Below are positions 1-52,312 of a stretch of DNA of 52,312 bases, in pieces. Position 1 is the stretch's first letter; each line of letters starts with the position of its first letter. This DNA comes from Rhodospirillales bacterium (lineage in GTDB: Bacteria > Pseudomonadota > Alphaproteobacteria > BOG-932 > Roseiterribacteraceae): assembly GCA_003165335.1 (NCBI GenBank), contig PLTD01000121.1, forward strand, positions 1 through 52,312, given 5' to 3'. The notes below the pieces were generated by a model. The model saw nothing but the letters and a program-made list of their open reading frames with translations. It did not search any database and had not been told where the DNA came from. Made by a program: the position numbers and the translations under genes.

Positions 1-457
1 ATGGGACAACGGGATAAGCCTCAAGCGCACCATTTAAAATCAACGTTGGTAAATTCAGGAACAGTAAGTAACACAGAAAAGCTAACCGTACATCTTGGAG
101 AACCAGTAAAATGATCCTGTAAACTAAAAATGCGCTAATGCCGTCGAACAATAACGATATCGACTTTATCTGCGTTACCCTATCGATTGCGCCATCGAGA
201 TAGGAAACGCTGGCCAACATATAGATGTACGGTGGAGTGTAATTGTAGAAATTGTCGGAAAGCGCCGCAAAGCGACTATGCGTCACGATATAATCGAACC
301 AGGGCAGCAAAAAGTCCTGCATGTCGTGGCTTTGGAACGGCAGAGCCATCCATCGAAAAAGCAAAGCTGACGTAATCAAAAGACCGCAAGTCGGATAAAA
401 ATATGCATCGCGCCGAAAGACTGGCGTCCCACTCGATTGATTTGCCGTTGTACTCAT
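1..457 (-). CDS. GT-C-like membrane glycosyltransferase, 3' end beyond window
   Basis: An open frame runs from an ATG at 457 to the left edge without a stop, giving about 152 residues of a longer protein. A GAAGGG ribosome site lies 9 bases before the ATG. A hydrophobic segment near residues 24-36 is followed by an acidic loop with HDMQDF and a Tyr/Pro-rich YNYTPPYIY stretch, then further hydrophobic helices. This pattern resembles polytopic GT-C glycosyltransferases that use lipid-linked sugars at the membrane, whose first luminal loop carries the acidic catalytic motif. The family call is from pattern recognition only. The gene diverges from an acyltransferase gene, which suggests a role in surface glycan synthesis or decoration (inference). 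Confidence 0.55.
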   Translation of the reverse strand, partial: MSTTANQSSGTPVFRRDAYFYPTCGLLITSALLFRWMALPFQSHDMQDFLLPWFDYIVTHSRFAALSDNFYNYTPPYIYMLASVSYLDGAIDRVTQIKSISLLFDGISAFLVYRIILLVLQDVRLAFLCYLLFLNLPTLILNGALEAYPVVP

Positions 458-574
458 GCCGCACAACCCTTCATGATGCATTTGGAAGTTACCGCGATAC
501 GCGGCGAGGTTGGCGAATATTTTCTACTTTTGGCGGCGCATTAAACTTAACCGCTTCCGGTTCTGCGCTTAGGG

Positions 575-1699
575 ATGAAATTCGCTTTGGCTGATAACCC
601 TTCTGCTGCCCCAGCGACCGCCCAAGCATCTAAACTTTCGGGCCTGGAGGCTGGACGTGGCGTTGCAGCGTTGCTCGTTGTTCTGCGTCACGCTGGGCAA
701 CATTGCTTTCTGGCCTATGGTTCTTTTCCCCTAGGGAAAATATTCAGTTTCGGTCACGCTGGCGTTGATTTTTTCTTTGTACTTAGCGGATTTATAATCT
801 TTCATGCGCATCAAAATGACATTGGACGGCCTGCGCGCTTGTTGCGCTATGTTGAACGTCGCGTCACCCGCATATATCCGCTTTATTGGATCGCCACGGC
901 ATTGGCACTCGTTGCGGCAGGACTATCAAACCATCCATTCCCCACACCCGAGAGCATAGTTACTTCGCTTATGTTACTACCCACAGTGGATTTTCCGGTC
1001 GTGAACGTGGCATGGACCCTCCAACAGGAAATGCTCTTCTACACGATTTTTGCGTTTTTAATTTGGAAGCAGCGAGTTGGGTTGATCATCTTCGCAGCTT
1101 GGCTGGCTCTGCTTATCGGCCTCCAAGTGCATCCGATTAGTTATGATTTCGGTCTGCTTGTTAAGTTAAGATCGTATTTCAATTTCGAATTTTTCATGGG
1201 AATGGGTGCCGCTTGGCTAACCGGCCGTGTTAAATTTGCCACCCCTCGTTTAGCACTAATGATCGGACTCGTAGCTTTCATCAGCGTAGGCGTCGCGGAA
1301 GACACCAGAACGGTGTCAAACTTTAGCATTTTCACCCATTTGGCTTATGGCTTCGCCGCGACCTCAATGGTCGTGGGGTTAGTCTCCTGGGAAAGAAGCG
1401 GCGGCTTCGTTGTACCTAGAATATTAACAATCCTGGGCAGTGCATCCTACTCAATCTACTTGGTGCATCTCTTGGTGATTGGTGCGATTTGGCAGGTACT
1501 CCTACTCCTCAAGCTGGATACAGCCTTGTCGGCATGGGTAGCTTACATTTTGCTTGTGAGCGGCGCTGCAATCGGCGGAGTGGTTGTTTCCAATCTTATA
1601 GAGAAGCCTGTGATCGCTGATATCAGACGCCGTTTGACTGTACCTGACCCACAGCCGCTTGCCATTACGGCTCCGACCCAATTCGGTCGGGAGCCTTAG
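575..1699 (+). CDS. Acyltransferase 3 (OafA/YrhL-like) membrane protein
   Basis: This 374-residue protein has about ten hydrophobic segments. The N-terminus carries the family signature: LEAGRGVAALLVVLRH (residues 24-39), then GHAGVDFFFVLSGF near residue 60, and ERRVTRIYPLYW near residue 90. Members of this family transfer acetyl, succinyl or other acyl groups to sugars of O-antigen, exopolysaccharide or Nod factors across the inner membrane. No fused SGNH domain is present. The ATG at 575 has only a TAGGG directly before it, so the start is uncertain by a few codons. It diverges from a putative GT-C glycosyltransferase, consistent with polysaccharide decoration. The substrate cannot be told from sequence. 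Confidence 0.85.
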   Translation: MKFALADNPSAAPATAQASKLSGLEAGRGVAALLVVLRHAGQHCFLAYGSFPLGKIFSFGHAGVDFFFVLSGFIIFHAHQNDIGRPARLLRYVERRVTRIYPLYWIATALALVAAGLSNHPFPTPESIVTSLMLLPTVDFPVVNVAWTLQQEMLFYTIFAFLIWKQRVGLIIFAAWLALLIGLQVHPISYDFGLLVKLRSYFNFEFFMGMGAAWLTGRVKFATPRLALMIGLVAFISVGVAEDTRTVSNFSIFTHLAYGFAATSMVVGLVSWERSGGFVVPRILTILGSASYSIYLVHLLVIGAIWQVLLLLKLDTALSAWVAYILLVSGAAIGGVVVSNLIEKPVIADIRRRLTVPDPQPLAITAPTQFGREP

Positions 1700-1815
1700 A
1701 GGATCCCGCTTTAGGGTCGGGGCTGCAACGCCAATTTGGTCAAACTTCATTTATGGTCTCGTCATCGCCGCTCTCACGGCCAAGACCATACAGTGAATTA
1801 AGCTATGCGGTTAGT

Positions 1816-2253
1816 TCACGCAGATTTTGGCTTGTAGAACAGGGAGAACAACGCGGTAAGAAGCGCCATGAGGAAGATACCTTCGATCACTTGAATAATC
1901 AGCATCTTCCAAGTTGTGTGATCGACCGCGACAAAGAATTGCATGTTCGGAATGACGACGAAAAACCCGCCCCAGATGCCCCACCAAATAGCATTGCCGA
2001 CGCTGCGCTGCGCGTAAAGGCGCAGGAATAGGTAGCAGAACATTGGCATCTGTGTGACGTAGGTCAGGAACAGGAATCCGAATAAGGTAGGTGTTATGCC
2101 TTCAGCCGGCCGGGACGGATAATCCGCTGCGGGATAGTCGCCGAAAATCTTCGGCGCCAGATGCTGGTGAAAAGCGATATCCAGCACGAAAATCACAATA
2201 GACAGAATGATCGTGACGATCAGGAAACGCGGCCACTCAATTTTCACAGTCAA
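1816..2253 (-). CDS. Small four-helix membrane protein, function unknown
   Basis: This 145-residue protein has four predicted membrane helices, roughly residues 10-29, 54-78, 88-110 and 116-141. The loop after helix 1 is rich in His, Pro and Tyr (HQHLAPKIF then YPAADYPSRP). I do not recognise the family. The start ATG at 2253 is preceded by a GGGAGGTT-like ribosome site (reverse complement of aacctccc at about 2260). It lies downstream of the short-chain dehydrogenase gene on the same strand, 136 bases away, so it may be a separate transcript. It converges with the acyltransferase gene. No cofactor motif is visible. Confidence 0.6.
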   Translation of the reverse strand: MTVKIEWPRFLIVTIILSIVIFVLDIAFHQHLAPKIFGDYPAADYPSRPAEGITPTLFGFLFLTYVTQMPMFCYLFLRLYAQRSVGNAIWWGIWGGFFVVIPNMQFFVAVDHTTWKMLIIQVIEGIFLMALLTALFSLFYKPKSA

Positions 2254-2389
2254 ATTAACCTCCCTATGAACGGCCCTTGAGCGAGCCGCTTGATTATCTG
2301 AACGTCAGTATAGCCTATGATATCGCTCTACCTACTGACCTGTTTTCGGTCTCAAGTTAGGTCCCTTTCGAGCGCGCAAAATCTGACCC

Positions 2390-3319
2390 TTACGCCAATC
2401 CGGCGACGATTTTCTCGGAAACTTCCCACAGCTTGGCCGCTAAGGCGGGATCTTCGGCATCTGGGCGTGGCTTGGCGACGTTGTTGTCGGCCCAATATTG
2501 GCCCGAAACCGTCGCAGCGGCAGGATTTACCGCGACATAACACTCGGTCGACGCCCCCTGCCCTACAGTCTTGAGAAAAAGAGCATCAGCAATGCCATAG
2601 CCGATCTTACCGATTATGGCCGGTATCGACATATGCCGCCCCAGATTAGTGTTGATGACACCGGGATGCACTGCGTTTGCAGTCCTTTTGGATCCGATAA
2701 ATCGGCGAGCCAATTCCTTAGCGAAAAGTAAGTTCGCGATTTTGGATTGACCATAAGCGGTCCACCCCTTGTAGCCGCGCTCGCCCGACAGATTGTCGAA
2801 TTGAATACCCTCCTTTGGTGCCATCAAATGCGCCGCACTGCTCAGCATTACGACCCGGCCATCATCCGACAGTCGATCGAGCAGGCCGGTGACCAGAATG
2901 AAATGGCCGATATGGTTGGTGAAGAATTGCAACTCATAGCCAAAAGCCTGGTTCAGCTTAGGCAGAGCCATGATCCCCGCATTGGCAATCACCGCATCAA
3001 GCGGGACTCCCAATTTCTGAACCGCCGCAACACAGGCACGTACAGACGCCGGGTCAGCCAATTCGCATGCCAAGCCGGTCACCTTTCCGCCAACTTTGGT
3101 TGCGGCCTCTCGGGCCTTCGCTTCTGTTCGCGCAGTCCCGATAACATGGGCGCCGCGGGCAGCGAGCACACGCATTGATTCGAAACCTAGACCCGAATTG
3201 CATCCCGTCACTAGGATCGTTTTTCCGACGAGAGACAGCCCGGCGGTAACGTCTTCTGCAGTTGAGCCATAGCCGAACCCGGTGGGACCCTTCGATTTCA
3301 GCAAGGCGTAGAGCGACAT
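2390..3319 (-). CDS. Short-chain dehydrogenase/reductase (retinol dehydrogenase-like)
   Basis: A 309-residue classical-type SDR with an NAD(P)-dependent oxidoreductase fold. The dinucleotide motif TGCNSGLG is at residues 38-45, the NAG motif at 113-115, the catalytic Ser at 160/161 and the catalytic YxxxK at Tyr189/Lys193. Its length and the C-terminal YWADN segment fit the retinol dehydrogenase/WW-domain oxidoreductase-like branch, where bacterial members act on diverse alcohols and ketones. About 30 residues precede the Rossmann fold, as is usual in that branch. It follows the keto-acid cleavage gene on the same strand with 44 bases between, so co-transcription is plausible. The substrate is unknown. 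Confidence 0.85.
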   Translation of the reverse strand: MSLYALLKSKGPTGFGYGSTAEDVTAGLSLVGKTILVTGCNSGLGFESMRVLAARGAHVIGTARTEAKAREAATKVGGKVTGLACELADPASVRACVAAVQKLGVPLDAVIANAGIMALPKLNQAFGYELQFFTNHIGHFILVTGLLDRLSDDGRVVMLSSAAHLMAPKEGIQFDNLSGERGYKGWTAYGQSKIANLLFAKELARRFIGSKRTANAVHPGVINTNLGRHMSIPAIIGKIGYGIADALFLKTVGQGASTECYVAVNPAAATVSGQYWADNNVAKPRPDAEDPALAAKLWEVSEKIVAGLA

Positions 3320-3363
3320 GTTCTGGTACCCTCGATTGATATGAGTTGAGTTCTATAGGAAAA

Positions 3364-4260
3364 TCATCGCCTGGGCAGACCTAATATCTCTGCTGCGGTG
3401 CGTGAATCGGCAACCGGGCGACCCACTTCTCGGGCAATCGCGACAACCTCCTCGATCAATTCGCGATTGGTGGGCGTACGATCTGCAGCATGGTCTTCCA
3501 TGCCGATCCGAACATGACCGCCTTGCTCGATAGCCATGCGCGTCAAACCACTTGCGGTGACATCCCCGCCCGGCACTGCAACTGACCAAGGCAAACCACT
3601 ACCCTCGATCATTTCGACATAGGCTTCGAGTGCCTTACGTGTCGGATTCATGCTGAAAAACTTGAATCCGCCTTTCTTGAAATCCATGAAGTTGTAATCC
3701 CCGGCAAAATAAAATTTCACCATCGCCCCGGACGGCAAGCGGCCGGCGCGATGATAGGCCAAAGTCGTCTGTAGATAGGAAGGGTCGTAAATCGCGATCG
3801 ATGGTCCAAGACGGTGCCGGCCCATGAGGTCGAGCAGATATTCAATCTCCTCAAATGGCACGGAGTAGACCGCGCGAAAGCTTCCCGGCAGACCGTTTTC
3901 GCCTGAATTCGCCATATTGATCGAACCTGGATCGAGCACGCTCATTCGAATCAGACCGGACTGAGCCATCAGCTCGGTGTGTTCCCAACGCTCCTTGAGC
4001 GTACCACCGGCCCCAGCTGTGGGGCAGAGAATCGCATCTGGCTCGGTCGCAATGATTGCTCGATAGGCAGCGAGATATCGATCGGTTGCGGGCTGGCCCA
4101 ATACTGTCAGTTTTTCGATATGACTATGGATGACGCTTGCCCCTGCGGCTATGCACTCGAGTGCGTCGGCAGCAACTTCCTCAGGCGTATAAGGAACATG
4201 CGGGTTGTGCGATCTGGGCGTATTGCCGTTGATTGCGGCTTCGATGATGAGCGGCGTCAT
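3364..4260 (-). CDS. 3-keto-5-aminohexanoate cleavage enzyme family (BKACE)
   Basis: A 298-residue protein of the beta-keto acid cleavage enzyme family. These TIM-barrel enzymes condense a beta-keto acid with acetyl-CoA, releasing acetoacetate and a new CoA ester. Seen here: the N-terminal LIIEAAINGN, the metal-binding HSH motif at residues 46-48, the PTAGAGG segment near 80, and GHVRIGMEDH near 230, which is the conserved family motif. An upstream in-frame ATG at 4356 would add 32 basic residues with no counterpart in the family. I chose 4260 because AGGGGAA lies just before it and the protein then has normal length. It diverges from a class II aldolase family gene. The physiological beta-keto acid is not evident. 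Confidence 0.85.
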   Translation of the reverse strand: MTPLIIEAAINGNTPRSHNPHVPYTPEEVAADALECIAAGASVIHSHIEKLTVLGQPATDRYLAAYRAIIATEPDAILCPTAGAGGTLKERWEHTELMAQSGLIRMSVLDPGSINMANSGENGLPGSFRAVYSVPFEEIEYLLDLMGRHRLGPSIAIYDPSYLQTTLAYHRAGRLPSGAMVKFYFAGDYNFMDFKKGGFKFFSMNPTRKALEAYVEMIEGSGLPWSVAVPGGDVTASGLTRMAIEQGGHVRIGMEDHAADRTPTNRELIEEVVAIAREVGRPVADSRTAAEILGLPRR

Positions 4261-4418
4261 GCTTTCCCCTGTCCGTTTCTTTCGGCCCTTCGCCGTTTTC
4301 CCGATAGTGGCGGGAAACAGCGCGATATGGAAGCGGGACGGTGGAGGATTGTGCACCTATGAAGCGGCACTGGGATGAGATAATTTCGATCGCAAGGGAC
4401 GCGACTTGGGGGGTGAGC

Positions 4419-5240
4419 ATGGCAAAGCTGGCGGCAAGCAGTTTCCTGCACAATTCAGACGACCGGATCAGCCCCGAAGAATGGGATCTGCGGGTCAATC
4501 TCGCGGCATGCTACCGACTGATGGATCGGTTTGGCATGACCGATATGATCTACAATCATATTTCAGCGCGGATTCCCGGTACCGAGCATTTCCTGATCAA
4601 CCCCTATGGCTTGCTCTATACGCAGATTACTGCGTCGACCCTGATCAAAGTGAATCTGAACGGGACGATTATCTCGAAGAGCGACGATGCCTATTCAGTC
4701 AATATGGGGGGCTTTACTATTCACAGCGCTGTCCATGCAGCGAGACCTGATGTGCATTGCGTCATCCACACCCATACGCGTGCGGGCATGGCAGTTTCGG
4801 CGTTGAAATGCGGCTTGCTGCCAATTTCGCAAACCGCCATGCGCTTCAGCGACATCGCATATCATGACTATGAAGGGGTCACGATCGATACGGACGAATG
4901 CGCCAGGCTGTCGGCTCATCTGGGTAACAGGAACGCGATGATATTGCGCAATCACGGGCTAATGGTTTGCGCAGAAAGCATTCCTCAGGCATTCAACGCC
5001 ATCTATTGGCTTGAGCGTGCCTGCCAGATCCAGATTGACGCGCTATCGTGCAATCGCGAGCTGGAGGTTCCTCCTCTGGAGATCATCGAGAAGACCCGCC
5101 AGACCTATATCGACGCCGAGGCAACGCTGGAAAAGAACGCCAGCCCCGGAGCGGCTCAAAAGGCCAAATCCTACGGTTTTCTGGAGTGGCCGGCCCTAAT
5201 TCGAGCGCTCGACCAGACAGATCAATCATACCGCAGTTAA
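4419..5240 (+). CDS. Class II aldolase/adducin family protein
   Basis: A 273-residue member of the class II aldolase/adducin family, whose enzymes use a divalent metal bound by histidines to cleave or form carbon-carbon bonds or to decarboxylate. Visible motifs are NHISARIPG near residue 46, INPYGLLY near 61, the metal-binding HTHTRAGMAVSA near 118-129, and LRNHGLMV near 177-184. Earlier in-frame ATGs exist at 4341 and 4359, but 4419 has a GGGGGGTGAG ribosome site and gives a family-like N-terminus. The gene diverges from the BKACE-family gene, which suggests both serve one small-molecule pathway with keto-acid intermediates (inference). The substrate is unknown. Confidence 0.8.
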   Translation: MAKLAASSFLHNSDDRISPEEWDLRVNLAACYRLMDRFGMTDMIYNHISARIPGTEHFLINPYGLLYTQITASTLIKVNLNGTIISKSDDAYSVNMGGFTIHSAVHAARPDVHCVIHTHTRAGMAVSALKCGLLPISQTAMRFSDIAYHDYEGVTIDTDECARLSAHLGNRNAMILRNHGLMVCAESIPQAFNAIYWLERACQIQIDALSCNRELEVPPLEIIEKTRQTYIDAEATLEKNASPGAAQKAKSYGFLEWPALIRALDQTDQSYRS

Positions 5241-5323
5241 GCCGGAGCACCGAATTGGCGAGGAACTTTTAACTTTTCGCAAAGCGCGATTTTCGATATC
5301 CGGTAGAGGCGAAGTAGCTGAAT

Positions 5324-6502
5324 TCAAAGAACTGCGATTATTTCACTGGCTGAGGCACTGGCGTTGGAACCACTCGGGACCAGCGACGGATAAATCTCGC
5401 GATGCATCGGAATCCTGATCGAAAACGAGGTCCCTTTGTTCGGCCAAGATTCGATGCCTACGTCGCCGCCAATAGCTTCGACATTGTTCCGTACGACATC
5501 CAACCCAACGCCCCGCCCGGATATGCTGGTTACCTCGTCGAGCGTCGAAAAGCCCGGCAGGAGAACGAAGCGGAAAACAATTCGGTCTGACATTGCGAGC
5601 AATTCGGTTTCTGTAGCCAACCGATGTTCCGCCGCTTTGCGGCGAATCATCTCAGCATCGAGCCCTCGCCCATCATCCTCAATCGCGATGACGACAAAAT
5701 CGCCGTCATAGAACGCTCGCAAGCGGATCTGTCCCACCCGTGATTTGCCCGAGGCCTGACGAACCTCGGGCAACTCCAGTCCGTGATCTGCGGCATTGCG
5801 CACAAGGTGAATGAGGGGATCCCTTATCAGATTCAGGACCTGCCGGTTTAGTTCGATATCGGCCCCCTCCTGTACAAGCGCGATCTTCTTTCCAAGCTTA
5901 CTCGCCAGGTCGCGCGTAACGCGTGCAAGCATGGACCAAATGTCGCCTATCCGCTGTCCGCTCGTCCCCGTGGACGGGAATCCTTCATGCATTTGGACGA
6001 GAGGATCCCGACCCATAGCGGACGAAGTGACACCAGCCACCGGTGGCAAAGATGGATCCGGCGGTCCTGACGTCGTCGCGAAGAGCGCCTGCAACGAAAT
6101 CGGATCAATCGATGCGTTCTGGGAAAGAGCTGGCGAGTGCAGAGCGCACAACTCGGCCAACAAGCCCCCGTCACTATCGCCTTCGTCACCAGATGACTCG
6201 ATAGCCTCGACAATTGATCGCATCGCGGCGACGGACCGTCTCAATGTCGCGATTATATATGGAGTCGGCGGCAGCGCGCGCGAACGCACGAGGCTGAGCA
6301 TTCCCTCAGTCGCATGGCATATCTGTCCCATTTTGGACAATCCGAGAAATCCGCAGGTTCCTTTGATATTGTGAAACATGCGAAATGCGTTAGAGATCAG
6401 CGCGGCATCTACTGGCCTTTCCTCTAGTTTTCCGAGATCTGCATCGAGGGAGTTCAGAGCCTGAACGACCTCAATCAGGAAATCTGGGACGCATTCATCC
6501 AT
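5324..6502 (-). CDS. cheA: Minimal CheA-like histidine kinase lacking the CheW-like domain
   Basis: A 392-residue CheA-type kinase; complete CheA proteins are usually 600-750 residues. The N-terminal Hpt domain has the phospho-accepting His44 in FHNIKG. After a Pro/Ser-rich linker (about 125-180) comes a short helical piece, then a CheA-type ATPase domain with N box HLVRNAADHG (232-241), G1 DDGRG (276-280), G2 GRGVGLD (329-335) and GTSFSIRIP (357-365). The protein ends there. There is no P5 (CheW-like) receptor-coupling domain, no P2, and most of the P3 dimerisation hairpin is missing. It diverges from cheY, its likely phosphorylation target. No receptors, cheW, cheR or cheB are in the window. 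How it is controlled without P5 is unclear. Confidence 0.8.
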   Translation of the reverse strand: MDECVPDFLIEVVQALNSLDADLGKLEERPVDAALISNAFRMFHNIKGTCGFLGLSKMGQICHATEGMLSLVRSRALPPTPYIIATLRRSVAAMRSIVEAIESSGDEGDSDGGLLAELCALHSPALSQNASIDPISLQALFATTSGPPDPSLPPVAGVTSSAMGRDPLVQMHEGFPSTGTSGQRIGDIWSMLARVTRDLASKLGKKIALVQEGADIELNRQVLNLIRDPLIHLVRNAADHGLELPEVRQASGKSRVGQIRLRAFYDGDFVVIAIEDDGRGLDAEMIRRKAAEHRLATETELLAMSDRIVFRFVLLPGFSTLDEVTSISGRGVGLDVVRNNVEAIGGDVGIESWPNKGTSFSIRIPMHREIYPSLVPSGSNASASASEIIAVL

Positions 6503-6629
6503 TTCAACCCTACGAACTCATCATTTCATGGCACGGGGCCAGGCTATATTTTTTTATTGCGAAAATCTACAATAATGCTAAATACCTCTAGCCGCTTTTC
6601 CATTTGGCTGGCCTACGTATGGAGAAACC

Positions 6630-6992
6630 ATGAGAATCCTAGTCGTTGACGACTTCCCAAGCATGCGCCGAATTTTGCGAAATCTCCTTAATAAAATTGG
6701 AATTTCGGAAGTCGAAAAAGCCGAAAACGGCGCCGAGGCTTACGAGAAGCTCAGAAATTCAAAGTTCGATTTGGTTATTGCCGATTGGAACATGGAGCCT
6801 GTCACGGGGCTCGAGCTGATCCAAAGGGTTCGCAACGATGCGAGGGTCGCAGGTACCCCCTTCATCATGGTCACCGCCGAGAGCAAAACCGAGAATGTGA
6901 TCGAGGCCAAAAAAGCGGGCGTGAACAATTATATTGTAAAACCGTTCACAGCGGACGTACTGAAGGCCAAAATCGCAGCCGTCATGGGCTAA
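6630..6992 (+). CDS. cheY: CheY-type single-domain response regulator
   Basis: A 120-residue receiver domain with no output domain. The acidic pocket is Asp7/Asp8, the phosphoacceptor is Asp52, the switch Thr is Thr82 and the conserved Lys is Lys104 in IVKPF. Phosphorylated CheY normally binds FliM and FliN at the motor switch to change rotation or speed. A GGAGAAACC ribosome site precedes the ATG. It heads a plus-strand group with fliK (10 bases downstream) and flgD, and diverges from the minimal CheA gene. That layout suggests CheA-CheY form a partner pair made together with structural genes. Confidence 0.92.
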   Translation: MRILVVDDFPSMRRILRNLLNKIGISEVEKAENGAEAYEKLRNSKFDLVIADWNMEPVTGLELIQRVRNDARVAGTPFIMVTAESKTENVIEAKKAGVNNYIVKPFTADVLKAKIAAVMG

Positions 6993-7002
6993 GGTGGCGC
7001 GC

Positions 7003-8355
7003 ATGGCAATGTCCGGGGCGGCGGCCTTTGAGGTAAATGGCCTCAATAATGCGCCCAATCAAAAGCCGGCGTCCTCTCCACCGGCGGAGAGCTTCGCTGC
7101 TTTCCTGGACTCTGCACCAGGCCGATTGGCGCAGAAAGATGCCCCATCACCGGGCACCGTTACATCACTTCAAGGTCAGGGGAATTCGACCGCGCTGACA
7201 AAAAGCCTGACTAATCGCACCGCACTGCCAGGACAACAGCCAGCCCGCAAGCCGGCCAATGGCAATCCGAGCGCCGAAAGTCAAACAGCCGCCGCTCAGA
7301 CCTCGCCGCCATCGACGATGACCCTGGTGCAGCCGCTGTCCGCCGTCGCGAGTTCCACCACCCCACCGACTGCATCGTCCCAGGACGCCGAGGCGGGTAA
7401 AAAATTATGCGAAACTCCAGAATATGATCTCGGTACAGAAAACGCAGCGACGATAGCGTCTGGAACGCAGGTTCCTGGAATGGTGGCTCCTGGAATGGTG
7501 CCTCCTGGGACTACGGTTCCTGTGACGGCGGCTCCAAGCGCACCGTCGCCTATTGCGATATCGCCCCAAATCGCCGCGCCGCTACAGGCCGCTGCATCCC
7601 CTAGCAAGGCCGCATTGGGATCGGAGCAACGGGTCGCCGGACGCAAAGCCGTCCCCTCAGACGGGTCTTCAACCGCAGCCGATAGCGATCAGGACGGGAA
7701 CTCGGCGAACTTGCCAATCGTGCAGTTAGCCGATTTGAGCGACCAACCGGCAACGGCCGTAGCATTATCGTCAGCGTCAAGTCTCACTGCCGCCAAGACC
7801 AGCGCCATCGACCCGGGCATAAGCAATACCGTCCCAGGGGATACTTCCCTGTCCAATTTGATAAGCGTAGCCGGGAGCAACCCGCCGGCACAACCGGCCG
7901 GGATCGAGGCAGTCGCCGCATCAACCGTTCCCCTCGCCCCGGCACCGCTGAACTCGGCGGCGACGGCCGGAGCGAACCGAGCTGTGGCCTTGCGAATCAG
8001 CCGCGCTATTGCTTCAGGTGAAGATACTCTGACAATCGATTTGCATCCCGCTGAGTTGGGCCATGTTGCCGTAAAGCTGGCGTTTCATGGCAATAGTGTC
8101 GATGTACAGATGGTTGTCGGCCGCCAGGAAACATTTCAGGCGTTCAACCAAGACCGTGCGGCGCTGGAACAACAGTTCAGCCAAGCCGGGATCAATCTCG
8201 GCTCCGGTGGCTTGGACTTACGCTACAGCCAAACTCCTACGACGGTCCCCGAACAGACCGGCTTTTCAGGCTCACTTCAATCGGATGACGGGGCGAGCGA
8301 TCCGCAAGCCCGCACCATTTTCCTAGGCGATAACCTGGTCAATATCATTGCTTGA
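7003..8355 (+). CDS. fliK: Flagellar hook-length control protein FliK
   Basis: A 450-residue protein with a long low-complexity Ala/Pro/Ser/Thr N-terminal region and a folded C-terminal domain. The C-terminal part has the FliK core LTIDLHPAELGHVAVKL (near residues 345-361) followed by a helix-rich stretch ending at a QAGINLG segment. FliK measures hook length and triggers the FlhB substrate switch from hook to filament proteins. I chose ATG 7003 because AAGG of the preceding cheY stop region lies 8 bases upstream; a GTG at 6994 and an ATG at 7009 are alternatives. Residues near 157-170 contain tandem Pro-Gly-Met-Val units encoded by a 15-base repeat. FlgD follows 21 bases downstream. Confidence 0.88.
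   Translation: MAMSGAAAFEVNGLNNAPNQKPASSPPAESFAAFLDSAPGRLAQKDAPSPGTVTSLQGQGNSTALTKSLTNRTALPGQQPARKPANGNPSAESQTAAAQTSPPSTMTLVQPLSAVASSTTPPTASSQDAEAGKKLCETPEYDLGTENAATIASGTQVPGMVAPGMVPPGTTVPVTAAPSAPSPIAISPQIAAPLQAAASPSKAALGSEQRVAGRKAVPSDGSSTAADSDQDGNSANLPIVQLADLSDQPATAVALSSASSLTAAKTSAIDPGISNTVPGDTSLSNLISVAGSNPPAQPAGIEAVAASTVPLAPAPLNSAATAGANRAVALRISRAIASGEDTLTIDLHPAELGHVAVKLAFHGNSVDVQMVVGRQETFQAFNQDRAALEQQFSQAGINLGSGGLDLRYSQTPTTVPEQTGFSGSLQSDDGASDPQARTIFLGDNLVNIIA
7474..7503 (+). repeat. 15-base tandem repeat inside fliK
   Basis: Two adjacent copies of a 15-base unit beginning CCTGGAATGGTG, with a third decayed partial copy after them. They encode repeated Pro-Gly-Met-Val units in the disordered N-terminal region of FliK, where length variation would be tolerated. 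Confidence 0.75.
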
Positions 8356-8376
8356 ATCACACGGAAGGCAGTTCTC

Positions 8377-9069
8377 ATGAGTAGCGTTTCAGCGGTATCA
8401 CAGTCCAGCAGTGCGGCGTCAGTTACGCCGGCCACGACCCAGATCGGAGCGTTGGCAGGTCAGACACAGGAGAATCAATTCCTGACCCTCCTGACGACGG
8501 AGCTACAAAATCAGGATCCGACACAGCCGACGGATCCGACACAATTCGTCACTCAGCTCGCCCAGTTCTCGACGGTTGAGCAATTGACCCAGAGCAACAC
8601 AACCTTGACCTCAATATCGAGCTCCCTCAACGGCATGGCCTTGGGACAGTATTCCGGATTGATCAATAATACAGTTACAGCGACACCATCGACCCTAACC
8701 GTACCAACTTCGGGATCGGTTTCGGTACCGCTGACCTACAACATCACGAACGCGGCCCTCACGAACCCCTATATTGCAGTAACAAACGCATCAGGAAATC
8801 TGGTTGCCTCCCTGCCCGTCAGCGGCACGACCGGTTCTGTTACGTTCGATGGCACCGATGGGCAAGGCAACACCTTACCGGCTGGTCAGTATAGCGTGGC
8901 GTTGGTAGGAACCCCCGCCGGCCAAACATCGGGATCGACAAGCTCCGCTGGAACTTTGACCACGACCGACGTGGTGGCCAGCGTTACGCAAGGCGCAACC
9001 GGCAGTTGGAATCTGCAACTGCAAAACGGACAGACCGTTGCCGCAAACGGCGTAACGTCAGCAAATTAA
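8377..9069 (+). CDS. flgD: Flagellar hook cap / hook assembly protein FlgD
   Basis: A 230-residue FlgD, the scaffold that caps the growing hook and is needed for FlgE polymerisation. The conserved N-terminal region is present: NQFLTLLTTELQNQDPTQP (about residues 33-51), then DPTQFVTQLAQFSTVEQ (52-68), which is the family hallmark. The C-terminal half is a Thr/Ser-rich beta domain with a DGTDGQGNTLPAGQYSV segment typical of the FlgD Ig-like domain. A GGAAGG ribosome site lies before the ATG. It is the last gene of the cheY-fliK-flgD group and faces the FliL paralogue gene across a strong hairpin. Confidence 0.93.
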   Translation: MSSVSAVSQSSSAASVTPATTQIGALAGQTQENQFLTLLTTELQNQDPTQPTDPTQFVTQLAQFSTVEQLTQSNTTLTSISSSLNGMALGQYSGLINNTVTATPSTLTVPTSGSVSVPLTYNITNAALTNPYIAVTNASGNLVASLPVSGTTGSVTFDGTDGQGNTLPAGQYSVALVGTPAGQTSGSTSSAGTLTTTDVVASVTQGATGSWNLQLQNGQTVAANGVTSAN

Positions 9070-9078
9070 GAGATGGTA

Positions 9079-9103
9079 GCCGGCGCGCGCTGAGCGCGCC
9101 GGC
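9079..9103. terminator. Bidirectional hairpin terminator between flgD and fliL paralogue
   Basis: A perfect 10-bp GC stem, GCCGGCGCGC (9079-9088) with GCGCGCCGGC (9094-9103), and a 5-base loop. It lies in the 43-base gap between converging genes. The following bases are AT-rich on the plus side but not a true T run, so termination is likely but not certain. Confidence 0.65.
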
Positions 9104-9112
9104 CCTATATAT

Positions 9113-9529
9113 TCAGCCGTAAAGCAGGCGGGTAATGAGCACATCGCGAATCCCGTCAGGATTTATTTTCTGAAGCGCATCCGCCAAAGAGGCCTTGAGG
9201 ATCACAGGATCCGTCTCGCCGGGGGTCAGCGAGCCGTGATCGGCCAGCGCCATCAAACGACGTGTTAGGGCTTCCTTCAGGCGCGGGACCACATCTTTTA
9301 TGGCATTGGCCATTTCGGGAGCCACTTCCAGGGTCACACCGACAACGATAAATCCGAATTGGGCATCTTTATCGTGGAGGTTCACCGTAAACTCACCCAG
9401 CACCACGAAAACCGGCTTGGGTGGACCGGGTGTCTCCTCTTCAGCACTCGCCGGTCCAGCGTACTGGCCGATTGGCAGCACTGAGATGGCGCAGAACAGG
9501 AGGAGCTGGCGGCGGCTGAATGGTGACAT
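9113..9529 (-). CDS. Secreted FliL-like paralogue
   Basis: A 138-residue protein with a cleavable-looking signal peptide (residues 1-29, ending SAEE). The mature part resembles the FliL periplasmic domain: LGEFTVNL near 46, a long amphipathic middle helix region, and the C-terminal RDVLITRLL, nearly the same as the RDVLITSLV end of the true FliL encoded at 27417. Canonical FliL is anchored by an N-terminal helix and supports stators. This copy seems to be released or Sec-exported instead. It is the last gene of the operon headed by motA, so a stator-related role is a reasonable inference. Thirty bases separate it from flgH. Confidence 0.7.
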   Translation of the reverse strand: MSPFSRRQLLLFCAISVLPIGQYAGPASAEEETPGPPKPVFVVLGEFTVNLHDKDAQFGFIVVGVTLEVAPEMANAIKDVVPRLKEALTRRLMALADHGSLTPGETDPVILKASLADALQKINPDGIRDVLITRLLYG

Positions 9530-9558
9530 GGCTTATATCCTTTAAATTTGCGTGAATC

Positions 9559-10299
9559 CTAGAAGGGTTGAAGGCGGCTCAGAAGATCCTGGCCCCAGGC
9601 CGGCCGCTGAATGGTCGATGAGACGCCCCGGCCGCCATATTCAATCCGCGCATCAGCAATTTTTTCCGATGGAATTGTATTGTCCGAGCGAACGTCTTCG
9701 GGTCTGACGATGCCGCGTAACTGCAGTTGCCGCATCTCGTTGTTTAGTTCGATCTCCTGGCTTCCCGCGATTTCAAAATTGCCGTTCGGCAACTTGGCGA
9801 CAACTGTCGCAGCGACGTTAACGACGATGCTCTCGGTGCGCTTGATGTCGCCTTGGCCGACACTGCTGCTCGCACCGGTCGTATTGATATTCGGGTCGAA
9901 TCCGGGGATCGCATGTCCTAAAAGCGTTGGCAGACCGAGAAAATTCGATATCGTCATATTGTTGGAATTCGTGCGCGCCAGGTTGGTCTGGTTGGCGAAC
10001 TCGGCCTGCTCTTGCAGATTGACTGCCACGGTCAGCAAATCGCCTACGGCGCGCGCGCGGGGATCTCGAAAAAACGTCTTGGACCCGGGACGCCACAACG
10101 CGCCGCGTGAAGCCGGAGGCAGCGGATCGACATTGGCGGCCACAATCGGCTGACTTGCACGAGATGTGACAGGAATATTATCGATACTGCCGGGAGCGCT
10201 CAAATTCGGTGGCTTTTGGAACGAATCCCAAGTGTCGCACCCGGCAAGAGGAAGCGTCCCTCCCAAAAGCCATAGAGTGACCAAGCCAATCCGTTTCAT
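9559..10299 (-). CDS. flgH: Flagellar L-ring lipoprotein FlgH
   Basis: A 246-residue FlgH, the outer-membrane L-ring subunit that surrounds the rod. The lipobox LPLAGC places the lipid-modified Cys at residue 21. Family segments include SLW-like GALWRPGSKTFFRDPRAR (65-82) followed by GDLLTVAVN, a glycine/serine-poor stretch naming the Asn-rich insertion near 105-120, and the C-terminal GRGVSSTIQRPAWGQDLLSRLQPF-type end. The start ATG overlaps the flgA stop by 4 bases (ATGA), implying translational coupling. It works with FlgI (P-ring), which here is encoded in a different operon. Confidence 0.93.
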   Translation of the reverse strand: MKRIGLVTLWLLGGTLPLAGCDTWDSFQKPPNLSAPGSIDNIPVTSRASQPIVAANVDPLPPASRGALWRPGSKTFFRDPRARAVGDLLTVAVNLQEQAEFANQTNLARTNSNNMTISNFLGLPTLLGHAIPGFDPNINTTGASSSVGQGDIKRTESIVVNVAATVVAKLPNGNFEIAGSQEIELNNEMRQLQLRGIVRPEDVRSDNTIPSEKIADARIEYGGRGVSSTIQRPAWGQDLLSRLQPF

Positions 10300-10748
10300 G
10301 GCTCACTCCTGACTTCGACAGTCCCGTCGGCAGTGACGGTGCCGCGGACCATTCTGGACGTCGTTGGATTGAGGACGCGGATCTGATCGCCGACTGCACC
10401 TGGATCCATCGCGTTGCCCTGCATGATCAAAATCAGCGAGCCGGATTCCCAATGGACCTCGACAGGCATATTCACCTTCACCAGCGTGGGTGATCCGACG
10501 TCGCGAGATCCGATGGAATGGCCGAGATATATCCGGCGCTTTACCTCAAGACCGGCCAGCTGACGGGTTGGCGGCAGCGCATCGGGTACCGGCCGGTCCA
10601 TGGGCTGAGCATCCATATCGCCACTCTGCAAAATGTCTCCCGGCATCAGGTTATGGGTCGCGACCCAAGCATCCTCCGCCACCGCCCGGGGACCGACTAA
10701 ACAGACAAAGAGAGATCCAATGGCCGCATTTCGCATCATTATAAACAT
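10296..10748 (-). CDS. flgA: P-ring assembly chaperone FlgA (short form)
   Basis: A 150-residue exported protein with a signal peptide (about 1-24) and a SAF-type domain: an N-terminal VPGDIL-like LMPGDILQSGDM segment (33-44), then a beta-rich C-terminal half with VGDQIRVLNPTTSRMVRGTV (120-139), which is the FlgA signature. FlgA escorts FlgI in the periplasm during P-ring assembly. Many FlgA proteins are over 200 residues; this is the compact alphaproteobacterial form lacking the N-terminal domain. ATGs at 10739 and 10736 are alternative starts. The gene sits 3 bases after flgG and overlaps flgH. Confidence 0.85.
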   Translation of the reverse strand: MFIMMRNAAIGSLFVCLVGPRAVAEDAWVATHNLMPGDILQSGDMDAQPMDRPVPDALPPTRQLAGLEVKRRIYLGHSIGSRDVGSPTLVKVNMPVEVHWESGSLILIMQGNAMDPGAVGDQIRVLNPTTSRMVRGTVTADGTVEVRSEP

Positions 10749-10751
10749 GGT

Positions 10752-11537
10752 TCAACGCACCTGATTTGTTGTCTGCAGCATCTCATCGGCGGCCTGAATG
10801 ACCTTGCTGTTGAGCTCGTAGGCCCGTTGTGCCTGAATCAGTGACGTCATTTCCGTGACGACATTCACATTCGATGACTCAAGATAGCCTTGCTGGATCG
10901 CACCAAACCCGGGGTCATTCGGTAGACCACGGACCGCGTCGCCCGAGGCATCGGTCTTCTCAAAATTATTTCCACCCAGGGCCGAAAGTCCTGCCTCGTT
11001 GGAGAACTGATAAAGCTGAAGCTGGCCTACAGTATTCTGCTTGCCGCTCGGCAGTGTTTCGATCACTTGCCCTGCTGGGTTGATCGTTACTGACGTCGCT
11101 GTCGGGTCCACGGTGATCGATGGTTCGACCGGGTATCCTTCGCTGGTGACGATCTGACCTGTCGAGGAATAATTGAAACTCCCGTCACGCGTATAGGCGA
11201 TATCGCCGCTCGGCATCTGTATTCCGAAGTAGCCCCGCCCGTTGATTGCCACATTCAAAGGGTTATCGGTTTCTGTGAGGCTCCCTTGCGTCAGAACCCG
11301 GGTAATGCCCGAGGATCGGACACCGAGGCCGACCTGAGAACCTGTCGGCAGGGTGGTGCCCTGCTCGGACGACGCTGTGCCGACACGAGACGAGGATTGG
11401 TACAAAAGATCCTGAAACTCCGCGATACTTCGCTTGAATCCCGTCGTGCTGACATTGGCGATATTGTTCGAGATGACCTCAACATTGGTCTGTTGGGCCT
11501 GCATGCCTGTGGCGGCTATACTCAGTGCGCGCATCAT
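10752..11537 (-). CDS. flgG: Distal rod protein FlgG
   Basis: A 261-residue FlgG that polymerises into the distal rod. The N-terminal rod signature is MRALSIAATGM then NVEVISNNIANVSTTGFKR (18-36). A central YTRDGSF motif lies near residue 110, and the C-terminal coiled-coil segment contains SNVNVVTEMTSLIQAQRAYE (about 222-241), diagnostic for FlgG rather than FlgF. Two ATGs in tandem start the gene. It lies 31 bases after flgF and 3 bases before flgA, inside the motA-headed operon. Confidence 0.95.
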   Translation of the reverse strand: MMRALSIAATGMQAQQTNVEVISNNIANVSTTGFKRSIAEFQDLLYQSSSRVGTASSEQGTTLPTGSQVGLGVRSSGITRVLTQGSLTETDNPLNVAINGRGYFGIQMPSGDIAYTRDGSFNYSSTGQIVTSEGYPVEPSITVDPTATSVTINPAGQVIETLPSGKQNTVGQLQLYQFSNEAGLSALGGNNFEKTDASGDAVRGLPNDPGFGAIQQGYLESSNVNVVTEMTSLIQAQRAYELNSKVIQAADEMLQTTNQVR

Positions 11538-11568
11538 GAGCGTTCTGCTCCTCTAAACATGGTTAAAT

Positions 11569-12318
11569 TCAAGCCGACTGACCGAGAGTCTGGATCATTT
11601 TCTGTTGTCGGTCGTTGTCATCACTCATCAATGTCTGAAGCCGATCGTAGGCACGGCTGAGTTCGGTCAGATTGGCTATCTCGCTCACCGGCTGGACCGT
11701 CGACCCCTCAAGTCCGCCCTGCACGATACTGGATCCACGGTCGCTGCCGTCTACTGGCTGCATTGCACCCGCCGGAGCCGAAAGCAGGGACCCGCCGGCT
11801 TTGCGCAGCGCCAGCTGGTCGGTGGTACGAAACATACCGATCTGACCCACTTGCTGCGACACGCCGTTCACTTTGACTGTGATGTCGCCGTCCGCCAAGA
11901 TTTGCGGCTGATCGGCATTCGGTGGCACCTGAATGGGCTGACTGTCCGGTCCCAACACCGGTAAGCCGCTCGAACTGAGCAGCGTGCCGTCCTGCCCGAG
12001 ATGCAGCTGGCCATCACGCGTGTAGAGCGTTTCGCTACCGGACGAGACCGCCAGATAGCCATCACCTTTGATCGCGACGTCCCAGGAATTTCCGGTCAGC
12101 GAAATCTCGCCGTCCTTGCGATCGATATAAGTCGCACGATCTTGAACGAACGACACCGCCCCCCCCGGAACCGCCAGTTTTTCAACATAGCTCTGAAACA
12201 GCTGGTGATCCGGCTTGTAGCCCGTGGTGTTGGCGTTCGCGACGTTGTTGGCAACGACATCCAATTGCTTCTGCAGCACTACTTGAGCCGACAATGCTAC
12301 GAACCCGGGGCCTTCCAT
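11569..12318 (-). CDS. flgF: Proximal rod protein FlgF
   Basis: A 249-residue rod protein with the flg_bb_rod signature LDVVANNVANANTTGYK (20-36). It shares the flagellar central motif LYTRDGQLHL (near 98-107) and the C-terminal EIANLTELSRAYDRLQTLMS segment seen in FlgF. FlgF forms part of the proximal rod together with FlgB, FlgC and FlgE-like relatives. The gene begins 3 bases after the large repeat protein gene and precedes flgG, the usual flgF-flgG order. Confidence 0.92.
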   Translation of the reverse strand: MEGPGFVALSAQVVLQKQLDVVANNVANANTTGYKPDHQLFQSYVEKLAVPGGAVSFVQDRATYIDRKDGEISLTGNSWDVAIKGDGYLAVSSGSETLYTRDGQLHLGQDGTLLSSSGLPVLGPDSQPIQVPPNADQPQILADGDITVKVNGVSQQVGQIGMFRTTDQLALRKAGGSLLSAPAGAMQPVDGSDRGSSIVQGGLEGSTVQPVSEIANLTELSRAYDRLQTLMSDDNDRQQKMIQTLGQSA

Positions 12319-12321
12319 CGA

Positions 12322-14610
12322 TCAGCCTCCGTTTGCCGTTGGTAACCGACCGGCAGGTGGTAACAGCGCTTCAATTTGGCTTGCTCGGCGAAGAGAATCG
12401 CGGATTGCGGGCACCGGTGGCAGCGGGGTGCTCGCCTGCTCGGGAAGCGCGCCGAGGACATGCCCGGCAAGGCCCGAGAATCCTGCCAAATCCTGGGCGG
12501 GTTGTTTGCCGCAAAGGGCTAGCGCTAAGGCATACCGGTCGGCGGCTTCAGCATGGACATCTTTTTCCAGCGAAGCGTTGCGCAGCACATCTGCATAAGC
12601 GTCCGCTGCGCCGGGCCACTCCTTCGCCTCATAAAGCAACGAGGCGCGCCATAATTCCACCGAAAGGTCCGTGATTCCGTCGAGCTGGTGGGCGGCCTCG
12701 ACCGTCTTCCCAAGCCGAACCAGGGCCTCTGCCGCGACATGGCGCGTCCCATCGTCGGTCGCGATGTTCTTCAGCAGCGATAGAGCCACCTCAGCATCGC
12801 CTGCACGGGCCTCGGCCGTAGCATGTAGCAACGCAGCGCGTGCCGATTGATCGGTTACCTGGCGCATAACATCCAAGGCTGCCTCGGGCATCATCTGATC
12901 CAGCATGAGCCGGGCAGCGCCCAGGCGGATATCATCGCCTTTTTCGCCCGGCGTCGCATAACCGCTATAACGCCAATATATCAGCAGACGCTGCTCTGGA
13001 GCCGGTAGACCGGGAGCGTCCTTATCGACAAAAATCCGACGCAGAACCCGTGCGGCCAAAGTCGCCCCATGGCTGTCAGTCTGCTGCAGGGTGCTTCCCA
13101 CGGAACTGTCGTTGGCGACGCGCAGGGCGCCAACGTAATCGCCATGACGCAAGCGATCCTCCGAGAGCGCAGACGCAGCGCTTTGACCGAACGTGGTATC
13201 CCGGTATACGCGCGCTGCATCGGCAAGAATCGATTCGGCTTGTCGCCCTTGGTCGTCTTCCTGCGCAGACCGCAATTCCGCCAAACGCACCTGAGCCTTC
13301 AGGCCGGTAATCCCTATGTCGCGGGCAGCGCGCTCAAGAAAACTGGCCTCGTCAACGGGATCTTTCCTGGCGCGGGCGATCCGAGCCTGGAGCATGTAGC
13401 GGCCGGACGCATCGACCGGACCACCTATATCCGAATTTCTTACGGCTCCGGCCATGGCGTGCAATACGGACAAATCGTCGGGTGCAACCTCAGCGATCCG
13501 CAGGGAAAACAGGGTTGAAAGCGGCTCGGGTATGAATTGAAGGGCATATCCGGCTGCCTCGCTATCTCGACGAATTGCCTCCTGGTCACCTGCAGCCGCC
13601 GCAGATAAAGCGCGCCACAGCGGAATATCGGCGCGATCGCAGTCCGCGGAATTACTGAGCAGAACAGACGTCGATTCGATCGGCTGCGCCTTGAGCAATC
13701 GAGCGAGATCCGCGTCACGCGACAGGCGTCGCTGGTCTTCGGCCGAAACCCCATCAGGCTTGACTTCCTGGGCTATGACCAGGGCTTCGGCACCCAGACC
13801 GTTACTGAGATAAAATTCCGCCAGCGCGGCCATCGCTGACGCAGACTCCTCGGATTGCGCAGCCAGAGCTCTGAGAGATTGGAGTCTTTGGGGAAACGGC
13901 CCGTCCCCTTTCCAGCCTTCCATTGAAAACTCGGGCGGACAGGCCGGCCGGGACTGAGCCACGGCAGGCGGAGCAGCAATACCTGCCGGAGAGACAGATT
14001 GCGGTAGTACCTTGGCGACTTTCCCCTTCGGGGTGGTCGGTGCTTGTTTTGCATCGAGCATAGTGATTTTCCGAATCAGCAATTCACGCATGCTGCTCAG
14101 ATCTGGCGACGCTTTTGCAGCGGCTGCAGACGCCGCTGTCGGGACGGACGGGACGGACGGAACAACCGGGGTAGCCGCAGAAGCCGCAGAAGCCGGCGAC
14201 TTGTCGATCAGATCTAACCGGACACTGTGGGGCAGGCGTTTTTGATGAATCGCGCAATTGGCTGCGAGATGAACGATTGCGATGCTGGCATCGCCTTCCA
14301 TGCGCAACTCGATGCCGGTGACCTCACGTAGTTTTGGAAGATTTGCGAATTGGTAGGCTGCCTTGCCATGCGCTCGCACTTCAATCCCACCATTGGTCTC
14401 CTTGAAGACTAGGTCGGGCACGTTTTCTGTCAGGAAATTCAGGCGCGCGCCGTTCGCATTTTGCACGCCCGTCACGGGAACGGCTGTCGGTTGGGCAGAG
14501 GCCGCGGGGTATCTTGTCGCCGATCCCTCGGACGCTGCACTGTGCGCAATCGGAGCAAGCCCAGCCGCCAGTGGGATCGCAGATAATACCCAGAATGCAT
14601 TATTTCGCAT
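12322..14610 (-). CDS. Large secreted helical-repeat protein, possible stator-associated factor
   Basis: A 762-residue protein starting with a signal peptide (about 1-25). Residues about 48-135 form a beta-rich domain with an AMIN-like look. They are followed by an Ala/Pro/Ser/Val linker (140-215) and then about 500 residues of Ala-rich paired helices typical of TPR-like repeats, with repeated motifs such as AALAEFYLSNG and ADAYADVLRNA. I do not recognise a named family. It lies only 2 bases after motA and 3 bases before flgF, so it is made with a stator subunit. In rhizobia the periplasmic MotC and its chaperone MotE assist the stator, and a MotE-like protein is encoded at 28992. A MotC-like role is therefore an inference from context, not homology. 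Confidence 0.6.
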   Translation of the reverse strand: MRNNAFWVLSAIPLAAGLAPIAHSAASEGSATRYPAASAQPTAVPVTGVQNANGARLNFLTENVPDLVFKETNGGIEVRAHGKAAYQFANLPKLREVTGIELRMEGDASIAIVHLAANCAIHQKRLPHSVRLDLIDKSPASAASAATPVVPSVPSVPTAASAAAAKASPDLSSMRELLIRKITMLDAKQAPTTPKGKVAKVLPQSVSPAGIAAPPAVAQSRPACPPEFSMEGWKGDGPFPQRLQSLRALAAQSEESASAMAALAEFYLSNGLGAEALVIAQEVKPDGVSAEDQRRLSRDADLARLLKAQPIESTSVLLSNSADCDRADIPLWRALSAAAAGDQEAIRRDSEAAGYALQFIPEPLSTLFSLRIAEVAPDDLSVLHAMAGAVRNSDIGGPVDASGRYMLQARIARARKDPVDEASFLERAARDIGITGLKAQVRLAELRSAQEDDQGRQAESILADAARVYRDTTFGQSAASALSEDRLRHGDYVGALRVANDSSVGSTLQQTDSHGATLAARVLRRIFVDKDAPGLPAPEQRLLIYWRYSGYATPGEKGDDIRLGAARLMLDQMMPEAALDVMRQVTDQSARAALLHATAEARAGDAEVALSLLKNIATDDGTRHVAAEALVRLGKTVEAAHQLDGITDLSVELWRASLLYEAKEWPGAADAYADVLRNASLEKDVHAEAADRYALALALCGKQPAQDLAGFSGLAGHVLGALPEQASTPLPPVPAIRDSLRRASQIEALLPPAGRLPTANGG

Positions 14611-14612
14611 TC

Positions 14613-15497
14613 CTAGTCCGCCTTTGTGCGAACGGATTTGCCGGTTTCGGCAACCACTTCGTCGAGCTCGGCGAAACTTGGCTGAAAACGGGTCGGAACC
14701 GACCGACGGCCGACTTCAACCGCGAGTTGTGGGCCAAGCCCTTCAAGATGGGCCATGATCACCTGTCTGACCATACCCAGCATCAGCCCCTCCTCTTCGA
14801 TAACGCCCTTTATGCGGCCTGCTATCGGACCGATGATGCCATAGGCGAGCAAGACGCCGAGGAACGTTCCGACAAGGGCGGATCCGATCATGGCACCAAG
14901 AACTTCTGGCGCTTCGCTGATTGCTCCCATTGCTTTGATGACACCCAAGACAGCGGCCACAATCCCTAGAGCGGGTAGCGCATCCGCGACGGTCGCTAAC
15001 GCCTTTGCGGCCAGCAACTCCTCGTGGTGGTGCTTCTCGATTTCGGTTTCCATCATTTCACCGACTTTGTGCGGATCGGTGAAGTTCATGGTGATGCTCC
15101 GAAAAACGTCAGTTATGAACCCTACGAGGTGATGATCGGCGCAGATGCGCGGGTAACCGGAGAACACGACTGATGTTTCGGGGTTCTCAATGTGCTTTTC
15201 GAGAGCCATGTTGCCCTCCTGCCGGGCAATTCGAGCCAGGAGAAACAGCAGGCAAAGCGCGTCGATATAGTCGGCCTTTCGCCACCCCGGACCGGATATC
15301 ACCTTCTTGAATTTGCCGATCAGCTTAGTGACCGTCGCGAATTCATTACTGATCAGCATGGTCATCACACCGGAGCCGAGGATGATGAGCAACTCTGGCC
15401 CCAGGGCGTGCATAATTGCACCGAACTTACCGCCCTCAAGCATGTAGCCGGCGCCGATCGCCCCAAATACGCCAATCAAGCCGATAACTTGTAACAT
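14613..15497 (-). CDS. motA: Flagellar stator protein MotA
   Basis: A 294-residue MotA with four membrane helices: two near the N-terminus (about 1-20 and 34-52) and two late (about 180-200 and 210-232), flanking a large cytoplasmic domain. The cytoplasmic loop has the usual charged torque-generating region (RIARQEGNMALEKHIENP near 70-87). MotA with MotB forms the proton- or sodium-driven stator. Starts at 15545 (TTG) and 15533 (ATG) would add 12-16 residues; I chose 15497 because MLQVIGLIGV matches the family N-terminus, though no clear ribosome site supports any choice. It heads the operon running to the FliL paralogue. motB is about 6 kb away in another operon. Confidence 0.9.
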   Translation of the reverse strand: MLQVIGLIGVFGAIGAGYMLEGGKFGAIMHALGPELLIILGSGVMTMLISNEFATVTKLIGKFKKVISGPGWRKADYIDALCLLFLLARIARQEGNMALEKHIENPETSVVFSGYPRICADHHLVGFITDVFRSITMNFTDPHKVGEMMETEIEKHHHEELLAAKALATVADALPALGIVAAVLGVIKAMGAISEAPEVLGAMIGSALVGTFLGVLLAYGIIGPIAGRIKGVIEEEGLMLGMVRQVIMAHLEGLGPQLAVEVGRRSVPTRFQPSFAELDEVVAETGKSVRTKAD

Positions 15498-15554
15498 TTT
15501 ATGCCGCACATGTTCTAGCACAGACCACCGCATTTCGCGGATCAAGTTTTCGTA

Positions 15555-15564
15555 GCATTTCGCA
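15555..15564 (-). promoter_or_regulatory. Recurrent ATTTCGCA element upstream of motA
   Basis: GCATTTCGCA on the plus strand (TGCGAAATGC reading toward motA) lies in the motA / transglycosylase divergent region. The same core occurs before motB, flgB, fliI and at flgA. Function unknown; a regulator site is inferred from recurrence. Confidence 0.3.
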
Positions 15565-15615
15565 GATAATTCGGCTAGTAGTATTTTTGCATGAAATCGA
15601 GAAAGGAGAATCCTT

Positions 15616-16527
15616 TTGCTCGGCTTATCTCCAGCGACACTGAATCCAGCAGCATCTCAACGCAATGCGATAGAACCCGCGGTCACTAGTGCTATTCGCA
15701 AGGCGAGCCTGGAGAGCGGCAGCCCGTTCGAGCTTATGATGGCCTCCGCCCAACTGGAAAGCGGCTTTCGCCCCGGGGCCAAGGCAAGCTCTTCGTCTGC
15801 AGCCGGTCTCTTCCAGTTCACCGAGCAAACCTGGCTCGATACCGTGCGCCGCCATGGCGCGGAGCATGGAATGGCGAGCGAAGCGGCGGCCATCGTCGAT
15901 AAGAGTGGTCGGCTCACGACGGCCGACCCCGCCATCCGCAAGCGAATATTGAGTCTGCGGAGCGACTTGTCGGTCGCTTCAGCTATGGCCGGCGACCATT
16001 TACGCGACCTTTCCAAAAAGCTGAGTGCCGGACTAGGGCGCGTTGCCACCGCCGGAGAGGTCTATCTCGGACATTTCCTGGGCGAGCATGGCGCAAAACA
16101 GATCATCACTTCGGGCAAGAACCAAATAGCGGCAAATGTGCTCCCTGAAGCGGCGCGCGCGAACAGCACATTATTCTATGCGCCGGACGGCACGCCGTAC
16201 ACGGCTGGCCAGTTTCTCCAGCATATCCAAAAGCGACTGAGCCAGGCCTTTGCCAATACCGGCGCGACAGCAGGCGGATCCACGAGCCCAGCCGGCTCAA
16301 ACCAGATCGCAAATCAAGCCACTGCACCAAAAGGCGGCCTATCGGGGCAAGCCACCGGTATACCGCAACGGATCCAAAGTGCTTCGGAAAGGCTGGTTAT
16401 GGCTGCCCTAGTCGAGCCCCTTACCCAATCGGATCAACTGAACATCAATTCGAAATCGCGGCTCGCAAAACTCGAATCGGATTTGCCCGCCGCGACACTG
16501 ACAGCCTTGCAGATGTCGCCGACGTAA
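15616..16527 (+). CDS. Lytic transglycosylase (probable muramidase half of FlgJ)
   Basis: A 303-residue SLT-fold lytic transglycosylase. The catalytic Glu lies in QLESGFRPGAKA (about residues 46-57), followed by GLFQFTEQTW (65-74), a standard Slt motif. The C-terminal third is low complexity. Such enzymes cut peptidoglycan so the rod can pass. The start codon is TTG, backed by a strong AAAGGAG 7 bases upstream. No signal peptide is visible, which fits export by the flagellar system or fusion-type FlgJ logic. In enterobacteria this activity is the C-terminal half of FlgJ; here the rod-capping half is encoded separately at 40179-40520. It is a lone plus-strand gene between the motA and motB operons. 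Confidence 0.82.
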   Translation: MLGLSPATLNPAASQRNAIEPAVTSAIRKASLESGSPFELMMASAQLESGFRPGAKASSSSAAGLFQFTEQTWLDTVRRHGAEHGMASEAAAIVDKSGRLTTADPAIRKRILSLRSDLSVASAMAGDHLRDLSKKLSAGLGRVATAGEVYLGHFLGEHGAKQIITSGKNQIAANVLPEAARANSTLFYAPDGTPYTAGQFLQHIQKRLSQAFANTGATAGGSTSPAGSNQIANQATAPKGGLSGQATGIPQRIQSASERLVMAALVEPLTQSDQLNINSKSRLAKLESDLPAATLTALQMSPT

Positions 16528-16593
16528 GTGCAATCGAACGTCGAGGCGCCAAGTTTGAGATAGACCGTTCCCGCGCTGTTTATCCAGGCCCGA

Positions 16594-17724
16594 TCAGATA
16601 AACACCAACTCCGCATGTAAAGCGCCCGAAGCCTTCAGTGCACTCAGCACCTGAATCAGGTCACGCGGTCCCAGCCCGAGCGCATTCAGTCCCGCCACCA
16701 AATCGTTCAGCGTGGCACTGCGATGCAGTATCTGAAGATGCTTGTCTGATTGGTCGTTCACTTCGACCTTCGTATTTGGCACGACCACGGTTTGGCCGTT
16801 GGAAAATGGCTTCGGTTGGCTGACTTTAGGCGTTTCAGTGACCCGTACTGTCAGGTTACCGTGTGTCACTGCGACAGTATCGAGTTTGACGTCGGCCCCC
16901 ACGACAATGGTCCCGCTTTTCTCATCGATCACGATACGCGCCGGCTGATCGGGTTGAATCGAAATATGCTCGAGATGAGCCATCAGCGCAGTCACGCGGT
17001 TCGTATAAGCGGCGGGCACAATGACGCTAACGGAACCGATATCGGTCGCGGTCGCGACGTTGCTGCCCATTTCGGCATTGATCGCCTGCTCGATACGCGT
17101 GGCAGTCGTAAAATCGGGGGCGTGCAATGCAAGTCGAATCTGTTTGAGATCGTCCAGCGTATTGGCAACCTCACGCTCAACAATAGCCCCGCCCGGTATC
17201 CTGCCACCCGTCTGCACACCCTGAGTCACGCTCTGCGCTGCACCGGCAGCCTGAAAACCGCCGACGACGACCGGCCCCTGCGCAACAGCATAGACCTCAC
17301 CGTCCGCAGCCATCAGCGGCGTGACCATCAGCATGCCGCCAGTCAACGACTTGGCGTCGCCCAACGATGATACTTGGACGTCGATCGGAGAACCCTGCCG
17401 CGCGAATGGTGCCAATGTGGCCGTTACGACGACCGCTGCCGTATTGCGGGTCTGCATCTGCAATCCATTCACGTTAACGCCCATGCGTTCGAGCATCGCA
17501 CTCAAGGATTGCGCGGTGAACTGCGAGTTGCGCAATGTGTCGCCCGTACCCTGCAACCCGACGACGAGACCATATCCGACCAGTTGATTGCTCCGAATGC
17601 CTTCGATCGAGACGAGGTCGCGGAGCCACACCTGTGCCTGCGCGGTCTCGGTCAAGGCGGTGAAAAGCATGGAGCCTGCGAGCAACAGGGCAAACTTGCG
17701 CATTCTCCGATCAGGAAGTTTCAT
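16594..17724 (-). CDS. flgI: Flagellar P-ring protein FlgI
   Basis: A 376-residue FlgI, the periplasmic P-ring subunit. A signal peptide (about 1-30, ending AQA) precedes the mature start QVWLRDLVSIEGIRSNQLVGYG-type region, with GLVVGLQGTGDT the strongest family motif. The C-terminus has LVAGLNALGLGPRDLIQVLSALKASGALHAEL-type sequence, also diagnostic. The ATG at 17724 lies 4 bases past the flgL stop; a GTG at 17727 is an alternative. It is the last gene of motB-flgE-flgK-flgL-flgI. In many bacteria flgI sits beside flgH, so its place after flgL is unusual. Confidence 0.95.
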   Translation of the reverse strand: MKLPDRRMRKFALLLAGSMLFTALTETAQAQVWLRDLVSIEGIRSNQLVGYGLVVGLQGTGDTLRNSQFTAQSLSAMLERMGVNVNGLQMQTRNTAAVVVTATLAPFARQGSPIDVQVSSLGDAKSLTGGMLMVTPLMAADGEVYAVAQGPVVVGGFQAAGAAQSVTQGVQTGGRIPGGAIVEREVANTLDDLKQIRLALHAPDFTTATRIEQAINAEMGSNVATATDIGSVSVIVPAAYTNRVTALMAHLEHISIQPDQPARIVIDEKSGTIVVGADVKLDTVAVTHGNLTVRVTETPKVSQPKPFSNGQTVVVPNTKVEVNDQSDKHLQILHRSATLNDLVAGLNALGLGPRDLIQVLSALKASGALHAELVFI

Positions 17725-17728
17725 CACG

Positions 17729-18805
17729 TTATGCCGTCGTCGGCATGTAGTGAACGAGGCTGAGTTGAGAGATTTGCGAGGTCAAGGAATAGGTGGCCTG
17801 TAGCTGTGTCTGTAGTTGGGTCAGTTGGGTCGAATCCGCATAGGTATTGGCCTGAAGATAGTTGGTAATCTGTGCCTGTGTTGCGGTGGCAGCTGCCGTC
17901 TGGGCACTCGAAGCGGCAGTCAAACTTGACTGCACGCTCCCAAGGTTTCCTTGCAAATTGGTGATTTCATTCTGAGCGGCGCCAAGAAGTGACGAGGCTT
18001 GGCTAAGCAACTGTGCCTGCGCCGTACTATCCAGCTGACTCGATGGAGCATTAACCATGCTCAGCATGGACAGGCCTTGCAGCAGGTCGCGGAAAGCCGG
18101 CTGGTTGGCGCTGGCGTCATATTGAACGGTCTGGTTCGTCCCCACGATCACGCTGGTGGGTTGCCCGTCGGTGCTACCGGTGTAGATAGCCCCGCTGTAT
18201 CGCTGAGTAGGATCGCTGTTCGTGTCATTAAAAACGCTCGCCAGACCATTGGGACCATTGATCAGCGCGGAAATATTGCTTGCCGACAATGGACCGCCAT
18301 TAGCCGCCACCGCGGCACTCAAAACATTCTGAGTAATCGAAGTAAGGCCACCTGCGGCATCGGCGGGCTGCATGGGCTGGGCGGCGCCGTTATCACCGGA
18401 AAATACTCCGCTGCCGGCGAAGCTCGTGTTGAGCAGGCTCAGTACCTGCTGGATGGTACTCGTCGCCTCACTGGCGAGCGGGGCGATGCCCGCGCTATCG
18501 CCGGCCTGAATGCTCTGCGAGGCTGTCGTGATCGTTTGGACGCTCGAGGCGAGGCTTGTCAATGCCGTCTGAACCGTATCCAATTGCTGCGATGCGGTGG
18601 TGATAGAAGTCTGCAATCCGGTTTGCTGATCCGACTGGTATTGAAGCTGGTACAGCAACGCGGCATTGGTCCCCAGCGAAGCTTCTGGATTGGCGACTTG
18701 ACCGGATGAGACTTCGCCGACCAGCTGGTTCATTTGGGTCTGCATCGAACCGACCTGATAGGTAAATTGAGCCGAACCCGCGAAAGAACCGACACGATTC
18801 AACAT
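17729..18805 (-). CDS. flgL: Hook-filament junction protein FlgL
   Basis: A 358-residue flagellin-like protein, rich in Ser, Thr, Gln and Ala and without Cys. The N-terminal segment MLNRVGSFAGSAQFTYQVGSMQTQMNQL-type and C-terminal helix region are typical of HAP3/FlgL, which joins the hook (via FlgK) to the filament. It lies 12 bases after flgK and just before flgI. The flgK-flgL pairing supports the call more than any single motif, since FlgL and flagellin are close relatives. A GGGGCTC-type ribosome site precedes the ATG. Confidence 0.85.
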   Translation of the reverse strand: MLNRVGSFAGSAQFTYQVGSMQTQMNQLVGEVSSGQVANPEASLGTNAALLYQLQYQSDQQTGLQTSITTASQQLDTVQTALTSLASSVQTITTASQSIQAGDSAGIAPLASEATSTIQQVLSLLNTSFAGSGVFSGDNGAAQPMQPADAAGGLTSITQNVLSAAVAANGGPLSASNISALINGPNGLASVFNDTNSDPTQRYSGAIYTGSTDGQPTSVIVGTNQTVQYDASANQPAFRDLLQGLSMLSMVNAPSSQLDSTAQAQLLSQASSLLGAAQNEITNLQGNLGSVQSSLTAASSAQTAAATATQAQITNYLQANTYADSTQLTQLQTQLQATYSLTSQISQLSLVHYMPTTA

Positions 18806-18817
18806 GGACGAGCCCCT

Positions 18818-20293
18818 TTATTGAATGGTCGTGATGAGGGAATTCAGCATGCTGGAGGCAGTCTGGATAACTTCCGCGCTGGCCTGGTAGCTTTGCTGTA
18901 CGATGAGTAGCCTGTTCATTTGATCGTCGATGTTCACGCTGGTGTCATTCGTCACTGCGGTCTGAGCATCCGACGCCTGCTGAGTGCGAGATGTATTGAG
19001 GCTGGTCCAAGTCGTTGAAGCACTTTGCTGCTGTCCTGCGACCTGGGAAAAAGCATCGCTCAGCGATGTGGCACTCGGCAGTCCGCTCACAGCGGAAGCC
19101 GACTGGGACGACTGTAACGCGTTCACAAAACCGATGATCGTGGAATTACTATTGGTAGCAGTGGATTGGGTCGCCGCCTGCACACCGTCGCGAATCCGCC
19201 ATGCGGCTCCCCCTTGAGTCGGATCGACAAGTGGATTGACCGCGATAGTAGAGGCAAGCCCGGCAATCGACGCGCTGTTGCTGGGATCAAGTGCCGCGCC
19301 TCCCGCCGTGAACAGCCCGCTCTGGCCTGCGGACACCGTCGGGTCCGCGGTCTGAAAGGTAGCGATCAGATTACCGGCCAAACTATCGAGCTGGTTGCTG
19401 AACCCCGGCAGGACCACGTCGCGCAACTGCAAATTGGCGGCAATGCTTCCCGATTGCGACATCGAGATCGGCTGACCATCAACGGTTACATTTGACAAGC
19501 CGCCGGTCAGGCCATTGGCGGGATCGGGAGTGACACGCATCGTAGCGGGTATGATCGGGGTCGGCGTGAAAGAAAGCGCATGGACAGTCCCATCGAAGAG
19601 CGTTGTGCCCTGATCGGTGGTGACGGTAATGCTACCATTGCTGTTCTGCTGGGTCTTGATTGGAAGGTCCTGAGAAAGCTTTGTGAGCAGCTGCGACTGC
19701 TGATTGGAAAAGTCGGCCGTAGACTGGCCATTCGCGGCGGCGGCCAGCAAGCTCGTCTGATTTTGCGCCAATTGATTCAAGATATTATTGGCATCGGCGA
19801 CGCCCGCAGCGACCCCCTGATCGGCCTGCTCGCGTTCGGACGAGATCGTCCCGCTCAGGCTGTTAAAAGTACCGGCAAGGGTCTGGGCCGCGCTGACCGC
19901 GGCGGTCTGTGCTGTTCCGACCGACGGCGTCGCGGACAATGTCGTCAAAGCGGTCGTAAATGCCGACAGCTGCGACGGTAGCGAAGTACTATCCGACGCC
20001 TGCCCCAGTGCTGCGGTATAGGCCGAGAGGGTACTGGATACCTGCTGACTGTAGGAGGCAGAGCTGGCGGCCTGATTTGCGATTAAAGACGCTGTCTGGT
20101 TGGCCAGGACAGTGATCTGCCCGGCAATAACGCCGCCGCCGACGCCGTTGCCGATGAGTTCACTTTGACTGATATCCTCTTGTGCGTAGCCAGGCGTATT
20201 CGCGTTGGCAACATTGTTGGATATGAGGTTGGTCAGCTGTCCGAGCATGGTGAGCGAGGACTGCGAACTCAGCAGAGCACCCTGGATTGACAT
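18818..20293 (-). CDS. flgK: Hook-associated protein FlgK
   Basis: A 491-residue HAP1 protein. The N-terminus holds the rod/hook signature LGQLTNLISNNVANANTPGYAQ (17-38, quoted in part), and the C-terminus has the matching coiled coil SVNIDDQMNRLLIVQQSYQA (about 447-466). FlgK is the first junction layer on the hook and is recruited by an export chaperone such as FlgN. It follows flgE by 12 bases and precedes flgL by 12 bases. Composition is Ser/Thr/Ala-rich with no Cys, as in other secreted axial proteins. Confidence 0.93.
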   Translation of the reverse strand: MSIQGALLSSQSSLTMLGQLTNLISNNVANANTPGYAQEDISQSELIGNGVGGGVIAGQITVLANQTASLIANQAASSASYSQQVSSTLSAYTAALGQASDSTSLPSQLSAFTTALTTLSATPSVGTAQTAAVSAAQTLAGTFNSLSGTISSEREQADQGVAAGVADANNILNQLAQNQTSLLAAAANGQSTADFSNQQSQLLTKLSQDLPIKTQQNSNGSITVTTDQGTTLFDGTVHALSFTPTPIIPATMRVTPDPANGLTGGLSNVTVDGQPISMSQSGSIAANLQLRDVVLPGFSNQLDSLAGNLIATFQTADPTVSAGQSGLFTAGGAALDPSNSASIAGLASTIAVNPLVDPTQGGAAWRIRDGVQAATQSTATNSNSTIIGFVNALQSSQSASAVSGLPSATSLSDAFSQVAGQQQSASTTWTSLNTSRTQQASDAQTAVTNDTSVNIDDQMNRLLIVQQSYQASAEVIQTASSMLNSLITTIQ

Positions 20294-20305
20294 CGAAACT
20301 ATCCG

Positions 20306-21616
20306 CTACTGGATCAGGTGATTGATCGTGTCGAGCATCTGCTCCGAAGTCTGAATCACCATCGCATTGGAGGAATAAGCCCGCTGGGTCTCGATCATAT
20401 TGGTGAGCTGCGTCGTAATATCGACGTTCGATCCTTCCAGAGACCCCGCATCGATCGTGCCGGCGGCTCCTTGCCCAGGCAAGGCGAGTTGCGCCGTGCC
20501 TGCTGCATTCGAAAGCTGGAATGCATCCCCCGAGACCTGAGTCAGTCCATCGGGGTTGGGTACGGTTGCAAGATCGACCTGGTATATCGGCCGGGTCGTG
20601 CCGTTGGAAAAGGACGCCGTTACGACGCCGGTGGTACCAATGGACACGCCCTGCAAGGAGCCGAAGCCCGCGCCGTTCTGAGACAGCTGAGTCGTCTGAT
20701 AGCTACCGGCAAATTGAGTCATGCCGGATGCGCTATTGAGCGCACCGATATCGATCGGGAGGCTTTGGCCATTCGCGGTTGTAATCGTGAAGTTGCCGGA
20801 GGTGCCGTCGTAGCTCCCTGCCCCGCCAACGGGAGTCACCGATGCCAGTGTGCCGGCATTCGCGCCTGTGCCATTGAAAGTAAGCGTCGCCGACCCGATC
20901 GGGGTCGTCGGCGACGACGACAACGAGTCATAGACGTTCATTGTCCAGGTGTTGCTGTTGGCGTCACCTGAAGCTGCTGGCACCGTCGGCGTAAACTGGA
21001 ACTGCAGCGACTGCTGCGATCCCAATGCATCGTAATAGGTAAGCGAGCTTGTCGACGGCGCAGGCGCCGTGGCGGCATAGGCGGTATCGCTGGACGACAG
21101 ATTTGCGGTGAATGTCATTGCCGTCGTCGGCGATCCGGTGGAGGTCAGATTTCCCACATTGACCGTCGTCAGCGCGGTCAGGCTCCCCGCAACGGAGGTG
21201 GCACCCTGCGCAGGCAAGGCCTGGCCTTGGAGGTAATAGCCGGCTGCATTGACAAGATTGCCATTGGCATCCTGTCGGAATGAACCTGCGCGCGTCAGTA
21301 GATAGCCGGCGCTGCTGGGCGTCGCGCTCGTGTTTACGACCATGAAGCCGTCGCCATTGATGGCAAGATCAGTATTGACGCCGGTTGTCTGAAGCTGCCC
21401 CGCGGTCGCGACATCGACCGTGTTCGTTGTGGTGACGCCGGCCGTCGAATTGGTGTTCGAAGCGCCCGCGGCATTCACCAAGGACTCAAAATCCGTGTCG
21501 GATTGTTTGTAACCCACGGTCGATGCGTTGGAGATGTTATTGGAAATAGCGGACAAGCTGGCGGACTGTGCGTCCAGACCGGAAAGGGCCGAACCGATGG
21601 CTGAGAAAATGGACAT
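20306..21616 (-). CDS. flgE: Flagellar hook protein FlgE
   Basis: A 436-residue hook subunit. The N-terminal signature is LDAQSASLSAISNNISNAST (14-33) followed by VGYKQSD. The central region includes the FlgE D2-type domain with SSLTYYDALGSQQSLQFQF (about 188-206). The C-terminus carries GSLEGSNVDITTQLTNMIET (about 392-411), which is the rod/hook C-terminal motif. GGGAGAAG lies before the ATG. The gene follows motB by 37 bases and starts the axial-protein run flgE-flgK-flgL. Confidence 0.95.
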   Translation of the reverse strand: MSIFSAIGSALSGLDAQSASLSAISNNISNASTVGYKQSDTDFESLVNAAGASNTNSTAGVTTTNTVDVATAGQLQTTGVNTDLAINGDGFMVVNTSATPSSAGYLLTRAGSFRQDANGNLVNAAGYYLQGQALPAQGATSVAGSLTALTTVNVGNLTSTGSPTTAMTFTANLSSSDTAYAATAPAPSTSSLTYYDALGSQQSLQFQFTPTVPAASGDANSNTWTMNVYDSLSSSPTTPIGSATLTFNGTGANAGTLASVTPVGGAGSYDGTSGNFTITTANGQSLPIDIGALNSASGMTQFAGSYQTTQLSQNGAGFGSLQGVSIGTTGVVTASFSNGTTRPIYQVDLATVPNPDGLTQVSGDAFQLSNAAGTAQLALPGQGAAGTIDAGSLEGSNVDITTQLTNMIETQRAYSSNAMVIQTSEQMLDTINHLIQ

Positions 21617-21653
21617 AAGGGCTTCTCCCTAAGTTAGAGGTAGTACGAGACGT

Positions 21654-22547
21654 TCAGTTAGAGGTTGGGGCCGGGACGTTGCGATCGACCGGCAAACGCG
21701 CCTGAGGATCGACATCGTTTCGCAGAATGGTGATCGCGATCCGTCGGTTTCGCGGGTCTAGAGGTGACTGGGGCAGGAGAGGATCGCTGGCCGCCCGGCC
21801 TTCGACCTGGATGATACGGCCCGGCGCTAGTCCGGTAGCCTCCAGAGTTCGCCTGACGGCATTGGCTCGGTCGGCCGAAAGCTCCCAGTTGGAGTAGGAA
21901 CCACGCTGAAGCGCATGGCCATCGGTATGACCCGATAGAATGATACTGTTTTGCACAGTTCCCAAAACCTGCGCGACGACGTCGAGGATCGCCTTCAGCC
22001 GCGGTAGCGGCTCTGTTCCACCGGGTGAGAACATGGGCTCGCCGTCCCGATCGAAAATTTGGATCCGCATCCCGTCTTCGGTCATTGCGACATCGATATT
22101 CGATGCTTCGGTTTTAAGCTCACCGGAGGTCATGATTTGTTCGAAATTGGCCTTTAGCGCCTCAAAACGTTGGCGCTCGGTCCGGTCGTGCGACTGAGTG
22201 GATGCTTCGCCTGATTGCGTGTCTCTGCGCTGCTCCATCTTACCGTTCTTCATCGCCGGTTGTCCGCGTTCGGGCTTGGGGTCGGCCCCTTCCATCACGG
22301 ACTTTCCACCATTGAGCACGCCATTGCCCGCCGGCATGTCGAACATCGATGTGCTCAAGAAATATTTCGCAATCACCTGGCGATCAGTCGATGTGGTCGA
22401 TGACAGCAGCCACATGATGAGAAAGAAGGCCATCATCGCGGTGACGAAATCGGCGTAAGCGACCTTCCACTGCCCCCCATGCGCATCATCGTGCGCGACT
22501 ATCCGCTTCACGATGATGGGACGCTTCTGTTCGTTGCTAACACTCAT
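21654..22547 (-). CDS. motB: Flagellar stator protein MotB
   Basis: A 297-residue MotB. The single membrane helix is at about residues 29-48 (WKVAYADFVTAMMAFFLIMW) with the essential ion-binding Asp at residue 33. A charged, Gln/Lys-rich linker follows, then an OmpA-like peptidoglycan-binding domain with LSGHTDG near 206 and NWELSADRANAVRR near 221-234. MotB anchors MotA around the rotor. It heads the operon motB-flgE-flgK-flgL-flgI, an unusual pairing of stator and hook genes, and is separated from motA by about 6 kb. A 185-base gap with two ATTTCGCA elements precedes it. Confidence 0.95.
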   Translation of the reverse strand: MSVSNEQKRPIIVKRIVAHDDAHGGQWKVAYADFVTAMMAFFLIMWLLSSTTSTDRQVIAKYFLSTSMFDMPAGNGVLNGGKSVMEGADPKPERGQPAMKNGKMEQRRDTQSGEASTQSHDRTERQRFEALKANFEQIMTSGELKTEASNIDVAMTEDGMRIQIFDRDGEPMFSPGGTEPLPRLKAILDVVAQVLGTVQNSIILSGHTDGHALQRGSYSNWELSADRANAVRRTLEATGLAPGRIIQVEGRAASDPLLPQSPLDPRNRRIAITILRNDVDPQARLPVDRNVPAPTSN

Positions 22548-22593
22548 TCAAGGCGAGCCTTGGGCTATGGGATCAATATAGAATAACACGACG

Positions 22594-22631
22594 GCATTTC
22601 GCATACAATATTTTTATTGTTGTATTTCGCA
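22594..22631 (-). promoter_or_regulatory. Paired ATTTCGCA elements upstream of motB
   Basis: Two copies of ATTTCGCA, at 22596-22603 and 22624-22631, lie 28 bases apart in the same orientation, flanking an AT-rich stretch in the gap between fliG and motB. The AT-rich core between them could be part of a promoter. No clear GG-N10-GC site is present here. Role inferred from recurrence only. Confidence 0.35.
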
Positions 22632-22732
22632 ATATTTCTACGGTTCGCCGCTTTGAATTTGATGCTTTCCGCGTCCGGCGTGAAAAGCAGCAATCACATT
22701 GCTGCAAAGTGCTTGTCTAGAAAGCCGGACCG

Positions 22733-23806
22733 TTAGAATTCGGCATCGCTTGTTTCTTCCTCTTCCTGCTCCATCAGGACCAGGCGCCCCTCACCGATCA
22801 AACGTTTGGCCGTATCGATAATCTCAGATTGTGCGGCATCGATTGTTTTGCGACGCGGCGGCACTTGCGTCTCCATCTCTTCGATAAGCATTTTCTGCGC
22901 GCGTTCCGACATCTGGGACATGAAGAGCGCCTTAATTTCGTCGCTTGCGCTGACTAATGCGATGGGCAATCGCTCGGCCGGAACATCGGCGATCAGAAGC
23001 CCAAACGTGGCCGGTTCAATGCGTCTCAGATCTTCAAAAGTGAACATGATGCGGCGGATGCGTGCTGCGGCCTGCGGTTCCTTGTCCTCCAGAGCCGACA
23101 GGATCCTATCCACCAGTTCCTGGTCCGAACGGTTGAGCATTTCCGCCACGATCGAGGTGCTGTCACGTTCATAGGCGCGACCCAGTACTGCGGTAAACTC
23201 GCGTTTCAGGGCCTCTTCTATATCCATCAGGACAGGCCTTTGAACGCTTGTCATCCGAACCATGCGCAAGGAAATGTCGGCTGCATTCTTAGGCGGCAGT
23301 AGCCTGATTACCCGCGCGGCATGCGCCGCCGGCAGACGTGCCAATATCAATGCTGCAGTTTGCGGATATTCGTTGCGCAGATAGCCGGCCAAGGTTTGCG
23401 GTTGGATATGGGATAGTTTTTCCCAGATGTTCTTGCCATCCGGCCCCTTCGCCTCGTCCATGATTTCCGCGACCTTATCCGGCGGCAGGAAACGGCTCAG
23501 CATTTTCTCGGCGGCATCGAAGCCGCCAACAATGCTGCAACTATGGCCAATTTGAGACTGAAACTCTTCGATAACCTCTTGGATGGTTTCCATATCGGTC
23601 CGCCCCATCCTCGCCATGGCTCCGCCCAGACGGCGCACCTCATCTTCGCTCAAACTGGAGAGCAAACGTTTCGAGCGTTCCTCATCCAAAGCCATGACGA
23701 TAATTGCTGCCCTTTCGCAATATTCCGACTGCGAGGCTGTGGCCGCCTGAGCTGCCTGTGGGCGTATCGAGGAAAACCGGTCGTGCTTTGCCTCTACGAG
23801 TGTCAT
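22733..23806 (-). CDS. fliG: Flagellar motor switch protein FliG
   Basis: A 357-residue FliG, the rotor protein that contacts MotA. The middle domain carries EKLSHIQPQTLAGYLRNEYPQT-type sequence with the EHPQT-like motif as EYPQT (about 146-150). The C-terminal domain holds MFTFEDLRRIEP (about 258-269) and the charged torque helix region before SERAQKMLIEEME. The start ATG overlaps the fliP stop by 4 bases. It is the last gene of fliF-fliH-fliN-fliP-fliG; fliG normally follows fliF directly. The acidic C-terminal tail (EQEEEETSDAEF) is an extension beyond the usual end. Confidence 0.95.
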   Translation of the reverse strand: MTLVEAKHDRFSSIRPQAAQAATASQSEYCERAAIIVMALDEERSKRLLSSLSEDEVRRLGGAMARMGRTDMETIQEVIEEFQSQIGHSCSIVGGFDAAEKMLSRFLPPDKVAEIMDEAKGPDGKNIWEKLSHIQPQTLAGYLRNEYPQTAALILARLPAAHAARVIRLLPPKNAADISLRMVRMTSVQRPVLMDIEEALKREFTAVLGRAYERDSTSIVAEMLNRSDQELVDRILSALEDKEPQAAARIRRIMFTFEDLRRIEPATFGLLIADVPAERLPIALVSASDEIKALFMSQMSERAQKMLIEEMETQVPPRRKTIDAAQSEIIDTAKRLIGEGRLVLMEQEEEETSDAEF

Positions 23807-24642
23807 TGCGCGAAACTCCTGACTAAGGAACCGGCGACCAACTCCCAGCCGTCCACAAGTACGAAAAAGATCAGTTTAAAGGGAAGGCTCACCACGACGG
23901 GCGGCAGCATCATCATGCCCATGCCCATGAGAATCGCAGAGACAGCCATATCGATGACCAGGAAGGGCAGAAACAGAAGGAATCCGATCTGAAAACCCTT
24001 CGATAGTTCGCTGGTTAAAAAGGCCGAACACAGAACGTGAAGCGGGAGAGCAGACCGCGCAGCGTTGGACACGGACCCGGGCTTTTCCGGATGCAGACTT
24101 GTGAGAGCAGGCGTTTCGGTCTCACCGCTCGCCGTCGACGGTGCGGTTTGCGACGATTTCCGGCTCGACAAATCGATATAAAGAGCGAGATCTTTCTCGC
24201 TGGTATTGGCCTCCATAAACGAACGGAACGGTTTCACAGCGCGGTCGAGAGCCTCCTGTTCGGTGATGGAGCCGTTCAACATCGGCTGCACCCCATCTTG
24301 GTAGGCAGTCTCAAATGCCGGCGCCATAATGGTCCCTGTTAAAAACAGCGCCAAGGCGACGATCACACTGTTCGGTGGCGTCTGTTGCAGACCCAGTGCG
24401 GTACGCAGCATCGATAAGACAATAACAACCCGCGTGAAGGATGTACCGACCATGAGAATGCCCGGCGCTATCGCCAGGACACTGGTCAGAGCCAGTATTC
24501 CGACCACGTTCGTCGCAAAACCCTCGCCACCGGGAGCAATATTGAGCGACACGCTCTGAGCCCGCGCGTCTCCCGCAATTGCGAGCATCAATAAGGCTAC
24601 CGGGATAGCCAACTTCAGACCCAGTTTCAGGGTTTTCGACAT
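23803..24642 (-). CDS. fliP: Flagellar export gate protein FliP
   Basis: A 279-residue FliP, part of the FliP-FliQ-FliR export channel in the MS ring. A signal peptide (about 1-29, ending ARA) is followed by helices including GTSFTRVVIVLSMLRTALGLQQTPPN (quoted in part; about 66-91), a family landmark, and the C-terminal SKGFQIGFLLFLPFLVIDM and MGMMMLPPVVVSLPFK. Typical FliP is about 245 residues. The extra length comes from a Ser/Thr/Pro-rich insertion at roughly 155-195 in the periplasmic loop. No fliO lies between fliN and fliP, and none is visible in the window. Confidence 0.95.
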   Translation of the reverse strand: MSKTLKLGLKLAIPVALLMLAIAGDARAQSVSLNIAPGGEGFATNVVGILALTSVLAIAPGILMVGTSFTRVVIVLSMLRTALGLQQTPPNSVIVALALFLTGTIMAPAFETAYQDGVQPMLNGSITEQEALDRAVKPFRSFMEANTSEKDLALYIDLSSRKSSQTAPSTASGETETPALTSLHPEKPGSVSNAARSALPLHVLCSAFLTSELSKGFQIGFLLFLPFLVIDMAVSAILMGMGMMMLPPVVVSLPFKLIFFVLVDGWELVAGSLVRSFAQ

Positions 24643-24670
24643 TCTGTCCGTCCTGTACTGGAAATTCTGG

Positions 24671-24946
24671 TCAAATAAGTCCGGTGTTGGCGATTTCGGA
24701 CAGCGATATCGCCAGCCTACCCTCGTCGGTTAATTGCACCTCACCGCGCGCGACGAGACGCTTGTTGACATATATGTCGACGAGCTCACCCACCTTCTTG
24801 TCCACCTCGACCACCGATCCGCGGCTCAGAGCATAAAGCTTACCCAGCTGAATGGTCTTTTCTCCCAGAACGACGGTGAGGGTCACCGGGATATCCATCA
24901 TCGACGCAAGCCGATCCTCGGTAACTGTTGAAATCAAATCAGACAT
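24671..24946 (-). CDS. fliN: Flagellar motor switch protein FliN
   Basis: A 91-residue FliN consisting of little more than the SpoA (C-ring) domain: MDIPVTLTVVLGEKTIQLGKLYALSRGSVVEVDK-type sequence, then VDIYVNKRLVARGEV and the C-terminal SLSEI. FliN forms the base of the C ring with FliM and binds FliH during export. The short length lacks the N-terminal extension of enterobacterial FliN. The ATG overlaps the fliH stop by one base (TAATG). It lies between fliH and fliP. Confidence 0.93.
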   Translation of the reverse strand: MSDLISTVTEDRLASMMDIPVTLTVVLGEKTIQLGKLYALSRGSVVEVDKKVGELVDIYVNKRLVARGEVQLTDEGRLAISLSEIANTGLI

Positions 24947-25590
24947 TATATTTCGTCCTTTCGCGCACTCTTGAGAGAGAGAATTTCAGTCACTTCGCGC
25001 AGCAGCGCAGCAGGGTCGAAGGTCATGCCGCCGCCCGTCCAAGAAATATCCGCCATGCCGGACGGTGCCGTCGCATTGGGCAACAAAGTCACTCGCGTCG
25101 CGCCCGCATCGGGCAGGCCACGCGACTTGACCGCCTCGATCGTCGCCGGGCACGCCCGGACCGTCAGCTCTTCGGGCGATCGCTCCGACAGCGCATGGTC
25201 GATCAAAGCGATGATTTGGGAGCCAGCAGTCTCAGCCATGATCGTCGGAAATAGAAATTCAACAGCGCTCGCGACTGCAGAGCGACTCTGCTGCTCGATC
25301 AACCGCCGATCGGCTTGTCTGGTGGCCAGCAACTGGGACAAAACATCGGCTACGCTGTTACACGCGACCTGTTCCTCCAGCATCTTGCTCAGCCGAGATA
25401 TTTCTTCGTTGCAATCGGCACGAGCCCCTGCCTCACCCTCCAGCAGGCCGGCCGCGTGACCTTCGCGACGGCCGACATCATAGCCTACCTCATATGCAGC
25501 GTTTCGCACGGGCCCGAAAGCGTCCGGGTCCCCCGCAGACGAGGATGGATCGAATGCCCGAATCGGCGGCGGTATGAAACGGCGCATCAT
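24946..25590 (-). CDS. fliH: Flagellar export ATPase regulator FliH
   Basis: A 214-residue FliH-like protein that would dimerise and hold the FliI ATPase near the C ring. The N-terminal part has the glycine-spaced helix GYDVGRREGHAAGLLEGEAGARA (about 36-58, GxxxG-like repeats), a hallmark of FliH. The C-terminal half has the DISWTGGGMTFDP segment near 180-195, also typical of the family. The start is chosen at 25590, where ATGATG overlaps the fliF stop (ATGA), rather than the longer frame from 25608. Sequence conservation in FliH is weak, so position within fliF-fliH-fliN supports the call. Confidence 0.82.
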   Translation of the reverse strand: MMRRFIPPPIRAFDPSSSAGDPDAFGPVRNAAYEVGYDVGRREGHAAGLLEGEAGARADCNEEISRLSKMLEEQVACNSVADVLSQLLATRQADRRLIEQQSRSAVASAVEFLFPTIMAETAGSQIIALIDHALSERSPEELTVRACPATIEAVKSRGLPDAGATRVTLLPNATAPSGMADISWTGGGMTFDPAALLREVTEILSLKSARKDEI

Positions 25591-27218
25591 GCGTTCCCCG
25601 CCAGCCACGAGCGGAGCGTTGCCACTGCTTCTTCCGGCCGTGCATCGACAATTTCAAACAAGCCGGCGAGCAGTGCTTGCTGGCCCGATTCCGGCCTGCC
25701 AAAGCTTAATGCAGGCGTTCCACCTGCGCCATCCGAGCCCGCGGTCAGTGCGGCGAGCTGGCCATTCGGCTGGGGTGATACCAGCCCCAACCGCGCGTCG
25801 GAGCTCGTCAAGGCGAGCGCCGCTCCCGACTGCCCGGCTTGTCCGCGACCAGACTGTCGGTTTCTACGCATGCGCATTATCGTGAAACCACCCAGTAGCA
25901 GCACAGCACCGGCACCAATCGAAATCCAGATGATCGACAACTGCGAGAACGGTCCGCTCTCGACGTCGGCACTGGTCCCGGTCGCCGCATCCGGCATGAA
26001 GCGCATCGTTTCGACCGTCACACGGTCCCCACGATTGACATCGAACCCCACAGCAGCCTGAATCAGGTCAGACAGCCGTCCCAACTCCTCTTGCGAGCGA
26101 GGCTGATATTGCCCTTTGTCATCAACCGTTCCGTCGACCACGACGGCGATGGTCATGCGCTTCAGCTCACCGGCTTCTCGTACACGATCGCTGCGAACCG
26201 AGTTGATTTCGTAATTGACGGTCTGACCGTTGCGGGAATTGTTCGTCGACGTCCGGCCAGGTTCGCCTCCCTGGCCCGCCGACGGATTTGGTAGGTTCTG
26301 ACCAACCGATACGGACTCCTGGTTCTTGGTTTCGTTCGTTGCGTCCTGGTCTACCTGAATCTGCTTGGACCGTTCGATTTGCGACAGGGGGTCGAATTTC
26401 TCCTCGTGCGAAACTTCGCGAGAAGCATCCAGCTCGACGGACGCGGCGACACGCAGCTTGTCGTGGCCGACCAGCGGCTCGAGCAAATCACTGACGGCTC
26501 TGCGCAAATCCTGTTCGCGGGCGCCTTTGAGTTCGCTGATCCGGCTAGAAGCGGCCGCTTCAGAATCATCGGCCGCGATCACGACGCCGGAGGGGTCAAG
26601 CACAGACACGCTTTCACCCGCCATTCCGGGCACGGCACCCGACACCAGTAAGCGTATAGCGGCAGCTTGAGAGGCGCTGAGGCGACCGGCGCCCGTCATC
26701 GTCACGGCAACCGATGCCGTGGCTTTGGGTGTATCGCGTGCAAAGGTCTCACGTTCGGGTAACACGATATGGACTCGCGCGGTCCGGACGCCGTTTAGCG
26801 TAACGATTGTCCGGGCGAGTTCTCCCTCCAGGGCGCGCAGACGCTGAATGCGCTGCATAAAAGAGGTCATATTCATCGGCGACTGCTGATCCAGCAGCTC
26901 GTAGCCCGCACCACCTTGATGTGGGAGGCCTGAAGCGGCCAATTCCATGCGAGCACGTGCGACCTGGGAGGCAGGAACCATAATCGTCGTACCGTCCCCT
27001 TTAACGTCAAAGGGGACCTTTAATTCTTCTAGCTTCTGTCCGATTTTCGCAGCTTCAGTCGGATCGAGACCCGAATAAAGCAAGCTTTTGGTTTCAAGTG
27101 ATAAACTCGACACCCAGAAAAGGAGAGCTATCGTTGCTCCGGCGACAGCAGCCATTGACCCCAGTTTCGCATAACCGAGGCGCGTTATCGTCTGCTTCAA
27201 TCCGGCGAGAGGGTCCAT
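25587..27218 (-). CDS. fliF: Flagellar MS-ring protein FliF
   Basis: A 543-residue FliF, the inner-membrane ring on which the flagellum is built. It has an N-terminal membrane helix (about 23-42), YscJ-type domain with LLYSGLDPTEAAKIGQKLEE near 47-66 and ELARTIVTLNGVRTARVHIVLPE (about 123-145, quoted in part), and a second helix near 425-447 followed by a cytoplasmic tail that should bind FliG. I chose ATG 27218 (MDPLAGLKQ) over TTG 27248. A -24/-12-like site lies 27 bases upstream. It heads the operon fliF-fliH-fliN-fliP-fliG. Confidence 0.95.
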   Translation of the reverse strand: MDPLAGLKQTITRLGYAKLGSMAAVAGATIALLFWVSSLSLETKSLLYSGLDPTEAAKIGQKLEELKVPFDVKGDGTTIMVPASQVARARMELAASGLPHQGGAGYELLDQQSPMNMTSFMQRIQRLRALEGELARTIVTLNGVRTARVHIVLPERETFARDTPKATASVAVTMTGAGRLSASQAAAIRLLVSGAVPGMAGESVSVLDPSGVVIAADDSEAAASSRISELKGAREQDLRRAVSDLLEPLVGHDKLRVAASVELDASREVSHEEKFDPLSQIERSKQIQVDQDATNETKNQESVSVGQNLPNPSAGQGGEPGRTSTNNSRNGQTVNYEINSVRSDRVREAGELKRMTIAVVVDGTVDDKGQYQPRSQEELGRLSDLIQAAVGFDVNRGDRVTVETMRFMPDAATGTSADVESGPFSQLSIIWISIGAGAVLLLGGFTIMRMRRNRQSGRGQAGQSGAALALTSSDARLGLVSPQPNGQLAALTAGSDGAGGTPALSFGRPESGQQALLAGLFEIVDARPEEAVATLRSWLAGNA

Positions 27219-27243
27219 ATGGAATACTGCTTTCTGCAGGAGC

Positions 27244-27259
27244 GGCAAATCACCAGCCG
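27244..27259 (-). promoter_or_regulatory. Sigma-54-like promoter for fliF
   Basis: Reading toward fliF the sequence is CGGCTGG-TGAT-TTGCC: a GG and a GC exactly 10 bases apart, with a perfect TTGC -12 element. This fits the sigma-54 consensus TGGCAC-N5-TTGC except at the first T and the AC. The predicted start is about 16 bases before the fliF ATG. Confidence 0.5.
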
Positions 27260-27338
27260 ATGGTGATGTTCCGAATTTCGCTTATATCGTCTTTTTCTAT
27301 GGTGTCAATTCGCAGAATTTGCTAATGCATCTTTGCGT

Positions 27339-27366
27339 AGGGATGGAATCCCTGCGGTCGACCGCA
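27339..27366. promoter_or_regulatory. Adjacent palindromes in the fliF/fliL divergent region
   Basis: AGGGAT-GGA-ATCCCT (27339-27353) abuts a perfect 14-base palindrome TGCGGTCGACCGCA (27353-27366). They lie about 110-130 bases upstream of the putative sigma-54 start of fliF, the usual distance of an enhancer-binding protein site, and about 50-75 bases before the fliL ATG. Candidate operator; the binding protein is unknown. Confidence 0.45.
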
Positions 27367-27416
27367 ATCTCGTCGATTACGGACGATAACTACCTACTGT
27401 AGAAGGCAGCAAAGAC

Positions 27417-27926
27417 ATGGCATCGCTGAAGGCCGCAAAGCAGGAATCGGATGAGGGTGCGTCTAAGAAAAAGAAACGCAGCCCTCTACTATTGATCGCG
27501 GCGATTCCCGTCGTTCTTATAGCGGCCGGGGCGGCGGCCTATTTCTTCGTGCCGGGGATCTCGGAAAAAGCCAATGGATTGACTGCCCATAAGGAAGCTC
27601 CAGTCGAACTCCCCTCACCAGGTCCAGTTTTCGCAGAACTTCCAGAAATGTCGGTAACGCTCCCGAACGGCGGTCAAGCTCGGCAGCTGCGAATTCGTAT
27701 TTCCCTGGAGCTCATGCAAACGACACCTCAGCCTACGCCCGCGGCCGTTCTCACGCCGAAGGTGTACGATGCACTTCTCATCTATCTGCGCACACTGACA
27801 GATAGCGAGGTCGACAACTCGCTCGCAATCGATCGCATCCGCGGGGACCTTTTTCGGCGCCTGACTCTCGTGCTCGGCCCGAACGTCGTTCGCGACGTAT
27901 TGATCACAAGCCTAGTCGTTGCGTGA
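27417..27926 (+). CDS. fliL: Flagellar basal-body protein FliL
   Basis: A 169-residue FliL with a Lys-rich cytoplasmic start (ASKKKKRS, 15-22), one membrane helix (about 24-45) and a periplasmic domain ending in RDVLITSLVVA, the conserved FliL tail. FliL surrounds and supports the stator units. An AAGGCAG ribosome site is present before the ATG. It starts the plus-strand group fliL-fliM-motE-like and diverges from fliF. A secreted paralogue without the anchor is encoded at 9113. Confidence 0.93.
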   Translation: MASLKAAKQESDEGASKKKKRSPLLLIAAIPVVLIAAGAAAYFFVPGISEKANGLTAHKEAPVELPSPGPVFAELPEMSVTLPNGGQARQLRIRISLELMQTTPQPTPAAVLTPKVYDALLIYLRTLTDSEVDNSLAIDRIRGDLFRRLTLVLGPNVVRDVLITSLVVA

Positions 27927-27930
27927 CGCG

Positions 27931-28959
27931 ATGAGCGAAACAACACAAATCATCAACGAAGATGACGCATCCACCCCTTGGAGTGAAGGGGAGCCGTCGC
28001 TGGAGCAAAGCGACATAGACAATCTTTTCGGTGACTCGTCGCAGGACGGAAGTCACAGACGACGTGGTTTCGAGGCGCTGATCACAAACGTCGTGTCCGG
28101 CATCGATCGCATGCCGATGTTAAATATCATGATTGATCGCCTTGCCCAATCGATGACGGTGAGCATGCGCGGCTTCACCGGTGACAATACCGATGTCAGC
28201 ATCGATCATATCCAAGCATGCCGCCTGAAAGACTTTCTCGACTCCGTGTCGTTGCCCGCGATGATCGCTGTCCTGAGGGTCGAGCCCTGGGAGGGCTATT
28301 GTCTAGCCGCACTGGATGCTCGGCTGATCACCTCCGCAATGGATGTTCTGCTCGGCGGACGTCGCAATAGAGGCTCCCCGATCGAAGGTCGTCCGTACAC
28401 GGCAATCGAGCGCGCATTCGTCGAACGATTGGTTCAAAATGTCATTGCCGGCGATTTGAAACAGGCTTTCGACATCATCGGCGATGTCGATTTCGTACTC
28501 GAGCGGCTGGAAACCACACCATCCTATGCTGCCGTAACGAAGGCTTCGGGTGCCGCAATCATGTTCCGCGCCGAAATTTCGATCGATCACCGCAGTGGCC
28601 ATATCGATTTCCTCATCCCCTACTCGACGTTCGACCCGGTTCGCGAACAGCTCATTGAAGAATATGTCGGAAAGAAAAATGGCGGGGATCCGGCATGGCG
28701 GACCCATCTGACAACGGTACTGCCCCACGCAGAAGTCGAATTGCGCGCCGTCATCGAGCAGCGATCGATTTCCAGTGCCGAAGTCATGAAGTGGAAAGTC
28801 GGATCCCGTCTTTTGCTGGAGCGGCGACAAGACGAACCGATCGATGTGTTTTGCAACGAGTTACTCGTGTTGCGGGCTGCAATAGCTGACAAGGAAGGAA
28901 GGATTGCACTTCGCGTGAGCGAACGCCGGTTGGCTCAGGACTGGCCGTTCGATCCATGA
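27931..28959 (+). CDS. fliM: Flagellar motor switch protein FliM
   Basis: A 342-residue FliM with three parts: an N-terminal acidic region with LEQSDIDNLFGD (about 24-35), a relative of the CheY-binding LSQxEIDALL motif; a CheC-like middle domain with LLGGRRNRGSPIEGRPYTAIERAF (about 139-162, quoted in part); and a C-terminal SpoA domain containing MKWKVGSRLLLE. Position 27931 (ATG, MSETTQ) is chosen over the in-frame TTG at 27919. It begins 4 bases after the fliL stop. The CheY-binding-type peptide supports a working switch fed by the CheY encoded at 6630. Confidence 0.93.
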   Translation: MSETTQIINEDDASTPWSEGEPSLEQSDIDNLFGDSSQDGSHRRRGFEALITNVVSGIDRMPMLNIMIDRLAQSMTVSMRGFTGDNTDVSIDHIQACRLKDFLDSVSLPAMIAVLRVEPWEGYCLAALDARLITSAMDVLLGGRRNRGSPIEGRPYTAIERAFVERLVQNVIAGDLKQAFDIIGDVDFVLERLETTPSYAAVTKASGAAIMFRAEISIDHRSGHIDFLIPYSTFDPVREQLIEEYVGKKNGGDPAWRTHLTTVLPHAEVELRAVIEQRSISSAEVMKWKVGSRLLLERRQDEPIDVFCNELLVLRAAIADKEGRIALRVSERRLAQDWPFDP

Positions 28960-28991
28960 GCGGCAACTTTCGAAGAATTCGAGGTTCGGCA

Positions 28992-29606
28992 ATGAACACA
29001 GGCCTACTCAACGTCAAGCGCATTCTCATCGTCGGTTTCGCGCTCACCCTATCCAGCTCGACCATGAGTGCGAGGGCAGCGGTTACGGTACCCGCGCCCG
29101 CCACGGAGCCCGCAAAGCCTGCGCTCGCACCTCAGATCAGCGAGACGACGACGGATGATTATACGCAAGATGCGCGCATCCTGGGCGAACTCGCCCGCCG
29201 CAAAGCCGCTTTGGATCGCCGCGAACACGAACTCGATCTACGCGAAACTCAACTGTCTGCCGCCGAACTCCTAGCGCGCAAGGAAGTCGGACAACTGACT
29301 TCGCTGCGTGGTGAAGTGGAAAAGATCGTTAACCAACAAACTGACGACGCATCGGCGGACCTTGCGATGCTGGCCGGACTGTTCGCCAATATGAAACCGG
29401 CACAAGCCGCGGCAATCCTGGGCAAGCTCGATATTGCGAAAGCGGCCGCGATTTTGCGACGGCTTCCGACGCGGATGGCAGGGCCCGTTCTCGCAGCAAT
29501 GGATCCGACAAGTGCCGCAGGCGTGACCCAAGAATTGCAACGTGCTCATGCACCGTTTCAAGATGCATCAGCAACTCCGGTAGCTACCGGGGGCTCGTCA
29601 CAGTGA
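28992..29606 (+). CDS. MotE-like exported protein with MgtE-N-type domain
   Basis: A 204-residue exported protein: signal peptide about 1-30 (ending SARA), a Pro/Ala linker, a charged coiled coil (about 60-110, repeated Arg/Glu helices), then a helical domain FANMKPAQAAAILGKLDIAKAAAILRRLP (about 126-154, quoted in part) like the MgtE N domain and the FliG middle domain. This matches the MotE family found in alphaproteobacterial flagellar clusters, known in Sinorhizobium as a chaperone for MotC. ATG 28956 overlaps the fliM stop, but 28992 has a GAGG site and a clean signal peptide. The gene end overlaps the flhB end by 9 bases, tail to tail. Confidence 0.72.
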   Translation: MNTGLLNVKRILIVGFALTLSSSTMSARAAVTVPAPATEPAKPALAPQISETTTDDYTQDARILGELARRKAALDRREHELDLRETQLSAAELLARKEVGQLTSLRGEVEKIVNQQTDDASADLAMLAGLFANMKPAQAAAILGKLDIAKAAAILRRLPTRMAGPVLAAMDPTSAAGVTQELQRAHAPFQDASATPVATGGSSQ

Positions 29607-30686
29607 CTTTGCAACCGGCGGCTGGCGGCCCGACTGCGACCAGACGAGACTGATGATCTTCGCGGCCAGCTCGAAATATTCCTGCGGAATGACTTCGCCG
29701 ATCTCGACGGTTTTGTAGAGTGCGCGCGCAAGCGGAGGATTTTCGATAATCGCCACCTGATTATTGAATGCGATCTCGCGAATTTTTTGTGCGATGAGAT
29801 CGGCACCCTTCGCTACGACGATTGGCGCAGGGTCCTTCCCGCGTTCATATCGCAAGGCGATCGCAAAATGAGTGGGGTTGGTAATGATCACTGTGGCGGT
29901 GGGAACCTCGAGCATCATGCGATTCATGAACCGCTGACGCCGCAGTTTGCGTTGCCTCATCTTGACATGCGGGTCGCCCTCGTTCGAGCGCATCTCGTCT
30001 CGCATATCCTGAACGCTCATCCTGATACGCCGGCGATATGCCCAATGCTGGTATGGAACATCGATACCCGCGATCACAACAGCAACGAGAGTGGTCACCA
30101 GCAGGATTGCCGTAAGCGAATTTTTCATCAACTCGGGCAGGACGCTGAAGTCGGCCGATACCAGACCTACAGAGTTGGTGTAGAGTGGCTTGGCAATGAG
30201 CCAACAGGCTATGCCAACCGCAATCATTTTTGTCAGGCTCTTGCCGAACTCCACCAGAGCCCGCTGGCTGAACATCCGCTTAAATCCGCTTCGGGGCGAC
30301 AGATGGGATAACTTCGGCATGATCCGTTTGCTGGATACGGCAACGGCATTCTGGAAGATATAAGGCAGCAATGCGCCAGCCATAAGCATCCCGAAGAACG
30401 GCGCAAGCACCAGCGTTATCGCCAGAATTGCAGCGCGTCCCGCCGAGGCCATGCCCTGCTCCGACCCAACAAGCGTAAAGTCGGGCTGATCTAGTAACGG
30501 CAACATAAGATTGCCGATCTCTCGCATCGCCGTTCCAGCCACGAGGACTGTGCCCAACAGCACGGCGAGATATACGCCAGCCACTGATCCCTCACGAGAA
30601 ACAGCAACATCGCCCTCATCGCGAGCCTGCTTTAGTCGTTGCTCGCTGGCGTCGAGGGTTTTCTCGCCGCTGTCGGATTCAGCCAT
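29598..30686 (-). CDS. flhB: Flagellar export switch protein FlhB
   Basis: A 362-residue FlhB, the export-gate component that switches substrate class. Four membrane helices lie between about 36 and 210. The cytoplasmic autocleavage motif Asn-Pro-Thr-His is at 270-273, followed by HFAIALRYERG and ENPPLARALYKTVEIGEVIP, all typical. The N-terminus begins with the charged SGEKTLDASEQRLKQARDEGDV segment. It is last in the operon flgB-flgC-fliE-fliQ-flhA-fliR-flhB, 12 bases after fliR. It should interact with FliK encoded at 7003. Confidence 0.96.
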   Translation of the reverse strand: MAESDSGEKTLDASEQRLKQARDEGDVAVSREGSVAGVYLAVLLGTVLVAGTAMREIGNLMLPLLDQPDFTLVGSEQGMASAGRAAILAITLVLAPFFGMLMAGALLPYIFQNAVAVSSKRIMPKLSHLSPRSGFKRMFSQRALVEFGKSLTKMIAVGIACWLIAKPLYTNSVGLVSADFSVLPELMKNSLTAILLVTTLVAVVIAGIDVPYQHWAYRRRIRMSVQDMRDEMRSNEGDPHVKMRQRKLRRQRFMNRMMLEVPTATVIITNPTHFAIALRYERGKDPAPIVVAKGADLIAQKIREIAFNNQVAIIENPPLARALYKTVEIGEVIPQEYFELAAKIISLVWSQSGRQPPVAKSL

Positions 30687-30698
30687 TCTGCGGCCCCA

Positions 30699-31460
30699 TC
30701 AACGCAACAATTCAACGAGGTTCGACCATTCTGCCAAAGAAGGGTCCAAAATGCCGGGGATGGTCGCGGCCAACAGATAGAGCCCCAACGCAACCAGTAG
30801 CGGATTCGCCACCATGAAGACCGGAATTGCGGGCAGCGCACGATTTGCCGCTGCAAGCGAGGCGTTAAACAGCAAAGCCAACACCAGAAATGGCAAGGAT
30901 ATCTGGCCGGCCAACCGTAGAGCACGGGTCCCGGCGGAAACCATTACGCGTGCACTGGCAGCAGGATTGGGGAACTGTCCTGGTGGCAGAAGTTGATAGC
31001 TATCGATCAATCCCCGCAGGATTGAGTGATGTCCGCCGGAAGCGAACATGATCGCAATCACGCCAGCATAAAGAGCAGCGCCGATCGTCGGCGACTGATC
31101 CATAGATATACCAGCGGTGAAGATATTCGTTACTCCAACCGATTGGCTGATGATTTGCCCAGCGGTTAGAACCGATGAAACCAGTGTTCGGCACAGAGCG
31201 CCGAGCAACGCCCCGACCACAGCCTCGGCAACTACCGCATATCCCACCCCTCCTGCCGTGGGGGTCGCCAGCGGCATCCCGTCAATTGCCGGCGCCACCG
31301 TTGCTGCTAACGCAATCCCGGCCAAAATCCGCATCCGGACCGGAACCGAGGGCTCCCCAAAGCCCGGCAACAACATCATAGCAGCGCTGATACGGACGAA
31401 GACGAGCAGGATTTGATAGAGTTCGAGCGACGCCCAACCCGATAGCGTCAGTTGGGCCAT
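30699..31460 (-). CDS. fliR: Flagellar export gate protein FliR
   Basis: A 253-residue polytopic protein with about six hydrophobic segments and the FliR landmark RISAAMMLLPGFGEPSVPVRMR (about 22-43, quoted in part). FliR joins FliP and FliQ in the export channel. I chose the ATG at 31460 (MAQLTLSG), 4 bases after the flhA stop, over an upstream frame that adds 18 residues inside flhA. It precedes flhB by 12 bases, the common fliR-flhB order. Confidence 0.93.
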   Translation of the reverse strand: MAQLTLSGWASLELYQILLVFVRISAAMMLLPGFGEPSVPVRMRILAGIALAATVAPAIDGMPLATPTAGGVGYAVVAEAVVGALLGALCRTLVSSVLTAGQIISQSVGVTNIFTAGISMDQSPTIGAALYAGVIAIMFASGGHHSILRGLIDSYQLLPPGQFPNPAASARVMVSAGTRALRLAGQISLPFLVLALLFNASLAAANRALPAIPVFMVANPLLVALGLYLLAATIPGILDPSLAEWSNLVELLR

Positions 31461-31464
31461 AATC

Positions 31465-33564
31465 CTATATCTGCTCGACGGTGCGCAGGCGACTGGTCGC
31501 ATGTATTTCAGCATGCGAGATTATTGCGATCGTCGGATTGACCCGTTCAATCAAAGCACGAACAAAGGGCCGAGCATCAGCGCTCGTTAAAACAGCCGGC
31601 CAGACTCCGCGAGCCGACGCGGCGGCAAGCTTAGTGCGAACTGCCTGTACAAAGTCCTGAGTGCGCGAAGGTGGCAGAATAAACGCACGCTGATCTCCGT
31701 CGGTGATGATCGCTTCGTTGATCTCGCTCTCCCACTGCGGGGATAAGGGCATTACGGCAATAAAACCGTCTCCGCCGGTTAGGGATTTGCATATCTGCAT
31801 CGCTAGGCGGGCGCGCACATGTTCGGTCATCATCCGCACGTTGCGGGTAAGGCCAGCGGCCTCGTGAATCGCTTCCAGAACCAGCGGCAGATGGCGGATT
31901 GAGACCCGTTCGGCGAGCAGACCGGCAAGAATTTTCTGCACGGTGCTCATAGGCACCAAACCAGGGACAAGATCCTGCACAAGCTTCTGGTGTTCCTGAC
32001 CCAAACCGGTCAACAGCTTCTGCGTTGCGGCGTAGGACATAAGTTGATTCATGTTGGCTTTTGCTGTCTCGGACAGATGCGTCGTGAGCACCGTTTCGAC
32101 GTCCACGACGGTCAGTCCCAATGCAACCGCTTCTTGACGCTGGCTTAAGTCGATCCAGCGAGCGGGTATCTGAAAGGATGGCTCCTTCGTATCTAGCCCA
32201 GCGAGGCCGATTTCTCGCCCGTCTGGCGAAAATGCCAACAATTTGTTCGGCATCATTGTCTCATGAGCCACTTCGACACCATGTATCTGCAGCGAGTAAT
32301 CGCCCGATGCCAGGTCCATATTGTCTTTGATTCGCACCGCTGGGAGCAAAAACCCATAGTCGAGCGCTATTGAACGTCGCAGCTTGCGTATCTTTTCGGT
32401 AAGCCCACCGTTGGGACCGGATGCAAGTGGCACTAACCCCATACCAAGTTCGACACGAATATCGTCGACCCGCATCAATTCGCCGATCGGTTCTTCTTTC
32501 GGGCCGCCTACATTTTCTTCGCTGCGTGCTGCGGCAGCCTCGGCTAGCTTTTTGCCTAACGCGGTACGCCGTACAAGAAATGCGGCCCCGGCAGTTGCCG
32601 CCGATAAAAAGGCAAACGGTAGAAAGGGCATACCCGGAAGGATAGCGAACAGGCCAGCGAGACCCGCGGCCAGAAACAATGGTTTTGAATGCCCACCTAA
32701 CTGGCCGATGAACGCCCGGTCGGTAGAGCCGCGTGTTGACCCCTTCGATACCAGCAAGCCGGCGCCAAGACTGACGATAAGCGCCGGGACCTGACTGACG
32801 ATGCCGTCGCCGATCGTAAGCGTCGTATAGAATGTTGCTGCCTGACCAACACCAAGCCCGTGGCGCAACGTGCCGATGACGATGCCGCCTACCGCGTTTA
32901 CGAGAGTTATGATGATCGCAGCAATTGCATCGCCTCGAACGAACTTCGACGCACCATCCATCGCCCCATAAAAGGAGCTTTCGTCCTCAAGCTCCTTTCT
33001 TCTGCGACGGGCTTCGACGTCGGTGATGGAGCCTGCGGACAGTTCTGCGTCGATCGCCATTTGTTTTCCCGGCATCGCATCCAGCGAGAATCTCGCCGCA
33101 ACTTCCGCAATTCGGCCCGCGCCCTTGGTGATCACCATGAAATTAATGATGATCAAAATGGCGAAAACGACGACGCCAATGACGAAATCTCCACCGACGA
33201 CGAATGCGGCAAAGCCGTTGATGACCGTACCGGCCGCACCAAGCCCTTTATGTCCACCCGACAGGATGAGACGCGTCGTGGCAAGATTGAGCGCCAGTCT
33301 GAGGAGCGTTGCGACCAGCAAAACCGTCGGGAAACTCGAGAAATCGAGAGGTTTTTCGATCCAGATTGCGACCATCAATACCAGGACGGAGAGCGTGATC
33401 GAGGTCGAAAGACCGATATCGACCAGAACGGTCGGCATCGGCAACACCAGCACTGAAACCAGAGCAACGATGCCGACCGCAAAGAACAGGTCCTGATGAC
33501 GAGACCAACTGGCGAGAACGTCTAGGAGACGATTGGTGGGGGTTACCTGCGTCGTGTCCGACAT
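31465..33564 (-). CDS. flhA: Flagellar export protein FlhA
   Basis: A 699-residue FlhA, the main export-gate platform. The N-terminal half has eight hydrophobic segments. The conserved cytoplasmic loop between them includes AIDAELSAGSITDVEARRRR and DGASKFVRGDAIA (about 165-215), the FHIPEP-family signature. The large C-terminal cytoplasmic domain (from about 350) would dock chaperone-substrate complexes and FliJ. It lies 4 bases from both fliQ and fliR, indicating a tight operon. Confidence 0.97.
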   Translation of the reverse strand: MSDTTQVTPTNRLLDVLASWSRHQDLFFAVGIVALVSVLVLPMPTVLVDIGLSTSITLSVLVLMVAIWIEKPLDFSSFPTVLLVATLLRLALNLATTRLILSGGHKGLGAAGTVINGFAAFVVGGDFVIGVVVFAILIIINFMVITKGAGRIAEVAARFSLDAMPGKQMAIDAELSAGSITDVEARRRRKELEDESSFYGAMDGASKFVRGDAIAAIIITLVNAVGGIVIGTLRHGLGVGQAATFYTTLTIGDGIVSQVPALIVSLGAGLLVSKGSTRGSTDRAFIGQLGGHSKPLFLAAGLAGLFAILPGMPFLPFAFLSAATAGAAFLVRRTALGKKLAEAAAARSEENVGGPKEEPIGELMRVDDIRVELGMGLVPLASGPNGGLTEKIRKLRRSIALDYGFLLPAVRIKDNMDLASGDYSLQIHGVEVAHETMMPNKLLAFSPDGREIGLAGLDTKEPSFQIPARWIDLSQRQEAVALGLTVVDVETVLTTHLSETAKANMNQLMSYAATQKLLTGLGQEHQKLVQDLVPGLVPMSTVQKILAGLLAERVSIRHLPLVLEAIHEAAGLTRNVRMMTEHVRARLAMQICKSLTGGDGFIAVMPLSPQWESEINEAIITDGDQRAFILPPSRTQDFVQAVRTKLAAASARGVWPAVLTSADARPFVRALIERVNPTIAIISHAEIHATSRLRTVEQI

Positions 33565-33568
33565 CCCC

Positions 33569-33832
33569 TCAGAGCCCGACTATGATTTGGATGATCTGGT
33601 CCATGTAAGCGCGCATCGCGGCAAAGCCGAGCGGCAGGAACAGCATTGTGGCAATCAGGGTCACAAATATCTTCGGGACGTTAGCCAGGGTCATTTCCTG
33701 GATTTGGGTCAGAGCCTGAAGGACACTGATTAGCAAGCCGGTAACCAATGCGGCAGCCAGCGCCGGACCGGCGACCTGAATGACCGTGTAGAATCCCCCC
33801 CGCAGAACTTCAACGACATCGCCTTCATTCAT
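33569..33832 (-). CDS. fliQ: Flagellar export gate protein FliQ
   Basis: An 87-residue protein with two membrane helices (about 17-39 and 53-75) and the FliQ core GPALAAALVTGLLISVLQALTQIQEMTL (quoted in part) followed by FVPK-like NVPKI. FliQ wraps around FliP-FliR in the export channel. The gene lies between fliE (11 bases upstream) and flhA (4 bases downstream). Confidence 0.95.
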   Translation of the reverse strand: MNEGDVVEVLRGGFYTVIQVAGPALAAALVTGLLISVLQALTQIQEMTLANVPKIFVTLIATMLFLPLGFAAMRAYMDQIIQIIVGL

Positions 33833-33843
33833 GATAATTCCTA

Positions 33844-34140
33844 TCAGATGTTCATGTGGATGACGTCGTTGTACGCGGTGAGGATTTTGTCCCTGACCGC
33901 GACGACCGTTTGCATAGTAATCTCGGCATTGGTGAGGGCCTGCACGACCGCTTGTGTATCTGCTTTGCCGGCTATTCCGCTGGCGGTGACCTGTTCGGCC
34001 TGATGCATCGTTTGCACCGCCGACTGCGCCGCCTGCCCGATCATCGATGCGAAATCGGGACCGCCCACCGGGCTGCTTGCGGACGTGCGGTATGCCTCGG
34101 TGACCTGCCTTGCCAAGCCGATGGGTACGATCGTGGTCAT
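33844..34140 (-). CDS. fliE: MS ring-rod junction protein FliE
   Basis: A 98-residue FliE that joins the MS ring to the rod. The central helix region has DFASMIGQAAQSAVQTMHQAEQ and the C-terminal segment VVQALTNAEITMQTVVAVRDKILTAYNDVIHM-type sequence, with the AY(N/Q)DI-like end typical of FliE. It follows flgC by 3 bases and precedes fliQ by 11 bases, the usual flgB-flgC-fliE order. Confidence 0.94.
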   Translation of the reverse strand: MTTIVPIGLARQVTEAYRTSASSPVGGPDFASMIGQAAQSAVQTMHQAEQVTASGIAGKADTQAVVQALTNAEITMQTVVAVRDKILTAYNDVIHMNI

Positions 34141-34143
34141 TTG

Positions 34144-34584
34144 TTAAGCCTTTAGGATGTCGAGTGTTTTCGAAATCATCGAGCGCGCCTGGCCCAATAC
34201 CGCGAGATTGGCCTCGTATGACCGTTCGGCCTCCCGCATGTCCGCGACTTCAACCAGTTCCGTGACATTGGGAAGGCTTACATAGCCGTTCGCGTCTGCG
34301 GCTGGATGTGAGGGGTCATACTCCGTTCTGAACGGGGAAGGATCGACATCGAACTTGCCAGGCTGGACGATCGACGCCCCCGTCGCTTTGTCGATGCTTT
34401 CCTCGAACGTCATCGTCTTGCGCTGGTAGGGAGTGCCTCCGGGGGTCGAAGCGGTAGAGTTTGCATTCGCAAGGTTCTCAGAAACCAGGCGCAAGCGGAT
34501 CGATTGAGCCCGCATGGCGGAGGCCGCTGTTTCCATGGCTTGGGAAAACGGCCCCTGCGACGAAATCGGTGTGATTGCGCTCAT
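34144..34584 (-). CDS. flgC: Proximal rod protein FlgC
   Basis: A 146-residue rod protein with SENLANANSTASTPGGTPYQRK (about 34-55, quoted in part), the FlgC version of the rod signature. The C-terminal segment is NGYVSLPNVTELVEVADMREAERSYEANLAVL (about 98-129, quoted in part), also diagnostic. The start overlaps the flgB stop by 4 bases. It acts with FlgB, FlgF and FliE in the proximal rod. Confidence 0.95.
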   Translation of the reverse strand: MSAITPISSQGPFSQAMETAASAMRAQSIRLRLVSENLANANSTASTPGGTPYQRKTMTFEESIDKATGASIVQPGKFDVDPSPFRTEYDPSHPAADANGYVSLPNVTELVEVADMREAERSYEANLAVLGQARSMISKTLDILKA

Positions 34585-34991
34585 TTATCGATACTCATCT
34601 TCATGATTTCGATGCTTTTCGCATAAGCGGCAGACACCAGGGCATAGGCGCTGGTATTGTCTGCGGACTTGATCATCTGCTCTTCAATGGAGACCCCGTT
34701 GCCGTCCGGCTTTTCGCCATAACTAGAAACCGGAGATACGGTGGCGGATGCAGCCGTCGTGGTGCCGCCTAGATGGTCCGAGTAGGTACGAACCAGGGTA
34801 AGGCCAGCGGTTGCACCGGTTGCACCGGTTGTTGAACCGCCAGCCAGCGCACTATCGAACGGCGTAAGGTCGCGGCTCACATAGCCGGGTGTGTCGGCAT
34901 TCGCGATATTGCGCGCAATGACGCTCTGTCGCTGCGCCAAATATTCCATTCGTCCGCCGGCAAGGCGGAAGAGGTTGATGCCTTCTAGCAT
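34581..34991 (-). CDS. flgB: Proximal rod protein FlgB
   Basis: A 136-residue FlgB starting MLEGINLFRL. It has the rod signature RQSVIARNIANADTPGYVSRDL (about 20-41, quoted in part) and the C-terminal GVSIEEQMIKSADNTSAYALVSAAYAKSIEIMKMSI-type helix. A longer frame from 35138 runs through the promoter region and is not needed. No strong ribosome site precedes 34991, and the putative sigma-54 start leaves a leader of only about 8 bases, so a near-leaderless message is possible. It heads flgB-flgC-fliE-fliQ-flhA-fliR-flhB. Short 9-base repeats (GGTTGCACC) encode Thr-Gly-Ala units in the middle. Confidence 0.93.
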   Translation of the reverse strand: MLEGINLFRLAGGRMEYLAQRQSVIARNIANADTPGYVSRDLTPFDSALAGGSTTGATGATAGLTLVRTYSDHLGGTTTAASATVSPVSSYGEKPDGNGVSIEEQMIKSADNTSAYALVSAAYAKSIEIMKMSIDK

Positions 34992-34998
34992 ATCAATT

Positions 34999-35013
34999 TC
35001 GCAATTCTTGCGA
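34999..35013. promoter_or_regulatory. TCGCAA-TTC-TTGCGA palindrome at flgB start
   Basis: A 6-bp inverted repeat with a 3-base spacer sits 8 bases before the flgB ATG and overlaps the -12 part of the putative sigma-54 promoter. Binding here would block transcription; alternatively the -12 element simply happens to be symmetrical. Confidence 0.35.
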
Positions 35014-35024
35014 TTAAGGTTCCA
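35009..35024 (-). promoter_or_regulatory. Sigma-54-like promoter for flgB
   Basis: Reading toward flgB: TGGAACC-TTAA-TCGCA, with GG and GC exactly 10 bases apart. It matches the -24 TGG and the -12 TNGCA of the consensus. The expected start is about 34998. Confidence 0.5.
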
Positions 35025-35037
35025 GACCACCCTAACC

Positions 35038-35056
35038 GACATTAATCTAAAATGTC
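35038..35056. promoter_or_regulatory. GACATT-N7-AATGTC inverted repeat between flgB and fliI promoters
   Basis: Six-base arms at 35038-35043 and 35051-35056 are centred almost midway between the two divergent putative sigma-54 starts (about 50-55 bases from each). A shared operator is possible; no protein can be named. Confidence 0.35.
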
Positions 35057-35060
35057 TATA

Positions 35061-35075
35061 GCATTTCGCATCATT
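35061..35075. promoter_or_regulatory. GCATTTCGCATCATT element (flgB/fliI region)
   Basis: This 15-base sequence is identical to 10726-10740 at the start of flgA, and its ATTTCGCA core recurs upstream of motA and motB. It lies just upstream of the fliI -24 element. Confidence 0.3.
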
Positions 35076-35076
35076 C

Positions 35077-35092
35077 TGGCCTATTTTTGGCT
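35077..35092 (+). promoter_or_regulatory. Sigma-54-like promoter for fliI
   Basis: TGGCCTA-TTTT-TGGCT has GG and GC 10 bases apart, a full TGGC -24 core and a -12 element one base from TTGCT. The expected start is near 35103, about 40 bases before the fliI ATG. Confidence 0.5.
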
Positions 35093-35143
35093 TGTAAGCT
35101 TCTATGGCTCGCAGTTGACCTTTCCAGAATGGAAGCACCTCTT

Positions 35144-36505
35144 ATGTTTTCGCAAACTTATGATGGCGATACAACTAGCCGCCCCTATATCGATTTCGGC
35201 GATCTTCCGTCATTCCTGCGGCGACTTCCGCGTACGCAGCGGTGGGGACTCCTGGAGTCGGTACGCGGGGCAGCCCTTACTGTCACCGGTTTCGGGCAAG
35301 CCGTTGGCGTAGGCGACCGAGTATTGATGCAATCGGCCAATGGTCCCTTGGAAGGCGAAGTCGTCGCTTTCACCGGCGATCGGGTGACGGTCATGCCCGA
35401 GGGACGGGCCGATGGTCTGGCTCCGGGTATCAGGGTGGTTCTCGCTGAACCCTCATCGTTGTACCCATCGGAAGCGTGGCTCGGGCGGGTTATCAACGGC
35501 TTAGGACAGCCACTCGACGGCAAGGGTCCCCTACAGCAGGGGACTACTCGCATGCAGTTGAGAAGAGCTGCTGCATCGGCATTCAGCCGTCGGTTGATGG
35601 GGCAACGCCTCGAAACGGGATTGCGGGCACTGGACACCTTCATCCCTATATGCCGCGGCCAGCGCATGGGTGTGTTCGCTGCATCCGGCGTAGGCAAGTC
35701 TACTCTCATGGGGATGCTATCGCGCTTTGTTGATGCCGACGTAATCGTCGTCGGGTTGATCGGGGAGCGCGGTCGGGAAGTCCGTGAGTTCTTAGACGTC
35801 ACACTTGGTGAAGCGGGGTTGGCCCGGGCAGTCATTATTGTCGCCACATCTGACCAACCGGCCTTAACAAGGCGCCGAGCCGCCCAGGCTACGCTCACTG
35901 TCGCCGAATGGTTTCGAAACCAGGGCAAGCAGGTTCTCTGCCTGTTGGACAGTGTAACTCGATTGGCTCACGCGCAGCGAGAAATAGGTCTCGCCGCAGG
36001 AGAACCGGCAACCACAAGATCCTACACGCCATCGGTTTTCACCGAGCTTCCGGCCCTGCTGGAGCGCGCCGGCCCTGGGTCCGACGGGCAAGGTGATATC
36101 ACCGGCATCTTCACAGTCCTCGTTGATGGTGATGACCACGACGAACCCGTTGCAGATGCTGTGCGCGGTATACTGGATGGACATTTGGTATTAGACCGGC
36201 GCATCGGCGAAAGCGGACGCTGGCCCGCAATCAATATTCTGCGTTCCGTCAGCCGGTCGCTTCCTCGCTGTCACTCGGCGGAAGAGAATGAACTTCTGAT
36301 TAAAGCCCGCAAGCTGCTGGGCGCATACGACGGCATGGCAGAGATGATTCGCCTCGGCGCCTATCGGTCCGGCTCCGATCCTCTTGTGGATCGTGCGATA
36401 GAATTGCAGCCGGCATTCGACTCATTCTTAGGCCAGGCAGTCGACGAACAGGCTTCTTCCGCAGAGGCGTTCGCTGATTTGGCTAGGATTCTCCAGCAAC
36501 AATGA
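35144..36505 (+). CDS. fliI: Flagellum-specific export ATPase FliI
   Basis: A 453-residue ATPase related to F1-beta. The Walker A motif SGVGKST is at 181-187 after GVFAA, Walker B is in the VLCLLDSVTRLAHAQREIGLAAGEPATTRSY-type stretch (about 264-294), which carries the FliI/YscN signature, and the second half holds the usual DDHDEPVADAVRGILDGHLVLDR. FliI energises unfolding and chaperone release at the export gate. ATG 35144 is chosen because GGAAG lies 8 bases upstream; a longer frame from 35087 lacks a ribosome site. It stands alone on the plus strand, apart from fliH and from the FliJ-like gene. Confidence 0.95.
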   Translation: MFSQTYDGDTTSRPYIDFGDLPSFLRRLPRTQRWGLLESVRGAALTVTGFGQAVGVGDRVLMQSANGPLEGEVVAFTGDRVTVMPEGRADGLAPGIRVVLAEPSSLYPSEAWLGRVINGLGQPLDGKGPLQQGTTRMQLRRAAASAFSRRLMGQRLETGLRALDTFIPICRGQRMGVFAASGVGKSTLMGMLSRFVDADVIVVGLIGERGREVREFLDVTLGEAGLARAVIIVATSDQPALTRRRAAQATLTVAEWFRNQGKQVLCLLDSVTRLAHAQREIGLAAGEPATTRSYTPSVFTELPALLERAGPGSDGQGDITGIFTVLVDGDDHDEPVADAVRGILDGHLVLDRRIGESGRWPAINILRSVSRSLPRCHSAEENELLIKARKLLGAYDGMAEMIRLGAYRSGSDPLVDRAIELQPAFDSFLGQAVDEQASSAEAFADLARILQQQ

Positions 36506-36536
36506 TCGAATAGACAGACCGAGAAATGATCGAACG

Positions 36537-37769
36537 CTAGCTAGAAGGCTGGCCGAATGCTGTGCTCAAGACCATCGCAGCAGTAGATCCGCTGGAGAAA
36601 GTATCAACCGGATTAGTGGTTGTCGGCACAGTAATGTTTATGATTTTAGTTGAGCCGAAGCTATTTAGCAGTGTTGCGGCGATAGCGGCGGACGATTGTT
36701 CATTTTGTGCTCCGCTCTGGGCAACAAACTGGGTGAGCAATTTCGACAGCTTCGCCGGATTCTGAAAATCCGCGATATTTATACGTTGGCTCAGTGTATT
36801 CGCCTGCTGGTCGACATTCAGGGCACCAAAACTCGGCGGCAATCCCAATACGGTCTGGATCACATTGGCCAGAGGGGGGTCGGCGATGACCGAATACCAA
36901 CTCGTCACGCTTGGCAGCTGTTGCAAGGCATAGCGCGCCTCTCTGAGTGCATTGGAGGAATTACCCACGACCACCTCGAACTGGGCCTCTGTGTATTTTT
37001 GGACGATTTGGCTAATGAACGAAGGCGACGTCACCGCCGCACCACCGGACGCTGGCACGAGTTGGGAGCCGGCGACAATATTCGTGGGACTGGATGCCGT
37101 CGCCGGCGTTCCCGTGCCCAGCGTGTTTGGGTCAAAGTTGAACCCGCTCGCCGATCCCCTTCCCAGGGCATCGGTGAATTGGAGATTACCGTTAACAACG
37201 GTCACGGAAATATTCGACTGATTGCCGTCAGCCCGCCTGAAGGCCGTTTGAAGCGTCGTGGCCAGACCCTGGATGGTCGTTGCGTGGGTCAGGTCGAGCC
37301 AACCGACCGACACACCGGCGAAGGTTCCGCTGAAATCCGCAAAGTTGCTCTGCTGTGACAGATTACCGATCTGCACTTGCGCGGTGGAAGGCACAGCAGG
37401 CGTAGCCGGAGTGACGGTCCCGCCATAGTTAAAGGCGGCAGCGATCTCGGTATATTGCGGACTGACCATCTGTGCCGCAAAAGACGTACTGCTGGTTGGA
37501 TCCGAATTCAGGACCTTTTTCATCAATGCCGTCGCGCCGTTCTGAGACGACAGACCGAATGCAGTCAGCGCAAAATCCTGCAACCGAGGATCGGCCAAAA
37601 GCGCCGCCGCCGTTGTGGCTTTCGGTGCGTTTTGCTCGAAATAGGCAATTTCGCGCTGAACCACCGGATCTTTGGTCAGAGCCGGAAAATCCGATGGCCC
37701 TTTCGTCTGCAAAATATCCCAACCGGCGACACCGGTCTGGATACCGAGGGAGGTTATAGCCGGATCCAT
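36537..37769 (-). CDS. DUF1217-family flagellar-associated protein
   Basis: A 410-residue protein of the DUF1217 type, seen in alphaproteobacterial flagellar clusters and of unknown role. Helical segments such as DPVVQREIAYFEQNAPKATTAAALLADPRLQDFALTAFGL (about 33-72, quoted in part) recur near the C-terminus as YALQQLPSVTSWYSVIADPPLANVIQTVLGLP. A Thr/Ser-rich middle separates them, as in secreted axial proteins. No Cys is visible. It is 15 bases downstream of flbT, so it probably shares the flaF-flbT transcript. A role in hook or filament assembly is inference from location. Confidence 0.7.
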   Translation of the reverse strand: MDPAITSLGIQTGVAGWDILQTKGPSDFPALTKDPVVQREIAYFEQNAPKATTAAALLADPRLQDFALTAFGLSSQNGATALMKKVLNSDPTSSTSFAAQMVSPQYTEIAAAFNYGGTVTPATPAVPSTAQVQIGNLSQQSNFADFSGTFAGVSVGWLDLTHATTIQGLATTLQTAFRRADGNQSNISVTVVNGNLQFTDALGRGSASGFNFDPNTLGTGTPATASSPTNIVAGSQLVPASGGAAVTSPSFISQIVQKYTEAQFEVVVGNSSNALREARYALQQLPSVTSWYSVIADPPLANVIQTVLGLPPSFGALNVDQQANTLSQRINIADFQNPAKLSKLLTQFVAQSGAQNEQSSAAIAATLLNSFGSTKIINITVPTTTNPVDTFSSGSTAAMVLSTAFGQPSS

Positions 37770-37784
37770 AACCTCCCCCGTTGA

Positions 37785-38252
37785 TCAGGACTGGGAAATA
37801 GCTTCGTGCCCGGCCTCATGCGTCTTGAAGGACACGGGCGCCGATCTTCGCCATTCGTGAGGCGCGACATTGAGCAGGTTCGCTTCGTACGCAATCAAAG
37901 GATGTAATCCGGCGAGTGCCTTATAGTAATCTCCAGACTCTACCAGTTCATTGACCGTTTTGAGAATTTCCAGATTTTCCGGACGAACAAAAGCGTCACG
38001 AAGCTGAGTGAAGAGTTCGTTATAGGTGCGAACGAGATTGGGAGGCGGCGGCGGTTGCATCAGCATCGTCTGTATTATGAAATACAGACGCCGGGTTGGA
38101 GTATCGGCATCGGCCTCCCTGAGAACATCTTTTTCGCGCATCACATGCGTGAAATTGCGGATGATCAGGCTTGCCCGGTATTCGCCGTTTACCAGGACTG
38201 CGCCATTGACGATCAGACTTTCGTGGGCCGCAAGTTTGAGTTTGAGTGGCAT
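37785..38252 (-). CDS. flbT: Flagellin translation regulator FlbT
   Basis: A 155-residue FlbT. The family start MPLKLKLAAHESLIVNGAVL is followed by NFTHVMREKDVLREADADTPTRRLYFIIQTM (about 32-62, quoted in part), the most conserved stretch. In Caulobacter FlbT binds the flagellin mRNA leader and promotes its decay until hook completion, opposed by FlaF. A frame reading through from 38747 exists but overlaps flaF; the ATG at 38252 overlaps the flaF stop by one base. Adjacent to flaF and the flagellin gene, as expected. Confidence 0.93.
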   Translation of the reverse strand: MPLKLKLAAHESLIVNGAVLVNGEYRASLIIRNFTHVMREKDVLREADADTPTRRLYFIIQTMLMQPPPPPNLVRTYNELFTQLRDAFVRPENLEILKTVNELVESGDYYKALAGLHPLIAYEANLLNVAPHEWRRSAPVSFKTHEAGHEAISQS

Positions 38253-38656
38253 CAGTTTGCATCCCGTGCAGCAGGACGAAGTCCCTGCATGATTTTGTAA
38301 TTGATGGAGATCAAGTCGTGCAGCGTGGCGCCCTGGATCAGGACTCGGTCGCTTTCTCGCGTAACCCAGATCGCCAAGCTGATCAGATTGGCCCGCAAGG
38401 CGGCAGGCAGGCCGTTGTCTTCCCCCGCGAGGTCGCAGGCCAGAGTTTGCCAAAGCGCTCGGTTGTCGTGGACCGCCCTGATCTTTTGGGTGAAGTGCGT
38501 ATTTTCGGGCAGAGCGGCCTCCAGCGCGGCGGTAACCTGCTCGAAGACGCGATATTCGATATCGCGGGCGCTCTCGGTATGACGGATGATCGATCCGTAG
38601 GCGTTTCGCGCTCCGTTTGGGGCGCTGAAAACTGAATCTGATGTGCTGTTTTGCAT
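38252..38656 (-). CDS. flaF: Flagellin secretion/translation regulator FlaF
   Basis: A 134-residue FlaF. The conserved features are AYGSIIRHTESARDIEYRVFEQVTAAL (about 19-45, quoted in part), the HDNRALWQTLACDLAGEDNGLP segment (about 63-84) and a C-terminal LISINYKIMQGL. FlaF is needed for flagellin secretion and translation in alphaproteobacteria. A GAGGAAG ribosome site is upstream. The gene lies just after the flagellin terminator and has its own GG-N10-GC site upstream, so it is probably transcribed apart from flagellin. Confidence 0.9.
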   Translation of the reverse strand: MQNSTSDSVFSAPNGARNAYGSIIRHTESARDIEYRVFEQVTAALEAALPENTHFTQKIRAVHDNRALWQTLACDLAGEDNGLPAALRANLISLAIWVTRESDRVLIQGATLHDLISINYKIMQGLRPAARDAN

Positions 38657-38696
38657 CGAACGGGCTTTCTTCCTCGTTGCGCAATAAATTCTCGCC

Positions 38697-38712
38697 GGCC
38701 TGTTCTATGCCG
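38697..38712 (-). promoter_or_regulatory. Weak sigma-54-like site before flaF
   Basis: CGGCATA-GAAC-AGGCC has the GG-N10-GC spacing but poor match at -12. It lies between the flagellin terminator and flaF, with the expected start about 30 bases before the ATG. Chance occurrence cannot be excluded. Confidence 0.3.
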
Positions 38713-38718
38713 GAGTAA

Positions 38719-38747
38719 ATGGGGCCGGTCTGGTCGACCGGCCCCAT
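38719..38747 (-). terminator. Terminator after flagellin gene
   Basis: A 12-bp stem, ATGGGGCCGGTC (38719-38730) with GACCGGCCCCAT (38736-38747), and a 5-base loop lie 7 bases past the flagellin stop. A short TTTACT follows on the transcribed strand. It should end the abundant flagellin message before flaF. Confidence 0.8.
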
Positions 38748-38753
38748 TGTCTC

Positions 38754-39644
38754 TTAGCCGCCGAAGAGCTTCAGAAGCATCTGAGGCGCCTGGTTGGCGA
38801 TGCTGAGAGCCTGCGTGCCGAGCTGCTGCTGTGTCTGCAACGCACTCAACTGAGCGGACTCCTTGGTCATGTCCGCATCCACCATGTTGCTCACGCCTTG
38901 AGTCATGGTCGTCGCAAGGTTCTGAACGAACGTCTGTTGAGATGTGACGTTCGTCTGCACGGCACCCAAAGTGGACGCCGAGCTCTCAACCACGGCATTG
39001 AAAGCGTCAACCTGCTGCAATGCCGTATCAAGGTTCGTCTGCTGTGTCGCAGGGGTACTGTTGGTAATCGCCGTCCCCAAATTGCCGACTAGAGTATAGA
39101 AAGCCGCAGCCGCGGTATTCGTACTCGTCGACGACAAATCGGTTGTGGTACCAGTAGAGATGGTCGGCGATGTTCCGCCGCCCGAGTAGTCATTGTTGGT
39201 CGAGGCAAGGAAAGTCAGACCTTTGGGCTGGCTGCTGTCCAGCAGATTGACGCCATTGAACGAGGAGCTCTGGATCGTCGCGCCAATCTGGCTGACGAGC
39301 TGAGTGACTTCGCTCTGGATTGCCGTTGGGTCCTGCGACGTGTCCGTGAACGATGCAATCTTGGCGCGAATCTGAGACACGAGGCTGGAGACCTGGCCCG
39401 CGCCGGAAACGGCGGTGGTCAAGATCGAGCCAGCATTTCCCAGGTCGGTACTGACCTGGTTCAGACTAGCGACATTTGACTTCATCGTATTTGCGATCGT
39501 CCACGCCGACGCATTATCCGAAGCACTAGAAACACTGAGACCGCTGGAGATTTGGTTTTCAGTATTGGTGAGTGCTGTCTGAGTAGCCTGCAAACTCTGC
39601 AGGGCAACCATTGAACCGTAGTTAGTAAGAATTGAAGACGACAT
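38754..39644 (-). CDS. Flagellin
   Basis: A 296-residue flagellin, the filament subunit. The conserved N-terminal helix starts SSSILTNYGSMVALQSLQ and includes NQISSGLSVSSASDNASAW (about 31-49). The C-terminal helix is DADMTKESAQLSALQTQQQLGTQALSIANQAPQMLLKLF (about 256-294, quoted in part), the family landmark. The variable middle is short and Thr/Ser-rich. There is no Cys. A GGGAG site precedes the ATG and a strong terminator follows. It is the only flagellin in the window, whereas many alphaproteobacteria have several. Confidence 0.96.
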   Translation of the reverse strand: MSSSILTNYGSMVALQSLQATQTALTNTENQISSGLSVSSASDNASAWTIANTMKSNVASLNQVSTDLGNAGSILTTAVSGAGQVSSLVSQIRAKIASFTDTSQDPTAIQSEVTQLVSQIGATIQSSSFNGVNLLDSSQPKGLTFLASTNNDYSGGGTSPTISTGTTTDLSSTSTNTAAAAFYTLVGNLGTAITNSTPATQQTNLDTALQQVDAFNAVVESSASTLGAVQTNVTSQQTFVQNLATTMTQGVSNMVDADMTKESAQLSALQTQQQLGTQALSIANQAPQMLLKLFGG

Positions 39645-39676
39645 TTCTCTGCTCCCATTAGGGGAAGTGGTGGGAG

Positions 39677-39692
39677 CGCCTTTCTGACGCCA
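39677..39692 (-). promoter_or_regulatory. Weak sigma-54-like site before flagellin
   Basis: TGGCGTC-AGAA-AGGCG has GG-N10-GC and a TGGC -24 core, with a weak -12. The start would be about 20 bases before the flagellin ATG. A sigma-28 site was looked for; only a loose TAAA-N15-TGCGAAAC arrangement lies further upstream. Confidence 0.3.
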
Positions 39693-39792
39693 GGGAAATA
39701 CGCGAATGTTTTATGGTGTTTCGCATCACACACGACGACATTTAGCAGACACGAGACGCACTGTAAAGAGTTATTTTCGCAGAATCGTGATT

Positions 39793-40182
39793 TTAGGCTC
39801 TCGCATCGAATCTGGTTGCAGGCACATGCCGTGCTGACCGGCCGATCCGACTATAGGTCCCGGGATCGGCGACTGAACCCAGTATCGCATGGAGCCGTGC
39901 CGCTACATCGTCCAATGTCGATTTCACCGCCTCGAGCACCAGGGAGTTTTCATTCGCGGCAATCAAAAGCCCATGAATGGCATCGCGATCGGATTGCTCC
40001 AGCGTTTCGCTAACCACTGCGCTGTCTTGCAATTCGTTGAAAGCTGCAAAAGCTATCTGCTTTGCCCATGCCGCGGATGCGAGATCCACCAAAGCGCCAG
40101 CGCGGGCAACGCGGGTCTCCTGCTCCACGGCTTCGGTCAGGCGCTGCGCAGCCAATGCAAGAGGTGATTTTTGCTGGGTCAT
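39793..40182 (-). CDS. FlgN-like putative export chaperone
   Basis: A 129-residue, mostly helical protein. A C-terminal segment NENSLVLEAVKSTLDDVAARLHAILGSV (about 79-106, quoted in part) resembles FlgN-type chaperones, where an NxxNxxLLE-like helix is followed by a helix and a Tyr/Gly-containing tail (here YSRIGRSAR). FlgN escorts FlgK and FlgL. The ATG overlaps the upstream rod-binding gene stop by 4 bases, so the two are coupled. Identity rests on this short pattern and location, so it remains tentative. Confidence 0.5.
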   Translation of the reverse strand: MTQQKSPLALAAQRLTEAVEQETRVARAGALVDLASAAWAKQIAFAAFNELQDSAVVSETLEQSDRDAIHGLLIAANENSLVLEAVKSTLDDVAARLHAILGSVADPGTYSRIGRSARHVPATRFDARA

Positions 40183-40520
40183 TTGATTTTTCCCTGGTTA
40201 GCGTGCCCATCGGCATCCCTCACCGCTTTCTCGATTGCATGCCGCAAGCTTCCATCTCCTGCGGGACCATTGACGGTAGCAGCCTGCCCGAGTGCCTGAT
40301 CCATGAAAACACTCCATGTTTCCTGTGACCTTCCAGGTGCGAAGGCCCCAGCAGCCTGATCGGTCGGGCGTGTCTGGCGTATCATTTCGGTCATGAACAT
40401 GGCTTCGAACTGATGAGCTACTTTTTTCAATTGCGCATCATGAGATTGGACCGACTGACTCCCTGCAGGAGCTGACAGCTGGGAGGTCGCAATCGCATTC
40501 AGTGCGGTGACAGTCTTCAC
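40179..40520 (-). CDS. flgJ: Rod-binding protein (FlgJ N-terminal domain)
   Basis: A 113-residue protein resembling the rod-capping half of FlgJ: LKKVAHQFEAMFMTEMIRQTRPTD (about 28-51, quoted in part) is the family core. It would cap the growing rod in the periplasm. There is no muramidase domain; that activity is likely encoded at 15616. I prefer the GTG start at 40520, which has GGAG 9 bases upstream. An ATG at 40595 would add 25 mostly basic and polar residues and place a TTTGCGAAA element inside the gene. It is followed, with a 4-base overlap, by the FlgN-like gene. Confidence 0.78.
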   Translation of the reverse strand: MKTVTALNAIATSQLSAPAGSQSVQSHDAQLKKVAHQFEAMFMTEMIRQTRPTDQAAGAFAPGRSQETWSVFMDQALGQAATVNGPAGDGSLRHAIEKAVRDADGHANQGKIK

Positions 40521-40754
40521 CTGGGTAATCTCCAACCGATCTAGCGATGGATTGCTACCTGAATGTTGACATGCTTTACGCTTTTTCGCAAACATTTTGA
40601 TCAGCCCTAGTCGAGTTCAATCCAAAGTGCCTGCGGCTGCGTACCCTAAGACTATTGCAAAGCGCCGACGCCCTTCTTAGTTTTCGCCAAGAGCGGAAAG
40701 AAAATGGTTCTATTGACCTGTCGCTAATGCCGCGATCGATTCGAAGGAAAATGA

Positions 40755-42494
40755 ATGCAATCCGCTTCGTCATCCGGGCCCGCGCCGCGCGCCCAGGGAG
40801 AGTTGCTTATCACTCCGGGCCATAGCAAAGCGCCCGAAACACCCAGATTCTCAATTGTCCGCGTTACACCGGACATGGCGGCAAGCCTTTTGACGGTGAA
40901 ACGTGCCGGCGCCAAGCGCAATCAAACCGCTGTGTCCACCTATGGGCAAGCCATGCGTGCCGGCGAATGGGTCCTCAACGGAATGCCAATCATTCTGTCA
41001 CGGAACGGCTTTCTCCTCGATGGAGTGCAGCGCCTATATGCCTGCATCGAGGCGCAAACCGAATTCGTCACCGTCCTGGCAGAAAACGTCCCTGACGATA
41101 CGGTTCACACCATCGACCAGCAGCGACGCCGCTCCTTTACCGGAGTTTTGGAAACTCGCGGGATTCCTAAACCCTCCGCGATCGCCAGCCTGCTCGCCAA
41201 ACTAATCCGCTATGAGGACGGAACACTGACGCGTGGCACTTCCACTCCGCCTTGGAGCCAAATGGAACGAGCGCTGGAGGCAAATCGCACCGAAGTCGAT
41301 ACTGCAGTGAAATTCAGTTTCGATCACCCTGCCCGCCTACTATCCGAAGCTATTCGCACTCCGCTCAGTTTCATGGGCCTGCAAGCCGATCGCACGGCGA
41401 TTCGCAGGTTTCTGGACGCGATTGCTCACCCCGAGCGCTTCGATGCCAACGAACCGGGAGCTATGATCCGCCGTCGCCTTGTCGAGGCTCGTCAGGATCG
41501 GGCACGCCGCCCCTCGTCTGTTTCGCTGTTCGCTCTGTGCATCAAGGCACTTAACGACACGATATCCAACAATCGAAGCGAGGCCTATGTCTGGAACCCC
41601 GGAAACCGCCAAACCAAGGCCGAAGAACCCTTCCCTCAATTGCACGGCTACCATGGCCTGAAGAACTTCGTGCAGTCTGAGGCTCGAATTGAAATGAGCG
41701 AACGCCTGAAGCAGGAGGCTCAGGCTGCACTAGCCGATCCGGGAGTTTATACGATGTCTGTGGAGACTATCACCATAGAGAGAGCCGAAGAGTATCTCGC
41801 GGCAAATCGAGGTAACCGGAATATTGTTCAAGCACACGTAGCCGCAATGGCTCGAGACATCAGCAATGGTCGTTGGATGTTCAACGCTCAGCCTATTTGC
41901 TTCTCTCGATCCGGACGATTGCTGAACGGTCAGCACCGCCTCTCTGCTGTGCTCGAAGCCGGACAGCCGATAGAGGTCCTGGTGATGCGTGATTTGCCGG
42001 AGGAAGCATTCGAAACTTACGATAAGCAGGCGAAAAAGGCCCCGGTAGTCGACGAGATGTTCGACGACTTCGGGGACAAAGCCTTGGTATCGGCGCCGGC
42101 CGTCCTGCTGTGGCGACGCGAAATGAAACCACCAGGACAGCCCAATGCAACACCGACTGCCGCAGAAATCCGCGAGGTAATCCAAAGCCATCCGGATCTC
42201 ATGCGCCTCAGGGGCTTCGCCCGTAAATTGGTGCGCTATGGGCGTGCTTCAGCCCTGGTATACGCCGCCTACAAAGTACTGCGCGACGAGCCAAGGTTGG
42301 GAAATGTGTTTCTCGACCGCCTTGAAACAGCGGCCAATCTGCCACCCGGCCACATCATTATCAGGCTGCGTGACCGATTGATCGACTTACGCAAGGCAGA
42401 CCAGAACAGCCAGATCGACGAAATATTGGCAGCGTGGGAAAAGTTCAAAAGAAAGCCCGGCATCCCGATCAATCAAGCCAATTTGGGATTTTGA
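40755..42494 (+). CDS. Protein with two tandem ParB/DGQHR-like modules
   Basis: A 579-residue protein made of two related halves. Each has a ParB/sulfiredoxin-fold-like part followed by a helical part. In the second half the motif LLNGQHRLSAVLEAGQPIEVLVM (about 389-411, quoted in part) has the expected N-G-Q-H-R (391-395). In the first half the same place reads D-G-V-Q-R (89-93), so the His is lost. The paired context is clear: GEWVLNGMPIILSRNGFLL against GRWMFNAQPICFSRSGRLL. ParB-fold proteins bind NTPs or act as nucleases. No known flagellar role exists. A GAAGGA ribosome site is present. The 3' end overlaps the FliJ-like gene by 22 bases. Confidence 0.72.
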   Translation: MQSASSSGPAPRAQGELLITPGHSKAPETPRFSIVRVTPDMAASLLTVKRAGAKRNQTAVSTYGQAMRAGEWVLNGMPIILSRNGFLLDGVQRLYACIEAQTEFVTVLAENVPDDTVHTIDQQRRRSFTGVLETRGIPKPSAIASLLAKLIRYEDGTLTRGTSTPPWSQMERALEANRTEVDTAVKFSFDHPARLLSEAIRTPLSFMGLQADRTAIRRFLDAIAHPERFDANEPGAMIRRRLVEARQDRARRPSSVSLFALCIKALNDTISNNRSEAYVWNPGNRQTKAEEPFPQLHGYHGLKNFVQSEARIEMSERLKQEAQAALADPGVYTMSVETITIERAEEYLAANRGNRNIVQAHVAAMARDISNGRWMFNAQPICFSRSGRLLNGQHRLSAVLEAGQPIEVLVMRDLPEEAFETYDKQAKKAPVVDEMFDDFGDKALVSAPAVLLWRREMKPPGQPNATPTAAEIREVIQSHPDLMRLRGFARKLVRYGRASALVYAAYKVLRDEPRLGNVFLDRLETAANLPPGHIIIRLRDRLIDLRKADQNSQIDEILAAWEKFKRKPGIPINQANLGF

Positions 42495-42907
42495 GGCATC
42501 CCGAACGCTCGCATCGCGGCAAATTGTTCGTCGGCTTGATTGTCTGCGCTCCGCGAAGCAACAATGCGCTGCTGTCGGGCAGCGGAATCCCGGGCGATTT
42601 CCAGCCGTTTCAAATCCACGAATGCCGATTGCAGCGCGTCTCGAGCGATGGATTCATCTTGGACCAATTCAGCCCGGCGCGCCTTCAATGCAGCCCGAGC
42701 ACGAGACGTATGATTGGACCACTCACGTAACGTTACCATCAAAGCGGAATCGTTGGTCGCTATGGTGCTTTCCTTGGCTACGGTTTCTTCATGTACGGCC
42801 AACGCTGCATCCGCGATTGCTTTAGCAATTGCAATATGACCGAGGCTCCCTCGGCGTTCGTCCGTCGTGCGCCGCGCCAATTCAATCAACAGGTGTAATC
42901 CACGCAC
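42473..42907 (-). CDS. fliJ: FliJ-like flagellar export coiled-coil protein
   Basis: A 144-residue protein, almost wholly helical and rich in Ala, Arg, Glu and Gln, with the size and heptad-like pattern of FliJ (about 147 residues), the stalk that couples FliI to FlhA. The start is GTG at 42907, with an AGG-containing site upstream. It is not next to fliI (which lies 6 kb away), so the call depends on composition, length and presence in the cluster. It is otherwise an unassigned coiled-coil protein. It ends inside the 3' end of the ParB-like gene. Confidence 0.5.
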   Translation of the reverse strand: MRGLHLLIELARRTTDERRGSLGHIAIAKAIADAALAVHEETVAKESTIATNDSALMVTLREWSNHTSRARAALKARRAELVQDESIARDALQSAFVDLKRLEIARDSAARQQRIVASRSADNQADEQFAAMRAFGMPQNPKLA

Positions 42908-42940
42908 TTACCTGTCCCCCGACTTTGCCACTCACGCAGT

Positions 42941-43741
42941 TTAAGACGTAATCATTTGGCAGGTTATAGGATTTGAACCTCCGACACTAAGCGCATAGCC
43001 AAATCCCCAAACGTTCCGGATCAAATCACCGGCCCCAGCTTTGACTAACTTGCGGCGAAGTCGACCTATCAAAGAGTCTACGTTCGCATGCGAGGCCAGA
43101 ATATCATCGTCGAAGTCCTGCGATAATATCGTACTTTTCCTTACGGGGGCGCCATTGCGGGATACGAGTAGTTCTAAAGCCAAATACTCATCCGAAAATA
43201 ACCGGACAGACTTGCCATCGACATGCGCTTGGCGGCCAGCCAGATCAATCTCCAATGGACCGACGCGAACTATCTGAGAGCGCGGGCAAGCTGCTTCAGA
43301 GCGGTTAGCCAACGATAATACACAGGCCTTCAAATCGAGATGATTGAAGGGAAATACGATGATTTCATCAGCCCCGACCGCATAAGCCCGATCAAACGCA
43401 TCTGAAGATGATCGGGCCGATACAAATAGAACCGGAACTTCCACATGAGCCAATCGTAACCGGCTGACCGCTTGGTAACCCAAGAGATCAGGTCGAAAAT
43501 CGACGACAATCACATCAAAATGGTCATTCCTAGTAAGCGCGATTAATGAATCGATTGTTTGCACGCGTTTAACACAAAAATTATTCTCCTCTAGGCACTC
43601 AGCCACATTGTCGTCCGGCATCATATCGTTCGCGAGGATCAGAACCTGTGTCGTTCTCAATTCCGTCGAATATTGCCGATCAGCGCCAAAGATCAACCCA
43701 ACTGGAAAATGGTCAACAGCCTCGTGACGATCGATATGCAT
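42941..43741 (-). CDS. CtrA/OmpR-like transcription factor with degenerate receiver
   Basis: A 266-residue protein: a 30-residue N-terminal extension, a receiver-like domain (about 31-145) and a winged-helix OmpR-type domain (about 158-252, with VDSLIGRLRRKL and a GFGYAL wing). The receiver is changed at key sites. The acidic pair is Asn38/Asp39, the phosphoacceptor Asp81 remains, the switch Thr is Ser108, and the conserved Lys of KPF is Phe130 in VFPF. The arrangement LLGYQAVSRLRLAHVEVPVLFVSA resembles CtrA. A strong AAGGAGA ribosome site precedes the ATG. Its neighbours are kinases and flagellar genes, so it may control motility without standard phosphorylation (inference). Confidence 0.75.
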   Translation of the reverse strand: MHIDRHEAVDHFPVGLIFGADRQYSTELRTTQVLILANDMMPDDNVAECLEENNFCVKRVQTIDSLIALTRNDHFDVIVVDFRPDLLGYQAVSRLRLAHVEVPVLFVSARSSSDAFDRAYAVGADEIIVFPFNHLDLKACVLSLANRSEAACPRSQIVRVGPLEIDLAGRQAHVDGKSVRLFSDEYLALELLVSRNGAPVRKSTILSQDFDDDILASHANVDSLIGRLRRKLVKAGAGDLIRNVWGFGYALSVGGSNPITCQMITS

Positions 43742-44053
43742 TTTGTGAGTCTCCTTTTCGGAATTCTTCGAACATTCAGTCCCTCACAAGCTTTATAATT
43801 CGGAAGACCGATGAAATCGTGTCGAGATTTGTGCGAATTTGTAGTAAGCAGAAAATCAAGTGAGGAAATACTCAATATGCGCGGAATCACTCGTGAATTT
43901 GGATTGCGCGCCAACGAAAAGGGGGATCATGAAATGACGGGATTTAGGGGTTGAAGCGACCGTCGATCCGCGTTTGCGGTAAATCTATTTGGTCTCTTAA
44001 AAGTTGCCAACGTCGAAAATCCGCCAAACAATATAGCGGACAAGCGGCTGATA
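43742..44053. other. 312-base intergenic region
   Basis: Lies between the globin-coupled kinase gene end and the CtrA/OmpR-like gene start, both minus strand. It should hold the promoter of the latter. I see no convincing ORF, hairpin or repeat. Confidence 0.6.
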
Positions 44054-45724
44054 TCAGGTTCGGGCGGCAGCTTTCAGAAAAGTAACGGTGAATACGGCAC
44101 CGCCGTTAGGTGAGTTATCGGCGGTGATGTTGCCCCCGATAGATGTCATGATTCCGTGGCAGATCGACAAGCCTAGGCCTATCCCCTTGCCGACTTCCTT
44201 TGTAGTAAAAAACGGGTCAAATAATCGCTCGCGTATCGCGCTCGGGAAACCCGGTCCAGTATCACTGATCAGCAGCGAAACGGTCCCGATATCATGGTCT
44301 ACTGAAGAACGAAGTGTAAGACTGCGCGCAGAACCCTCCGGATTTCTCTCCATTGCATCAAGCGCGTTCAACATCAGATTGACTAAGACCTGCTCCACTA
44401 AGACCAGTCCTCCAATTACCGGAGGCAGGGAGTCATCCAATTCATTGGTCACAACGACACCGCCGGCACGCAACGCGCCGCCCACCAATGCATAGGCCCC
44501 GTCTATTGCATCAACTAATCTAAAGGGCGTCTTACTATCTCCTCCCTTGCCCCCGAATATTCTCAGATGATCAATAATTGTCCGCGCGCGTGCAGCCTGC
44601 TCTCTAATTCGATTCAAGCGATCTATCGTGTAGCCGATGCCGTCTGGTCCTCTTTCCTGGAGCATTTTTGCGGAGTTCTCCGCTGCCAAAGACATGATGG
44701 TAAAGGGCTGGTTTATCTCGTGAGCCAGGCCGGACGCCATTTCTCCCAGAGTAGCCAATTTCGCAGAAGTAAAGGCCTGCGCTCGGATTGCATGATCGTG
44801 AGTAATATCTGAAATATATCCTGCCACTTCCACTTGACCGCCATCGAGACGCTCAATAACGCGCAATTGATCGCGAAAGCGGAGCAGCGAGCCGTTCTTG
44901 TGACGAAAATCATACTCTATGGAGGCGCCCCCCATCGACATCACTTTGGCAAAATGAGCCCGCCAAACATGATCATCGATTGCCTTGACCCTGCGAGCCC
45001 AAGCCTGCCACGAAACAAATTTTGTTGATTGCCAGCCACTCATTTGTTCAGCGTTTCCGGATATCTCGAAGCGAGTGAACTTTCCACCAGGTTCGAGTAG
45101 ACCGCTATAAACTGCCGCTGGAATACCGGATAGCAATCTCGCAATCTTTCGCCGGGCGGCATTTGCCACATTGGCTTTTTGTCGAAGCCTTTCCAACTCG
45201 ATCGAAGAGGCATCATACGCTGAAATTGCAAGATCCATATCCAGCGCGATGGCGTTACCGACAGCTACAATGACCGATTGGATCTTTGCCCGAGACCAGT
45301 GCTCCTGCTGCAGGGCGATCGCAACGAGGCGTCCTTGGCCGTAATTATAGCTTCCCAGAAAGAATCTCGGCTCCAATCCAATTTTGCGATGGATCTCGCC
45401 GATAGAGCGAACACTGTCGAAGTATGAATCATCGAAATTTCCGCAAAATAGCCTCTCCCAGTGCGCTACCAACGCATCCCGAAGGCCCAAAGTATCTGCG
45501 CCAATCAGATTGTTCAGCGACGGGATCGATTTTACATGCTCATAGAAGCCACCCATAATTTTGATCAGTTCCGGTTCGACAAGCGGCCAGAACTCCAGCA
45601 AAAGGCGGCTGGTATCACTATCGACATTCATATAGCGCAGACGCGAGTCACGCGCCTGCAAACCGCCTGAGGAGAACATCTTCCGGTTCACTGTGAGATT
45701 TGACCGCGAGTGGTTGTCACCCAT
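44054..45724 (-). CDS. Globin-coupled sensor histidine kinase
   Basis: A 556-residue soluble kinase. Residues about 40-175 form a protoglobin-type sensor: FWPLVEPELIKIMGGFYEHV, then HWERLFCGNFDDSYFDSV, and the proximal heme ligand His112 in IGEIHRKIGLEPRFFLGSY. A PAS domain follows (about 195-310), then a HisKA helix with the phospho-His335 in GLAHEINQP, and an HATPase domain with NLMLNALDAM, DTGPG and GKGIGLGLSICHG. Such sensors bind O2, CO or NO. The PAS-kinase half is a paralogue of the CACHE kinase at 46773. Starts within about 32 residues are uncertain. The partner is probably the OmpR-type regulator at 46053 or a receiver-only protein nearby. Confidence 0.85.
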   Translation of the reverse strand: MGDNHSRSNLTVNRKMFSSGGLQARDSRLRYMNVDSDTSRLLLEFWPLVEPELIKIMGGFYEHVKSIPSLNNLIGADTLGLRDALVAHWERLFCGNFDDSYFDSVRSIGEIHRKIGLEPRFFLGSYNYGQGRLVAIALQQEHWSRAKIQSVIVAVGNAIALDMDLAISAYDASSIELERLRQKANVANAARRKIARLLSGIPAAVYSGLLEPGGKFTRFEISGNAEQMSGWQSTKFVSWQAWARRVKAIDDHVWRAHFAKVMSMGGASIEYDFRHKNGSLLRFRDQLRVIERLDGGQVEVAGYISDITHDHAIRAQAFTSAKLATLGEMASGLAHEINQPFTIMSLAAENSAKMLQERGPDGIGYTIDRLNRIREQAARARTIIDHLRIFGGKGGDSKTPFRLVDAIDGAYALVGGALRAGGVVVTNELDDSLPPVIGGLVLVEQVLVNLMLNALDAMERNPEGSARSLTLRSSVDHDIGTVSLLISDTGPGFPSAIRERLFDPFFTTKEVGKGIGLGLSICHGIMTSIGGNITADNSPNGGAVFTVTFLKAAART

Positions 45725-46052
45725 GAGCCATCAAATCGTATAATTCGAGATCTGACGCTCGGTATCTATCCTCTCCTGCAATAAAGGTCGGACCGTAGAT
45801 TTGTAAATTGATCTCAGCGGGTTGGGTATCCTGTGTCCAAGCGCAACCAGGATTCATTTGCTTCAATTGGCTCGCATCACATAGTTGGCTCCGAGCTCCT
45901 GAAAAGAATGCACACGCCCGGAATTTTCTCTTTAGCGGACACACGGTCAGGAGGCGAGTCCTCATTGACATTCGGTTATCAGAATCGAACGACGCCAGTC
46001 ACTATTATATTTGCGAGTTATTGTTTTATGACCGAAATAGCAAAATATCGAT
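45725..46052. other. 328-base intergenic region
   Basis: Separates the OmpR-type regulator from the globin-coupled kinase on the minus strand and should carry the kinase promoter. A minus-strand open frame of 84 codons (45717-45971) ends within the kinase start but shows no domain, composition or ribosome site that would support a gene. Confidence 0.55.
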
Positions 46053-46757
46053 CTACATACGCTCGGAAGCAAAGCCGGTGAATATGTACCCCTGCTGGCG
46101 TGCAGACTTGATGACTGTCGGGTTCTCGGGGTCCGGTTCGACCTTTCGTCTCACTCTTACGACTAGGCCATCGATCGCACGATCTCCCGGGCGATAAGGC
46201 CGATTGAATACACTTTCCGTCAGTTCCTCTCGGTTTACGGCCTCGCCGCGCGCATCGATCAACACTTGGAGAAAGACGAACTCAGTCGAAGTTAAATGGC
46301 AGCGAGATCCGTCAGGATAATAGAGTTCGCGCTCGTCGGGCCTAAACTCCCAGGTTCTCGGGGCCGGTGTTGCAGCGGCTTCGGATCGAGTGGTACGCGT
46401 CCGCCGCAATACCGCCCGAATACGCGCCAGAATTTCTCGCGGCAACGCGGTCTTATGGATATAGTCGTCAGCACCCAATTCCAGACCGAGAATTCGGTCG
46501 ATCGGGTCCTCCATTCCCGTCAAAATAACGCACGGAATTGTCGAGATCGATCGAACCTCACGCAACACCTCTATGCCTGTTGTTGTCCCAAGTTTTTGAT
46601 CCAGAACAAGCAAATCCGGTTTCATTTCGTCGAGTAAAGGCATCAGTTGAGATGGATCGTTAACAGTAGCGCAACGGATGCCGTGGTTCGCTAGGAACTG
46701 ACTTAATTCCTCAACGAAGTCGGGCTCGTCATCGATCAGTATGACGGTGTCAGTCAA
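46053..46757 (-). CDS. OmpR-family response regulator
   Basis: A 234-residue two-domain regulator. The receiver has Asp9/Asp10/Glu11, phosphoacceptor Asp53, switch Thr80 and Lys102 (in HKTA, so the usual Pro after Lys is Thr). The winged-helix output domain (about 135-228) has LTSTEFVFLQVLIDARGEAVNREEL and the wing sequence QQGYIF. It lies 15 bases after the CACHE kinase gene on the same strand, making the two a probable cognate pair. Targets are unknown. Confidence 0.9.
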   Translation of the reverse strand: MTDTVILIDDEPDFVEELSQFLANHGIRCATVNDPSQLMPLLDEMKPDLLVLDQKLGTTTGIEVLREVRSISTIPCVILTGMEDPIDRILGLELGADDYIHKTALPREILARIRAVLRRTRTTRSEAAATPAPRTWEFRPDERELYYPDGSRCHLTSTEFVFLQVLIDARGEAVNREELTESVFNRPYRPGDRAIDGLVVRVRRKVEPDPENPTVIKSARQQGYIFTGFASERM

Positions 46758-46772
46758 AATTTTCCTCTGACG

Positions 46773-48971
46773 TTAGGCAGCAGCTTCAATAAGAGTCGCA
46801 CTGGGCTCAATCTCCATCTCGGTTTGCATGGGCGCAATTCTAAAGGTCAAAATAAATGACGCACCACTTCCAACAGTATTCTCGCCAGTAATGCTGCCAT
46901 CGAAGGATCCCATGATTCCGTGACATAGCGATAGGCCAAGTCCGGTACCTTTTCCAACTTCCTTAGTGGTGAAGAACGGCTCAAAAATCCTATCGACTAG
47001 GTGAGAGGGAATTCCAGGTCCAGTATCTTGAATATTCAAAACCACAGCACCAGTCGCTTCATCAAGCTTAACGCATACAGTCAAGTCACGGGGCTGCTCG
47101 GCTGGGTTCCCGTCCATTGCGTCACGAGCATTCAGGAGCAGGTTGACTATCACGTGCTCTGCAAGAATCGGTTGGGCAAGCACAGGAGGCAATCCGTCCT
47201 GCAATTCGACATCGACAATTACGCCCGCGCTTCGTAGTGCGCTTCCAACTAAGGCTAGCGCGCCATCGATAACGGATTTCAGGTGAACTGGCCCGAGTTC
47301 CTCGCTCGACTGGCGCCCGAATATTCGTAGATGGTTAATAATTGTGCGCGCCCGCATTGCCTGCTCGACGATACGATTCATGCGCTGGAGCGCAAAATTG
47401 ATGCCCTCAGCTCCCTTATGCTCCAGCATGTGCGCAGCATTTTCTGCTGCCAGCGACATAGTCGCGATCGGCTGATTGAGCTCGTGAGCAAGCCCTGCTG
47501 CCATCTCTCCCAAAGTGGCGAGCTTAGAGGAAGCAAAGGCCTGGGCCTGGATGGCGCGCTCGCGTGTAATTTCAGAGATATAACCGACGACCGACACCTG
47601 ACCGTCTTCTTCCCGCTTTACGACCCGTGCCTGGTCGCGGAGCCAGACAATAGACCCATCCCGCCGAAGAAACCGATATTCGATGATGGCATCGCCATCC
47701 CTAATAATCTTTCGGTAATAGTTGCGCCAATCGAATTCGTCGATGCCGAACGCCCGGCTTACCCAGGCATGGCGGGACGCAAGCTCTGTCTCGTGCCACC
47801 CGGTCAAACGCTGCGCAGTCTCGGTTATTGTGAAGTCGACAACCCCGCCATCCGGCGCAAGATTTACGCCATAAACGGCGGCGGGAAGACCAGATAACAA
47901 CTGCGATATTCGGACACGAGCCATCTCGGTCATTTCGGCCCCCTGCCGCACAAGCTCCAGTTCCAGAGCCGATCGCCGACGGGCCGCAGATCCGATCAAA
48001 AGTGCCATCAGTGCGCCGGCGAACAGCGCAAAGGATATCGTTGCGATATGGACCCAGTTAGAAAGCCTTTGCGCTCCGCTCAACTCGTTATCCGCGTCCA
48101 GAGTAACGATCGCCAATAAGGGTAACTGCCCAATCACGCGGTAGGCTTGCAACTTCAAATGACCGTCGATTGTGCTCAATACCTGACGTGAACCGCTGAT
48201 CCCCATGCTATCTGCGAGTTTGGTCTTAAAATTGGGATTTGGCGGAAGCCCAAGCAGTTTCTCCGCGTCGCGGCTTCGCGCGACAAGTTGCCCATTCGTC
48301 ATACTCCAGATGGCCAGGACGCCGTTTTCGCTAAACTGCAAGCTTGCCAGGGTAGTAGAGAGTTGCAGCAAATCCAACGACACCAGAGCCATGCCCCCGG
48401 GGCTCGCGTCCGGTTTTGTTAGGCGACGAAGGAACTGCAAGCTCCATCGCCCCGACATACGATCAATCTGCGGTTCACTGATGAAAAGGGCTGAATCGTC
48501 GTAGATGGGGGGAGAAACATAATCGTGATCGCCAAGGACGAGCGATTCATTCGATTGTCTCGCCGCCCAAGTCACCTGCCCATCGGGTCCGATCGCGGAT
48601 ATTTGCAGAACACCGAATTTTTGCAGCGTGGCAATACCGCGAAGATTCTCGGCAATCGCTGACGCACCGGAATTGTCGCCATTCTTCAAAAGATTTTCGC
48701 GCATTTGAACGAGCGACTGGATGTTCTCTATTACTCCAGCCGAACGGAGCATCACCTGTTCGAGCGCCTCGGCACAAACGTTGGCACGGGCCACCGCGGC
48801 ATCCATTGTCGCGGTGCGAACGTGGCTAATGTAAAGCTGTCCTAAGAAGAAAACTACGGCTGATAGGTTGAGCCAGACGAAGATCGAAATCAGCGTCCAC
48901 TGTGGGAGGAAGTGTGTCCATTTTGCTCTATGAATGCTGCGAGCTCCTCTCCCCAAAGTGTTCCACTTCAT
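46773..48971 (-). CDS. Membrane CACHE-PAS histidine kinase
   Basis: A 732-residue sensor kinase. A first membrane helix (about 25-47) and a second (about 306-328) enclose a periplasmic region of about 255 residues with a double-CACHE look, including SAIGPDGQVTWAARQSNESLVLGDHDYV and GMALVSLDLLQL. Inside lie a PAS domain (about 356-470), HisKA with His496 in GLAHELNQP, and an HATPase domain with NLLLNARDAM, DTGPGIP and GKGTGLGLSLCHG. CACHE domains sense small extracellular ligands. The cytoplasmic half closely resembles the globin-coupled kinase at 44054. Followed by its likely response regulator 15 bases downstream. Confidence 0.88.
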   Translation of the reverse strand: MKWNTLGRGARSIHRAKWTHFLPQWTLISIFVWLNLSAVVFFLGQLYISHVRTATMDAAVARANVCAEALEQVMLRSAGVIENIQSLVQMRENLLKNGDNSGASAIAENLRGIATLQKFGVLQISAIGPDGQVTWAARQSNESLVLGDHDYVSPPIYDDSALFISEPQIDRMSGRWSLQFLRRLTKPDASPGGMALVSLDLLQLSTTLASLQFSENGVLAIWSMTNGQLVARSRDAEKLLGLPPNPNFKTKLADSMGISGSRQVLSTIDGHLKLQAYRVIGQLPLLAIVTLDADNELSGAQRLSNWVHIATISFALFAGALMALLIGSAARRRSALELELVRQGAEMTEMARVRISQLLSGLPAAVYGVNLAPDGGVVDFTITETAQRLTGWHETELASRHAWVSRAFGIDEFDWRNYYRKIIRDGDAIIEYRFLRRDGSIVWLRDQARVVKREEDGQVSVVGYISEITRERAIQAQAFASSKLATLGEMAAGLAHELNQPIATMSLAAENAAHMLEHKGAEGINFALQRMNRIVEQAMRARTIINHLRIFGRQSSEELGPVHLKSVIDGALALVGSALRSAGVIVDVELQDGLPPVLAQPILAEHVIVNLLLNARDAMDGNPAEQPRDLTVCVKLDEATGAVVLNIQDTGPGIPSHLVDRIFEPFFTTKEVGKGTGLGLSLCHGIMGSFDGSITGENTVGSGASFILTFRIAPMQTEMEIEPSATLIEAAA

Positions 48972-49019
48972 TACCTCATCACTCTCGTAAAAATTTGGTA
49001 TGAGTTACACGGCATTGTA

Positions 49020-49118
49020 TATAACTTATCCTTAATTATCTTTAAATTGGCGGAAGTTCGAATTGCATGTCATTAACTCATTGACCCTGTAGAAATTAGA
49101 TATAAGTTAATCTTAATT
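49020..49118. promoter_or_regulatory. Two 18-base near-identical sites in a divergent promoter
   Basis: TATAACTTATCCTTAATT (49020-49037) and TATAAGTTAATCTTAATT (49101-49118) match at 15 of 18 positions, in the same orientation and 81 bases apart. They lie in the AT-rich gap between the CACHE kinase and the receiver-only gene. A response-regulator binding site pair is plausible. Confidence 0.4.
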
Positions 49119-49145
49119 GCAAGAAACATTTGTCAACTTTATCAA

Positions 49146-49161
49146 ACTGCCAAAGGGCAGT
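49146..49161 (+). promoter_or_regulatory. Hairpin over the ribosome site of the receiver-only gene
   Basis: ACTGCC-AAAG-GGCAGT forms a 6-bp stem whose loop and right arm contain the AAGGG ribosome site, ending 3 bases before the ATG at 49165. It could limit translation. Confidence 0.4.
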
Positions 49162-49164
49162 CCC

Positions 49165-49581
49165 ATGAACCTAGTCGTACTTATTGTTGATGATGAGCTA
49201 CTCATAGCTGAGGAGACGTCAATTGGGCTGGAGCTGGAGGGATACCAAACTCTGATAGCCGAATCAGCCGGCGAGGCTCTCGATATTTTAGCCACTCGCC
49301 CCGACGTAGGCGTGTTAGTAACTGACGTCCGCATGCCTGGCGTAGACGGCATAGCTTTGGCAAACCAATTACTTGCGAGTCGTAGAAATCATGACTTGCT
49401 GAGCGTAATACTCATGACAGGGCATGCTGAGGATATTCCGCCCAAGGGTGTAGCGGCATGCATCGCCAAGCCATTCTCAATGTCCACCTTGGTAAAACTT
49501 GTTGCGCAATCGATCAGCGACGTACGGACAAAGCGCAATAATGCAATAGACGAATTAGAGACGTCTCTTTTACTACTTTAG
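49165..49581 (+). CDS. Receiver-only response regulator
   Basis: A 138-residue receiver with Asp9/Asp10, phosphoacceptor Asp54, Thr85 and Lys102 in AKPF, followed by a short C-terminal tail with no output domain. Such proteins act as phosphate sinks or bind partner proteins. The start at 49165 (MNLVVLIVDDE) has an AAGGG site; a longer frame from 49117 adds 16 unrelated residues. It diverges from the CACHE kinase, so it may be a branch target of one of the two kinases. Confidence 0.85.
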   Translation: MNLVVLIVDDELLIAEETSIGLELEGYQTLIAESAGEALDILATRPDVGVLVTDVRMPGVDGIALANQLLASRRNHDLLSVILMTGHAEDIPPKGVAACIAKPFSMSTLVKLVAQSISDVRTKRNNAIDELETSLLLL

Positions 49582-49591
49582 GGTCCGGCGA

Positions 49592-49610
49592 TTGCGCTCG
49601 TTAGGCGCAA
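49592..49610. terminator. Possible terminator hairpin between two regulator genes
   Basis: TTGCGC-TCGTTAG-GCGCAA forms a 6-bp stem just past the receiver-only gene stop and between converging genes. No strong T run follows on the plus strand. Confidence 0.4.
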
Positions 49611-49727
49611 AAGCGATATTTCAGCCGTACGAAATTGCTTTGGCTCCAATCAGTAGTACCAAGTCGCATCGAGTGTGGGGTTGCTGGAAAACCGTATCTG
49701 GCTACAAATAAAGGCCGCCAGTCGCGT

Positions 49728-50183
49728 TCAAGCTTTTGGCGGTTTCGCTTTGTTACGATAGCGCCCCTTCTGACGCCGATCGCGGGCGGATCGATAAGCT
49801 CTTTCCGTCGAATCCAGCAGTGCCCTGAGGCTCACAGGTTTGGACAAGAACTCAAACACGCCGATTCGCTTTGCTTCTGCAGCATCGTCCACGGTGCCAT
49901 CGCCCGTCAGCAAGACCACCTCTGTGGTGTTTGAAGTGTCCTGCTTATCGCAAACCCACTTGGCTAGGCTGAGGCCGTCAGCGCCAGCCATTCGAAGGTC
50001 GCTAAGCAAAACTGTGAGGCTTTTGTCAGCGTTGAGTTTTTCCCAAGCGGAAGTGGCGTCTGATGCACTTTCGACATGCCACCCGGCAGCGATCAGAGAT
50101 TCCGTCAGTTCCTCCAGAAACCCGGGTTCGTCATCGACAACTAATATTCGATGTTCTGAAGACCAATGTGCTAAATTTGCCAT
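49728..50183 (-). CDS. Receiver-only response regulator with basic tail
   Basis: A 151-residue receiver with Asp17/Asp18, phosphoacceptor Asp62, Thr93 and Lys115 in SKPV, followed by a strongly basic C-terminal tail (about 130-151, rich in Arg and Lys). The receiver is of the type fused to NtrC- or FixJ-like outputs, but no output domain follows. The basic tail could bind nucleic acid or a partner, which is inference. It converges with the other receiver-only gene. Confidence 0.82.
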   Translation of the reverse strand: MANLAHWSSEHRILVVDDEPGFLEELTESLIAAGWHVESASDATSAWEKLNADKSLTVLLSDLRMAGADGLSLAKWVCDKQDTSNTTEVVLLTGDGTVDDAAEAKRIGVFEFLSKPVSLRALLDSTERAYRSARDRRQKGRYRNKAKPPKA

Positions 50184-50495
50184 GATAATCCCGTCTATCG
50201 CAAGGTTTTGCCGAACATGGTGATGCGAGCTTCTCTCGCTGCAAAATCACGCTTGGCGTTCAAGTTTCCTTGCACGGTCATCGCGGACGGATAATGCAGT
50301 CTCCGCCCATTTCCAACAAGTACGACTTTGTCGAATTTTGTCTCATCACGTGGAGAACTGTGTCCGTTGCATCATTTGGCGCATCGCGAGACTACGAATA
50401 GAGCGAAATAGATCAAGTAATGCCACGCCGAACACTAGCCATCGTCAGACATCGAGGGTCCGTTTAGCAAGGAAACCCGCGAAGAACTGAAGCAG

Positions 50496-50546
50496 GGCGC
50501 GCCCCGGAGAGACTCGAACTCCCAGCCCTCTAATCCGAAGTCTCTG
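50496..50546 (-). pseudogene. tRNA-Arg-like 3' half (possible attachment scar)
   Basis: Read on the minus strand the segment has a proper T arm, GGGAG-TTCGAGT-CTCTC (50507-50523), an acceptor-like CGGGGCGCGCC end, and an anticodon-loop-like CTTCGGA. D arm and 5' acceptor strand are absent, and the anticodon stem does not pair well. It resembles the 3' half of tRNA-Arg, the part that integrases usually duplicate. No integrase is seen in the window. Confidence 0.5.
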
Positions 50547-50691
50547 GAATATCAGGATCTTATGGGCCGAAATGGCCACTTTTTTGAACGCCATCAGGCC
50601 CTTTGACCAAATTCGACTTAACCGTGATAACGATGATCAGCCAGGATGACCCGCAGGTGCCGACAGTCGCTGCAGGGGAAGACCGAGGGAC

Positions 50692-50719
50692 GGTTGGCCT
50701 AAGCACGCTTAGCCCAACC
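50692..50719. terminator. Strong hairpin, terminator- or REP-like
   Basis: A 13-bp stem with one mismatch, GGTTGGCCTAAGC against GCTTAGCCCAACC, and a 2-base loop. There is no T run on either side, so it may be a repeat element or an mRNA-end structure rather than a standard terminator. Confidence 0.45.
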
Positions 50720-50844
50720 GGATGCTTTGTACCATCGAGTAAGTTGACCCCGCATTTGGGGCCGCATATCAACCTGATGGACAATAGCGACACTAGATAG
50801 AAAAACTCCAATGGCCAGCCGAACGGTGTCGGGGGGATCTGAAG

Positions 50845-51420
50845 ATGGAACAAACGAGCTTCGGCGATGCCTCGCTGGAAGGCGCTCAGCACCCCATCCA
50901 CAGGGTTTGGCCGCCTATAATCGCGATAGCGTTATCGGGAATATTATGCTGGTTTTGGCTGATTCCCGGAGTTTCCGTTGAGTTGTCTCCTAAAGCTAGC
51001 GTCGATGGTAATATCAGCACATTGGATCAAGTTGCTGATAACGACATCCCCGCTGCCTTGGGTACGATGAGCGGGTCGGCAGATTTTTTAGGACAATTTA
51101 AATCGCGCAAAGATGGTTGCCCGGTGCCACTCGCGTGGGTTTCACTCGCGCGGACGTCAGGGGCTGTATCAGGGAAAGTGCGCTTACGGTCCGGTAGTTA
51201 TTATTCACCGGAATTTGAGCCGGGTGATTTACCCTTGCGCGTCGCAATTCCATATCCTGGCTCATACGAGGCTGGCCACGGCGCGTTGGAAGTGATCAGC
51301 GTTGGCGGCAACACCACAGTCGCTCTGTTTCCAGCATGGCAAGTCGTAGCCGGAGGGGCGCGAACGGTAAGGCAAGTCGTTTGGCAACCCTCAAAGCGTT
51401 GTGCCAACAGCAATGGGTAA
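50845..51420 (+). CDS. One-helix membrane protein paired with an AAA+ ATPase
   Basis: A 191-residue protein with one membrane helix (about 23-42) and a C-terminal domain of about 100 residues with a conserved look: [37 protein letters not shown] (about 112-148, quoted in part) and [11 protein letters not shown] do not recognise the domain. Orientation suggests the C-terminal part is periplasmic. A GGGGGG-containing site lies before the ATG. The stop overlaps the next gene start by 8 bases, so it is probably translated together with the AAA+ protein. Function unknown. Confidence 0.65.
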
Positions 51421-52312
51421 AAGCTTGCAATGGTTGAAGGCGCAGCTGGGCCCATCGCCGTTGCTCAGTGTCAGTATGTTGATAATGACGGTACTGGCGG
51501 TCCTTTCGGCCTTTCATATCAGTCCTTCACTTCCGCCTTGGTTAGGCTACGCCGCCTTCATTATCCTGGTCGCCGTCGCGAATGTGTACTCGACAAATCG
51601 TGTGATCCGATTATGGCCCCGCGTTGTCGAAGGGTCTCCGGCCGGGACTTTTCGAATACTGACGCGTGCGGCTCTCAAGCTTCAACAGGGAGCCGAGGAG
51701 GACCGTGGCAGGTTGGCGAATACTGCGGCGTTCCTCGAATTAGAGCAAATGATCGGTCTCGCTACCGTTAAGGCAGAAATCGACACCCTTATTCAACGGC
51801 TAAAGGTAGAAGCTGCTCGCCGCGATCGCGGGCTCCCTGTCGCTCCGATTTCCCTGCACATGGTATTTACTGGGCCTCCCGGGGTGGGAAAAACGGTTGT
51901 GGCCCGTCTATATGGTGCCATCCTAGGGGATCTAGGCGTCCTAGAAAAAGGCCATCTGGTCGAAACCGACCGATCTGGGTTGGTTGCCGGATATGTTGGT
52001 CAGACAGCGTTAAAGACGAAGGCGCAGATTGCCGAGGCCCTCGATGGGATCCTGTTCATCGACGAAGCCTATGCTCTAGGGGCGGGCATCAATGGTCAGG
52101 GTGACTCTTTTGGCCAGGAAGCCATCGACACCTTGCTTAAAGAAATGGAAGATAAACGAGATCGTTTGGTTGTCATTGTCGCCGGTTACCCTGAACAGAT
52201 GCAACAATTTCTGGCCAGCAACCCTGGACTCCCCTCGCGATTCACCAAGACAATTCGCTTCGATAGCTATAGCCCCGACGAGCTGGTATCGATCATGCAC
52301 ACAATGGCGAGC
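51413..52312 (+). CDS. Membrane-anchored CbxX/SpoVK-type AAA+ ATPase (3' end beyond window)
   Basis: The frame is open from ATG 51413 to the window end (300 codons). Two membrane helices lie at about 17-35 and 43-59. The AAA+ domain follows: Walker A GPPGVGKT (154-161), the CbxX-type GYVGQTA (193-199), Walker B ILFIDEA (213-219), sensor 1 region VVIVAGYP (253-260) and an arginine-finger-like NPGLPSRF (270-277). The family includes rubisco activase CbbX and SpoVK-type remodelling ATPases, which are usually soluble. The membrane anchor is unusual. No rubisco genes are visible. It overlaps the preceding one-helix protein gene, suggesting a membrane complex (inference). Confidence 0.8.

Follow-up and report, generated by a model that had tools for sequence, protein, structure and literature searches.

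A flagellar gene cluster in the window analyzed here (52,312 nucleotides, bases 1 to 52312 of the 94,762-bp contig C263, in a genome, G000, of 5.19 Mb in 265 contigs) contains a gene for a 392-residue protein, here called mini-CheA (positions 5324 to 6502, minus strand), that is made up of an Hpt domain, the P3-P4 linker helix and a P4 domain, with no P2, P3 hairpin or P5. The reading that we favor, if only moderately, is that mini-CheA is a reduced alphaproteobacterial CheA that lost the parts used in the receptor array when the receptors were lost and kept the phosphate path to the motor. The sensory end of the pathway appears to have been lost, and the motor-control end was probably kept.

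Only two Pfam models exceeded their cut-offs when mini-CheA was searched, namely, Hpt at residues 7 to 96 (44.4 bits; cut-off, 24.6) and HATPase_c at residues 229 to 367 (59.2 bits; cut-off, 26.4), and no P2, H-kinase_dim or CheW match was obtained. The Hpt domain, or P1 (positions 6215 to 6484, minus strand), carries H44, K47, G48 and E66. Upon alignment to full-length relatives, residues 1 to 110 matched P1, residues 121 to 180 stood in place of the linker and the entire P3 core (VSELVLTRNQLL ... VMKTRMQ in the relatives), and from about residue 181 mini-CheA rejoined the P3-P4 linker (QRIGDIWSMLARVTRDLASKLGKK versus QPIGNAWSKLPRIVRDLSHELKKK in L040) and continued to align through P4. By alignment and structure prediction, residues 105 to 185 (positions 5948 to 6190, minus strand) form a linker where P2 and P3 would be, and they are followed by the end of the P3-P4 linker and P4, with all nucleotide-binding boxes intact (residues 186 to 367; positions 5402 to 5947, minus strand). 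The last conserved part is a strand ending in SFSIRIP, after which about 25 divergent residues bring the protein to its end at the P4/P5 border; this disordered tail (residues 368 to 392 and the stop codon; positions 5324 to 5401, minus strand) lies at the expected start of P5. Mini-CheA keeps 47 of the 61 P4 columns that are at least 90% conserved in the relatives, compared to 2 of 13 such columns after P4. In an AlphaFold2 model built with 37 sequences, pLDDT exceeded 90 over most of Hpt (a helical bundle, residues 5 to 104) and P4 and was below 50 at residues 126 to 179 and 369 to 392, such that the two domains were joined by a disordered linker and the P3 helical hairpin was absent. When this model was used in a Foldseek search, the best PDB matches were CheA P4 structures of T. 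maritima, in which the isolated P4 folds and binds nucleotide. In a separate comparison, the PDB match to T. maritima CheA-289 began at residue 69 of the chain, past its P3. An earlier note on this DNA had described a kinase with Hpt and ATPase domains that lacks P5, P2 and most of P3. Both Pfam and the alignment agree with that description.

According to a survey of 13,673 CheA sequences, P1, P3, P4 and P5 are defined as universal, and P2 is absent from more than half of CheAs (PMC10782961). Judged by the core domains of that survey, mini-CheA has a P1 with a phosphorylatable histidine and a CheA-type P4, and it has no P3 hairpin, no P5 and no coupling to an MCP/CheW array. Mini-CheA is outside the published core definition of CheA, yet it is descended from CheA and its function may be CheA-like. 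Assignment as a ChpT histidine phosphotransferase was ruled out, as there was no match to the HPTransfase C-terminal model (PF10090). A split or frameshifted full-length CheA, which the earlier note had named as a finding that would overturn its proposal, was also ruled out; hidden Markov models of the relatives' P5 (cut to 150 residues) and P3 matched nothing on the 94.8-kb contig. In a tblastn search of the contig for CheA remnants, only chance-level matches were obtained, including two very weak ones (E values of 1.8 and 4.3) between positions 3300 and 5400, and the open reading frame (ORF) adjoining mini-CheA ends 83 bp away on the opposite strand.

The descent of mini-CheA was examined with its P4 domain. 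In a tree of 63 P4 rows, from which L014, L021 and L028 were left out because they lack the motif by which P4 was excised, mini-CheA was placed within a 38-row clade of full-length F5-like CheAs (support, 94/98); the class name is that of PMC10782961, with membership assigned here by architecture and clade and not by the models of that paper. The mini-CheA branch was long, at 1.78 compared to a median end branch of 0.23, and in a second tree the corresponding values were 4.95 and 0.28. The position of P4 on a long branch in the alphaproteobacterial F5-like clade indicated that mini-CheA arose from a full-length CheA by reduction. Each of the 25 active-site residues examined (H44, K47, G48, E66 and those of the N, G1, F, G2 and G3 boxes) was the same as in the F5 proteins. 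Retention was then compared over 77 Hpt and P4 sites with at least 97% conservation in a set of 30 F5 rows, with L098, L030 and L034 left out; the motif boxes were picked after the alignment had been viewed, from definitions of the kinase boxes. On this basis, mini-CheA keeps 24 of 25 motif-box sites versus 34 of 52 sites elsewhere in Hpt and P4 (one-sided Fisher P value = 0.002). The bias was weaker for the CheA of G083 (22 of 25 versus 32 of 52; P value = 0.015) and not significant for that of G523 (23 of 25 versus 42 of 52; P value = 0.18), these being two other receptor-less genomes, described below. Full-length F5 proteins, each left out in turn, retained a median of 100% of the conserved sites, and in the Hpt domain mini-CheA keeps no more than 20 of the 30 sites with high conservation. 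The counts within and outside the motif boxes indicated that drift in mini-CheA has largely spared the active sites. In a tree of the three receptor-less CheAs, all fell on the same side of a weak branch (65/83), with long branches throughout and odd composition in two of the three, so that their reduction may be either shared or independent.

The gene for CheY (120 residues; positions 6630 to 6992, plus strand) diverges from the mini-CheA gene, and the start codons are separated by an intergenic region of 127 bp (positions 6503 to 6629). The protein matched Response_reg at 105 bits, and its best NCBIfam match was the CheY equivalog PRK10610, at 139.9 bits, under the model cut-off of 189. In the alignment, the acid pair, the phosphoacceptor aspartate, the threonine, the lysine and the switch tyrosine are all present; D7, D8, D52, T82, Y101 and K104 are the equivalents of D12, D13, D57, T87, Y106 and K109. 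Relatives of this CheY were found at 1e-20 in 14 of 31 genomes, with identities of 38 to 64% over the 14 matches outside the window's own genome, and in several genomes the alphaproteobacterial relative has a CheZ-like ORF alongside. Directly 3' of cheY lies fliK (positions 6994 to 8355, plus strand), followed by flgD (positions 8377 to 9069, plus strand), and the three genes probably form one operon. FliM (positions 27919 to 28959, plus strand) carries a CheY-binding-like peptide, LEQSDIDNLF (residues 28 to 37; positions 28000 to 28029), which is the sole match to L.Q.[DE]ID.L[LF] in six-frame translation of the contig. The arrangement of a kinase divergent from a complete CheY and the FliM peptide, both proposed in the earlier note, were thus borne out.

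Other motor and switch genes of the window encode MotA (positions 14613 to 15545), MotB (positions 21654 to 22547), FliG (positions 22733 to 23806) and FliN (positions 24671 to 24946), all on the minus strand. Pfam confirmed FliF, FliG, FliM, FliN, FliL, MotA, MotB, a FliI-type ATPase, FlgD, FliK, FlbT and flagellin, and further flagellar genes, including that for FlhA, were assigned by eye from the translations. FlhA (positions 31465 to 33564) is 54 to 55% identical to the nearest of 385 genomes of the class; judging by this protein, the flagellar cluster is divergent or horizontally acquired. The FlbT model covers only residues 168 to 292 of a 320-residue ORF (positions 37785 to 38747), the start of which is probably further downstream, and a 579-residue ORF (positions 40755 to 42494) adjoins the cluster.

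The assembled genome (95.57% complete; contamination, 4.5) contained no CheW domain and no MCP signaling domain in searches for which the control matched in 7 of 14 genomes. No CheZ was found in it either; the CheZ control gave matches in no more than 2 of 14 genomes, although matches were obtained in 6 of the 9 genomes given. Mini-CheA itself was the one CheA-like match in the genome. Among the window ORFs read, no MCP, CheW, CheR or CheB gene was recognized, as the earlier note had claimed for the neighborhood; for CheB, this absence does not extend to the genome, which has five genes with a CheB-methylesterase domain on contigs other than C263, including two within open frames of 1,490 and 1,461 residues. 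Two genomes of the same family, G003 and G004, have CheW, MCPs and a full CheA.

Other CheAs of this kind were sought by searching with P0001 in 76 relatives and in two overlapping samples of the class (385 and 388 genomes). No ortholog with the mini-CheA architecture was found in either sample, and a scan of the contigs of close relatives with the single protein gave only three distant loci. A tblastn search of plasmids returned 451 records, in six of which a single locus spanned 80% of the query; the best matches were from Rhodovastum and Azospirillum. These matches, together with CtrA-, FlbT- and ChpT-type genes in the relatives, point to Alphaproteobacteria as the class. At an E value of 1e-50 or less, P0001 matched in 138 of the 385 genomes, and a single-stretch alignment from Hpt to P4 was obtained only for mini-CheA, G295 and G083. 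The other rows at this threshold had frames of at least 660 residues, except for that of G072 (529 residues, cut by a contig end). The 565-residue frame of G295 has a normal CheW domain, meaning that P5 is kept, and that genome has one MCP match. At 1e-63 or less, 7 of the 388 genomes matched, and G523 was added. The CheA of G523 (509 residues; L127 positions 1087 to 2616, and also L128 positions 14080 to 15609) has Hpt, HATPase_c and a weak REC domain and no CheW match. It is encoded on a flagellar contig (genes named by eye) beside CheY and CheR; upstream lies a ChpT-like gene whose product matches HPTransfase (PF10090). The AlphaFold model of this protein has a two-helix hairpin (residues 139 to 162 and 167 to 187) at the position of P3, with modest confidence, which suggests that the G523 CheA lost P5 but kept P3. 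In the CheA of G083 (L035; 643 residues), P3 was undetected, REC is present, and the CheW stretch scored 23.1 bits, just below the cut-off of 23.5; CheR lies beside it with no CheY there, and the flagellar genes are on a separate contig. As a side observation, the P4 match in G144 (C1, positions 382144 to 384944) is split over two frames about 1.4 kb apart in an insertion-like manner. The earlier note would have been undercut if all homologues had P5. That is nearly the case, in that almost all homologues seen do have it, with the exceptions of G523, where it is missing, and G083, where it is degraded.

MCP matches were absent from 33 of 75 genomes, including G000, G523 and G083. Within the family of G523, G131 and G233 have 17 and 20 MCP matches, respectively, and G316 has neither an MCP nor a CheA match. 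Loss or degradation of P5 seems to track receptor loss in three cases (G000, G523 and G083), which is a pattern and not a test of the link, as G523 and G083 were chosen for their CheA. Among 63 flagellated genomes without an F5-type CheA, 29 were also without MCPs; P0001 was unmatched at 1e-5 in 28 of these 29, and G299, the remaining one, had an HATPase match only. This indicated that the loss of receptors usually ends in total loss of CheA.

In classical CheA, P4 phosphorylates P1, and the phosphate then passes from P1 to CheY. We propose that the lineage lost its chemoreceptors, CheW and CheZ, and that P5, and here also P2 and the P3 dimerization hairpin, would have been lost alongside, with the path from H44 of Hpt to D52 of CheY and on to FliM left intact. 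P4 would bind ATP and phosphorylate H44 on its own flexibly tethered Hpt or on that of a second copy, at a low rate independent of receptors; CheY would then accept the phosphoryl group and bind FliM. The level of phosphorylated CheY might be set by the amount of kinase, by ATP or temperature, or by some cytoplasmic partner, as well as by the dephosphorylation of CheY itself, and the outcome would be a motor bias that is either basal or tuned slowly, with no sensing of gradients. The domain content and descent of mini-CheA, its intact active sites and the missing receptors are read from the sequence; from these we infer that it may work as a kinase without P3, may dimerize, may pass phosphate to CheY and may affect the motor.

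P1 of Cereibacter sphaeroides CheA3/CheA4 is phosphorylated in trans by the P4 of the other protein (PMC3591291), a soluble CheA-CheY pair was argued from nuclear magnetic resonance to be itself responsive to temperature (PMC5705603), and cytoplasmic CheA-binding proteins such as CsoR have been reported (PMC11978298); a receptor-free pair could by such means still set the level of phosphorylated CheY. CheA is reported to be a homodimer formed via P3 (PMC10653900), and the activity of mini-CheA is uncertain because this normal dimer interface is missing. The proposal of a receptor-independent CheA-CheY pair gains from the lack of any assembled receptor or CheW, the unbroken gene, the retained catalytic residues and the parallel in G523, but its description as a type not described before was overstated. 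As a tentative and rather doubtful generalization, some receptor-less flagellated alphaproteobacteria may keep a soluble, possibly nondimeric CheA with eroded P5 and P3, in which Hpt, P4, CheY and FliM set motor bias from the cytoplasmic state. If so, the 392-residue mini-CheA would represent the extreme of reduction among the CheA-derived kinases of the series G523, G083 and G000. A working CheA-derived kinase without P3 and P5 would mean that the catalytic module is separable from the receptor array, and it could then be tested whether Hpt phosphorylation requires P3 dimerization and what motor control is worth retaining without any receptor. Proteins of this type would be small natural subjects for kinase biochemistry, and a CheA without MCPs would serve as a genome marker of receptor-free motor control.

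The main rival to this reading is that chemotaxis was lost and that mini-CheA, and perhaps CheY, is a decaying relic of little or no effect. We consider this unlikely, albeit worth serious thought: the long branch of mini-CheA fits decay as well, a third of the highly conserved Hpt sites are changed, most of the receptor-less flagellated genomes examined have no CheA left, and an ortholog is absent from both class samples. However, the frame is intact, active-site residues were kept to a greater extent than other conserved sites, CheY and the FliM peptide are intact as well, and a comparable architecture occurs in G523 together with CheY and CheR. A small probability attaches to the view that mini-CheA is a hub or sink in a phosphorelay, with Hpt phosphorylated by other kinases or by back-transfer from phosphorylated CheY, with P4 otherwise employed, and with other two-component signals passed to the motor. 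Free Hpt domains are known to function as relays, and the window does encode candidate partners. These are a protoglobin-PAS-HisKA-HATPase kinase resembling a globin-coupled oxygen sensor, near the flagellar cluster (positions 44054 to 45724, minus strand), a second PAS-HisKA-HATPase kinase (positions 46773 to 48971), and several receiver proteins, including a winged-helix response regulator (positions 42941 to 43741), another response regulator ORF (positions 46053 to 46757) and single-receiver ORFs (positions 49117 to 49581 and 49728 to 50183). The two sensor kinases are, however, about 38 kb from mini-CheA with nothing tying them to its Hpt, and every ATP-binding box is kept in P4, which would be unnecessary in a pure relay.

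There is a slim chance that the missing receptors reflect an artefact of assembly or binning, either because C263 is foreign or because the unassembled remainder of the genome holds the MCP and CheW genes. The fragmentation, incompleteness and contamination of the assembly are in keeping with this, as are the GC content of the contig (0.54 to 0.57 versus about 0.58 to 0.62 on the larger contig pieces compared) and the divergence of the flagellar cluster from same-family genomes, given that FlhA is 52% identical to that of G003 and has no match at 1e-180 in the congener G002. Chance loss of all MCP genes is nevertheless unlikely, since such genes are usually scattered over the genome, and the tetranucleotide composition of the window correlated at 0.89 to 0.92 with contigs of its own genome and at 0.75 to 0.81 with pieces of other genomes, a measure that is not decisive, as two G083 pieces reached 0.89 to 0.90 with contigs of the window's genome. 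The composition of the window is in reasonable agreement with that of the other contigs, leaving some probability of contamination. It is very improbable that mini-CheA and CheY drive some output besides the flagellar switch. CheA homologues with such roles are known, for example, R. centenum Che3 in cysts (PMC3868531), but cheY immediately precedes fliK inside the flagellar cluster, the switch tyrosine of CheY is kept, and FliM has its CheY-binding-like peptide.

No P5-less CheA, and no sensor-less form consisting only of Hpt and P4 in a receptor-less flagellated genome, was found in the open-access literature searched, which lacks most subscription papers. The claim that such a system is not described was nonetheless too strong, as P5-less CheA-type kinases exist in Burkholderia/Caballeronia and cytoplasmic modulation of CheA-CheY has already been published. 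The Burkholderia/Caballeronia kinase (L097) resembles mini-CheA in that P3 and P5 are undetected and a CheY-like ORF is near, and it differs in having its own sensor modules, only 30% identity, and CheX and an MCP fragment alongside; on the Caballeronia plasmid it is a 4HB_MCP-HAMP-PAS-Hpt-HATPase protein (positions 3645 to 6044) adjoined by MCP-domain, CheX and receiver ORFs. The split CheA3 and CheA4 of C. sphaeroides are likewise CheA variants with domains missing (PMC3591291); they sit in a receptor cluster, and both halves keep P5, which rules out this type for mini-CheA, a single chain carrying both P1 and P4. The alphaproteobacterial F5-class CheA, with the order Hpt-linker-P3-P4-CheW-CheW-REC, shares with mini-CheA the P4 clade and the Hpt and ATP-binding motifs, whereas mini-CheA has no P2, P3 hairpin or REC and neither of the two CheW domains, and CheW and MCPs are absent from its genome. 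The G083 CheA is similar to mini-CheA in its undetected P3, its weak P5 and its MCP-less flagellated genome, but it retains REC and a CheW-like stretch. The G523 CheA (Hpt-P3-P4-REC) shares with mini-CheA the lack of P5, an MCP-less genome, a flagellar cluster and a CheY alongside, and it differs in its P3-like helical hairpin, weak REC and neighboring CheR.
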